From Branchiostoma floridae (Eukaryota > Chordata > Leptocardii > Amphioxiformes > Branchiostomatidae): a stretch of DNA of 64,000 nt. A program made the position numbers and the translations under genes. This document shows, piece by piece, positions 1 to 64,000 of this stretch; the first letter of the stretch is position 1, and every line of letters starts with the position of its first letter. The stretch covers positions 9,470,614 to 9,534,613 of the forward strand of contig NC_049982.1 of the NCBI RefSeq assembly GCF_000003815.2, in the 5' to 3' direction. The notes under the pieces are model-generated. The model searched no databases. It was not told where the DNA came from and worked only from the letters and a program-made list of their open reading frames with translations.

Positions 1-1318
1 AAATGAATGAAACAAAAGCCTTTGCCGTATGAAGTCAACATGGCAGTTTCCCAGGAAAATATATTTTATATCTGCACCAGTCAAATCTCATAGAAAGTCC
101 TATTTGTCAATAAATACATTTCCCTCCTCACACACTATCTAAGTAATCCCTTTTCCACTTACATGTACTGTATAGCAGTAGCTTATTTCTCCTAAATGCC
201 AACATTCTTAGCACAAATAGGGCCCAAACAAGTGCCGCTCTCACTATACAGTAACCATACGTTTTTATATATAATTTTACATTTCACCAAAAATATAAAT
301 TAGTAGAAATATCTATAGCTATCCCACAATTGCTCATCAAGAAGTCATGTTTTGGCTATGATGCACTTGCCACCTGATGTGGTTGGGGCTTCCAGTGTAC
401 AGAAATCCCTTTAACATAATTCTGTGTTAGAGTTAACCACACTTCATCGTTACCATGATATCATTTAACTTCAGTGTACTTAGGCTAACAAAATGCCATT
501 TCTCAACAGGATGGACAACTGCATGTCCATAAAAGGTCAGGGACCAATGTGGTATAAGGAATGGAGGTGATTATTTGGTGCACACAACAAGGTATCATAA
601 GAGTAACAGTTCTTAAGTAACCATAGGAAAGCAAATGGTAGACTCTCTATGACAAGTTTTGTCAGAGCTTCTTAAGTTCAGTGAAGCAGAGCACCTGCAT
701 ATGTTGGCTACAGATATCATTATGGCACAAGGTTTGTAGTGATGTCCACTTTGGGGATCTAGAGTCTTGCATTGTGATTATCACAGTTATGATGATGTGA
801 CAGACATGTTAACAGGCTGCCACCATTCTGTGCAGTCTGCAAAAGGTTTGACACAGAAATAGTCAACAGGATATAGAACTTCAAGATGTTTGAGAAAGGC
901 ATTCCTTTTACTCTAGACTTGATTGTTCACTTGCACAGGATCCATGATATGGGGAAAGGCAATATGGCACAAGAGAACTACAGTACCACACACACTGTAT
1001 TTTAGCACAGAAAGGTTGCCTCTTGCACTTACGTGTATGTTATAACGTTATGCCCTCAATTGACAGTGTGGAGACCATGATGCTATCTTACTCCTGCTCA
1101 CCAATTAGCAACCCCCTGTGTAGACATGAGCAACACACTAGCTACTTTTTAGCACCTTATCACATGATTATCCTTCCCACCAGAGTCAATGCCAGTTGTG
1201 TACTACAGCAAGGGAAATGCTGTATGTCCATCACCAAGCCATGCCGTGCTGCCACAGGGTGTGTAAGCTGTGGGCTCACCTCACCTACAAAATGTATCCC
1301 CTGACTTTTACACTAAAG
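1..1318. other. Region downstream of GCC1 (3' UTR and intergenic)
   Basis: This stretch follows the GCC1 stop codon on the minus strand. It must hold the 3' UTR, but I see no clear AATAAA or ATTAAA on the minus strand, so the transcript end is undefined. No open frame here has splice context, family similarity or codon character that would support another gene. Confidence 0.5.
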
Positions 1319-2009
1319 CTATTTTCGTGGAGATCCGTACCACCAACTGGAGTTGAATTTCGTCACTTTGGTCCTCTGAAAAAGAGTTACAAACTTAATA
1401 TAACAGTACACCAATACATTCACTTCACTTGACATACATGTATTTACATGTAACTAAGAATCTTAAGAATTGCTAGCTTCTCAAAAGGTCTCAGCTCTTA
1501 AAATCAAAGTTTGTTGGCTACAGTTGGTCCTTGTACTTCTAAAAATTACAGATACAATAATATTATTATATTATACACAAGTCATGTTTTACTATACACA
1601 CATAAGAGTCACGTTTTAGTATGCCCTAAGCTAAAGATGAACTGTATATTCAAACATGAATGCAGATCTCTGTCCCTACCTCCTGAGATGTGAACTGCAG
1701 GATGGTGGCAATGGCTTTAAACATCTGGTCCTTGGCAGCATAGTCGCTGGTCGTCATGTAACGTAGAACAACGTTCTTCAGGTACTCCAGGTTGGCACTC
1801 TCTCGAAACCTGCACAATTCCAAAATATGATATATTGACCCCTGCATCAGCTCAACCTGCAGTATCTCTTGGACATTACAGATTTCTGCAAAAGAATATA
1901 CATATACAACAATCTAACAGCAAACACAAGATACAGACATTACCTGTTCCTTTCTAGTCTGTCCACCTCTCTCTTAAGGGCTTGTATCTGGTCTTGGTAT
2001 TTCTCCTCC
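1319..2009 (-). other. GCC1: GRIP-domain exons of GCC1
   Basis: Exons 16-18 encode the end of the coiled coil and the GRIP domain. Residues 726-768 include ANLEYLKNVVLRYMTT, with the family-typical tyrosine at about 735, and AIATILQFTSQE. The 19-codon last exon (1319-1375) adds a basic, tryptophan-containing tail (SSWWYGSPRK) before TAG. By family knowledge this domain binds Arl1-GTP on the trans-Golgi. The last exon is the least certain because it is short, but its acceptor is pyrimidine-rich and its frame is consistent. Confidence 0.85.
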
Positions 2010-5000
2010 CTGAACACAAGAAAGAGTAGGTCACTTTCCATACTGTGCACCATTTGACGATGTAACAATGTAGGTAGTCATCATTAATAAAAAGGTATTT
2101 TTCTGATTGCCCTATGAGCTTCCAAACATGCAACAACAGTACATTAAAGTACATTCAAACCTGCACAAGTGACCACCTCTACATAAAGATCATTAGGCCA
2201 ATGTGACCACTTTTTATTGGTTCCTTAGAAAATTTTTCTTACTGATGCAAGTACCAAGAATCCTGTGTACAGACACCACCTGTCCACATGGACAGGATTT
2301 CATTGATCCCCAGAGTGGTCTCCTGGGGCAGTTTTGACCATACAAACTTCAGACTTGGAACATTTCAGAATCAGACAATTCCGTGTACTGACTTGGTGGC
2401 TATCTCCTCCTGCAGCTGGTGGATGCTGGCCTCCAGGTGGTGCTTCTGTTTCCGCACGGCGGACAGCTCCACCTCGTTACGGGCCAGCTGCTCCGCGTAG
2501 TGCACAATCGTCCCCTCCCCTGGACTGGGCTGTCAGGACAACAACATTAGCCAGGCTGGTCTAAACATTCATCCAGACAGCAGCTAGCTCTATAAATTAG
2601 GAAATATCCTTATAAAATAGTGGCCAATGCTTGATCTAGAACAGCACAACTCTGTATGGCTGTCATCCACCTTGTTCACCTCAAACCATATCCCAAACCT
2701 TATCACACCACACACCTCTTTTACACCAAATAAGCAGTCATGTTTAATGGATAAGGTCCATATAGATTTAACCTTTTGTGGTATAGAGCAAAACCTTTCA
2801 CAAAACTTTATTCACCAACACTACCTCTACTGCCACCAGGTAATGTTCATCAATGTGTGTCTGGTACCTTTCTTGTTAACCGTGAGTGTGTCTGCTCATC
2901 ATGTTTATAGAGGAAGAAATCAACAAAAATAAGGTGAGTGTATGTCTCAAGTAAAGGTGTAAACTGAATGTGGCCCACTTAGAATTTACTTCTCATAAGA
3001 TCTCGAGTTAAATTTTTCATTTAAGAAAGATAATGGTAAGGACATTAAAGCAGTTTGCTTCTGTCATGATAAGAGTATTCCTGCAATTATTGATGCAATT
3101 TCATTTGCAAAATAAGTCACAATTCCACTGTATCAGTTGCCACCTTAGTCTATAGTGCCTCATGTTTCTCCAGACTCAATTATGGTACTTCATTTACACA
3201 TTAAGAAAAAGACATAGTCTATATAGTGATAGAGTAAGTCCCCCTCATTTCATTTCCTTATATTAGATCTTACGTTCTAGCAACAATTTTAAGATGTTTC
3301 ACTACACACATTCTACACACATGTACATGTTCATACATTACACAATGGTTAAAAGAAATGAGAAAGAAATGGAATGCCCCCTACCATGAGTGGCGTGAAG
3401 TGCGGCCTGACCAGTAGTTCAGACACAGTGTCGGAGTGTTCGGACCTGATGTCATCATCGTCATCAACCCCTGCTTCTGACCTGCCGTCTCGAGGGGAGG
3501 CACTGTGGGCACTGCCTTCACTACATGGACAGGACAGGCGGAGTCAGGGATTTCTCAATGGCAGACAAGAAAACATTTACCCTTATAGTTAAACTATATC
3601 TTGACAGCATTGTTCTGCATGAATTCAGCTGATCTATTTTGGGTTTCGTCTGATTTAATCGCGCTTCTTAGGTCCGTCCTACATTGCCGCGCCCAGGGGC
3701 CTACAAGCTCCGGATAGCGGAGTTTGCGTTACACAGACTATTTGGGGTTGCATGAAAGCCAAAACATCAGAGTCTGACACACCTACAAACAGCTACCTTT
3801 GGTTACTGAACATGTAAGGTGTGACAGGGCTGTGGGACAGGTACCTTTGGTTACTGAACATGTAAGGTGTGACAGGGCTGTGGGACAGGTACCTTTGGTT
3901 ACTGAACATGTAAGGTGTGACAGGGCTGTGGGACCTCAGCTGGAGGGACTGGAGCTCTTTCTCTTTCTCAGCCAGGAGCTCAATGGTTCGGTCCCGCTGC
4001 TTGTGCATTTCTGTCTCCAACTTTGCTGCCCTTTGCTGAAACAAAATGAAGTAATGAAGATATGATTATTGGTCCAAATGTTAGCCTTTAAGTTATTGAA
4101 GCTGTAATAAAGCTACTGCTTCCAAATTACTTCATTATAAGACAGATATTTTTTCTAACAGAAGTGCAATACATAGGAGTGGCTGTCCATCAACAATAAT
4201 TTGTACCTATTAGTAGTACCAATTCATCTCAGTTGTTAGTGGTATGCAATCAAAATGCTGACCGTGCACTTATCACACTGTGCATGTGGAAAACACCTGT
4301 CACTCACCCTATATTCCTCCTCTGCTTTATCAAGCTCCTTTTTATGTTCATTCTTTATTCTAGCTATCCTGGCCTCCAAGTCTTCTACCTGTTGGGACAG
4401 AGACTAAATGTAAAATTACCTCCAAAAAACAACACAGCAACAAGAGGCATCATTAAACATCAAGGCAGAGCTGAGTATTCATTTCTTTAAACCACTGTCA
4501 ATCCAAAAATGTATTTCTTCATTTCCTGTTCATCTATCACTACAACTGCTTTTGTGCATTGTATTCTAGTTGTCATCAACAAGATACTTGGGTTTATTAC
4601 TTTATTTCAAAAGAATTTCTACCCACCAATATCAGGGCACTAAAATCTATTCTAACCTTTCAAATCAAAAGATTTCTAAAAGTCATAAGTCTTTAAACCT
4701 TCTGTTTATCCTTGAGTTCCTGCTCATCACAGTACTGCCTGAGAGCGATGTGCTTCTCCCGCAACTCCTGCAGCTGACTGCGCAGAGTCTCTATCTCCTT
4801 CCCGACAGAGCTGTCCTAGAACACAAAAAAGCAAAGGATATTCAAGGGGTCACATGCACAATTTGGTGGTCAAGGTTGAATCTTTAGCTCTTTTAGATCA
4901 GAATGATAAAGCCAAGTTAGAAAACATGCCTAGAAATAAAAGACTTCTGGTGAACAACATGAGTAGCAATGGTTGTCAAACATGTATTTATATTATTGCA

Positions 5001-8000
5001 TGACTGTTACCTTTGCATTTTTGTTCTTGAGAACAGACTGTGCCCTCATCTTGTATCTCTCAAACTCCTCCTTGAGCTGCCTGTACTCCTGCTGACACTT
5101 GTCATGAGACACAGGGGATCCTGGGTCAGAGTCGTCCCCACCTGGGTTCATGAATGTGTACAAGTCTGAGGAAACAGGAAAGTCTGGGGTTAGCACATTT
5201 AAAAAACATACAGAGCAGTTACACATATACTAGGCAGATTCTTTATGATTACATCACTCCCTTTTTGTCCTAATTATCATCGAAGTGTAAATTTTTCTAG
5301 CCCCACCTCTTTGTCTAAAAACATCCAACCATCACCATTATCTTCTTCTATGCAAGTTTTTGGTAAATTGACTTTAGTTTGAGTTCCCAACAGGTACATT
5401 TTCTGTTTCTTTTTAACAAATTGTTGCACTGACACTGTGTGTTGGCTTTCCATGCTGTAATCTAAACATCTTTTGAAATTCAGCAGCTATATTAAAAAAG
5501 GTTAATATGTCTTTCTTGAGACTTTTGTTTTCAGCAAGAGTATCTGAGAGACCGGTCACCTTCTGGAGGCAGTGGTTGGTCAGATCTCTCGTTGGCAATC
5601 TTCATCAGACCAATCAGCTTCAGGATCTTCTCCTTGAGAGCATGAACATCTTGATTGGAGTCGTCTGGGTCGTCACTCTGGACTTTGTTGTTCGCTACTC
5701 TGGCCAGGGCAGTGTTCTCCATGTCTAGCTGTGCAATCCTTTCCTTCAGTTTTCTGGAACACAAATTCAGTACACAGGCTTTAAGCTGTCTACTTGGTAG
5801 ACTTAATCAAATAGTCTTACATGCATGTATTCAATCTCAGGGCACGCAATTTTATTCAATATTCTGGATACCAATAATGATTACACTGTGGGAGTAAAGA
5901 TAACCACCAACATCAGGGTGCACCAACCCCCTCTTAACTAGGAAAGGAAATATATTGACTTCCACCCTTTGACTCATTGCTTATGTCACACAAGTCATGT
6001 GTCCAGAGCCAGGGGATCAGATAGCTGAGGAGGACTGAGCAATTTAGCTGAAAATTATAGTCCAATTTGTTTTGAATTGGCAAAGAGTTTAAGCTCCTTA
6101 AGATTTACAAACTGTTTCTTTCAAAACTAGATCAATATGTCAATCAATAGACACCCACTCCATAGCTTCCTGGTCCTGTTGTCTGATCTTGTCGTAGTTC
6201 CCGACCACGACAGACAGCTCGGCCAGCTTGGCCTCCAGGTTAGCGACCCTGGCCTCCCGCTCGGCCTCCAGCTGCCTCAGTCTGGCCTCAGCCTCGTTAG
6301 CTCTGGTCTGCTCCTGCTGGATCTGTAGTCTGTGGTGGACCTGGGGGAGGGCAGGACAGGTTTCAGAAGAATCTAAATAACTTATCATTGACATAACACT
6401 ATAATCTAAGAAGTATAAAGGATTGTACATTACCCAAAAAAAATGAACACATTTATAATCTTTTTCTGAGCATAAACTGTTGATATGTTGCAGAGTTAAG
6501 AGTAATGGCTAGATCACATTTTGGTACAATCGACAAATGTACAATTGCAAACTGAGGGCATTCTTGGGACAGCCATTCACATGCCATAAAAATTCAGCTG
6601 CCTTGGTACCAAAAAGCCTGTCTTCAATTCTTGTTGGTGGTTAGTTACATGTACATCACAGCCCCCTATAACATCAAAGCTGTACAACAGTCTACGGTGA
6701 ATGTTAGAGAATGCCTGCAATGAATGACTTGCAGCCACCCTTACCCGCATCTCAGCCATCTCCTCCTGCAGCTGCAGCAGCAGTGGTGCAGGCTTGGCTG
6801 CGTCGTCCTCAGCAGCCTGCAGCCGTGCCTGCAGACCCTCCATCTCTGCAGACAGGTCCTGCATCTTCTGCTCATACTCTACAGAACTGAACATGACACA
6901 TAACAGTCAATCTTTCAAACTATCTCCGTTAATTCTGATCCTAACTTTAGCTCTGATCCTAACTCTAGCTCTGACTATGACTCTAACCCTCCATCTCTAC
7001 AGACAGGTCCTGCATCTTCTGCTCGTACTCTACAGAACTAAACATGACATTAACAGTCAATCTTTCAAACTATTCCTGTTAATTCTGATCGTAACTCTAC
7101 CTCTGACTATGACTCTCCATCTCTGCAGACAGGTCCTGCATCTTCAGCTTGTACTCTACAGAACTGACACAACCAGTAAATATGACATACAATTATTCAA
7201 GCTGTTTTTTTTTGTGGTACTGCTAATTTCTTTCGTACTGCATGGGCAGCTACCTCCATCTAAGCTGAAAAGGACTAGAAAGTAGTACTTTACTTACAGG
7301 TCAGGTGTGGCCTTCTTTTCTTCCAATTTAAGCTTCATCTCAAAAAGCTGGAATAAGGGAAACATAGTACATGTAGTATTAAAGACTTAGTTATACAGCA
7401 AGTTACATTCATATGTATCATTACTAACATCTCAGATATCAAAAAGATGATGAATATGCTACTTATTACATCTTAAGTCCAATTTATGAGACATTAGACA
7501 TCATGTACTTTTAACACTATTCAGAATACAGTATTCATGATCAGGAAACAGACAACACAAGGGAGTTAACCTCCTGTTCCAGCTGTTCCTTGGAAGCCCG
7601 TTCATCAGACAGCACCTTCTGCAGCTCCCTCAGCATCATGGCGTGGTCAGTCTGCTCCTTCTCTCTCTCCTGCTGCTGGCTGCGGATACGGGACTTAGCC
7701 TGCTCATGGGCACAATCAAACATTTGTTAAGTAAGGTCTACAACAAAAACACTTACTGCACGGCAAAGGCAACATGGTACAGGTTAAAAGACAATGTCAC
7801 ACATCTGGAGTCTAAATCATCAAGAAGAATGCTTCTGAATTTAAAGATCGAGTATTTGTACTTTTAAATTGAAATGGCCAGGCTGACATGTTACTGAAAA
7901 GTCAGACACATACGGGTTGTGTCATAAAGCTTATTTTCATTTTTATGTTACCAGAAACACTGCTGTAAGAGTTTTACAGCAGACCAACCTGACTGAGCTG

Positions 8001-10560
8001 TTCCTCAGCCTCTGCCAGCTGTTCCTCCAGCCTCTGCTGTGTCTCTTCTGCCAGCTTCTTGCTGTTTTCATTTTCTTGCTGTAGAGGAGAGAGATACAGA
8101 ATATACCAATGGCTTTGCTAACTCAATTTTTGTTTAGCTACAAAAATTGATTTCAATCTTTGTAATAAACATGTATAACTCCGTTAGCGTCTACAGCGTC
8201 TACACGGTTACGGGACTATGACCCCCACTTGCTTCAGTTGCCACCTGTCAGAGTGACATCATTTCGCGGCAGTCTGCAGTACTTCAGCGTGCAGTTGTGG
8301 AACAAGCTTTCTCAGGAAACACGAAGCATGATGAAGTTCAGGACATTTAGGCGCCAATTACACCTAATGGCTTAGTAATGCTATTTTTACAGTATGTTGT
8401 TATTTATTGTTATTGTGTTGTTTTTATGTATGCGCATGTGCCCAGGATTGCCTGAAAAACAGGTCTACGTTGACCTGAGATGTATTCCTGGTTAAATAAA
8501 TAAACTGAAACTGAATGTATAACTCCTCAATAAGTCATAGTAGACTAAAGTGAAACAGCAAAAATAGTTTCAGAATGTTGACTTTCTTCTTACAGTAAGT
8601 CTGAGTCTATAAATCACCATCAGTTTCATACTTAGTAAGTCACTCTCAAAGTCTGACTGAAATTAGCGTAAATCTTCAGGAAGTTTCAGAAACTACTTGT
8701 ATCAATCCTAAACCTGTGTCCTCACCCTGATGAGTTTCTTGTCAGCCTGGAAGCTGGCCTCCATCTGAGACTTCTGGTCGGTAACGGTTGCCAGGGCGTT
8801 GGTCAGGGTGGCCAGCTGTTCCTTCAGGTGGAGAATCTCATCCTGGTTCACAGACGTGGATCCAGCCTAACAGATGTGCAGTGCAACAATCTCTTGTTAT
8901 CACATATTTACATATACGTCACCTTTACTCTCATTTGCATCAGCAAGTTAGGAATTTTCTTACATGGATTGTTAGAGGGACTAATATAAGTATGTGTTAT
9001 TTTTAAACTTCTGCCTGATGTCTCATCATACTATAATCAATAGGGAATTGGTAGCTACTTCAGTGTGCTAGCATTCTAGCAAGTGTCACAGAGTTTAAGT
9101 TATCAAAAAAATTGTATAGCACTATGACTGTATGGAGGCATAAGTAAATGTGAAAACACATTTGTCACTTAAATGACCAAATTCATATTAGCTACCTATT
9201 ACAAGAGCATCTATTACTAGATGTTCACAGCTAACTTACCTGTCCTGTGGCATTGAGGGGGTCGACAAACGACTCTGCCCCGCTGTCTCCCGTGTTGGTC
9301 GCCTGTGCATCCCCGCTCGCCTCCGACGCTGTCTCTGAGGAGTCGTCAGTTCCAGAAGACACCTTCTCCACATGGTGTGTCCTGAGAGGCTCAGACCGGA
9401 GCGTCAGGACCTTGATGCTGGCCTCGAGAGCCTCCTTCTCTTTTGCAAGACCCTTGTATGCAGTGACAACATCTGGGAAAACAAGTAGAGAATGTGAAGT
9501 AACCTATGTTGCTACAAGGTTTATATTACTGTAAATCCAGTTCAGAAATTTTAGCAGTTGGGGATAAAGGGATAAGTCATGGCAGGGAACTGAGGTTCTG
9601 TTTAACGCTGTTTAAAGCTGAGGGAACACGTTTCCAGCTGGGCTCAGTCAAAGTCAAGACACCGGTGGACAACATACAGTAGATAACATGAAAACCGAGG
9701 CATCAAAACAAAATCAGTGTCCATTTCACCAAGCAGCTTTCATCAGATAAAACCTCCTTGATTTCACAGTGGTAAGTGGTAAACAATCAAAGGTCAAATC
9801 AAAAACGTCAAAGATGGAGTGGAGGTCAAACAAAGTATGCAGCAACAACATTTGAAAGCAATGCAAGGTTGCGAAGTAACCTTACACATTGCACATCTAA
9901 TACATACACCATGGTGATGATGGCGTTATTACATGCAAAGGCCAGGCCGATGATGATGGTGATGATCATATTCCCACGCTGACCAACTGCAGATACACCG
10001 ACTTATCCTGTGATCAGAATACCACCATCATGTTTACGTCAGGTAGTGAAGTAGATTAGCCTGATAATCATCGCATCTTATTGTACTATCTGGTTGAACG
10101 GCATAGTTTGCCCAAGAAGGTTAAACCTCCTTGGTTTGCCCAAGGCTTTTCTGAGCAATTTCACCACTTGTGAAGGGTCACATAGCCGGTAACCATTTCT
10201 GATACATGGGTATTCCAAAGGTACAATTGCATTATCACCACCAATTCAACCTTCATAAACGCCAGATCATACACGACTTTTCTTGCTTTCCATAATTTGA
10301 CAAGTGTAGTATAATCACTGCTTGGGGTCAAAGTTCAAAAACAGATTTTTGTTGTCATTTTGTCACGTCAAAGTTTAATAGATGGGACTACGTGACTTGT
10401 CTGATCTACATGTCTGTTATGTATAGGAGTTAGTGACAGTGTTAAAAAAACAAAAACTTGCCAACATAAAGTTACCTCTGAGTCTGTTTTCTAGCCGAGC
10501 GATCCGGTCCTTCTGTTGTTCGATGGTTTCAATGAGTTCTCGTCGGGCGGCGCGATCCAT
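1319..10560 (-). CDS. GCC1: GRIP and coiled-coil domain-containing protein 1 (GCC88-like golgin)
   Basis: Golgins of this family are peripheral trans-Golgi coiled-coil tethers recruited by Arl1 through a C-terminal GRIP domain. I assembled 18 coding exons on the minus strand: 10476-10560, 9240-9472, 8726-8866, 7989-8078, 7571-7699, 7298-7347, 6745-6886, 6159-6340, 5560-5753, 5011-5165, 4699-4815, 4308-4388, 3797-4035, 3385-3520, 2393-2529, 1944-2009, 1680-1809, 1319-1375. All junctions are GT-AG and the phases agree, giving 787 codons, close to the usual vertebrate length of about 775. The N-terminus (LIETIEQQKDRIARLENRL, then DVVTAYKGLAKEKEALEASI) matches the GCC1 start. The middle is heptad-rich coiled coil, with the segment YKMRAQSVLKNKNAK near residue 460. 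The GRIP domain lies around residues 715-770. The ATG follows a splice acceptor (AG at 10565-10566) by four bases, so a non-coding exon lies upstream. Odd points are a 16-residue tandem repeat in exon 13 and partial copies of exon 7 in the preceding intron. Confidence 0.93.
3797..3942 (-). repeat. GCC1: 48-bp coding minisatellite, three copies, at the end of GCC1 exon 13
   Basis: Three nearly identical 48-bp units encode the 16-residue unit YLSHSPVTPYMFSNQR (the first copy begins RSHSPV). Each unit ends in AAAG followed by GTA, so the exon's splice donor is copied with it. Exon ends at 3797, 3845 and 3893 would all keep the frame. Confidence 0.9.
6841..7190 (-). repeat. GCC1: Tandem partial copies of GCC1 exon 7 with its acceptor
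   Basis: The 5' part of exon 7, its acceptor and about 80 bp of upstream intron occur three times in tandem, starting at 6841 (the real exon), 6992 and 7118. Copies 2 and 3 keep an AG acceptor and about 50 bases of exon-like sequence. Copy 2 then meets a TAG in the GCC1 frame. Between the copies lie short CTCTGAC/CTAACT-type repeats. Confidence 0.85.
8183..8514 (+). mobile_element. 5'-truncated non-LTR retrotransposon (LINE) 3' end
   Basis: An open frame on the plus strand runs to TAG at 8373-8375. It encodes a typical LINE ORF2 C-terminus (VRVTSFRGSLQYFSVQLWN, then FRTFRRQLHLMA). It is followed by a short 3' UTR containing CCTGGTTAAATAAATAAA and ending in CTGAAA-type repeats. The insert is flanked by a 12-bp direct repeat ATGTATAACTCC at 8171-8182 and 8515-8526, which marks the insertion boundaries. 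It lies antisense in the GCC1 intron between exons 3 and 4. The clade (CR1/L2-like or another) cannot be fixed from this tail. Confidence 0.85.
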
Positions 10561-10704
10561 TGGTCTACAGAAGACAAAATCAGCCTTTCAGTGAGAACTA
10601 TCCTTTCTTTGGTCCCCTCCACTCTTTCTCGTGCAGATAGCGGTCCAGTGTTGCTTGAAATTCTTGAGTTACGGCGAGAGTGACGTGAGCTCGACATATT
10701 TTGC
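10561..10704 (-). promoter_or_regulatory. GCC1: GCC1 5' leader and probable promoter-proximal region
   Basis: Immediately upstream of the GCC1 ATG is a splice acceptor (minus-strand TTTTGTCTTCTGTAG), so a 5' non-coding exon must lie further upstream. The segment up to 10704 could hold that exon, but I cannot choose a donor. At 10705 the inverted-repeat element begins, only 144 bp from the start codon. Confidence 0.45.
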
Positions 10705-11299
10705 TGTTGGACGCCCGTTTGAGGCACTTGACATGGTCACGTAAAAAAAAGATTAAAAAAATTGCGGTGGGCTAAATCAGGCTGTCAAAGGTGTCCTCGT
10801 AATCCCCACGAGTTGTTCTATCTGCCTTGTAAATCTCAAGCGATGGACTTTTACGAGAAAGTATATATTTGATGTCAAAGTTGACCGATTTTCGACAGCT
10901 TTTTCCTATGGTTTCGCCATTGTTTTCAAGCCGAAATACGCACCGTATGGGGGTTTCGGGGTGTCCGCTTAGTGGGCGAGGTTCAACTGTTTCCGGGTCA
11001 CGCTATACCGTTGCGGCAGTCACTCGGGACCTCACTCGGTAGTGTACACAAGTACTTTTGATGGTGCTGTCAGCGTTTTATCATGTTACGAAGTAATATT
11101 GAAATGTCTTTGAAGTATAAGACAGCACTATGATCTGTAAGGTGTTATTCCAATAGGTTGCGTCGTGAGTAAAGTGAACTGTAGGTAACGTTACCCGACG
11201 AAGGCTTTTTGCATCTGACTGTTAACTGTTGAAGATATTAGATACATTGCTCGCGCCTGACTGAGGGATTAACTAAGATTAGAACAGTATATAGCTAAT

Positions 11300-13579
11300 T
11301 AATAGCGAAAAACGTGTTCAGAAGAGAAACTGTGCCAATTTGAATGACACAAAAAATAGCGCCGTAAGAATTGTAACGTTATATAGCTAACTTGTAGCGG
11401 AAAACGTGTTCAGAAGACAAACTGTGTCAATTTGAATGACACATCTAAAGGACCGTTGTGCGCTGCATTAAGTGTATATAGCTAACTAAAAGCGAAAAAC
11501 GTGTTCAGAAGAGAAACTGTGTCAATTTGAATGACAGACTTACAGAACAGTAAGAACTATAACGTTATGTAGCTACATGTAATAGCGCAAAACGTGTTCA
11601 GAAGATAAACTGTGTCAATTTGAATGACACACTTGCAGATAGCGCAATAAGAAATGTACATAGCTAACTCATAGCGGAAAAAGCGTTCAGGAGACAAACT
11701 GTGTCAATTTGAATGACACACTTGCAGATAGCGCAATAAGAACTGTATATAGCAAACTAATAGCGGAAAAAGTATTCAGTAGACAAACTGTGTCAATTTG
11801 AATGACATACTTGCAGATAGCGCAATAAGAACTGTATAGAGCAAACTAATAGCGGAAAAAGTGTTCAGTTGACAACTGTGTCAATTTGAATGACACACTT
11901 GCAGATAGCGCAATAAGAACTGTATATAGCAAACTAATAGCGGAAAAAGTGTTCAGAAGACAAAGTGTGTCAATTTGAATGACACACTTGCAGATAGCGC
12001 AATAAGAAATGTATATAGCTAACTCATAGCGAAGTGTAACGTGATCAGAAGACAAACTGTGTCAATTTGAATAACACACTTGCAGATAGCGCAATAAGAA
12101 CTGTACATAGCTAACTCATAGCTGAAAAAGTGTTCAGGAGACAAACTGTGTCAATTTGAATGACACACTTGCAGATAGCGCAATAAGAACTGTATATAGC
12201 AAACTAATAGCGGAAAAAGTGTTCAGAAGACAAACTGTGTCAATTTGAATGACGCTCTTGCAGATAGCGTAATAAGAACTGTATACAGCAAACTAATAGC
12301 GGAAAAAGTGTTCAGGAGACAAACTGTGTCAATTTGAATGACACACTTGCAGATAGCGCAATAAGAAATGTACATAGCTACCTCATAGCGAAGTGTTACG
12401 TGTTCAGAAGACAAACTGTGTCAATTTGAATGACACACTTGCAGATAGCGCAATAAGAACTGTATATAGCAAACTAATAGCGGAAAAAGTGTTCAGAAGA
12501 CAAACTGTGTCAATTTGAATGACACACTTAAAGATAGCGCAATAAGAAATGTACATAGCTAACTCATAGCGAAGTGTAACGTGTTCAGAAGACAAACTGT
12601 GTCAATTTGAATGACACACTTGCAGATAGCGCAATAAGAAATGTACATAGCTAACTCATAGCTGAAAAAGTGTTCAGGAGACAAACTGTGTCAATTTGAA
12701 TGACACACTTGCAGATAGCGCAATAAGAACTGTTTATAGCAAACTAATAGCGGAAAAAGTCTTCAGAAGACAAACTGTGTCAATTTGAATGACACACTTG
12801 CAGATAGCGCAATAAGAAATGTACATAGCTAACTCATAGCGAAGTGTAACGTGTTCAGAAGACAAACTGTGTCAATTTGAATGACACACTTGCAGATAGC
12901 GCAATAAGAACTGTATATAGCAAACTAATAGCGGAAAAAGTGTTCAGAAGACAAACTGTGTCAATTTGAATGACACACTTGCAGATAGCGCAATAAGAAA
13001 TGTACATAGCTAACTCATAGCGAAGTGTAACGTGTTCAGAAGACAAACTGTGTCAATTTGAATGACACACTTGCAGATAGCGCAATAAGAACTGTATATA
13101 GCAAACTAATAGCGGAAAAAGTGTTCAGGAGACAAACTGTGTCAATTTGAATGACACAGTTGCAGATAGCGCAATAAGAAATGTACATAGCTAACTCATA
13201 GCTGAAAAAGTGTTCAGGAGACAAACTGTGTCAATTTGAATGACACACTTGCAGATAGCGCAATAAGAACTGTATATAGCAAACTAATAGCGGAAAAAGT
13301 CTTTAGAAGACAAACTGTGTCAATTTGAATGACGCTCTTGCAGATAGCGTAATAAGAACTGTATACAGCAAACTAATAGCGGAAAAAGTGTTCAGGAGAC
13401 AAACTGTGTCAATTTGAATGACACACTTGCAGATAGCGCAATAAGAAATGTATATAGCTAACTCATAGCGAAGTGTAACGTGTTCAGAAGACAAACTGTG
13501 TCCATTTGAATGACACACTTGCAGATAGCGCAATAAGAACTGTATATAGCAAACTAATAGCGGAAAAAGTGTTCAGAAG
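11300..13579 (+). repeat. Left satellite array, about 25 units of 90 bp
   Basis: Each unit contains the core TGTGTCA-N7-TGACACA (N7 usually ATTTGAA), then a stretch like TTGCAGATAGCGCAATAAGA and a TATAGCAAACTAATAGCGG-type segment. The spacing is 90 bp from about 11520 onward. From 12060 the units alternate between two types (181-bp dimers), and markers recur every 540 bp (12121, 12661, 13201), showing a six-unit higher-order repeat. The array runs into the assembly gap. Short recurring frames on its minus strand are by-products of the repeat. Confidence 0.95.
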
Positions 13580-13924
13580 NNNNNNNNNNNNNNNNNNNNN
13601 NNNNNNNNNNNNNNNNNNNNNNNNNNNNNNNNNNNNNNNNNNNNNNNNNNNNNNNNNNNNNNNNNNNNNNNNNNNNNNNNNNNNNNNNNNNNNNNNNNNN
13701 NNNNNNNNNNNNNNNNNNNNNNNNNNNNNNNNNNNNNNNNNNNNNNNNNNNNNNNNNNNNNNNNNNNNNNNNNNNNNNNNNNNNNNNNNNNNNNNNNNNN
13801 NNNNNNNNNNNNNNNNNNNNNNNNNNNNNNNNNNNNNNNNNNNNNNNNNNNNNNNNNNNNNNNNNNNNNNNNNNNNNNNNNNNNNNNNNNNNNNNNNNNN
13901 NNNNNNNNNNNNNNNNNNNNNNNN
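13580..13924. other. Assembly gap (345 N)
   Basis: A run of N interrupts the element where the left array should meet the central sequence. Its true length is unknown, because a homogeneous array is easily collapsed. Any transposase or further satellite could be hidden here. Confidence 0.99.
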
Positions 13925-14410
13925 ACTAGTGTGGCAGCAGTCAGTGACAGCTGTCCACCAAAGTTTCCGTCATGAGGCAGTTTTATACTGTTTAACACTC
14001 GGTTATTAATTGCAAAGCCGTCCTCCTGACAAAGTTTTCTGTTATAAACTATTGTGTCAATTAATGTGACAAACTAGCAAACTGAATAGATATGCCTAAA
14101 TCGTATAATCATTCGATTGAAAAAGTTTTCGGCAGAGCGAGTTTTCCGTCATAATATAGTTATTATGCGTTTCAAAAGTGTGTCATATGATTGACACAGT
14201 TTTCAGCTCAGACAGCGCAGTACTAAATTTGACAGTTTACTTGAACAAGTTAGTATTTCAGTTACTTTAAACCCTACCATGGTCCAAACTCCAGTAATCA
14301 GTTGTTAATTGATATGAAATAACCGCATCTAAAGTCATATGTATATACGAAGGAACGCCATTTAGTTCGTAAGAAGGGACCTTAGAACTTGTCTGACACA
14401 CTTGCAGAAA
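13925..14410. other. Central non-repetitive segment of the inverted element
   Basis: This piece, between the gap and the right array, has no convincing coding frame. It carries a few degenerate versions of the TGTGTCA/TGACACA core (near 14050 and 14178). It may be the original spacer of the element. Confidence 0.5.
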
Positions 14411-16310
14411 AGCGCTGCCTGAACCGCGCTATTATATAAGTGTGTCATTCATATTGACACAGTTTGACTTCTGAACACGCATTAATATTTCGCTTTAAGT
14501 TAGCTATATACAGTTCTTACGGCACCATTATATAAGTGTGTCATTCAAATTGACACAGTTTGTCTCCTGAACACGTATTTTGCTATAAGTTAGCTATATA
14601 CAGTTCTTACGGCGCTATTATGTAAGTGTGTCATTCAAATTGACACAGTTTGTCTCCTGAATACGTTTTCGGTATTAGTTTGTTATATACAGTTATTTGG
14701 GCGCTGTCTACAAGTGTGTCATTCAAAGTGACTCAGTTTGACATTTGAACACGCATTGCGCTTTAAGTTAGCTCTATACAGTTCTTACAGCGCTGTTCTA
14801 TGAATGCATAATTCAAATTGACACATTTTGTTTCCTGAACACGTTTTCCGCTATTAGTTAGCTATATACAGTTCATTCAGCTTTGTTCTGCAAGTGTGTC
14901 ATTCAAATTGGCACAGTTTGACACCTGAATACGTTTTACGCGATTTCTTAGCTATATACAGGTCTTACATTGCTGTTCTATAAATGTGTCATTCAAAGTG
15001 ACACATTTTGTCTCCTGAACACGTTTCTCGCTATTAGTGAGCTATACACAGTTCTTACGGCACTATCATGTAAGTGTGTCATTCAGATTAACACAGTCTG
15101 ACTCCTGAACACTTTTTCCGCTATTAGTTAGCTATATACAGTTCTTTTAGCTTTGTTCTATAAGTGTGTCATTCAAATTGACACAGTTTGACATTTGAAC
15201 ACGCATTCCGCTTTAAGTTACCTATATACAGTTCTTACAGCGCTATTCTATAATGCATTGTGTCATTCAAATTGACACAGTTTGTCTCCTGAACACGATT
15301 TTCGCTATTAGTTAGCTATATACAATCCTTACGGCACCATTATGTAAGTGTGTCATTCAAATCGACACAGTTGGACTCCTGAACACGTTTTTCGCTATTA
15401 GTTAGCTATATACATTTCTTTCAGCTTTGTTCTATAAGTGTGTCATTCAAAGTGACACAGTTGGACTCCTGAACACGCATTGCACTTTAAGTTACCTATA
15501 TACAGTTTTTTTACAGCGCTGTTCTATGAATGCATCATTCAAATTGACATAGTTTGTCTCCTGAACACGTATTTTGCTATTAGTTAGCTATATACAGTTC
15601 TTAGGGCGCTATTATGTAAGTGTGTCATTCAAATTGACACAGATTGACATTTGAACACGCATTCCGCTTCAAGTTAACTATATACAGTTCTTACAGCGCT
15701 ATTCTATAATGCATTGTGTCATTCAAATTGGCACAGTTTGTCTCCTGAACATGTTTTTCGCTCCTAGTTAGCTATATACAGTTCTTACGGCACTATCATG
15801 TAAGTGTGTCATTCAAATTGACACAGTTTGACTCCTGAACACGTTTTTCGCTATTAGTTAGCTATATACAGTTCTTTTAGCTTTGTTCTATAAGTGTGTC
15901 ATTCAAATTGGCACAGTTTGACACCTGAATACGTTTTCCGCGATTACTTAATAGCTATATACAGGTCTAACATCGCTGTTCTATAAATTTGTCATTCAAA
16001 GTGACACAGTTTGTCTCTTGAACACGTTTCTCGCTATTTGTTAGCTACATACAGTTCTTACGACGCTATTATGTAAGTGCGCCATTCAAATTGACATAGT
16101 TTGTCTCCTAAACACGTTTATCGCTATTAGTTAAGCTACATACAGTTCTTACGGCGCTATTATGTAAGTGTGTCTTTCAAATTGACACAGTTTGTCTCCC
16201 CAAGGAGGTCTCCCGAACACGTTTTCCGCTATTAGTTCCCTGTATACACTTCTTACAGCACTGTTCTATAAATGTGTTATTCAAATTAACACAGTTTGTC
16301 TCCTGATGTC
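14411..16310 (-). repeat. Right satellite array, inverted, about 21 diverged units
   Basis: The same 90-bp unit as in the left array, in reverse orientation (TGTGTCATTCAAATTGACAC recurs about every 90 bp). The units are clearly more diverged from one another than on the left, with single-base changes in many cores and spacing of 88-94 bp. I see no 540-bp higher-order period here. Confidence 0.93.
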
Positions 16311-16840
16311 TACGAGAATGCCAGTTAGTTCGTTCAGAAGGGACCTTACAACCGTTGCAGATTCGCAACGTGGGCCGAGACGATACGAACAAACACAAAC
16401 TTAAAAAAACGTTCTGCAAGTTCAAACATACTTTCGCCAAGAGTCCCTTGACAAACCTAATTTAACAATATGCGTAAGCCTGACTTGAATCCTCCTCTAC
16501 CGAACCTAGCGCAGACTGAGACCGTCAAGATACCTGGTGACCCGCGTTCAATGACCTCACTCGTACGACCCGGAAGTATATGATCGTAATCGGTTGCACG
16601 GAAACCCCCATGCAGTGCGAAATCGAGGCCGAAAACAGGCATAAAGAGCCAGTTTGAAGGCTAACTTTGACTCTTCAAATCTCATCCCGAAATAATATTT
16701 GAATCAACACGAGTACTGTAGGCGATAGAACAACTCGTGGGGATTACGTGGGCACCTTTGACAGCCTGATTTGGGCCACCGCGATTTTTTAATCTTTTTT
16801 TTACGCGACCATGTCAAGTGCCTCAAACTGGCGTCCAACA

Positions 16841-17975
16841 TTGCACAACGCCCCGCCATGTTGGCATTTTTTGAGCGAACAACATCCGGTTTGGGAGCGT
16901 GGACCTTACCACTCCTCAAAGAGGGATACATTTTTTAAATTATTAGGTTAGATAAATACATAAAAACATCATTTAGATATATTCATGTAAATTAACATTC
17001 AAAAATTGAAGAATAGATATTCTTAACTGACAATTTTACATCAAAATACAGCTAATACATATTTTTGATTGTTTTGTGTCACCTTCTAAGCTGTGCACTA
17101 TTCTGAAATAGCGGAAGTGAGGTAATAGGTTAATCGAGGTCACCTCTAGGTGAAGGGTACACCCCTTTGTGGCGAACAGGAAGGTAGGCTCAAAATGTAG
17201 CGATTTTCTAACAAACCATGCAATTTAGCTTCTCTTAGCCTTGCTTTATGTTCTTGTAGATGTTCATAAAGCGGAAAATTAAGCGGTTGGGAATTTGGGC
17301 GGTCTTTGTGGAGCAGATGTTGAGTATGATCATCATCATTTTTAATATGTTCTTTCAAAATCATCTTCTAACGTCTGATGGATTTTACTAGTACCTTACC
17401 ACTCTAATATAGTGATAATGCTATGTATGTATGACCATATCTATATATGAGATATACAGATATATATGAGATGTACAGTGTTCAAATAGGTGTCCACTAC
17501 ATAGTCATACACGAACTGTTTGCAAGATTTAGGTGATAGAGGAAAAGAAGGAGAATAGCATTTAGTAATAGCAAAGCACAAAATAAATACAGAGCTGAGG
17601 TGTCAATATCTTAACTGGTGAAATGGAAAAACGAGAGATAAAAAATCTAAAAGGTTTTTTGATGATTTCATTACTTGGTGATATTTTCACCTAAATAAAC
17701 TACCTTTGATGCAGATGATTATAAATACTCTATGTTTGACATATAATGTTGCAGTCTCGAGATGGGTGTGTCAGACACTGAGACAGTACATAGAATACAT
17801 TGCAACATAGCATGGTTCCATTGGAGGATTGTAATACATGTAACGTTACTTGTATTGTTTCATTTCTATTTAGTTGTTAGAGCTTGTAATGTACTAGTAG
17901 CAGCTTGATTATAGTTCAAACTGTCCAAAATAAGAGTTATAAGTTGAGAGCCACAATTCTGTCTTGTCCATACAG
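16841..17975 (+). promoter_or_regulatory. EPS15: EPS15 upstream region
   Basis: The first coding exon of EPS15 begins directly after an AG acceptor at 17974-17975, so its 5' UTR starts in an exon somewhere in this interval or farther upstream. The GC-richer part at 16841-16930 is a candidate start region, but no core promoter motif is decisive. The remainder is AT-rich, with a small ATATATGAGATATACAG repeat near 17445-17478. Confidence 0.4.
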
Positions 17976-20900
17976 ATGGCATCGGGAGAGGCTGCTTTCG
18001 AGGGAATTTACAGACAGGTGAGTACTGGAGACATCCTTAAATATAGTAATCCAGTTTGGATAGATAGTTCAGCAAATAGTGTATATCTGAGCCAACCGCC
18101 ATTTAATAAGCCTTGCTGAATTGTACTATATATGTACTAGTTTATGTATACATGTAACGGCATGGATGAACGTTCAAACCAGGGCGTGACATCCACACAA
18201 TATCCATGAACATGTTCTAATGATGAAAGAGATTGAAAGATAACTTAATTATTTTCGTTTGCTTTTTTCCTCAGTAGCTATTGGATATGAGACAGTAGTG
18301 AATATGAGACTGTCATTCTCATTATGACATACTGATGGTACTGACTAGAGGGGCTCAAGATGTTGTTTCCAAACATGCCTTATTTTATTGAGGTAAACAA
18401 TTCACATAATAAGCCCTGTTTCTGTGTGTTCCCTTCCCAGCTGGACCCCTGGGGCCATGGAAAGGTTGATGCAGGTGAAGCAGCCGCATTCCTGAAGAGG
18501 TCAGGTCTGAGGGAGAGTGTCCTTCATAAGGTACAGATCCTCATGTCCCTGTGTACATGTAATATTTACTCAGCTTTGAAGTAGGAATATATCTACAATG
18601 TGATTGCCAGAATGTGAGTCAATTTGCCCCTACTAGTCTCCTACAGCTGCGGTACATTTGGAATATGATGGGTATTTGTACTTTGTGTTGCTATGATGAT
18701 GTAATCAAATTATAATTTCATATCTACCAGATATGGAACCTTGCAGACCAGGAAGGGGCTGGCTACCTGGACAAGAAAGTAAGTTGGTGATTGGATATGT
18801 TTTACTTCTGGTTCTAGCAAGGAGATTGAAATGACCTCCTTGCTTCTAGAATAGACTGAAAGACACATTTGAATTGTCAATAGAAAGCCTTTTGGCCACC
18901 TGGATCAAGAGCATAAGGATGCTAAAGTTTGGCCATACTTGAATGGAATAAGCTACTAGTAGTCGGTGAAGTATGGTACAACTTAACGCTTACAGTACAA
19001 AAGTGGCTCTAATCACGCTTCTCTTTGAGATCACTATTAGCAGTTTGTTCCTAACTTTTCAGATGTGATGTTGATGACCTAAATGTTGTTTTGTTGTGTT
19101 TGTGTTTCAGGGTTTTATTGTAGCTCTTCAGCTGGTGTCCCTGGCTCAACATGGTCAGGATGTCAGCGTGGAAAACCTGTCCTCCTCCATTCCACCTCCT
19201 ACCATGGTGAGAGGCATGATCACAATGTTTCCTTACTAGTTTTCTGATGTAAATTGAGAGAATTAAGTTCTAGATGTAATTGCAGCCAAATGTACTTATA
19301 GCTGACTGAAAGCTTTTAGTCTGAACCAAAGGTAGGTAAAAAATAATAGATGGAGTGATTAGTGGGTGACAAATGTTTATTTTCCTTTTAGACAGAGAAT
19401 GTTCCTGGCAGTTCCAGAGCAGCCTGGGCCATCAAGGTAAGACTATATATACACTTGAAGGAAAGGACAAAACTTGAAGGAAAGGACAAAACTTGAAGAT
19501 ACATGATTGTGTATATGTAAATTCTCTTTCATTCTTTATTACAGTTAGGTTGCTACTTGTCAATGTTTCTATGTCTAACATTTTACATCCTTTTCCGATT
19601 TACAGACAGAGGAGAAGCTGAAGTTTGACACCATTTTCGAGACATTGGACCCTGTGAATGGTATCCTGACTGGAGACAAAGTCAGACCAGTAAGGATTCT
19701 CCTGTTGTTTCTTCTTGTGTGTATGAGTAAAACTGTTTAATTACTACATGTATTACATACTTTTCATAAGTGTGCACGTAGCTGAAGGATGATATTCTGT
19801 CATTGTTGAATGGTGACAAAAATATGCCCAATATATTTATTTACAATTTCACACATCCCTTTTCAGGTTCTCTTGAATTCCAAACTTCCTGTGGAAATAC
19901 TTGGAACAGTAAGTACAATCGACAGTACTTCTTTCCAATTTCTAACAAAATGAAAATTATTGATTGTGTACATCACATTTTACGCTAGGCACAAATCCTA
20001 ATGATACTTTCATTGACAGGTTTGGGACTTGAGTGACATAGACCAGGATGGCTGTCTGGATAAAGAAGAATTTGCTGTGGTAAGTAATATATAATTATGA
20101 CACATGAGCCTCTTATTATCTCATCGAGAGGTTTGGAATGTTGCAAATGATCAGTTCATGTTCAGTAGATCCTTTTCAAAGAGCATTTTATACAGGATAT
20201 CAACTGAAAATGATTTCATGGAGTTGTCAAGCACTTATGATGAAATACATGTTCAGTTACTTCTAACTGCTTCATGTTACTCCAGGCGATGCACCTGGTG
20301 TACCGTGCACTGGATAAACAGCCGGTCCCCACCACCCTTCCACCAGAGCTCATCCCACCCTCCAAGAGAGGCCCCAGCCCTGGCCTGGCTCCTGGTCCAA
20401 CTCCTGCACTTACATCTCCAGCACATGCTCTACACTCACAGGTTAGGCACTTCTTAACTCGCTGTTTTCCCTTGATTCTGAAATTGTGTTTACTTTAGTA
20501 TAAGATGTTTTGAGTGTACACCTAGTGACATTTAAACAACAAACCAGAATTGCTAAAAAGGCTAAACGCTATAGCCAGCAACTACAAGAAAAAGTGACTG
20601 TTTAAAGCTATAACATTGACAGATAGTTGACAGATGATTGGCAGATGGCAGCACAACTAGTTCAAGGAAAAACTCTCAGACCCTTGCAACAGTCGTATTG
20701 AGGTCCCCAAATGGTAGCTGCTCCAGATCCAGACCCTTGCAATTTAGCACCACTTATTTTAAGCTCCTTACAATTCAGCCCCTAGCTGCAAGGAAAGAGT
20801 AGTCGGCCCACCCAATAACAATAACAATAACAATAATTTTACATTCCAGCCCGCCCCGTGGGTGGTGACACCTGGTGACAAGATGAAGTATGACAACATC

Positions 20901-22065
20901 TTCAGACAGGCAGACCTGGACAAGGACGGGTTCGTGAGCGGTGGGGAGGTCAAGGATGTCTTCATGCAGTCTGGAGTTCCTCAGAACGTGCTGGCACACA
21001 TCTGGTCTGTACCTGTCATTGTCTTCTTGAAAATAAACATCTTAATTGTTAGATCGTAACTGTCTTTCAGTAAAGCAGTTTGGCCCCAAATAGAGTGGCT
21101 ACATGTCCATCAAACTGTTACTAGTACATTCCTACCTAATTCTTTTGCCTATCTATTCATGCAAGTGTATTACTGGGCCCGAAAGAACATCATTGTATTC
21201 CATCTGCAGAGCTGGAAATATATTTGGGGAATCTAAACATCTAGGTGCCTAGAAAAAAAATAGGGCAAGCAACATGAAATCAAGTAGCATTGAAATAAAG
21301 ACCACATAGATGTATCTTGGTGCACCTGCAGTGAAACATTAGGTGCTCTGCTCTGATTTCAGGTGAAAAGAAGTGCACATGCAGCCATGCACACAATATT
21401 TTTAGCCCTGAGCTATGTCTGTTTGCTTCTGGATGATTTTCAGTACTTCTTGTAGTTTATCTTCAATCATGACATGGGCTTTGCCTCCCCCACAGGACTT
21501 TGTGTGATGAGAAGCAGGCTGGGCTCCTCAATACTGAACAGTTTGCTCTGGCCATGTGGCTGATTCAGCAACAGGTGCTTGTCTACCTTATCTATACTAT
21601 CTATACTTATCTATATATAGTTTTATTGCACAACATTCTTGAAATTGTGTTAAACATATTTGCAAAGAGGAGAAGTTCAGATGTGTACCCCTTTGTCAAG
21701 AGAAGAAGTCAATTGAAAATACCAGTAGCCCTGTATTGTATCACATGTCTTTCATGTGTATGAACACAACATCAGCATGCTGCTGCCTTGTGTATGAAAA
21801 TACTGTATTGTTCTGTTTGCAATTGAAATAAAGTCAGAGACGTCAGTGTGTTTCTATGAAAACTAATAGGAGTATGCCTTGTCCAGCATATAAAAAACTG
21901 ACCCATTTGGCACTCCCTCCAGGTGAAGGGTATTGACCCTCCCCAGCAGCTGTCCCCAGAGATGATCCCCCCGTCCTCCCGCCAGGCCAAGTCTGCCGGC
22001 GCTGACGTCACCACCATCGCCAAGGAGATGGACGTCATCGGTCGGGAGATCCAGGACCTCACCAG
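17976..22065 (+). other. EPS15: Three EH domains of EPS15 (exons 1-12)
   Basis: EH1 has [20 protein letters not shown]2 has [18 protein letters not shown], with a canonical EF-hand calcium loop (D-D-D-G-C-D-E pattern). EH3 has a canonical first EF loop ([13 protein letters not shown]) and [13 protein letters not shown]. The tryptophan that forms the NPF pocket is present in all three domains. EH3 is followed by [18 protein letters not shown], a linker typical of this family. The codon for the EH3 tryptophan is split across the intron at 21005-21495. Confidence 0.93.
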
Positions 22066-25000
22066 GTACATGGGCGGGTCATCAGTGTCGATCCTGATGA
22101 AGGCGACACTGGTCGTTGAAAATTTGATCCGTGTATACCCTTGCGTTGGAAGAAAGTTGAGCATTGTACTATGGTCTGGGCTGGTCTTGTTGTCATGGAG
22201 GCTGATGTGGGGACAGAGCTGTAGTGTTGGCAACTGCAGCTAGTTTGAGTTGTCCCTAATAACTTTAGCAGTTAACCTGTTGCAGGAATTTAGATACGTG
22301 TATTACATGTACAAATCAAATGGTAAGTTGAAGATAGGATCATCCAGCCTCTGGAAAAGAAAGAGAAAGTATTGCATTTGTTTAAACTTATGCACTTTAC
22401 ACTCCTTCCAAAATTTTGTTGATGCAACCACAAGCTTGTACAGTGTGCCTGTCAGTGTTGCATTGCCATTATAATAGTGTAATGCTAGAAATATCACATG
22501 ACTAATGTTTCATGTAAGTAGAAGAAACTTGTCTGAATAGATACCAGTTATCCTGAGTCCAAATTGGTCCTGAACTGTTGAGCAGAAATGAGGTGTAATA
22601 TGTTTTCACATGTATTTGCATTTTTAGAGAACAGGAGAGTCTACAGTCAGAGATCACTGACAAGCAGCAGCAGATCCTGGACATCAATAGTCTTCTGATG
22701 GTCAGTACATAGTGTGTGTTACTGTTAGGAACATTACCAAACTGCACAGTATACAGGTCTCATTCAGGCTTGCTTTATTGTAGCTAGTAGTGCTGTAGTC
22801 AGGATCTGTGACCATATCACCAGACCTTGAGTATAGTGGTGTAGAACTCAAACTTCTGCAATGTTTCTTTTTTCATTCTCACTTGATATCTTATTTGCTG
22901 TTTAGACTCTGTCACTTTGTGCCTAGAGACTGAGTAACATGTGCTGTGTGTTTGTGTGTGTAGAACCTGGAGGTCGAGGCGAACCAGAGTCAGACCACCC
23001 TTCAGCAGCTGGAGAAACAAAAGGCCGACACACTCCTGCCTGTGCAGAAACTGGACAAGCAGGTCAGATTAAGAAAACTTGCACTATGTTAAAAAAATTG
23101 ATGCCAGAAATGCCATTTCACTACTACCTAGCCCTGTACCCAATAGAGAATTAGTAGCCACTATTTCAGCATGCTAAATGTTGAAGTGCATTGTTTCTAT
23201 GGCTATGCAGCATGTCTGTTCTGCTAACCTTGAAAGAAAGATGGGAAATGGCTGTAGTAAATCCTGAGAGCATGCTGACATTGTAGTAATATTTAACTAT
23301 GTGTGTGTGTGCGTGTGTGTCTGTCGGAAGAAGTTACTGTTCTTGTAATGTTTGTAGGACCTAATTCATTTGTTTCCCAATGCACTTTTTGTTAGTAAGA
23401 CTTAGACCATCCCTGCTTCCTTCCCTTAGGGACTGGTCGATATTTAGCGGGGGGGGAGGGCCGGTCGTCAGAGGGTCGGGTCAAAAATTTTTTCCTAGGC
23501 CCTCCCCCCAGGTCAAAAAATTTTTCCTAGGCCCTCCCCCCAAGTCGAAATATTTTTCCTAGGCCCTCCCCCCTCCTATGAAATTTGAAAAATATTAAAG
23601 ACGCCAATAAATCACTGCGCTCCCGTTTGGAAATGTCTTCACGCCATACTTATGATAACGTTACTGGTTTTCATCGCGAGGCAGATCTCTTACCCCTAGC
23701 AAAAAAAGGGAAATTGAATGGCTCGGAGCCCATAAATATATGATTCTTGGAGGCTACTGTGTTCTTCTGATATTCATAAATCCACTCTATCCAAACAACG
23801 CTACAAACTGAGTATTTTGTACCTGGATTTCTAGTAGATTTGCGCCGCTTGGCGGCGCGCTCCCCGCCCCTTTACTTAACGCATTACAAGTTCATGGGGT
23901 CCGAGTAGCTTGTCGGAGACTATTTTCAATTCAAGTACCTTTTGTACTTTTTCTTGGTTCTGTGGTGGCAATAACTGACGGTAATTAATCGGGGGGAAAT
24001 GACAACAAAAACGTCAGCACGATACGACTAACCAAAACTGTAGTGGGGAGGGGGGAGCCGACGTGTGACGACGATCCCACAGCGGGGTTGACCGGTCGCC
24101 TCTGTAGCTGCCGGTGGGCGTGAGAACGCAGACTTGTACTTGGGAGATCTTTTAAAAATGCCACGCTTTTTGGACATCCATTTTGTCGGTCAAAAATGAC
24201 GGAATGGGCAAAATTGTCGGGAAACTGGAATGCATTACGAATCTGACACGTTAGTTCAAATTCTTTTCTCTGAAGCTGTGTGTGTATCAGTGGCCTTGTG
24301 AACAGTCACGCTTGTGATTTTCATAGTTTTATAACTATCGACAAAGGAATCGTTCAACTCAGTTTAAGTTAAATAATGTTTTCCTCCTGGTGCAAACTAT
24401 AAACAGACGCCAGTTTCCCGGGTTATTCGCAAAGTTTTCAGCTTCTAAGTGATTGACGTAACTTAACCGCGTTTTTGGCGCCGCTGCTGGCTGTGATTGG
24501 TTGCAAGTTAATTCTATTTTTCGCATAACGTGGCAAGCCCTGTCAAATCGGTACATCTAAAGACTGCCGCCAAGGCTGTTGTCATGGTAACGACACGTTT
24601 AGCAACATTTCCCATGCAAATCGAGTTACGCATGTCTTGTACTGCGTTTGATCATTATGATAGTTCTCAAGTCGAAAATGTGTACAGATTATAACGTTAA
24701 CAAGGAAGCGAACATGAAACAAGGAAAGCTGAATTCACAAGTCTCACCGGCCGTTTCGCAGACGGCACTCTGTCACCAGTCATCTTCCAGAGCGTTCCAA
24801 ATCATGAAAGAAAACACGCATTTTCCCGTCATTTTTTGCGGTAAAATCTGAGGAAAATACCGACATGTGTTGGTACGCGTACGCAGATGTTGACAAGAAA
24901 TGCAAGTTCTTCCAAGACGCCAAATTTTGTCACCGTGACTGAATTGTGGCATTGCAAACCGGAAGTACATTTTTACGTCGCATTTTGGTAACTTTATCGA

Positions 25001-28000
25001 GAACTTATTATAGCATGCAGTAGAACACTGAGTAAAGTCTCCCCGGTCCTGTATGAACTTCGGCTTCATGCTAATTGCCGCGCCAGCTTCGTAAGAAAGG
25101 TAAACAAATTTTACTGATATTTTTTTCTTAGCCCACCTTTACAAACGGTAAATGAATACTGTAACATAAATATTTTTACAACGTTGTAGCGGTGTTAAAC
25201 AGAGATAGGGTCAAAGGCGCGGCAGTGAAATATTACTGAACGAAATTTCAGCATGTGGAGCGCAATTTTACAATGCCGGGTGCCGAACTCGGGCGTGAGG
25301 CGTCTCAAGCTTGTGGAGGCCCGGGGAAATTTTGAAATCTTGACCCTCTGAAACGGCATTTCCTGCCTTTTGAGGGACAAATTTTGCTGGTAGATCGAGC
25401 AAATTTTTTTTCCTAGGCCCTCCCCCCGTCTCAAAATATTTTTCCTAGGCCCTCCCCCCGGCTCAAAATTTTTTTCCTAGGCCCTCCCCCCCCAGACGAC
25501 CGGCCCTCCCCCCCCGCTAAATATCGACCAGTCCCTTAGGCCTGAAGTTATTGTGATATTAGTCAGACTTACACCACAGTAATTGTTTCCATGAGTTAGA
25601 CCATCCCACAGGGCTGCGGTTATTGTGATGATGTTTGTAAGACTCACACCACATTTCTTGTTTCCAGGAGGCGGAAGTTGAGAGGCTGCTGGAGGAGGTG
25701 AAGAGACAGTGTCAGGAGGAGACTCAGCTGGTCAGCAGGCTGCGGTCTCAGCTCACATCACAGGAGTCATCTGTGCAAAACCAGGAACAGCAACTCAACA
25801 AGGTAAGGTGGATCGAGTGTACCATGTAATGTAGCTCTTGGCTCACCTCATACTCATAGGAGATGTCTGTACATTTCCAGGAATAATATTACTCAATAAG
25901 GTCACTATGCAGTACTAGTATACTAATCCTACATGTCATATATGATAAGGCATCATACAGTGTGTCAGGTAATGTAGCTCTGTTACATGTATGTGTTTGA
26001 CCATTGCAGGCCCGTGTGGAGTTGAACAACCTGCGATCAGAAGAGGCAAACCTGGAGCAGAAGTTGGAGACAGGGAAGATCCGGCTGGAGGCGACCATCA
26101 CGGCAATCAGAGCTGCACACACGGAGATAGCACAGGTACACAGGGGACTGGTCATGGACATGGTGTGGTGTGTTTAACTTAAAGGGGAAGAAAACAATGG
26201 ACTTGGAAGGGTCATGGGATTTGTTAAAGATGGATGGGAGATTGCAGTAGAATTTTTTAAAGATTATTTGCAAAGGAAAGTTGCCCCCACCCACACAAGT
26301 ACACAACATCAGAGAAGAAAAAAAATGTGCACCAACAGTAGATATTCCACCTAATCAACAGATGAGTAGATTCTGATGTATATCTATGAAGTACTCGCAT
26401 CCACTATTCAATGAGCTTCTTGTTAATACCATAATAAAAAAAAATTGCTCTTGTAAGATTGACACTTGTATTACATGTATCAAAACAGGATGTTGATGTG
26501 GCTTGTTTGTTGCAGGTGCGAGAGCAGTTGTCCAAGCTGCAGGACACCCAGAGGAACCTGAGCACGCAGGTCGGGCCGGGGGGAGTCGGGGACATCGGCC
26601 TCATGACAGCCACAACCACCTCCTCATCATGGGACACTGGGGCTGTGAGTCAACATCACTTTTACTTTATACTGCTCGTATTTCAGCACATGCACTGATG
26701 TTCAGCAAAAACCAACCTTCTTTGTGGACCTGAACAATTTTGTTGATATTGGTGCTTAAGTGTCTTAATTGATGCCTTCTAACTTTTAGGAAAGGAAAAT
26801 TGTTTTGGAATGCCATACAGTTTCCCAAATTATACAGTAACAAGTTGGGCAGTCTATTGGCTTCCACTGTACAAATATGAATCTAAACGTTCATAAATTG
26901 GTAGGTACAAGACATGTATTCTATAGCTCTCTTTATAGAATGAATTGGAATGTTCGTGTCTTGTTGCAGAGTGATCCCTTTGGTAGCAAGGACCCCTTTG
27001 CAACAACTGGAAATGGTAGCAAGGATATCTTTGCAACAACTGGAAATGGTATGTTCTGGATTTTCATCTTATCTAAATAAAACTGAAAGTCTGCTGTTTA
27101 AGTTTTGGCTTATCTTTGATAATCATTTATACAACACTTCACAATATACTTACTAAGTAATATATGTTATTACTGGTTTGAATACAGTTTTATAATTCTG
27201 TGTACTTCTGGGTACTTTTATATGTAATGCAAGATATTACTTCCAGTTTGTTCTGCTTTTATCTTGGTACCCATACTTCTGCTTTTGATATTTGCAGATT
27301 ACAATGATCCATTTAAGGCAGAAGATCCTTTTAAAACAGGTAGGTTGAACAGCTGAACTGCATCTGTTATCAACTGCAGTAACTGTTACACGTATGCATG
27401 TTACATGAGTGTCCCAAAACAATATTTTCCATATACATAATGAATGAATGAAAGACCTTTACTGTACATTCATGCCTATGTGGGCTAGGTCACTCACACT
27501 CACTCACTCACGTCCCATGGACTAGATATAGGTCATTAATAGTATGACGTAACAAACATATACAGGAAAGTACAAACAACAACACACAAGTTGACCATAC
27601 AAAGGTGTTGTACTAAGCTAATAGAGTCAACATCTTCTCACTTCTTTGTGCATGCGATGTGCCACTACAGACAGGACATAGAGTAAGAGTCCCAGAGCAA
27701 ATTCTTCAGTCAGATATAGTCAGAGAGCCACAATTATGACACTCCTACCCAAAGATCCCTGCTAAACTATCTACAATAAGTCTGTCTTAATGTATGTCCC
27801 CCCAGACGTGTTCCAGTCCAGTGTTGCTGACCCTGGCTTTTCCACGGACCCGTTTGGTGATGATCCCTTCAGTGGGAAAGACCCCTTTGGTGCAGATACA
27901 GGAAATATTAAGGTAACCATCCCCTTCTGCTCATGCTACTGAATGGGAGTAACAAGAGTAAATGGAGTCACAAGAACATTGTGACAGTCATACAAAGTGA

Positions 28001-29401
28001 GAATTCATGTCTGTATAGGAGAACATGTATCTGAAAGTATAGCAATGTTATTATAAAAACTGATAGGAAATAGTGTCCCTAATGTATTATTTCTTGGCAT
28101 CAGACTTACTTCACACCATCACTAAACACAGACCTACTCATTGGTCAGCATTTCACTTTAGAACCCAAGAAATATCCACGCTTGCCATGTAATTATACCA
28201 TGGGGATCTAATTATATATATATCATATGTAGCAAGCCATCTTTGTTGCAAAGCAAGTGATGATGGTGAAATCTTTTTTATACAGCCATTTGAAGCAGAG
28301 CCAGAGCCAGTACCATCACTTCCACCCAAAAAGAACCCCCCTCCCCGTCCGGCACCCCCTCGGCCTGCCCCTCCCCCTGTAACAACAGCAGCACCAGCGG
28401 AGATGGACCCCTTTGGCAGTAGCCAATCAGCAAGCTTGGATAATGATCCCTTTGCCAGCAGCCAATCGGCAACCATGGACAATGATCCCTTCGCAAGTAG
28501 CCAATCGGCAACCACAGAGAAGGACCCCTTCAGTAGCAGCCAATCAGATCCCTTCAATTTTGGTGCTACGGACGACCCCTTCTTCTCGGGAGCCAAGTCG
28601 TCAAGCGACACGCTTGTCAACGACCCGTTCAGCAGTGGCGGGGATCCATTCCAAAGTAGCGGCAACACTCAGTCCAGTGCTGGAGACTTCTTTGCAGACT
28701 TTTCTGGTTTTGGCAAGGTTTGTGTTTTCTTTCATTTATTTTTTATGAGTCCTCAAGGTTAAAGTTGTTTGTATAGTACATACGTATTTCTTCCCAGTGA
28801 TGAATATTATGTCATACTTTTAACATGTCTATTGCTGACTATGGCAACCCCATAACCAAGACCCCATTTATAGCAGGCTTTGCAAATTTGAATTCACCCA
28901 ACTGCAGGCACTAAATTCCTGATGAGATGATTTGCAAAGCCCAGCGTGAACAGTCCAACTCTGGCTATAACTCCAAGGAGCTTTATGCTGGATCAGCAAA
29001 ACCTACCTCAGGGGTTATCTCCAAGCAGATCCTACAGTGCCATAAGATAGTATCAAAACTGGCTAAGGAGTATCGCTGGCCAAATGGGAGTCAAACAGGC
29101 GCATACACACTCCGGCTTCACTCCTCTGCAAGCTTTTGATACTCATTTTTATAAATAAAAATAAAATGCTACTGTAGGATCTGCTTGGAAATTACCTCAG
29201 GGGAACAGAGTTCAAAACAGATGTGTTACCAGAAGGCTGTCCCTTGTATTTCAGGTAACAGAGGAGGACCAGCTGGCCTGGGCGAGGTCTGAGAGCGAGG
29301 CAGAACAGAAACGTCTGGAGCAGCTCCAGAAGCAGGAGCAGGCGGACATGGAGCTGGCCATGGCACTCAGTAGGGAGGACTCCAAGAACGGCACACCATG
29401 A
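17976..29401 (+). CDS. EPS15: Epidermal growth factor receptor substrate 15 (EPS15/EPS15L1-type endocytic adaptor)
   Basis: EPS15 proteins are early scaffolds of clathrin-coated pits that bind NPF ligands, AP-2 and ubiquitinated cargo. Twenty-two coding exons were read: 17976-18017, 18441-18530, 18731-18778, 19111-19206, 19392-19436, 19606-19689, 19867-19908, 20020-20079, 20286-20441, 20850-21004, 21496-21574, 21923-22065, 22628-22700, 22964-23062, 25668-25802, 26010-26135, 26516-26644, 26970-27048, 27298-27339, 27806-27912, 28286-28717, 29255-29401. The sum is 802 codons plus TGA; vertebrate members have about 860-900. In order: three EH domains (about 8-92, 107-195, 227-318), a coiled coil (about 340-520), a DPF-rich region (535-754), a proline-rich stretch and C-terminal ubiquitin-interacting motifs. 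Invertebrates usually have one gene for both vertebrate paralogues, so EPS15L1 is equally fitting as a name. The intron at 23063-25667 carries a TIR transposon. Confidence 0.95.
23429..25535. mobile_element. Harbinger-like non-autonomous TIR element
   Basis: Perfect 41-bp terminal inverted repeats (23429-23469 and 25495-25535) begin GGGACTGGTCGATATTTAGC. They are flanked by a TTA direct repeat (23426-23428 and 25536-25538). A three-base TWA target and GGG-starting ends fit the PIF/Harbinger superfamily. Just inside each end are three copies of a 30-bp unit (TCAAAAATTTTTTCCTAGGC then CCTCCCCCC) at about 23481-23573 and 25401-25493. These copies face the same direction at both ends. No transposase frame is evident in the 1.8-kb interior. 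Confidence 0.88.
27441..27533. repeat. Interspersed repeat fragment (first copy)
   Basis: GAATGAATGAAAGACCTTT, a TACATT stretch and later CATGGACTAGATATAGG also occur at 37188-37241 in a shorter arrangement. This looks like the tail of a dispersed retroelement; the family is unknown. It lies in the EPS15 intron between exons 19 and 20. Confidence 0.4.
28053..28189 (+). repeat. Diverged interspersed repeat, copy A
   Basis: About 135 bp align with 29832-29970 in the same orientation with many substitutions. Shared anchors are CTGATAGGAAATAGTGTC versus CTGGTAGAAAACAGTGTC, TTGGTCAG versus TCGGTCAG, and AAATATCCAC. It lies in the EPS15 intron before exon 21. Confidence 0.6.
29015..29192. mobile_element. 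178-bp MITE with 11-bp target duplication (Mutator-like)
   Basis: The ends are inverted (TTATCTCCAAGCAGATCCTAC on the left, with the complementary CTACTGTAGGATCTGCTTGG on the right). The flanks carry the direct repeat TACCTCAGGGG at 29004-29014 and 29193-29203. A long target duplication suggests a Mutator-like origin. Inside are CATAAGATAGTATCAAA and its partial inverted partner. It sits in the last EPS15 intron. Related copies are at 54234-54417 and near 55920-56035. Confidence 0.8.
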
Positions 29402-29576
29402 GCTATACACTCCATAGGGGGCCACCTCCAAACTATAGATATATCATTGATGTCGTCCAAGAAGATTGAGATATTGTCTTGTGAATTCCAAGTGCTTAGT
29501 AGAGTATTAAATGTCATTTATGATGCATTTACTAAAAAAAACATTGTCATACATTGTGAGAAGCCATGTCTGTATA

Positions 29577-29786
29577 CTGTAAATGCAGAAACTTTCGCGG
29601 TGGTTTAATCTTCACGGGTTTTCGCGGTGGCCGCTTCACCGCGAATTTAAAACCACCGCGAACATTTTTCTATGGCAGTAAGAGACTACAGTGCATGGTG
29701 ATACCGCGAAATTAAATCCACCGCGAAAAGTCCTTTTTTCCCGCTACCGCGAAATTAAGTCCCCGCGAACTTAAATATATTTACAG
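29577..29786. mobile_element. MITE with CTGTAAAT ends and TA target
   Basis: The element starts CTGTAAATGCAGAAACTTTC and ends with the inverted form ATATATTTACAG. It is bounded by TA on both sides (29575-29576 and 29787-29788), as for Tc1/mariner-type insertions. The interior is a set of imperfect palindromes of CCGCGAAATTAA and TTTCGCGGTGG. It lies about 175 bp after the EPS15 stop codon, probably in the 3' UTR. Confidence 0.8.
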
Positions 29787-29831
29787 TAATAGAACATGAA
29801 TCTAAAACAAACCAATGTGTAGATGTTTTAG

Positions 29832-29970
29832 TTAAAACTGGTAGAAAACAGTGTCGCAAGTGTATTTTTCCTGGTATTACACTTATTCACGCCAACACTA
29901 ACTAAGCACACTGATCTGCTCATCGGTCAGTGTTTTATTGTAGAACCTCAAAAATATCCACACTTCCCAT
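29832..29970 (+). repeat. Diverged interspersed repeat, copy B
   Basis: Partner of 28053-28189, 1.78 kb away in the same orientation. It begins 46 bp after the MITE. No terminal structure could be identified for this family. Confidence 0.6.
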
Positions 29971-31386
29971 GCTTGCATTTTGGCATCACTTTTGGCAGCA
30001 AAATTTATCAGAAGATGCCCATCGTAATAAAAACATGTTTCCAACAATTTTAAGGGTAACAAAGTTTTATCCATGGTGTTGTTGCTGCCAAAGTCTGTGT
30101 ACAATCATGAATGCTGTATATCCATGTTTAGCCTGGATGTATTGTATGTAGACAAGCACATCCAACTTCACATGCTCTGTAGGAACACCTGTGGAGTACT
30201 CGTAGCAAGTGTACCAGTAGTTCTTGATAGCCAAGTTGCTAGAGGAGTTAGCCTTAGCACTACTCATCCACAGATCTTCTGTTGATACCTGAAACAGCTA
30301 TCAACTCAAGATACTACATACTACATGTAGTAGGAAAAGTTACTGTAAAAGAGAATATGAAAATCCAGGAGTGTCCATGGTGGTTTTATGTTTGTGGTTG
30401 AAACTAGAGGGTAAGCAGGCATAAGATAGTGAAGATGTCACTGCGAAAATCACTAACATAAAACCATTGAAAAAAAAATATTTTACAATAATCTGTGAAC
30501 GACATACATAGCAGAAATATAACATTGAAGTCAGGAAGTTGTAAAGGGGGCAGGGATCATTGGAAATTGAGATAATTCCAATTTTTCAAGGTCAACAAGT
30601 TTCAATTATTTTATGTTTATTTTCTACTATTTCCTGATATTTCTTTTAGATATTCATTTTTGATATGTACTTTTCTTTTTATTTCCTCCACAAACCTTTG
30701 TCAGTACCTGTGGAAATTTTTTGATATGTTGACAGCACCCTCAGTCTCACCTCTGTGCAATAGTCTTTTACAACTTCTTTACATGTCCTCCAAAATCCTC
30801 TCATGGCATGAAAATAAAAAGTCTCCTAGCAGATGATGTTGGATTCATTGTCATGTTGTTTGTGTCTTATACTTGACTGGAGTGACAGTGCTGAAATATG
30901 AAATATAACGTTACCTGGGAGGTTGAAAACTTCAACTAACAGTTTGAGCATTTTTCCAAGGAGGTACATTTTTTTTTTAAACAGCATGGAGGTTAAGGGA
31001 GCCTCCTCTGTACTTCCCTTGGAATTAGATAAACCCTCACCTCACCTCACCGGACGGTCCCATAGCCTCCCCAGCCGAAGGGCTGTCACCAAAGAGAAAA
31101 GCTCCTGAACCTTGGATCAATGGATAGATGAGAAAGTTGTGGTATTGCAATTTTCAAAAACAAACCCACGCGAAAACACATGGCATGAGCTGTGCACATC
31201 ACAGGTTGATTTCGTCACTTTTGCACAATTAGTCTAAAAAAGATCCCTCCATTGAAAGACTTTTAAAACCGTTTCCCAGTTTTAAATTTGGTCCTCCTTA
31301 GATGTTGGCGGGAAAATCCGACCACGTGTTGTGCGTGATCTCCCATGATGCACCAGGTGATCGCTGATCGGTAGACAGACGGGAAG

Positions 31387-34300
31387 ATGGCGGACGGAGT
31401 GGATATAGATCTGTACGCCGACGACTTGGAGCAGGAATTCACACAGGTAGGGACCTCAGACATCAACGAAACGGCATCAGGACGGTACCCAAAAGATTAG
31501 TGAACGTTTTGATCAGCAAAACTGTGCCATAGGAGCTACAATCTGTGCATATTTTGAGTGTACCCAACATGTTTTTGCATGATGTCGCGCCTGACAAAGA
31601 AGCGACGCCATGCTGTTTTGGCCACGCCGCCTGATTTGTCTCAGAAGCAGTCCAGGCTTAGTACTGTAATGTTCCGTGGGTTTCTCTTATAAAATAGAAG
31701 CAAATTGGCGCGGAACTACCTGTAATTGTTCCGAAATGTTATGCTTACAAATCCATTTCAGGTTTGTCGCATAGTTGTTTTTGATTTGCTAGACGGAAAC
31801 ACGTTTTGTTGTCACCTCCGTGACGTGACCAAGCCTTGTCACAAATCAGGTCACAGTTCTCGTGAAAATGGCCACGAAAAAGAAAGTGGACAACCCAAAG
31901 CCACAGTGATTTATGTAACCAGTTACAGAAAATTGTGACCTTTACTACGTAATGAATACTAGTATCTTTTTACATGGCTTTAGCTTGGCAGAAGAAAAAC
32001 AAAAATAACCAAACAAGACAAAATCAACTGAAAGTTCACACATCTATGGGGTGGGCAGGGTTTGATGTAAATATTGAATCTACTCCAATTTTGTAGGTTT
32101 GTGTGTCTTTTTTTGGAGTGGAGTCAAATTCGTTAAGTGTAACGTTGTGTTGTAAATTTTGGGAAAATAGTAAGTAAAAATATATTTCTTTGAAATGAAA
32201 CTTGTCCAATATCCACTTTTTCCTAATGAAAGAGGTATGTTCCTGATTTTAAAACAATTGTTGTTTCTTGTTGGTGAATGCCCCCAACAATCTGCTTCCT
32301 CTATGAAAGTGTTAGTTAAAGAATGTGTTGCAAATGATGATGGTATCAAGGTATATTCAAGTGTTAAATTGACCTAGTAGAAAATGCTGTATGAGCCTCT
32401 TGTAATGTAACATGGTCCACCATGTCCAGACAGTTTCTCTCTCAGCACCTTAAAGTTAGATCTAGTACTTTTATGAGTATTGTAACCCTGAACACCTTTG
32501 TTGAAGGAGGGTGAGTTTGGCGATGCAGACTTGTACAATGATGTCATCACGGGAAACGCAGGTCCTGATGGCGAGGGTGGGGAGGTAAGAAAGGTTGGTG
32601 GTGAAGTGTTCCCTGTAGTCCTGTCCCTCTTGCTTCTGCTTGAGCTGTAAATGCTTCATGCTGTACAAGGGGAAATGTTTGTCAATCAGTGGTGTAATGT
32701 GTTTGTTCATGGTGACCTTCTTTACCGCGAGCTCAAAACCACTGCAAACGTTTTGCCTTTTACAGTAGCATGGCAGTTTCAACTACAAACACTCCATTTT
32801 CTCCCTACAATGAAGTTGAATTCCCTCAAATATCTGTTTCCACCTGTACAGTAGTAACTAATGTTCTGTCATAACCTGATTTTGTTTGGTTTCTTATTAA
32901 CAAGTTATGCCAGTCTTGAAAACCTAATTTTCATTATGTATGAAATTAAAAAAACTAAAGTCAGAATAATAGTATATGACTAAGTGGTAGTGTCAGCATC
33001 AGTAAACAGCTTGCCCCCCAAAATTTAAGTTTCAATTTGTGCCAACTAAAACATCACTATCCTAGTTTGAGCTGTCAAATTTCCATTTATCAAAGGTTAA
33101 CTGGTTGGTCTGAAACCATGGCATCCCCCCTCCTGTTCTTCCACAACAAACAACATGGCCAAAGGTTAAAGTTGCCACCTGTTGCTGATATTTCATTCCC
33201 AGCACAGGGATTGTCAAAGAAAGAAAGATTTAGGGGTGTGAGTTCTGGAAAATATAATGTTTATACAGACAAAAAGTCAAGACGAAAATCTGTAAAAAGA
33301 TGGAGGAAATGATTGAAAATTTTTAGCACAGTAAAATTTAACATCTTGGTACCCACTGTTCATTTGCAGGGAAAAAATAATATTACTGATGACCCCACTG
33401 TCCTTTTATGGTTCAGCCCTTGCCACTTTTGCCAGCGAACAAAACGAAAGTGCTTTTAAGCCAGATGCTGTATTTTTGTGCTGGCTGTGATGATGACTGG
33501 TGATTTTGTGAACCAGGACTGTGCAGACCGTATGTTGATCCTTCCCATCCCCTCCCTACAGTACATGGAGGGGCCCACCACCCCCACGGAGCACAAGACT
33601 AGCTCTGTTCCCTCCCACAGTGCCTACCAGGGCAGGCGATGGTCGGTGTATATCGGAAACCTCACCTGGGTAAGTACAGCTACATCTTACTTAGTCTGTG
33701 TAACCTAAACTCTGATGTCTGGGGCTGTCCCCCCAGTCCCTCGACGGGCTGCTATAAGCAAGTTTTAATCAGGCTACATCTTACTTAGACTATTAAAACT
33801 ATATATATGTTATTGTTCCTCAATACCTTTAACGCTAATTAGTATCTCATTGTAAAGTATTTCATATTTGCTGTATTTACAGTATTTTTTAGAATGTGTA
33901 GTTGCTAAGGGGAATATGCAAATGTGTTGAGTTTGAAATTCAATTTTATAAGTAGCTGATTTAAAGAAAGAAGTAACCTGGAAGTGGGGCAACCTGAAAT
34001 GTTGATGGTGCAACCTAGCTGAAAAAAGTTTTTCAAGCACTGTAATTGTTTTATTTCTTTACTGAGTGAGACATTGTCTTTCCTTGTAGTGGACGACTGA
34101 TGCAGACCTGTCTGAAGCCATCCTGTCAGTGGGAGTAAAAGACCTGCTGGAGATCAAGTTCTATGAGAACAGAGCAAACGGACAGTCCAAAGGGTAGGCT
34201 TTATCAATGGTGAACCATGTTGTAATAGTGATCTAGATTGTCAAAATGGTGTGGTAATTATGTCAAGAAGTTGTTGATGTGTCATTTCCAAGAAAACATG

Positions 34301-37300
34301 ATATGCGAGGAAGTTGCATTGGCTATATGAAAATGAAGACAAGCCTGTACAAGTTATCGCCTGGCAATTGTCTCTCTCCATTTCCGCCGTGGTCATACCT
34401 AGCATGCCTCTGGCAGGCAGGCACACACGTCCTAGCTCTTCACAGCCATACCGGAAGTGAAAAGAGACTCCTCCCACTTCCGCCTGTGGCTGTGCTCCCG
34501 TGAAACCCCAGTTCTTTTTCTCGCTACGCAGGTTACACACACGCGTTTCTAGCTCCGCGTTTTTTCGCGTTTACTTTTATTACAAGTTTCGTTTGAGTGT
34601 TAATAGACATGTCTAGTCTCTAAGTTCTTAGTTTCTTTGCTAATACACTTCTGGGAAGTGTTTTTTTCGTGCGTGAGGAGGTTTGGTCGCGTCAAATCTT
34701 ACGCAGCTCCGACACGTGTGACGGGCAACATGTCCAGGCACGCATCCGCCCCCTCGCCCCTGGAATCTTCGACGGAAGCTGAGCGCTTGTTGGCGTTGTG
34801 CGAGTCTCTTTGTTTCCGGAGAGTAGCCAGCAAAACGAGCTACTACTAGGTGGGCGGACACCCGTGGCTCCGCAGGAGTGGAATGACCAGCATCCTCCCA
34901 TGCTATTATAATTTGACGTGCGGTTGACCGACCGTTTTTCGGCAGAGTTTCCCGCGGCGGTTTAATAGGAGAGCGGCACGTCGCTCAGAGAGTCATCGTT
35001 CACCAACATGTCGAACCGTGTCCGCGTTTTTTCGGGTATTCGTAGTAGTTATCAGCGGTTTGTTTACAGCGACGTCTAGGCTTCGTCTCCTCGACCGCTT
35101 CGGCAGCATGTTCCAACCGCCCGCGGGCCCTTCCGCCTTTTATCAGGTAAGTTTGTTTCCGCGGCATACTGTCGCCGCGCGTAGTCCTCACTACGCCCCG
35201 TCTTGTGACCGATATGTGTTTACGGAAATTTCCCGCAGTATTTTTACTTGAGCAGCTCCACTTCCGTGTTGTATAGTGGCGAGTATCCTCGCCTGTCACG
35301 CGGGAGACCGGGGCTCGTTTCCCGACACGGAGCCAGGAAGCAGATGGGTATTTGAGTAGTCACGGAGTGTCTATGATTCATTATCCTTCATTACCAGGTG
35401 AGCAAGCTCGTTTGAGTCCTGGTCATTGTTCAATTTAGTTTCACGTCAGGGTGTTTTTGCTCGTTCCTCGAGCGACATATGCACAGAAGCTGAGTGCTGT
35501 TTGTCGTCACTATATTGAAAGTGTTTAAATGCTGTGTCCCAATCCACGTGCATACATTGCTATGAAAGTGTTTCAGGTGAGCTACGCTCGCACCACATTC
35601 CTGCCTGGGCGGAGACGTTGCAGTTCCACCGAGCCCACTTCGGCAGGGTAGCGCGGATGTGCCGCCAACACAATAATGGTGCACCATGTGACACCTTTGG
35701 GACACAACAGCAGAGAACCCATTCCAACCAGTCTTCCTCGGAATTTGGTCATGGGTCACAGCAGCATGTATCAGGTGTCAGCGGACACGAGAATGTATCT
35801 GAGATGTAGTGCGGCCTTTTCGGAGCCCGACGATTCTCACACAGCCGGCATGCAGACCGGGAGTGTGACTAGTATCAGCCGTCGTTTCTTGCTCAGCTGG
35901 CAGACCGCCATCCAAGACGTACGCAGGGCCGTTTATGAGCCATGCTGCTGGAGACTGCAGGCCTAGGCCACATAGAATCTTCCTGACTGGCGCCGCAATC
36001 GTCTACGGTTCCAGGGCGCCTTCCGCTGAGCGGACACAAGCACCGAATGCAGCGATGGTAGGTAAGTGTATTCCAAGCCATGCTGCAGGTGAGTGGAAAG
36101 TCCAATTCAGGACTATAGCAACGTGCCTAACCATAGGCGTCAAGCTGAGGTATGTTTTGTTCACTTTCGTGGTGCGTGTTATACTCGCCCAAATGACTTT
36201 TTGCGGTGTTTTTTAATACTTCAATCCCGTCTAACAGGGTCAAAATGACCGTAGGAGGCACCCAGTGCCTTTTGGCGAGGATTTTTCTCACGCTGGCAGT
36301 CTTGTAGCGACGTCTCTGCCAAGTTTTTAAAGTAATCCGTTTCTTACCGTTCATGAATTTTCTCAAATTCTTGAGTTGTTGATTCTTTGTTTACTGAGAA
36401 CGTTATAGTACGTTCATGATTGTGCCAGGTAGGGTTGGAAAAATGTTTCTCCATGGGGAGAGTTTATGCAGTAAAGTTATGTGGTTTTCATTGTTTTACT
36501 GCCAGTACTTCCAGTATGGAGCCATGCTACGCCTCTTTAGAGGTAAATGAGGGTTTGTTAAACCCACTGTTTTCGCTCCGCTGTTTATTGTTGACTGTTA
36601 TGCAAAATTTGCTGTTACTACTTGGCTTAGATCGCCAGGTTGCTTAGCATTTTTATGCAAATGTATTGGAATGGATCGTTGAGCGCACTTTCCGTAATAT
36701 TTCTCGTTCGGGTCACTCGTCGTCACTGTCATGTAAAATTTTCGTGGCTACGTTAGCGTTGATCGCCATCGTGTTCGACTTTTCTTAAAAGCTCCTTGGT
36801 TATTCTGTTTCAAGCTGATCAAGCAGCTTCCGCTGTTTCAGAGTTGTCTGACCATTTTAGGTCTTCGCGGTTTTCGTTACTTGGTATGTTACTTGAGTTT
36901 CTTTTCGCTGATGTATGTTTTCGATTGTTTTCGCTCTCGCGTACCAGTTTTCGTTTTGTTTTCGGGTCTTTTAGACGCGCATTTTCGCCGTTTTTTTGTA
37001 GGCTAGCCAGGCGTTGACCTCGGGTGTTAGGAAGTCTCACGCTTCTTTTGAATATTTTACCTTTTGAATATTTTACCGCTACGGCGGTGGCCGCTTTGGA
37101 ACGTGGTGTTAGGTCGGACTTCGCCATCAGCTGTTTACGTGTTAATCTTTTTACCATTGTCATCACAAGCCGTGTGCCTTATGAGTGTATGAATGAAAGA
37201 CCTTTGTGGTACATTTTTTTTTCTCGATGGACTAGATAGGCTGCCTTTCAAATAGGCCTTGTTCAAGCATCTCTTGTTCGTCCGTCGGGTTCCAAGTTCA

Positions 37301-40300
37301 AGCTTAGCTCATCCTGACCACATCACATTCGTCTGCCGTCAACGCGTATGTTACATGTCCATTGTAGTTCATGCGACAATCGCTACATGGCGCTGTTTTT
37401 AGGTCAGACTTTGCGTGTATTTTTAATATGGCGTCTCTCGCACTTGAGTGACTCGTCTTCTGACGTGCAACACATTGTCTTTGCCGCGTTGTTTCATCGA
37501 GCCTTTGTCTTTTTTACCCGGGTTACTTCCATGGTTTTTTGTATACCGTTGTAGTTTTTCTGATGTGGGCTACGCCAGCCGTCAGTTTCGGTTTTCGTCT
37601 GTGCAGACGGGATTTTAGCGCTTCCGTAGTAGCGCATCCATACTCGGCTTTCGAGTTAGCGTGTTCGTTACCTTGTACGGTACCGGTCATCTCCGACGAC
37701 TTTTACAGCATTCGAACGTGTTTCGATTTTGCACTCTTAGCCATGGGCTTTCTTGTTCACCCACACAGTGGGACGAGTACTTTTTGTTACGGCATTAACC
37801 GTTAATGATTGGTGCGTTCATTTCAGGTACTCAGCCGGCCAGTTATACTTACCGCTCTTGCTGGAAACGGTAGGCGGCTTCACAGAGTTTCGGGTCGTTC
37901 CGTATTCACGCGTTACTTCACAAGGATTCCGGTGTTTTTCTTACAGGCGTGTGCTTTGATCTTCCCGGATCGTTTCTACAGCACGTTCCCATAGCAACCT
38001 TTGACGGTTTGCCCAGTTCCTTGCCCACAGGTCAAGGCGGTTTATGTGTTATAACGTTATTTACTTTCTTGCCAGAGAAAGTTTTATAGGACTTCTGTCT
38101 CTGTTATGAAGATTTGAGTAAAATTGAGTCGATTTATTCCTCCTTTTCATCTTTTTTTCTTTTTGAATGAATCAGGTGGTACCCAGCACGAGAGTACACA
38201 TTTTATATTCATTTGAATTCTCCTCTGACCAAGCGTGTCAGGCTGGTGCTTTCCTGTGGCGTTGAATTTGCTCCACAGGTGCTCACCTGAAATAGTTCTC
38301 TTCCAGATCCCATGCTGAGACTCCATGCTGAGACTCGGTAGGAAGAGTCCAACATTTGGCATTTTCAGATGCGAATAGAACGTCTTCGTCTTCACCAAAA
38401 TGGATCGAACGACCTCTTTTTCACACTTGGGTTATGGTTTTTCCATATACAAGTAAATGACCAACAAGGTCTAAGCCAATCAGCATTCCCTGTACTTGTT
38501 TTGGGCTATTAATTAAAGGTGTTATGCCTTGTGTTTGCAAGCTCTTTTTCATAGAATATGAATATTCCGTTCTTTTCAGACATGGCTTGTTCTGCGAGCT
38601 TCTCAGCTCTGGAATGCTGTGCAGTTTTCTATCTGCATCTAGCAGATTTGGATCCAATGTTTCAATTCACAGGACACTTTTTAGGAGGGCTCCGACCTCT
38701 ACTGCCTACACAGCCAGGGTTCTGTCTAAAGTAATGATGAAGGCAGCTAACTGGGCTTTTGTTTTGACATTTGGAATGTTCTGCAACAATTTCTTTTTGT
38801 CTCTCTGGTTAATCAGTACTGGCCTCTGCTATGAAGTCATGCTAGGTATGACCACGGCGGAAATGGAGAGAGACAATATAAAATTGGACCAACTTACGTG
38901 CAGGACAATTGTGATTGTCTCTCCTCCATTGAAGCCGTGGTCATACCCGCCCTATCTTTGTGTTGCAGGTTCTGCATTGGTATATGCCCGCCCTAAGTTC
39001 TTCGGCCAGTACTGCAGCTGGATTCAAAGTAACTGGGGTTTCACGGGAGCACAGCCACAGGCGGAAGTGGGAGGAGTCTCTTTTCACTTCCGGTATGGCT
39101 GTGAAGAGCTAGGACGTGTGTGCCTGCCTGCCAGAGGCATGCTAGGTATGACCACGGCTTCAATGGAGGAGAGACAATCACAATTGTCCTGCACGTAAGT
39201 TGGTCCAATTTTATATTGTGACTTCTTGTTGGTGAGCTTTAGATAATGTTTCCCATTTAATGATAAAGAAAAAGAATCCTGTCCATAGTAACCACTTGTC
39301 CAAAGTTTTTCAGTCCCCTGAGTGGTCTTAGGTAGTTTTTAATGTATTCAGTAATAGCAAATGGTTTTTGTGTACCTTCCTTAATGCCCCTGACTCTGTT
39401 CCAGGTTCTGTGTTTGCCACTTTGGTTCTGAACAGTCTCCCAGAATGCTGATGGACAAACTACCCAGGAAGTAAGTAGGATACCTGATCTCGTTTGTCCT
39501 CATCTTTATCTGTTATGTATTATAGTAACACTATTTGAATATCCTGTGGTGAAAATGATCTCCTACCAGTTTAGCATGCTGAATAATGCTCACTGGTTGA
39601 AACGAAGAAGACAGATGATATGTATTGTATTTAAAGGTTCACTGTTAGTTGGAAGTTCTCCAAGCTCTTTATGACGAGCACAGTGAAGAGTGGAACCCTT
39701 TCTAGTTGTATGCATATCTGATTTCAACTCATGAATTCTAGTTCCATATGCAAAGTCAGTAGTAACCACTTCACTATGCAGACTATGTATATCCTATAAC
39801 TGCAGACTAGCTGCCTCTAAGTATGGCCATGTTATAACATTGTTTTTTGACTCAGATCAGTGAAAGCGCTTCTGTGCATTCGTTTCATCTTTGTGTAAGG
39901 AAAAATGCTTCTGTTTCAGGGACCTTCATGGACAGAACCCAGTCGTACGTCCCTGTAACCGACAGAGTCTCAACGAGTTCGAAATGCAGTCCAGGAAAAG
40001 TAAGGCTTGTTCTAATAAGGCTTGTTCTAAAAATGTATGATGGTGTTATGTAAGGTGAAGGGTGAAATGTGGAAAACTTGGCAATCAAATTGTCATCACT
40101 CTGTTCATTGTTATTGAAGAATATTGCTGCTGTTAAAGGAATCGCAATGTTTGTCATGATTAGTTAGTTGCTGGCTTCTATATAAAGTAATGATCTATGT
40201 AAACATGGAGCCTTGTGAGAATTCTAAAAGTATCCAGGCTGTTCATTGTTATTCACATTGTATATGGCATCAATTGAAATGTTTTTGTTCCCCATTCCAG

Positions 40301-43300
40301 CGACTGGTGCGTCTGACAACCGTGGCCCCCCAGGCTTCCAGCAGCGAGGAGGGATGCCGCCCAACCGCGGTCCGCCTCCACCAGGGATGGGGAGAGGACG
40401 TGGGCGTGGCCGTTTCCCTAACGACAAGGGACCACACCCACATCCTGACCGCTTCCCTGGGCCACCCGGACCCGGAGGACCCCCACCCTTCCCACCAGGA
40501 CCACCTGGTCAGTTGTAACTTGAAATCATGGTCTAATATTAGTAAGGTCCAGCAATTGGAGAGGTAGTATCGAAGAACAATATTGTAAATTAGTTAACGT
40601 TACAGGTTATACAGCAATAGTTAAGACATATCAAGTTATCAAAATTGTGTTATTACAGTGTCTCTCAAAAAGATTGAAATGATGTTATCAGAATATAGAC
40701 AATCCAAAAACTAATGTGATCCTCTTCTTTTCCTGGTCCCTCAGGTCCCCCCAGAGGACCCCCTGGACCCCCACCAGGCCCAGGAGGACCCCCTCCTCCC
40801 CCTGGCATGGGAGGACCCCCTAACAGAGGACCACCCCCTCCCAGGATGGAGGTAAGTACAAGTCTATGTTCTCATCGTTTGTTGCAGGCCCATACTAGTC
40901 CATACTTGGAGTCAACCATTTGAAATCGGATTTAAAGAATACTTTATTTATAAAACAAAGAGAAAAAAAGCAGAAAATGATCAGAAGATAGCTTACAAAA
41001 ATGAAGTGTAAGCTGCTCCATGTTTTCTCCCCAGTTTACCTGCTTCAGACCTAGTACCCTAGCACTTCCCGCTATTGATACTGGGTTATATTGATAGCCT
41101 CTAGCAATGGCTTTAAGAGTGAGTAACAATGAATAAAATGAGTAGCAACAGGGGACATAACAGATTAGCACCAACTCAGCATCTCTGTCGTCCACTCATG
41201 TTCTTGGTTAGACAACTTACAGTGCAGCAAAGCTGAACTCCATCCCAGCAGTATTTTAGAGAGCCTTTACATGACTTAGATGACGCTGCATTGAAGCAGC
41301 TGCTAATCCTACATAAAATGTTCTGGTAGACTGTTAGTAACAGCTAGTTGCTTTCCCTGCTCCATCATATTTCATAATTTGTATTAGATAGCTTGTATTG
41401 CTGAGCCAAAAGAAGAATACACAGTATTTTCAAGTATCAGTTGTGTTGTACTATGTGATGAAAGCAATGGAATAGTCTTACAAACAGGAGATTCATATAA
41501 CATGTTACAAGTGTAATATCTGTGAAAATTGTCAAATGTTGTAATGAAAGGAAAACATTTATGTACTGTGTCACCAACTTGTATGTAATGAAAGAAGAAA
41601 GAGAAGCACCATGTATTGTTGCCTGTTGAATTGACACTTGTTTCTCCCGTTGACTGTTACCCTAGTATCGAGACAGACCATGGGGACCACCTAATGAGGT
41701 ATAGCAAACTTTATTGAGTAACAACAGTGCTAAAGTTGTTGTTTGTGTTCCCTGATCACAAACATTGTCATGTCATTCATGTATATACTTTCACACCCCA
41801 TTGATGGATGATCAGCCATGTCATGACAAGCAATATACACGTTTAACCGAACTATTGACAAGGAATATGTAGATCATACCACAAGTAAGATGGACAAGAT
41901 ACTTAAAGGAACAGCATTACATGAAGATTAGTCTGTAAAGAATATGTTACCAAGCCACAGCAAGCTCTGTTTTATTGTAGTCACAAAGTTTAATAGAAGC
42001 TCTTTGGAATTAATCAACAATGTCCACAAGTATTTTAGGTTATGAGGAAGAAGTAGCAATAGCTGGCTGATGATGTTTCAGTGTAGAGTGAAACATAAAA
42101 TATATTAGTTTTAACGTTATGGGGATAAGGAACAATAGTAGTAAATACTGTATCATGTTAGTCAGGTTGGGACCTATGGCAGGGCTCGTAATTAACATTT
42201 TTCCTGGTGGATTTTTACATGGGCCAAATAAGAACTCTCCACTTCACTGTATTTGCCTCACTGGAAGTGTACACTTATATCATGTTGACCTGTTCATCAC
42301 ATAACCCTGGGCACAACTAACTTGATGGCAACAATGACAATACTGTGGTCCCGAAACGTTCAACCGACTGTATTGAGTGTACTGTGTTAATAACTTGGTT
42401 CATGACTATGCCAGAATTACATGTATAAAATTGAGATTAATGTTTCTTTGGGACATTTTTGATTTCCCCGTCTCTGTGCAGCACATTGAGCGACCACGCC
42501 ATTTCATGCCTGACCACGGACGTGTACGTACTTCTTAGATTACTGTTGATGTCCACGGAGGCACTAATGAAAGCTTACCTAGCCCAGCTGTCAACATTTA
42601 CTGGCCCCAAACCACTAGGATATGCTTAGTTTTGAGCCCTGTCTTGTTAAATGTAGATATATGTATATATTAGTTGACACAGCATGTATGTAGCAAACTA
42701 GAAATGTATGTATTATATAGTTCATCCAACATGAGCTTTCTTTGTATAAGTGAGTCAAACTTTACCCAAGTATCCTTTTGCTGAATCCATAGTACAAAAT
42801 GCTGTTCTTACAAGAGCGTCCTGCCATATATAGTCCACTGTGTTCAGCTCCTACCATATTTGCTATATGTATGTTAAGCCCATTCTGAAATAGTCAACAA
42901 TGTACGTGTAATGTTTGTATGGCTCATAAGCTAGGAGAATTGTAGCTTATAGCTGCCACTAAATGGCCTTGATGTCAACGTTCAAAAGACAACCTGCCAG
43001 AAGTGTGCTGCAGTGGCTTATGCTTTCAATGAATTCACAGATGTTAAAGAGAGATGGCTCTTTGTAAACCATGACAGTCATGTTGGTTCGACTAAGTGGA
43101 AGAATGGAATGGAAAGCTTAGCAACTATTTAGTGCATTATGTAAACTACAAATTATTTCTATGTGAAGAAATGCATACTTATATATATACAGCTGTAAAC
43201 ATTCTGATTTTCCCCAACCTTTCCATGTCTAGCATTCAAATTCTCTAGAAAAGAGCAGAAACTTAACATTCTGAAAGGGATAATTGTCTGCATCCCTTTT

Positions 43301-46300
43301 GAGATTTCCCACTTACATTGCATTGTACTTAATGTTCATTTCTTTAAATTTAGATTTTTTTAAAGATCAAGCACACATATTGTATGTTTATCCATGCATT
43401 CATATTGACAATAGTTTTTTATGTGAAAGCTAAATCTGACTTTTCTGCACCTACAGCGTATGGAAGCACCGTGGAGAGGGCCAGAGGTGGGTTCGTTTTC
43501 CTGCTCGTTTAGAACACCAAGCTCTTACAGCACTGTTTTGCATTCGTGGTTATATAGTTAAAGTTTGCATGGTTTCTCATTCAGCCTTGCATTGTGATGT
43601 ACAAGTACAGTAAGTAATGTGTGTAACTGATAGTGACTTTGAAGAAGAGTGAAAGACTGATATCCAGCTGTATCTTACCTCCTGAGTCATTTCTGTCTTC
43701 TATGCAAATAGTATTTGTGAAGAGGGAAAGAAGGGGCTTGGGAGCTATGATATGGCTGTATACCAGGCTAGAAGAGTGATGGATGCCACTCAAAATATCT
43801 AGAACTTACATCTGCATCTTGTCAAGTTGTAGAGGTTGAATTGTCTTCAGTATTGCATACCAAAATGTCTAACCTTCAAAAACTCACTTGTGTTCCTGTT
43901 TCTCAGCCCGGCCCCCCTCGTGGTCCACCCCCTGGCATGCAGCTGCCGCCCCCTCCTGGCCCGGGGGGTCCGATGCCAGGACCACCGCGTGGACCCTCAC
44001 CTGGTCCGCACCAGGGGCCGCCCCATGGCCAGGGGCCGCCGCACCACGGGCCTCCACACGGACACGGGCACGGGCCACATCATGGGCCACCTCCCCCGCA
44101 GGATAACAGAGGTAAGCTCGCACCCTTGACACTCGCACTGTGTCACACAGAAATTGAAATTTACTTTGGTTTTGTAGTTTTCTGAGAGTTCACTCCCCTA
44201 CTGGTTTATGTATCTTTCTTGAACCTCATCAAGAGTCTCGCCTTCTTCTCACTTATAGCAGCCTGCCAAATATCCGCTGGCCAGTTACAGCCCGGGATAG
44301 CTGAGTTTGTGTCACAAAGACTGCATCAAGAGCGTGTAGATTTTTTTGTTAAAGTTGGACAATATGTTTGACTTCATGAAAAGCATGTGTTATAATGTAA
44401 ACAAGAAGATGACATGTCTGGTGCATTCTGTCCCTCCCAGGATATGGACCTCCGCCATCACAAGGACCACCCGGACCCCCTCCTCCAGCCCTACCCCCTC
44501 GCCCAGGACCCCCTCCTCCTCCCCAACATGGCCCCCCTACAAGTCTGGGCCCCCCTCCAGCCGGCCCACCCCCCACAGGACACAACCCCCCTCCTGCACC
44601 CCACGTCAACCCTGCCTTCTTCCCACCACCACAAGGACAGCCGGACCCTAGAGTAAGTATTCCAAATCAAGCCGACTTGTATGTTTTAAAAGTCTTATTT
44701 GATTTACTTACAGGTGTGTTCAACATCTTACTGTTATGTACTGAATTAAATCAGGCAATTAGCATTTGAATACTAGTATCTTTTAGTCAGTTATCCCAAA
44801 TTGTTCACAATGAAATGACATGAGGGATTCTTAAATTGCCTTTTTGTTTACACTTCTATTATAGCAGCCCCCACCGGTCTCTGCAGCCAGTGATCCCTAC
44901 GCCCGACCCCCTCCCCCAGAGCACTACCCACCGGCGACCAGGGAACCCTACCAGCGGCCCCCAGAGAGGTTTGTCATACATCTCTTGTACGCATGTGTAA
45001 GTCTGCTCAAAGACTGAAAAATTTGTACGACTTATATCTGTGATTGTATGTCTGAGTGGAAAACATACATTATGTGCTGAGAAATACTGTCAGCCAGCAT
45101 AGTTCTATCTTGTGGCAATGGTGACTAGTTTTTATTGATTCATTTTTCTTTCAGACATGACTCAGCCCCTCCTGCGCCAGCACTGAGCGAGGCAGAGTTT
45201 GAGGAGATCATGAACCGGAACCGTGCCGTGTCCAGCAGTGCGATCTCGCGTGCCGTGGCTGATGCTAGCGCCGGTACGTCTTCCTTAGACAACCGCTCTT
45301 CCTTTCACTGCTGCATTTGTGAAGGGATTTCAGAGTATTTCACTCTTCCTGTATTCATGTGCAAAATACTTTGCTGAGTACCTCGAGAGTTGTGGCATAA
45401 ATGTTGCAGGTACACAGTGGGCAATCTGTATGTTTTGCTCTACACCATGCATGCATGAATTTTGTAGTTGAAAATCAGCATAAGAATGTAAAACAGATAC
45501 ACTGCAGGTGTGGTTGTAATAATGGAAATTGAAGCTAGCTTCCCACTGAAGTTTTTTGTTTCTAACTTGACCTTCCATGTTTCACCAGGTGAGTATGGCA
45601 GTGCCATCGAGACCCTGGTCACAGCCATCTCCCTCATCAAGCAGTCCAAGGTGTCATCAGACGACAGGTGCAAGGTACGACATGAAGAAATTTTTGTTTT
45701 GTTTATTCATTTGAATTTATCACAAGTGAATGTGGGGGCAAAATAGGTGCAAAAGCACCATTGCAAGTTGCCCTCCGACACAAATAAACATCAACTGCAC
45801 AATAACATTGCAATAACAACATACATGAATAGAAATACATTGGGCATAATCTGTATATAAATCTACATAATGTAATGTAACATCATGTAAAAATGTACTG
45901 AAGTCTTGAAGCTCAATATGTAAGAAATGGCAGTTGTTGTAGTTTTGAATAGTAGCATACAGTCTATCATGAAATGGAATTAGGATGACATAAAACACAT
46001 CTCCGTGAAAGGCTTGCTTTGATGATGGACTTAACTAACATTCTATCTAACATATTTCCCCAGGTTTTGATCAGTTCTCTCCAGGATTGTCTGCATGGCA
46101 TTGAGGCGAAGTCATATGGTTCTGGCTCCAGGTACGTACATCAGGTTTTTAGTGGAAGTTAATACAGAGTTTGTTTGTAGCTTGGCATCACACCACCCCT
46201 ACATTCACACATGTTCAATCCATAACCATTGTGAAGCTGGAGAGGCATTGGGGTAAGTGGGGATCTTTATGTGACGCTTTTAAACGTTGTATCTTTTTTT

Positions 46301-46669
46301 TTTTACCTTGCTATGTCATTATTTATCAATTTTCTTTGTAAGGAACACATCTGCAAAGGGAGGCTTCATCTACTTATTTTGTAATGTCTGTACAATTTTT
46401 GTTTAACTTATTGGAAAATGAATAGATTAAAATGACAAAAATAATCACTGTGATTTGCAATACCATGTAGGAAGCGGGATAGACACTCCCGCGAGCGAGA
46501 CAGCAGCCCGAGCCGCCGGTCCTCCAAGAGCCGCAAGAGAGACCGCGAGCGCGACCGGTCCCGTAGCCGTGAGAGGGACTACCGAGAGTACCGTGAGCGC
46601 AGCAGCAGGGAGAGAGACCATTACCGCGAGCACCGCGACAGAGACCGTGAACGGGATCGCCGCCGCTAG
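31387..46669 (+). CDS. CPSF6: Cleavage and polyadenylation specificity factor subunit 6 (CFIm68)
   Basis: CPSF6 is the large subunit of cleavage factor Im; with the CFIm25 dimer it binds UGUA elements and directs poly(A) site choice in the nucleus. Eighteen coding exons: 31387-31446, 32507-32584, 33562-33669, 34090-34193, 39405-39470, 39920-39999, 40301-40507, 40745-40851, 41666-41698, 42482-42523, 43457-43486, 43907-44111, 44441-44652, 44865-44968, 45155-45273, 45589-45674, 46064-46131, 46471-46669. Together they give 635 codons plus TAG; vertebrate isoforms have about 550-590. The start [18 protein letters not shown] is family-typical. The RRM (about 72-150) has RNP2 VYIGNL and RNP1 SKGFCVCHF, then [15 protein letters not shown] proline/glycine-rich region (about 165-480) follows, then the conserved block [20 protein letters not shown] (from about 489) and an RD/RS-rich tail. 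CPSF7 is the alternative, but the start and tail favour CPSF6. The only FG dipeptide I see is in the RRM, not in the proline-rich region. Confidence 0.95.
32645..32765. mobile_element. Possible degenerate copy of the CTGTAAAT MITE
   Basis: CTGTAAATGC at 32645 and CCTTTTACAG ending at 32765 are inverted. The internal TACCGCGAGCTCAAAACCAC resembles the arm of the element at 29577-29786. The flanks do not show a TA duplication, so this is a decayed copy at best. It lies in CPSF6 intron 2, which otherwise shows nothing notable; nor does intron 1 (31447-32506). Confidence 0.4.
34386..34513 (+). repeat. Left inverted terminal repeat of the DIRS-like element
   Basis: 128 bp, identical on the opposite strand to 39031-39158. 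It starts GCCGTGGTCATACCTAGCAT and ends CCCCAGTT. It contains ACCGGAAGTG and CACTTCCG, ETS-type motifs that may act in the element's own promoter. Confidence 0.92.
35262..35335 (+). pseudogene. tRNA-Asp(GTC)-like sequence
   Basis: The segment aligns along its length with eukaryotic tRNA-Asp: a TATAGTGG A-box region, an anticodon arm CGCCTGTCACGCGGG with anticodon GTC, and a T-arm region GGGGCTCGTTTCCC. The outer 7 bases pair (TTCCGTG with CACGGAG) and CCA follows directly. The T-stem has lost a base and the B box is altered, so it is probably a pseudogene or a tRNA-derived insertion inside the DIRS-like element. Confidence 0.6.
37188..37241. repeat. Interspersed repeat fragment (second copy)
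   Basis: TATGAATGAAAGACCTTTG, TACATT and GATGGACTAGATAGG match the fragment at 27441-27533. It lies inside the DIRS-like element, so either the element captured it or it inserted there. Confidence 0.35.
38680..38793 (+). pseudogene. Degenerate tyrosine recombinase C-terminus of the DIRS-like element
   Basis: Translation gives [20 protein letters not shown], then [18 protein letters not shown]. The pattern fits the region of DIRS recombinases with an arginine followed by AAST-like residues and a W-TF-FY block. The expected catalytic tyrosine position reads C. Its place directly before the internal complementary region is where the recombinase gene of such elements ends. Confidence 0.5.
38838..38947 (-). 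repeat. Internal complementary region of the DIRS-like element
   Basis: Bases 38838-38877 are the inverse of the left end of the element, and 38873-38947 are the inverse of its right end. The two parts overlap in ACAAT, the complement of the ATTGT boundary motif. The combination reproduces the end-to-end junction of a circular form. Confidence 0.88.
39031..39158 (-). repeat. Right inverted terminal repeat of the DIRS-like element
   Basis: Exact inverted copy of 34386-34513. It is followed by a right extension (39159-39219) that is found otherwise only in the internal complementary region. Confidence 0.92.
41666..43486 (+). other. CPSF6: Three in-frame mini-exons of CPSF6 (exons 9-11)
   Basis: Exons of 33, 42 and 30 nt (41666-41698, 42482-42523, 43457-43486) encode [25 protein letters not shown] and [10 protein letters not shown]. 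All begin and end in phase 0 and have sound acceptors and donors. Any subset could be skipped without shifting the frame. The introns around them (40852-41665, 41699-42481, 42524-43456, 43487-43906) are AT-rich with no other supported feature. Confidence 0.82.
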
Positions 46670-46708
46670 GAGGCAGCATCCAACAACTGGACGTCTTGTA
46701 GTAGTCAG
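46471..46708 (+). other. CPSF6: Last coding exon of CPSF6 with RD/RS-rich tail
   Basis: Encodes about 65 residues rich in alternating R-D, R-E and R-S pairs (for example [16 protein letters not shown]), the SR-like domain used for nuclear import and interaction with splicing factors. TAG is at 46667-46669. The exon seems to end at 46708, where CAG is followed by GTAAGG, so the 3' UTR is probably spliced. Confidence 0.85.
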
Positions 46709-48640
46709 GTAAGGACACCTTTATTTATGTCTTTAGTCCAACTTGTTCAGTGTTCTGATGGTGCTTCTTGGACTAAGCTAATGTGTTCACATGATTCCAT
46801 CCATTGATGCTCCATGTTAAGTAGGGACCTGATACTTACTGCTCTTGTGACAGATTCTCTTTTTGTTAAGAATTTATTGCCGTGGTTATAAATGATTTGG
46901 TTGATGCCAAATGGTGCACTGAAATACGAAAAGTAAGCAAAGATACCTTTCTTTCAACATTGAATTAAAGCTCTCCTTGGCTAATGGTTTGAAGGTGGAA
47001 CAAACTGTTATCAAGAATTTGAATGATTTGTCTTGTACCTTTATGAAGGTTAGACATCCAGGTAAACAAGATTACAATTCATTCTCTACAACTGGATTTT
47101 TAAAAAAATGGAGAATTACTTCCAAGGAATTGTCTTGTAACATGCTTTATATGTACTAAATGTTGTATATCTAAAGGGTGTGACTGTAGATGTATTCGCT
47201 TTTGTTATTCCAGTTTGCCTGATAATTCCTGAATATCAGGAATAATGGTCTCTATTTTAGTAGCTTGACATTGCAGTGTAGTCTTTGTCTTCAAGGCAGC
47301 AGCACTTGACATGCAACTATGTCCTGTCCGTTCATAGTTTGATGATAGGCATATTTTTTTTTCTTAGTCAGATGAGGTGTTATTTTAATAAGAAGAAAGA
47401 AGCTTAAAAAACTGTTTTTCCATCCATTTTAGTTATTCCTACACCATGAAAGCAGTATGGTGCAAAAAAGCCAGACCCTAGCATAGCCAGTCAGTTGGAA
47501 TGACATGATTGTATCTCATGATCAGTGCTGCTGTCCAGCTGATGTTCATACTAGTAATATTGATATTATTCTTGTTTTTGTGCAATTTCTCTATTTCCCA
47601 TGTTGACAATGTTGTATATGCCCATGTCACTTATTGCAGAGAATATTCTTACATGTATGCTAGAGTGATTCACAAATGATGTTTTGACAATGCAAAACCA
47701 AGTGCTGGGGAACTGAATTTGAATCCCTAGTACTTGGAAATTTTGACCAACTTATCTGTTACAAACATGTAGAAAAGTACAAAAAATAACTTTCTACTTG
47801 AAACACCTGTAAGTGACAACTTCAAGAACAAAAAAACAGCAGCAAAATTAATTTTAACTGGTACGTGTAGCACATGTTGCATCATGTGTAATTTGCCAGG
47901 ATGAATTCATTTGATTTTGACAATGCCTCACTGGCAGTGATGCAGTGATTAAATTTACAAAATAAATTGAAAATGCATGTCTGTGCAAACCTTTGAGAGA
48001 AAATATGAAGTAATCATGTGATATTGCCTCTCTTTGCTGTGGAAATCATTAATATTGAGACTTTGTATGGCCTCTCTTTGCTGTGAACATGTTGTTCACC
48101 ATGGGTGCCCCTAGGTGACACCTCAAAAAGGTCTGGTATAGTAAGGGATGGAGTTAGAAGGTGTGTGATGATGTACATCAAAGAAAAGAGATCCAGTATG
48201 GAAAGAAGTTGATTGAATAGATGCAAAAAATAAAAGTGTATGTACTGTTCATCTGGGAGAAACAGAATATTTACCCCTCTTCACAAGTCTGTCTGGTTCC
48301 ATCCCCTATCAACTGACCCTTGCCTTCTGTCACAAGTTCTGTGCCTGTCCATGTATGTATGCCAGGGAAGTATGAATCCAAAACTCAGCTTTTTCCAGCA
48401 CACTGTTCCGAATGTCGTTTACATTTAAAGTTGAAACTTCTGCTTCATATCAGAGTGTCACATGTACATTAAACATGATACTTTGATAGGGGTACCATCC
48501 TCCATTGGATATTCCTTGGGAATACATTGACAGGTGCATCTAGTCATGACCCCTGGTTGTGCAGTGCTGGGCAGGTGTCCTGTTGCAGCAGATGTTACTG
48601 TGCTAACAAGACATGATCTCCGTCTTCTCTCCCTCCTTAG

Positions 48641-48713
48641 GAATGTCAGCATAGGTCTACTGACGTGTACTGTTCACTCTAATGACTTAAGTCAACCCAT
48701 AGATGTTGTGACT
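48641..48713 (+). other. CPSF6: Probable non-coding exon in the CPSF6 3' UTR
   Basis: A strong acceptor (CTTCTCTCCCTCCTTAG) precedes 48641 and a strong donor (ACT then GTAAGTATAA) follows 48713. A further acceptor, TTGTCTCTTCACAG, ends at 52064. Together with the donor at 46709 these would give a 3' UTR with two introns. This is inferred from splice signals only. Confidence 0.45.
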
Positions 48714-51591
48714 GTAAGTATAACGTGTAACGTGTGGAGACAAGACAGAACGAAGAGGCAACATGAAGCAGTGTGGGATTGGAGACGCAGGCGGCAGAGA
48801 ACAAGGGAAAAGGACTGAAAGACAGAGGGATCGTCTTAACCAGAAACGTCACTGTAGGAAGGTGACAAGGTTCACCAGTCGTCTATACCGAAGTATACAA
48901 TTATGAGGGAAAAATTGAGTACTTGTCGTTCACGTGTTGTAAAAGTATGTAAGAGTAGTACTAGTAATGTCATGATCAGTAAAACGGAAAGTCTTTTTTT
49001 AATTCTGGATGCTTTTGTAGTGTATAACCGATGTTGAATTTTCGACATTTAATCAACTTTTAGATTTACTGTTCATTTCGGGATGACAGGATGATATTAA
49101 AGGCCTAAATGTGATGAAATGTGTCATTTCTTACTTGGGTGTTATTTTGTTATTTGTACTGTAGCTGATGTGTGTGTAGCTTATTGTACACGTTACATGA
49201 TAGAGGTTTTAGTCATGTATGAAGTGAACAATTTACTTAACCTTAATTGCAATAGACCTAACTAATTAAAAATTCAGGCTTGTAGTAAAGGGAAATATGC
49301 AGGGAATTAAGTTACAAACCTGTGTTTTAGATGTGTGACATTATGTGGTTATTTCATAAGATGTGATTTTTATTTTTAAAAGGTATGACAGAAGTAACAC
49401 TTTTGGGTAGATAACAATGATGTTGGAATGACTTTTTGGGATGTGTCCCATATTTTTTCAGAACTTTAGGTTTTTCCCTCAGTATGGTTCTGGCTTCTGC
49501 CATCTTATGGGTTTTTTTCCAGATCTAGCCAAAACAACTTTGTAAACATTTATTTACTATTTATGGTGCCCACCCCTTAACCCTACCTTAATTTTAGTCT
49601 GTGAAACAGGTATGTAGATGTACGATTGGTGGTTGATTTGACATCCCTTGATGTCTCTTTCACAGTGTGTTGGCTGCAGTATGTCAAAGCCGTGCATTCA
49701 TTTACACCGCAACAATTATTACTGAGCCAAGTCAGTAGCAAAGTTTGTTAAGTATGTGATCACAATGTGAATTGATTTGCTTGGAAGAATAGGTGACAGT
49801 TTCAACTGTAGAAGTCTTATTTGCAAAGATCATGATTTAAGGCCAGTTTGCCATGTTTTGTGTTTGTCAGTGTTATAAACTCTTACATGTTTGTGGGTAA
49901 CACTTGATAAAGTGTAGTGTATTACACTCTAAAAGTAATGGTATGGGTATATCAAAATCCCGATGTTGCCTTTGGATTTGAAAAAAAGGTTTTTTAAAAT
50001 AGTTTGGATACCACCTTCAACTTGTTTCTGTATATATAATCTCAATTTTGGTCATTTTCTTAGTCATGTAAAGGCAGTTGTGTACTCACATACCATGTGT
50101 GTGGTATTAGCTGATAGATGTGCTCCAAACGTAAAAGAAGTAAACCAGCCTGTGGTGTACTGTTAATGTTACTACTTTCTAAGTTGAGAAAGTTAAAGTC
50201 GAGGATATTACTAAAAACCACATATTCATGTCTTTTAAGTGGTAAAATGATACTCAAGAAATATCATTATGTTGTAATGTCTTACCTGTTAAAAGAAACT
50301 ATGGACACTGCTTGAAGCTATCAGATAGCTGACCATCTAAGTTTGTCCAAATGTGTAATTAACCTGGTTTTAGTCATTTTCCAAGGTGCTAGTCTCAAGT
50401 CCTAATGCTTTCAAACAGTGATAAGGCAAGCAATATATTATGGTTAGGTTGAGAACTGGAGAAAACCATCCAAATGATTTACAGTGTAGTCCTGATAAGG
50501 CATTTTGCTCCCCAGTACTGTAGATAGCTTACAATTACCTCTCTGTACCATTATCGCTTTCCCATGTTTAAACATTAATGCAAAACATGGTCATTGAGAG
50601 AGTGCTCGGGTGAGCCAATATCCTTTCAAAAATTCAACCCCAAATGTTGTAGTTAGTAAGTATTTTGATGGCGTTTTTATGGTATGCCAGGTATTTTACA
50701 AATGTGAATGTTATCACTTCTGTAGATGAGAATTTCTAGGGAATATTTCTTTTCTTTTGTTTATTTGATAATTGTATGGTAAAAATCTTTGTTTGTCCCT
50801 TAATTTCAAAATCATTCAGGATGTACTTGTCAATGATGAACAATATCCAGAATAGTTAAGGCTTTGGCAATTCAATTGATTAATAGATATCCCCTGTTGC
50901 CTTCTGAAAAGTCTGCATGAAAAATTTGTGTGTATTTCTTTAAAGTTGTTCTCTGACCCAAAAAGAAACATTGCTCAGACTGTAACAGAGTGATAAAAAT
51001 GAAAGTTAGATAAAACTAAGGTCAGGATTTGACACATGTTTCTATCCAAGGCTGGCTTGTTAGAAGGGTTATCTTGATTTTCCTAGTAATGTGCCCAAAG
51101 TGAGATCCATTCTTTATATTATTCTGATGCAATGATATGTACATAAGGATATCTGTTTCAATGTGAGTCTTACTGTATGAAGAAGGGTTGTGAACCAGGT
51201 TCAAATCTAATCATAACTAACAGTGCATGCATAGATAGGCTATTCCAACTTCACCAAATAATCAGGAAACATTGTCAAACTCAGGTGATAGGGAAAAATG
51301 ACTCGTTACCTTAAAAAGTTATTTATTCTTTCAAATACTGTTCAAATTCTATAGTAGCGCATGGAAGCATGTGTTTGTTCTTGTACATGAGTAAGTAGGT
51401 TGGATGTAAGCTGTCGATTGAATTGTTTGATCATAGATGTACCGTAAACATACCTTTGTGTGAAGCTCTGATGTAAAATTGTCAGGGAGAAGAAAAGCCA
51501 GTTTCTGTAGGTTGGATTCAAAATGACAATAGAACAAAATGAAAATGAAGCTCCCAACCAATGAGTAGTATTAGGTTATCAGTTTTAAAAC

Positions 51592-51627
51592 TAGATAGGG
51601 ACATGTTCTTAACCATGTCCCTATCTA
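51592..51627. repeat. Perfect 14-bp hairpin
   Basis: TAGATAGGGACATG (51592-51605) is followed after eight bases by its exact complement (51614-51627). In RNA it would form a stem-loop. Whether it is transcribed with CPSF6 is unknown. Confidence 0.7.
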
Positions 51628-53720
51628 ATAGTTATGTTTTTAAAAGACCTAAATGACCCTTAGTCAAGAATACATAGAGCAGTGTTAGAATTACATTGTA
51701 GTGCAAATACTGACATCAGGAATGCCTTGAGACAAGTGCACAGCAATGATGACATGATATATGTTGTTGGGCAGTGTTGTCATCAGGTCTTGATAATGTA
51801 GCAAGGATGAATGTACAGAACCTGAAAGGACGTGCTTATGTTAAAGTATTCTAAATGTTTGTTGAAAAGGTGACAAATTATTGAGCAGGTTTTTACTTAT
51901 AATGAGCTTTGATATAACTTAGCAAAGTTCTTATGTTTAAGTGTTCATATACCTATACCCTGTATCTATCACCTCTTGTTTTACCTGTGTATCTTCTGAA
52001 ATGTTTGTTCTCAGTTCCGGTATGTCCAGACTTCTCCATTCATGGTGTTGTTGTCTCTTCACAGGGTACCTGAGCTACAGTGAAGTTACTAGTAGTTTGA
52101 TGGGTGGTTGAAGGGACCCTTGTACAGAGAAATCCCCCATCCTACCAGCTCTGCAAGATCACGCCAAGATCACAAATGCTTGAACCGATTTCTGAGCAAT
52201 AGCGTGCATTTTAAGTCTGGTGGTAGGGCAGATAAGAAAGAAGTTACGAACTTCCCGTGGAAGAGAAAAAGACTAGTTCTCCTTTTTTCTGGAGACATTT
52301 TTACCGTAGGATGTGTATGTAAACATCAGAAATGTAATCCCTGTGGGATGCGGCTAACTGTAGGGACGCGAACTTCAACTTTATTGTGTAACCGCAGCAA
52401 AATTGATAGTTTCTCTTCAAATGTAGCATTGCTTACATTAATGAGGTAGCATATATTTGACGTTTAAATGTTGATAACAATCATGAACGTTTGTGTACTT
52501 TATGTAGTGTTTTTGCATTACCCTGGTCTGTAGGTGTACCATGAGGAACACAATGTTTAAAATTTGTGAGAGATGTTAGCTAAGGAACTTTTAGTTAGTA
52601 GTTTTGATGCTTTTGAAGCAAAATCCTAATAGATTATATTCATTTTCAACTACTCAAGGTTGACTTGTGTTACCAAGTCAACTGTCTAATGTTCTAATGT
52701 TGATGAGCCCATAGTATGGTGTAGTTTTAATGAAGGCAATAATTTTTGGAATTGCTTTTTTTTTTCACTTTTGCTAGGCTGCGTGCTTACCTCATTAATC
52801 AGAATGTTGTTTTGATTATAATTAACTAAATAACTTTTGTTGGTACAACATTGATTAGTTTCTCATGAAAGAGAAAGATGCACACACTAAAGCTTATTAC
52901 TTAACTCTGCAAGACTGCATGAGCAAACATTTGTTTGTCAGGTTCTAAAATTTATATTTCTACTTCTAGGGGCATACATAATCTTGTTGCTAAGTTTTAC
53001 CTAGTGCAGTGTTAGAAGGTTGCAACACAGCAGTTTTTGTACTGTCACCATTTTAACCAAGGTTTTGCATACGCACACATGTATCCACACGATTTTACCC
53101 CTGTAGCAGCCGTATCTTTTCAGGAAGTGCATGGTGAACAGCCTTAAAAGCTGAAAATGAGGAGTTGCGCACTGAATGCCACTGAAGTGGAAACCTATAC
53201 ATTTACATGTTACACACAATGTAAAGGGGATCTCACTGAAGATGCAGTGCCTTGGTGGTGTTGCTGAGGCGGAGCGATTTAACAGCATGCTCAACATCGA
53301 TAAAACGTATGTTTTATGCTTTGAGTGTTTTGTTGTCTTTTTGGTCATACTTGTACGTTTTGCAAGAACGTTTTGAATGTAGCAATGCCGCCAACTTACC
53401 GCAGCTTCAGTGAGATACCCCCTTTAAGAATAGGTTAAATATCATGTTTGTGTTTTTGCTGGTGAGGTTTTCTTCCACAGCATGCTTGCCTGGTGACATC
53501 CAATGGTTCAACGGCTCTGGTGTATTCAATATCTGTACAATTTTGTATATAGAGTGAGTCTCTACACTAACTATAAGATAAGGAAACACCAGTCAGAGGT
53601 AATTGCAATTGTGTTGCCTTGTGTAGAACAATTCAGGTTGATACCATTTGCCTCACAGCCACTACTTTGACCAGCAAAATGTCCTATAACAATTACGCTT
53701 ACTGCAAAACTTACACGAGT

Positions 53721-54148
53721 TTACAGTATGAATTCATGGTCAGGTGGGAAATGAAATGTATGAATTGGAAATTGCGTGAAATGGAGGAGCAATAGAATTG
53801 GGTTAACCTCAAAGAAGAGTGAACTATAGACTAGGTGTTGTGAACAAAAAAAAGTACTGAATAGATGAAAGTTGAATCTCTACTTCTGGATAAATCAAAT
53901 TTAATTCAGACGTTTCAAACTTAATTTAATTCAGACGTTTCAAACGACCTCCTGTTCTTTGAGGTTAACCCAATGCTATTGCTCCTCCATTTCACGCAAT
54001 TTCCAATTCATACATTTCATTTCCCACCTGACCATGAATTCATACTGTAAGAGTTTTATTTCACTGAAGAAGAACGACGGAGGTCGTTTGAAACGTCTGA
54101 ATTAAATTTGATTTATCCAGAAGTAGAGATTCAACTTTCATCTATTCA
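53721..54148. repeat. Nested pair of long inverted repeats
   Basis: Arm pair 1 is 53721-53815 with 53956-54050 (95 bp, about one mismatch). Arm pair 2 is 53858-53920 with 54086-54148 (63 bp, near perfect). The pairs interleave, so only one hairpin can form at a time. A 23-bp piece ending CAGACGTTTCAAAC is also repeated directly at 53923-53945. It is probably a foldback/MITE-type repeat; no target duplication was identified. Confidence 0.85.
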
Positions 54149-54233
54149 TTATATTCCTGGATGTATAATCTTCACAAATGTACTTGTAGTACTGTATTCA
54201 ACATTGGTCTGAGTGGAGAAAGCAGCCGGATGG

Positions 54234-54417
54234 TTATCTTCAAGGACAAGCAGATCCTACGATAACATAAGATAGTATCAAAAGCTGGCAAAGAAATGTA
54301 GCTGGCCTGGGAGTGTTCTTTCGATGGGAAATGCACAGTCCTAGGCCGGCTACACTCATTCGGCCAGCTTATGACACCATCTTATCGCACAGTAGGATCT
54401 GATCTGCATGGAGATTA
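54234..54417. mobile_element. MITE related to the element at 29015-29192
   Basis: The left end is TTATCTTCAAGGACAAGCAG then ATCCTAC; the right end is the inverted AGTAGGATCTGATCTGCATG then GAGATTA. The interior has CATAAGATAGTATCAAAAGC and the complementary ATGACACCATCTTATCG. The flanking 9-base sequences are similar but not identical. A weaker third copy with GTCATAAGATGGTATCAAAG and GATACTATCTTATGGCAC is at about 55920-56035. Confidence 0.65.
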
Positions 54418-56338
54418 GCAGAATGGTAAGTATGTAACACCCAAGCAGACATGGGGAGGGAAATATGCAGTATTGATTAAAACGTTTCCTTCCCACGAAC
54501 CTGAATGGGGAGAAATAAAGGCAAGGTGCTCACTCCGCTAAGAAATTATTCTTTGTCAACGTTATGAAATGACAATAGAAAAGGTTATTCCATTTGAGGC
54601 ACAGCCACTCGTTGAGCACGGAGCACAAGGGGTTGTTGCAAACACGTTTCCTTTGTTTTATGGTAATATTACGAATTCACGGCAGTATTATTTGCAGGTT
54701 GCAAATGGGCATCACTGTACGTCGCAAGGACACATGATGACTGATGTGAAGATCTGTGTAGGACTTCTTGAATAAACGGTTTATACAGACTATTGTCTTT
54801 GTACGTTCATGATTGTTTCGCAGTGTGAATCAGCGGGGACCGCTATGGGGGCTTTCACTTTTACAAACGCACTCTTGCCACGATCAATCATTCTGGATGT
54901 TTTCTCCGTCCCCTACTTAAGGAGAACATCCATCATCAGAGATCCCTTGAGGACACGACAGCGGAGGGTACCTGATGAGACGTATTGCGATGATGATGTT
55001 CAGCATTACACGATCATTTAGACAATTACAAAACAGCGCAGTCCTTGTCGATTCGAGCGTAGGTCCGGCCAGGCTAGTCATCGGCATACTTTGTAAGAGT
55101 TAAGACCTTTTGTGGTCATGTGTATACGTAACGTTTTACGTTCTGTATTCTAGCTGCAAATTTGCCAAATAGACTTCTAAAGTGCAGCCGCCTCGTACTA
55201 ATGCACTCCTCAGTAATAATCTATTGGATTTTGAGAGCAAGTAATGAAATTTTGTGCCCTCATGTGTGCACTAACGAAATACAAAGATACTCACTCTGAT
55301 GTTGGTACTTGATCATGTCATCAATGGCAAGATCTAGGTAAAAGGGAAATAAATTGGTGTGAAATAAGTGATACCATGCGCCAGTCCACAACGTCCCATA
55401 CCTACTATACAGACATTTCGGAATCTGAGCTAATGCAATTTTGTGTGCTTGGTGCGTGCGCTAACGCAATTTAAGGATTATTCTTGAAAGTTGGCACATC
55501 GTAAGATCCTCTTTCTTTAACCTCCTTGGTAAGATTATTAATATCAAGCTCGAAATAAAAAATAAAGCCAGTGCAGTACGTTATATTCCCACATATGCAT
55601 CGTAGTCACATAAGAAAGTGTACAGAAATGGAAATTCTCGTGAGTCAGTAAGTAAACATCTAGTGCGTGTAACCGCAGAGCTAACATCCCGTATTATGCA
55701 TGTATATATACAGATGTAAGTGCCGCTAATTATGGGTGGGTTGTGAGTAAGTGCTGCAATCGAACTTCATTGGGCAGCTTCAATTTAATTACGTGTTTAG
55801 ACGTTCTGGTTACGCCGTGATTATATTTCACGTCTTGCGATAACGAATATGTGATATGGAACACATGTTATTTCATTGCTATTCAAAAATTGTTCGGAGT
55901 ACCAGATGTTGGAGATCTCCAGGCAGACTTGCTAGTGTCATAAGATGGTATCAAAGCTGACCAAGGGGTGTCAATTCACCACTGGGATATAGCCGGCAAT
56001 GATACTATCTTATGGCACCGTTAAATCTGACAGAAGATTAGATTTTAACGTGCCCATTAAGTTACAAATGTTTGAAAAGCTTTGGAGACTTAGGACTATA
56101 GACAAATTTGGCAATAGCGACATTACCTGCGTAGCAGGAAAGAAACAAGCATTCTTGAATGAATATCATTTATTATTTTTCTACATCAGAGGCCTACAAA
56201 CCATGCCGTGTCGAGACCACAAACAGATAAACATATTCATGTGGCCCTAATGGACACAATTACAAACCTGACGGTGTTGTCGTCGTTCTCTTCACATCTG
56301 CCAGCGATTCTCCTGCGTACACGTGCACCATACCCGTC

Positions 56339-59300
56339 ATGAAGAGAGGAGGACTTCCCGTGTTCCTGCTGTTATCCGTGGTACTTTTGTCAACGGTTCC
56401 AACAACTTTTGGATCCACGGCGATTGGTAAGTAGATGTCGCCATGCCCTGGTAGAGGGCCTCATGGTGAAACGTGCGTGTGGTCAAGTCCCTACGCAGTA
56501 AAACCTCCCATGTCATGCATGGGGAGGGGACATGCGTTATAACTCTACGGTTACTGCAAATTCTTGTTCGGTGAAGGCTAATTGTGGGTATCAAGGGTAT
56601 CCGTTGTAATGTTGAGAATATTGCTGTCAAAATTGCCCAAGAAGACCACCTGGGGACCGATAAAATCTAGTCTACGAAAAAAAATGGCCACTATAGACAG
56701 ACTTCTTAAATGATGCTTGTATCAATCGGAAAATCCGAGGGACCACCAAAAAGTGGTCACATTGGCTTGGCGGTCCTTCTGTAAGGATGGCCACTCGAAC
56801 AATGTCAATCAAGTGGTTCCAACTAGATCTGAACTGGATGGTTGCTTGGCAATAGTGGGAGACGGAATTTTCCACTTTTCCTTTATAGTGTTGTGACTTG
56901 TCTGTGATTTTGAGAGGTGGGTAGCTTTTCGTGCGTAAATATGGATAAATAAATATATATAGAAGAAAACCCTTCTCTTTCCTGCAACTTACAGCGATGT
57001 GTCGTAGATACACTGACCTGTTGTGTTTCGCAATACCCCAAATTGCGCATAAATGTATTCCGAAATGCCAACTGTCATTACCGGTATTCGGGACAGTTTG
57101 TCACTCCTGCGCGCCTGTAGTCACAATAATGCAGTAAACCACAACACTACTCTTTATCAGCCTGACCTATATGACTGCAAGATAACGCTGATAGAGAGTG
57201 GGAAAGTAATTTACAAAATACTTCACCAAACAGCTCGTTTTTTGTTGTTGCGTTTTTAGTAACCTTCTGTATACATGTAAAGCTTTGTACTGGTGCGCGT
57301 ATCTGTCCACTTGCCACAACAGCCACAACAAATTGAAAGATGCGTACAAAATCTTGCAACAAAAGATGTGCAAAGCGAGGCTGCTTATAACGTCTTTGAT
57401 CATATCAGCCAGGTTCCGGATTCTTGGAAATTCTGTTCACTCTTTCAATATCTAGAAGATATATATTGCTGTTTAGTTTCTTGGGTGGCCATTACGTAGG
57501 ATATACATGTACTTTTAAAAATGAAACCGGATATTAGTGTTTAGTGTCTTGTAGCCATGTACATATGTGTATCGCTGTTGAAGGTGTGGTACATGTGTAT
57601 GTACATGTATGATAGCAATGCGTATGATATGCCATTGCGTAGAATATACATGTACTTTTAATGGATCGGTATATGATAGGCGACTAGACCTGTAGCCATG
57701 TACATACGTATCGTTCCTGAAGGTGTGATACATGTGTATGTACATGTGTATAGCCATGGTAGGATATACAATAATACATCGACATTGCGTAGGATATACA
57801 TGTACCATTGCGTATGATATATATGTATCATTGCGTAGGGATATACATATACCATTGCGAATGATATACATGTACCATTGCGTGGGATATAAATGTACAT
57901 ATTGCGCAGGATACATGCACCATTGCGTGGGATATACATTTAATGAAACGGTATGTGATAAGTAACTATACCTGTACCATGTACTTGTTAATCGTTGCTG
58001 CAGGTGTGATATATATGATTATATGCATACATGACGGTCGAGCTATATATACTAAGGATATACATGATATTATTAACGAAACGGTACATGACCAGCGACT
58101 AGACCTGCAGCCGTCCACACGTGTACCGTTGCAGGTGTTATCCTTGACGACTCCGCCCAGATCGACGACGATCATCTCGCGAGACTCTTCGCGAGAGTTG
58201 ACGTGCAGGATGACGGAAACGTCACCGAGGAGGGGCTCCGGCCGGTGGTGGCCCGCATCTCCGGGGACGATCCGTCAGCAGCTATCTGGCACGGTAATTA
58301 GCGGAACTCCCCATTATAACAATGTTGATGAGACAGAATTGAAAAATTCAGACACACTAGGTCATTCTTTCTCATGTTGAACATCTTTCCATCTACCCCG
58401 GCTACATCATCTTTCTTGACATTCGCTAGATCTTTCTATTCATCGTAGGGTTTTCGCCATTTCCTCCTTTCCTTTAGTCCCACTAAAACCTTCTCTATCA
58501 AACTGAATTTCTCCGAGTTTCAGTTAATGGTTTGCTTGCTGTGCAAGGGACATGTTCCACCTCCAAGCCTGCCACTAGCACTTGCCACTAGCACCACACC
58601 TACTATACTAAGCAACGCCGCCTTCACTCTGAGCTTCATCAATATTGCAATCAAGAAGAGCATAATAACGAGCCACTCTATTTGACTTATCAAACAGTGG
58701 TAAAATACTGGTACCGGACTAACTGTCGAGACCAAAGTTTGCCATGGAAACTAGCTTTATAAATTTCATTGGAAGCATGACAATGGGACAAAAGAAATCT
58801 TTTTATTAGTCGACTAGATGAAGTAGGAAACTCAATGGTTTGCTTGCCGTGACGTCGTTGTTTCAGGATGTCGGCTTGTAGAAGAAGGCGTCTTAGCTCT
58901 CCTAAGCTCGACCGGGTGCCGGTCGTTATTGGTGATCAACAGCGTGAGCGCCACCTTGCGGATTCCCCATGTCGCTACACCCGTGCGGTCCTGTCCGACG
59001 GGAGTGATGCCCCGTGGTGAGAGCATCGCCGTGCCCTACACGTTCAACATGCGGCCCCGCCCGGAGATGCACGCACGGGCGCTCAGGGACATGGTCAACA
59101 CCTTAACGTGGACCATGGTCACGTTTATATACGATCATGACGACGGTGAGCGATAACTATCATAATGTTGCCTGGTATTTTCTATCAGAAAATGCTTGTT
59201 TTACAGATCATGGCTTACTTCTATAGACATATCATATGTATTTTTTCCGTAAGTGCTAGCATTCATATGGCAGACTCTGAAAGTGTCATACTGTGCAATT

Positions 59301-62300
59301 ATAACTTTGCGTGTGATGACTGTGTAAGTATAACTTTGTATCAGTTGTAATTATAACTTTGTACCAGGCGCTACATGTATTAGGAAGAATTGCCCCTTGC
59401 CTTGGCGTCCATCTCAGAGAAGTATGTCTGAGGAAAAGAAGAATCGAGATTCTATTAAATAACGCAAACTAAAGGTTTCATTTTTAAGGGAGTGAAAATT
59501 AGACAATGGGAAGACATTGAGCTGCATCTCTTGAAGTGGAAGATAGACAGATAGATAGATGGCTTTGTTGAAATTTCGCAGAGAATTGCATTCAAATTTA
59601 TCCTTTACATCACATCAGAGTGTGATTAAAAGTGGCTGATTTTGTGTCTCCTGCAGGCCTGACTGTGATGAAGAACCTGTTAGAACAGCTGGTTGCTGAC
59701 GGCAGGCCGCTGAACGCCGTGTTCCTGAAGATCGAGTGGGACACGGAGGACGATCTGCGCCGCACGACCGACGAGCGCGTACGGAATCTCCTGGAACAGG
59801 GGATCAAACCCACCTCTTTCATCGTGTACGGCCGGTCTGCTCTGGCAAGGACCATTCTGCAGAAGGTAAAGACCCTACGATGCACTTGCCATATAGCCAT
59901 GCCACATTTCAGGCATTTAGGTTGGCTATATTGGCAGTGTTTTCTCATTAATCTATAAAGAAAGAATGGAGCCGTAACCGATATTGATAGATAGGCAGGA
60001 AATGATTTTTTGTGGGCCATATGGATGACGTCATCAGGTTTTATTGCCCCTGATATTATTATTTTTCTATGAGAAAATACAGCACTTTGGTACATACCAC
60101 TGCAATGAAGTATGTTTATAATGTGCATAATGATGAATGATGAATCTGCTAATGATCTGTAGTTATTGGAAAATAATTGCTTTCATCTATTAAATTAAGA
60201 AAAAGATATTTTCTAATAGCTACGTTATAACTTCATTAATGAGAAACTAATGGAAAGTCAAAATGCCAATTTAGCCAACCTAAATACCTTATTTACGCAG
60301 TTCCAGACACCAATTTGAACACGGCATTCTGGAAATCTAATCTCTTTTTCCAGGCGCACTGTTGTGGCATGACACATCTTCATTCATATCAACTTCTGTC
60401 AAATGAGATTTAGAAGCAAACAACACCTTTCCGTCAGAATGATAATATAGACGCTACAGAGCCTTTTGTATGGTCTACTGTAAACTAGACAAACCAAACA
60501 AAATATAGAGTAACATACGTGAATATCTTGTTTGACGTTAAGAAATGTTCTGTGTTCCAGGCGGACAAGTACAGCTTACTGACAAGGGAAACTCAATGGA
60601 TCATCCTGCAGGAGGTAAAGTTACTTTTAGTTTCACATATCGACTACCCCAAATTACATGTCACGCTTGGATGAAATGCCAATTTGATTGTATCTGTACA
60701 ATAAGTATTATAGATCACCAATTTTCTTTGCGCGACATGCATAATACAAAGTTTTGAATACTTTCAACCCTTAAGTTGCCAGTTGATACTTATACGTTAG
60801 ATTTAAGGAGCGAAAGGTTTCGCTACGGGATGCTCCTCAACTCAAGGTGCAGAAAGCTAGGACACGTGCAACGATGGCATTTACAACAGGAGACAGACAA
60901 TGTGGATAAAATTTGTGCGTTGAATTTTGCCTGTCCTTCCTCCACAGGAGTCCGTCAAGGTGCCCAAACTGTTCGCTACAGGGATCGTGACGTTTTTCAG
61001 ACTGACTTTCTCCCGAGCTACCTACTCACCCCGCAGCAAGGTATGGAGTATGGAGAGGGTTCTGTGTTTTAACATTATCCCCTTTTTACTGACGGCTCTT
61101 ATCCTTTGAATATGCAAAAGACTTAGCCTTCATAGCAGGCTCTCTGGGGTCTTTTTTTGGGCCCATAATACACTTTTGCTGACTACTGGGTCACTGATTG
61201 CCGACCGGCCATTACTGATTACTGGCCCCGTAGATTAGTAGAGAAGAGTTGCTATGAAATTGAAGTTTAGGAATCTACATAGGATCATGCTAAATGTAAA
61301 AGATATATGTTGTTGCTTGGCAGTCAACGTAACATACCACATGCATGTACGCGATTGGATTCTTGTATAGTTGTACAGCGTCATGATCTATACTAATAAA
61401 CAAGTTTGGGGCAAGTATTTAAACCAGATTGAAAGCGATATTATCATCTCGAGTCGTACATTGACATTTGACCACCACCTATATTTTGCAGGTCCACTCC
61501 CTGTACATGCAGGACGCGGTGTCCTTACTGCGCGAGTCCGTGCCAGAGGCGCACGCCTCGGTAGCGTGGGCTCCCTCCTCCCCACCTTCCTGCGGGTTCG
61601 GCCCCAACAAGGTGCTGAATGAGGACAGGAAACTAACCAGGATCCTCGCTACGGTAAGTTTCACCCCTGCCTACCGTGGCCGACACGCACAATGAGCAAC
61701 GCACTTACCTGCTCAACACACTTACTTTGCCTGTTCAACACACCTGTTTGGCTCATTATACGTGTCGGCCACGGTAAAAGTCTGAACTTTGTTCCAGACA
61801 CCTTTCAGATGTTTGTATTACCAGAGTGACTATATTCGAATGATGCTTTGCTATATCTAGAGAAATAATAAGTTTCTGCTACAACCAAGTATTGGAAAGA
61901 CTCCCAAATCGTCACAATTCTATACATTATGTGCTTTCCTATAAACAGGAAGTCGATGATGTCATACCTCTTTGAAATGTTTTGTGAATGTCAAGTTTCA
62001 TTCTTTTCTCGATAATTCTTAAGTTCCTGCCAGCCTGCGGGACCCGACTTTGGACCAGGGCCAAGCCAACGTTAACCCTCCCATCCTGTCAGTCTCCGGT
62101 TACGCCAGCTTCTACCTCACATCCTGTCACTCAACAATATCCACATAACCACGGAAACATATCAATACAAACACACAGATGGAAAACAAACCCAGTGCTT
62201 TCGAATTCAATAAGGCGAATTGCACCAAGGGATGTTTATAGGTTGTATTATTTTATTACCATTCCCACAGAGTAAGACCACCGGTGTGTCCGGTACGGTC

Positions 62301-63997
62301 CAGTTTGACGATGCGGGGTGGAACAACTCCTCCAGATGGGAGATCATCAACGTGGAGTTCATGGACAGGAACGGCACGATAGCGCACAAGGTCAGAACAG
62401 TTTAGAAGGCTGAATTTTCCAGGTACATGTATATGCAGTACAACGCCACATACTCATAACTAGCTCTATATGTATATACGTTACCGTTGCATTTGTCGGC
62501 GCAATTCCATAGAGGCATTAGTTATATTGAATGTAAGTCTCGACCTTACCGAAAATGATAAAACATGTAGAAGTGCCGCGTTTTTGCTGTACAACAAGCC
62601 AAGATGAGGGCCAATGTCACGAAATCTGACATCTCAGACTATGTGATACTGTTGAAATGACCTATTGACTCTGATGTTCGAATTTCAGATCGGCAGCTGG
62701 GACGCGGAGCGCGGCCTCCAGCTGAAGGAGCCACTGTTTACCCGCCATGCCGTCACCGACAGGCTACTCAGGGTGTCCGTGGTCGTGGTGAGGCCGTCTT
62801 TCTTTCTGTCATTTAGTCCACACATTGATAATCGCGCCAAATAGCAGTTACTCAAGTTTCCGCCGACTTTTATTCTGCAGCTGCATTATTGCAATGATTG
62901 CGAACACCGAAAGCAATATAACGGTTTTCACGGGGTTGTTCCTACTCTAATCTGCAAGCAGATTTAGGGGTGGCAAAACCTGGCCAAGTAGTGACCCACC
63001 GCCATCGGGACACTGCTACAACACTTCTTATACTGTTTTCGGCTTTGATAATGTTATGTGCCACCGGTAAATCTACTGTCATATTATCGTTCTCGAGCCA
63101 CAGAAGCAAACCCCAGACACAAATTTCCCTCCCCAGGAAGAACCGTTCGTGATGAAGCGGGACACACCGGCCGGCCCGGTGTTCTACGGCTTCTGCATCG
63201 ACATTCTGGACCAGATGGCGAAAGACCACAACTTCCGCTACGACATCTACGAAACTCCGGACAGGAAGTTCGGCGTGCAGCTCGACAACGGCAGCTGGAA
63301 CGGAGCTATCGGGCAGGTGCTGTCCAGGGTAGGTTCTTTAATATCACAACCGCCAAGAACATCATTCTGCCATTGCTGTATCTACGTGCGCCGTCTGGCG
63401 GTTTTTACAATATAGTATTTTATCAACATTGACATTAACAGAATTTTACACTTCCCCACTATTGTTCAAGGAAAGGCCAAAGGGGGGAGGAAATGTAACC
63501 GGAATTGTACATAGGGTTAGCACCAGACCACGCTCCGTAAATAATATGTTGAAGGCCTAACTCAACAAGTCCCTTATAGTGACGTATAGGTAATATGATC
63601 TGTATCTTTGTCATATTTTTTCTCACCCTATTCTCCTCCGTCGTGACTTTAGGTCATCAATGAAAATTGACATTCAGGTTGATTTTAGCTTCTCGTGAAT
63701 AAATAAAGGCTCAAAGAAACAAACAAACAAACAAACAAGCAAATAAACGAACCCTTTTGAAACCATATCTCAGCACGCAGACATCGCCGTGAGTGACCTG
63801 GTCATCTCCGCCCAGCGGGAGGAAGTGGTAGACTTCACCAAGCCGTACCTGGACTACGGCGTGCGGCTGATCCTGAAGAAGCCAGTGGACAAGGAGCAGA
63901 ACTGGTGGGGCTTCCTGGCGCCGCTGGACGGCACGGTGTGGTGGTCCATCCTCGGCGCCGTGTTCGGGGTCTCCGTGCTGCTCTACATACTCCACAG
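56339..63997 (+). CDS. GRID-like: Delta-like ionotropic glutamate receptor, 5' part
   Basis: The gene encodes a postsynaptic-type ligand-gated receptor subunit. Eleven coding exons were read: 56339-56426, 58135-58293, 58867-59145, 59657-59865, 60561-60614, 60948-61040, 61492-61653, 62271-62390, 62689-62787, 63137-63328, 63774-63997. The gene continues past the window; 559 codons are visible. Residues 1-26 are a signal peptide (core VFLLLSVVLLSTVP). An amino-terminal domain follows, with GVLALLSSTGCRSLLVINS and TGVSGTVQFDDAGW. Then comes the S1 part of the ligand-binding domain from about 413 (LLRVSVVVEEPFVM). After S1 are NGSWNGAIGQVLSRHADIAV and REEVVDFTKPYLDYG, and the first membrane helix is at about 541-559. 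The amino-terminal domain and EEPF favour the delta class over kainate or AMPA receptors, but lancelet-specific classes remain possible. The ligand-contact motif is unusual (see findings). Confidence 0.88.
57530..58134 (+). repeat. Tandem repeats in receptor intron 1 reaching the exon 2 acceptor
   Basis: At least four copies of a unit with GACTAGACCTGTAGCCATGT and ending in TTGCAG/GTGTGAT-like sequence lie near 57545, 57660, 57955 and 58080. The last copy supplies the real acceptor of exon 2. Between copies 2 and 3, at about 57750-57942, a shorter unit of about 25 bp (ATTGCGTAGGATATACATGT) is repeated about seven times. Confidence 0.75.
61672..61776. repeat. Short palindromic element after receptor exon 7
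   Basis: TACCGTGGCCGACACG (61672-61687) is exactly inverted at 61761-61776, with partial pairing inwards. The loop has CTGCTCAACACACTTAC-like direct repeats. It begins 18 bp after the donor of exon 7. It may be a very small MITE. Confidence 0.65.
63716..63745 (+). repeat. AAAC microsatellite near a receptor acceptor
   Basis: About six tandem AAAC/CAAA units end 28 bases before the acceptor of exon 11. It replaces the usual pyrimidine tract over most of its length, so the acceptor depends on the short TTTTGAAACCATATCTCAG segment. Confidence 0.7.
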
Positions 63998-64000
63998 GTA

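Follow-up and report, generated by a model that had tools for sequence, protein, structure and literature searches.

A satellite-armed, foldback-like transposon family of Branchiostoma floridae mostly inserted at a fixed distance from a YY1-type motif

A block of opposed satellite arrays between a GRIP-domain gene and EPS15 in B. floridae very probably belongs to a family of non-autonomous, recently active cut-and-paste transposons with terminal inverted repeats (TIRs), foldback-like in architecture and targeted via a YY1-type motif. At 22 of the 27 insertion sites with both flanks, one element end lies exactly 15 bp from the start of a CCAT, where 0.15 sites would be expected (P 1.4e-45).

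The features of this copy are given in Table 1, with positions counted in the window, that is, the whole stretch of 64,000 nucleotides analysed. When aligned with the reverse complement of 16720-16840, positions 10705-10827 are identical at 114 of 123 positions (93%, E 1e-47), and the element begins and ends with TG...CA, its terminus being TGTTG. Tandem Repeats Finder (TRF) reports a period of 89 for 11281-13579, with 181 and 270 as further periods; for 14426-16199, which runs in the opposite orientation, the period is 90 (274 to 16306). Phasing by the core motif gives 25 monomers for the left arm and 21 for the right. An earlier sequence-only reading of the window had proposed matching inverted ends, a right end at 16840, a possible TTGC duplication and opposed arms of about 90-bp satellite, and all of these are borne out. 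Opposed arms were found in all 13 of the two-ended copies examined. There is no long reading frame in the element, and its core is non-coding. From left to right, the complete element would consist of a 123-bp TIR, the left subterminal region and satellite arm, a core of about 1.3 kb without coding capacity, the right satellite arm in inverted orientation, the right subterminal region and the second TIR.

Table 1. Features of the window copy and its surroundings (window coordinates)
Feature	Position	Strand	Remarks
Whole element	10705..16840	+	6,136 bp, including a 345-bp assembly gap
Left target-site duplication, TTGC	10701..10704	n/a	
Right target-site duplication, TTGC	16841..16844	n/a	
Left TIR	10705..10827	+	123 bp, starts with TGTTGGACGCC
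Left subterminal unique region	10828..11280	+	
Left satellite arm	11281..13579	+	mostly 89/92-bp monomers, 25-26 copies, core TGTGTCAATTTGAATGACACA
Assembly gap (N)	13580..13924		345 bases; place of the ~1.3-kb central core in other copies
Central non-coding core, part	13925..14425	-	97.5% identity to the core of another copy (L022), 550 aligned bases
Right satellite arm	14426..16306	-	~90-bp monomers, 21 copies, opposite orientation
Right subterminal unique region	16307..16719	-	
Right TIR	16720..16840	-	CCAACA at end
YY1-type motif in target, CGCCATGTTGG	16854..16864	+	CCAT at 16856, 15 bp from element end, 11 bp past the duplication
Likely first coding exon, GRIP-domain (GCC1-type) gene	10473..10560	-	likely ATG 10560(-), 144 bp from element
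Likely first coding exon, EPS15	17976..18017	+	14 residues, read by eye; ~1.1 kb from element

The GRIP domain (PF01465, 4.7e-18) lies at 1653-1913(-) and presumably belongs to the gene with its likely ATG at 10560(-). By this domain the gene is a candidate GCC1, though it may encode another GRIP protein. On the other side of the element, the best PDB match of EPS15 is the EPS15 EH domain 1c07 (2.5e-16; EH exon at 20763-21059), and the element sits between a head-to-head gene pair. The sequence-only reading had given 144 bp to the GCC1 ATG and about 1.1 kb to the first EPS15 coding exon; both distances held, and the neighbouring genes are as it described. That reading contains no fixed-distance YY1-type target, the most striking property of the family.

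It had also suggested a genome search with the left end for further copies. This search returned 40 scored matches among 135 candidates, most of them 95-99% identical, and the copies vary in satellite content and have mutually unrelated flanks (no BLAST match between 200-bp flanks at E 1e-4). The terminal 24-mer was found at 65 ends with up to three mismatches (52 exact) as against 1 for the reversed control; the refutation named in the sequence-only reading, that the ends have no second copy, therefore fails. The 513-Mb genome holds at least 35 insertions of the family, namely 27 sites with both flanks and 8 with a single flank, which were counted apart. One contig (C341) was dropped before counting; of its ends, the first coincides with base 1, another adjoins N, and the third (10001) was unused. 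Of the 20 long loci read, 19 agree at 96-99% identity over the 576-bp left end, the twentieth (L028) being cut by a gap; the right end reaches 96-99% as well in all 12 loci where it was fully read. Mean pairwise divergence is 1.6% for the cores (11 copies) and 1.3% for the left ends (19 copies); left ends so little diverged indicate recent spread, and the family is recently active. Copies about 1% apart may still be polymorphic.

A comparison of 558 monomers, restricted to core-motif units of 82-100 bp, placed most of them closest to the same arm in other copies, with monomers of opposite arms about 80% alike. The arms are perhaps passengers whose length changes within each arm. A monomer hairpin was considered and set aside, as the consensus monomer folds at z -1.8 with 9 of 200 shuffles as good, which is too weak for an argument. 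The palindromic core TGTGTCAATTTGAATGACACA is more conserved when one outside anchor is used and less clearly so with the other, and was not relied on.

Perfect target-site duplications (TSDs) flank 21 of the 27 two-flank sites, 19 of 4 bp and 2 of 5 bp; the remaining six sites have no perfect TSD. The duplicated sequence is not fixed (for example GCCC, CGCG, GAGC and TTGG). CCAT at offset 15 never occurs on both flanks of a two-flank site. Read outward, it is present at this offset in 25 of all 35 sites (3 of the 8 single-flank sites), and across 62 flanks of 150 bp it occurs at most once at any other offset; the reverse word ATGG reaches a maximum of 2 at any offset in the same flanks. Five two-flank sites have no exact CCAT at 15; in one of them it stands at 16, and in another the word at 15 is CCAC. 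The logo of the 25 aligned sites is GCCGCCATnTTG(G), always in the same orientation and on either flank, and it agrees with the YY1 consensus in the motif text of PMC7481187, where CGCCATNTT / GCCATCTTG is reportedly bound by lancelet YY1. Both element orientations are used: in the window copy it is the right end that faces the motif, in another copy (C9:5641393) the left. The YY1 motif has been plotted around ubiquitous promoters in a lancelet promoter study (PMC6292497). In the whole genome, the pattern GTCCAACA + 15 bp + CCATNTT has 20 matches, while its reversed control has 13; family sites account for 13 of these 20 matches, and the 7 others are no more than chance would give.

Several other readings of these data were considered. 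In the window alone, two opposed arrays might also stem from a satellite array that underwent local segmental inversion, with no mobile element; however, the dispersed insertions share common ends and lie in unrelated flanks, and target duplications at such dispersed sites exclude it, so that we give it practically no weight. The observed/expected ratio of CpG is 0.81 at motif sites (0.49 in the window, the only comparison made) and 0.82 at sites without the motif. These values fit a passive bias towards open promoter chromatin or the edges of nucleosomes, in which YY1 motifs would be bystanders. Such a preference would not yield a single offset and orientation, whereas 25 motifs lie at 15 and one at most anywhere else, and we hold it to be very improbable. 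ATGG preceded by A at -3 resembles the context of a start codon, and the motif might accordingly be the start of a gene (ATGGCG), with insertion just behind translation starts. In 19 rejoined empty sites, however, the frames that begin at the motif ATG close after 3-50 codons, 15 of them within 16 (introns ignored), and the likely start of the window gene is a different ATG; the short frames led us to reject this reading, which has very little chance of being correct.

A stronger alternative leaves YY1 uninvolved and has the transposase's own DNA-binding domain read GCCATnTT. Base-exact spacing and a fixed motif orientation are as expected if one protein touches both motif and cut, and Dada transposons have been likened to elements with direct recognition of target DNA (PMC3706591). 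The logo, however, extends over the wider YY1 consensus, including its weaker flanks GCC and TTG, and direct reading therefore needs convergence on the preference of YY1; we consider it possible but rather unlikely. A transposase with a domain of like specificity would give an identical pattern.

Nucleotide searches by end sequence and the reading of loci turned up neither a transposase nor an autonomous partner. The terminal 24-mer matched only sites of this family across the genome. A 28-mer from the inner TIR had 118 matches and, among the 100 listed, 67 belong to the family and 33 to a sister sequence, each of the latter with three mismatches and all with GAGGCATAAG. Those sister-type loci that were read (L064-L066, with L067-L070 surrounding two of these) proved to be fragments of a repeat about 1.95 kb long that resembles a Helitron. 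Helitron ends have neither TIR nor TSD and follow TC...CTRR; Helitron identity was rejected for the element, which has both TIR and TSD. In a 17-kb copy on another contig (C12), 6 kb read by eye contain gaps, satellite and end sequence, with no transposase-like frame.

Under the reading that we prefer, a motif-targeted transposon, a transposase supplied in trans would recognise the ends and join them to a target cut at positions 4 bp, occasionally 5 bp, apart. The motif GCCGCCATnTTG would determine the target. Of the two cuts, the one more distant from the motif lies at exactly 15 bp from CCAT, the insertion being faced by the ATGG side, and a rigid complex of transposase with YY1 or with the motif itself may position that cut. 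Copies would thereby land in promoters or 5'UTRs rich in CpG, of which the interval between the GRIP-domain gene and EPS15 is one, and the fixed-distance target may therefore explain the place of the window copy. As to the complex, we lean towards one built on YY1 at RNA polymerase II promoters, which would insert with single-base precision on the ATGG side of the motif, 15 bp away from it. YY1 as docking partner is putative, and any superfamily assignment would be so too.

If this is correct, a satellite-armed family carries a promoter-docking mode of target choice, by which kilobases of tandem repeats are brought into promoters and bidirectional gene pairs can be split. Fixed base-pair spacing from a transcription-factor motif offers a testable model, with a bound host factor as the ruler of the transposase, and anyone wishing to direct DNA insertion to active promoters would have in it a natural precedent. 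It would also show a route for kilobase doses of satellite into chordate promoter regions, and a system for measuring their effect. Among the literature matches listed there was no YY1-targeted or motif-phased DNA transposon, no promoter-docking target choice by cut-and-paste elements, and no lancelet satellite, TIR or MITE report of such a family, which may already carry a Repbase name.

Foldback (FB) and sea-urchin TU elements have inverted arms built from tandem subrepeats, as here, but with different subrepeats and TSD lengths; a further difference is that our family targets a transcription-factor motif and keeps a fixed spacing from it. The likeness to these elements raised in the sequence-only reading holds for architecture, inverted tandem-subrepeat arms around a middle domain, but not for the TSD, and as no transposase was found, membership of the foldback family is at most putative. 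Tetris, a foldback element of Drosophila virilis (PMC4079207), is similarly non-coding, with tandem repeats in the flanking domain of its long inverted arms, a middle domain, a repeat number that varies between alleles and no autonomous copy found. It differs in its TSD (8-10 bp as against 4, or 5, bp here), in its repeats (about 220 as against 89-92 bp) and in having three structurally complete copies, as against 27 two-flank insertions here; the sections of that report consulted mention no motif-phased target.

Ginger1 and Ginger2, both reported from B. floridae (PMC2836005), have the TGTNR termini (here TGTTG), 4-bp TSD and long TIRs of our element. The Ginger1 TSD, however, is CCGG or CCGT/ACGG, which fits in length but is the sequence of none of the 21 perfect TSDs, and Ginger2 prefers RTATAY, unlike the TSDs given above. 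Dada (PMC3706591) is, like our element, a DNA transposon of strict target specificity, but inserts inside multicopy small-RNA genes with a 6-7-bp TSD, whereas our family inserts beside a motif in dissimilar flanks. The lancelet DNA transposon ProtoRAG works with YY1 (PMC7481187); its YY1 site lies inside its own TIR and its TSD is 5 bp, whereas here the YY1-type site is in the target. The retrotransposons Tf1 and TRE5-A are targeted via host DNA-binding proteins and insert near their targets, not at specific positions (PMC3706591), in contrast to the base-exact position found here at most sites.

The satellite-armed inverted element that the sequence-only reading proposed between two head-to-head genes is real and lies where that reading had placed it. 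Its ends, described as matching, are 93% identical over 123 positions; TTGC, taken as a possible duplication, flanks both ends; and the opposed 90-bp satellite arms are arrays of 89/92-bp and 90-bp period in opposite orientation. A 345-base assembly gap interrupts the core between the arms, and the longest gap-free reading frame that overlaps the element has 94 residues. The neighbours, named earlier as GCC1 and EPS15, proved to be a GRIP-domain gene (PF01465, 4.7e-18), with a likely start codon 144 bp from the left end, and EPS15 (the best PDB match), for which reading by eye puts the first coding exon ~1.1 kb from the right end. We infer that this copy sits within the 5' UTR of the GRIP-domain gene.

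A search of the 513-Mb genome for other copies of the left end, which the same reading had called for, gave 40 scored matches of 135 candidates; the right end gave 40 of 138, and most of the weakest listed belong to a 90%-identical sister sequence. The terminal 24 bases were counted at 65 ends (52 exact; reversed control, 1). Across 20 stretches of ~10 kb, identity to the window's 576-bp left end is 96-99%; the one exception is L028, where a gap cuts this end to 383 bases (98% identical). The right end is 96-99% identical in the 12 stretches where it was fully read. Thirteen copies have both of their ends within a single stretch, and several of them contain gaps. Their length is 4,588-8,813 bp, with 18-42 monomer matches in the left arm and 17-31 in the right, around a core of ~1.3 kb. 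The core of stretch L022, our reference, has no frame >74 residues, and 11 other aligned cores are 97.5-99.2% identical to it. Because mean divergence is only 1.3% for left ends (19 copies) and 1.6% for cores (11 copies), the spread of the family was recent. Two left arms carry copy-specific non-satellite stretches, possibly nested insertions, for which BLAST against the other 12 two-ended copies found no match. A 13.8-kb contig (C341, stretch L017) begins directly with a left end (base 1), contains three family ends within 10 kb, and is possibly two copies collapsed or mis-joined during assembly.

Flanks were assembled at 35 insertions, and at 27 of these they cover both sides. Target-site duplications (TSDs) are perfect in 21 of the 27 (19 of 4 bp, 2 of 5 bp), with no consensus among their sequences, and 200-bp flanks compared with one another gave no match. 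The start of a CCAT lies precisely 15 bp outside one of the element's ends at 25 of the 35 sites; at two-flank sites the count is 22/27 against 0.15 expected (P 1.4e-45), never in both flanks together. Across 62 flanks, each scanned to 150 bp from the element, no other offset has more than one CCAT, and no offset has more than two occurrences of the reverse word ATGG. When the sites are lined up on their CCAT, they give GCCGCCATnTTGG; the YY1 motif is given as CGCCATNTT and GCCATCTTG, and lancelet YY1 is reported to bind it, in the portion of PMC7481187 available. The motif is on the side of the right end in the window copy and the left end at C9:5641393, and its ATGG side always points toward the insertion, whichever end it faces. 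When the TSD is 4 bp, the distances from CCAT to the two cuts are 15 and 11 bp; in both 5-bp cases the far cut is still at 15 and the near cut at 10.

Positions of features in the window, in stretches read around end matches (L) and on contigs (C)
Sequence	Position	Feature
Window	10705-16840	Element
Window	10732-10736	CATGG in terminal inverted repeat (TIR); outward-reading CCAT starting 32 bp inside element end
Window	16854	YY1-type motif, CGCCATGTTGG
Window	23479-23573; 25400-25491	Short 32-bp tandem repeats, CAAAATTTTTTTCCTAGGCCCTCCCCCC type, ~1.9 kb apart
Window	34367-34517 / 39026-39178	Inverted pair, 97-100% identity
Window	38873-38947 / 39145-39219	Inverted pair, 97-100% identity
L009 element	1325-2382	Copy-specific left-arm stretch, 1,058 bp
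L019 element	3418-4126	Copy-specific left-arm stretch, 709 bp
L064	613-976; 2427-2790	Sister right-end fragments
L065	501-864	Sister right-end fragment
L066	501-864	Sister right-end fragment
C2	27199411	Two-flank site without CCAT at 15
C6	24893249	Two-flank site without CCAT at 15
C8	3365509	Two-flank site without CCAT at 15; CCAC at 15
C8	23601481	Two-flank site without CCAT at 15
C12	4552248	Two-flank site without CCAT at 15; CCAT at 16

If open chromatin alone set the insertion sites, offsets would be scattered, whereas a single offset and a single orientation are seen; this fixed geometry points to a rigid complex between the motif, or a factor bound to it, and the integration machinery. 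CpG o/e is 0.81 at sites with the motif and 0.82 at sites without it (window, 0.49). Start codons are an unlikely cause: in 19 rejoined empty sites the ATG frames close after 3-50 codons, 15 of them at ≤16. In the sections of a lancelet promoter study available to us (PMC6292497), the YY1 motif is plotted around ubiquitous promoters and 25% of neighbouring protein-coding genes are in bidirectional promoters, so targeting of a YY1-type motif would account for an insertion that splits the head-to-head GRIP-domain gene and EPS15.

Arm length varies between copies. Among 558 monomers from 13 copies, collected by a core motif that misses very diverged units, likeness is 0.85 within left arms, 0.82-0.83 within right arms and 0.80 between opposite arms, and the excess for same-arm monomers holds both within one copy and between copies. 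Since, in addition, 359 of the 558 are closest solely to same-arm monomers of other copies, the arms descend as two lineages that are not homogenised against each other.

The sister fragment, here 86% identical to the family right end, sits inside a ~1.95-kb repeat with Helitron-like ends (TC...CTAG, preceded by A and followed by T where the flank is not N), copies of which are 98.7-99.6% identical among the loci read. This hints at capture of a related element that had been present before. A search with the inner TIR found at least 33 dispersed matches of the GAGGCATAAG sister type. The TIR-internal CATGG is common to the family ends listed in that search, bar a few one-mismatch rows, and its ATGG is a possible second factor site. 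The window's own inverted pairs are perhaps MITE-type elements.

No autonomous relative occurs among the matches listed for the terminal 24 bases or the best 100 of 118 for the inner TIR. The foldback likeness proposed earlier stands as regards build, Tetris being the closest such element in the text available (PMC4079207), but the duplication is shorter than that of Tetris. The family's sites depart from the Ginger1 and Ginger2 target rules as far as the available part of PMC2836005 gives them, and it resembles Ginger elements, as described there, in its TGTTG terminus and 4-bp duplication.
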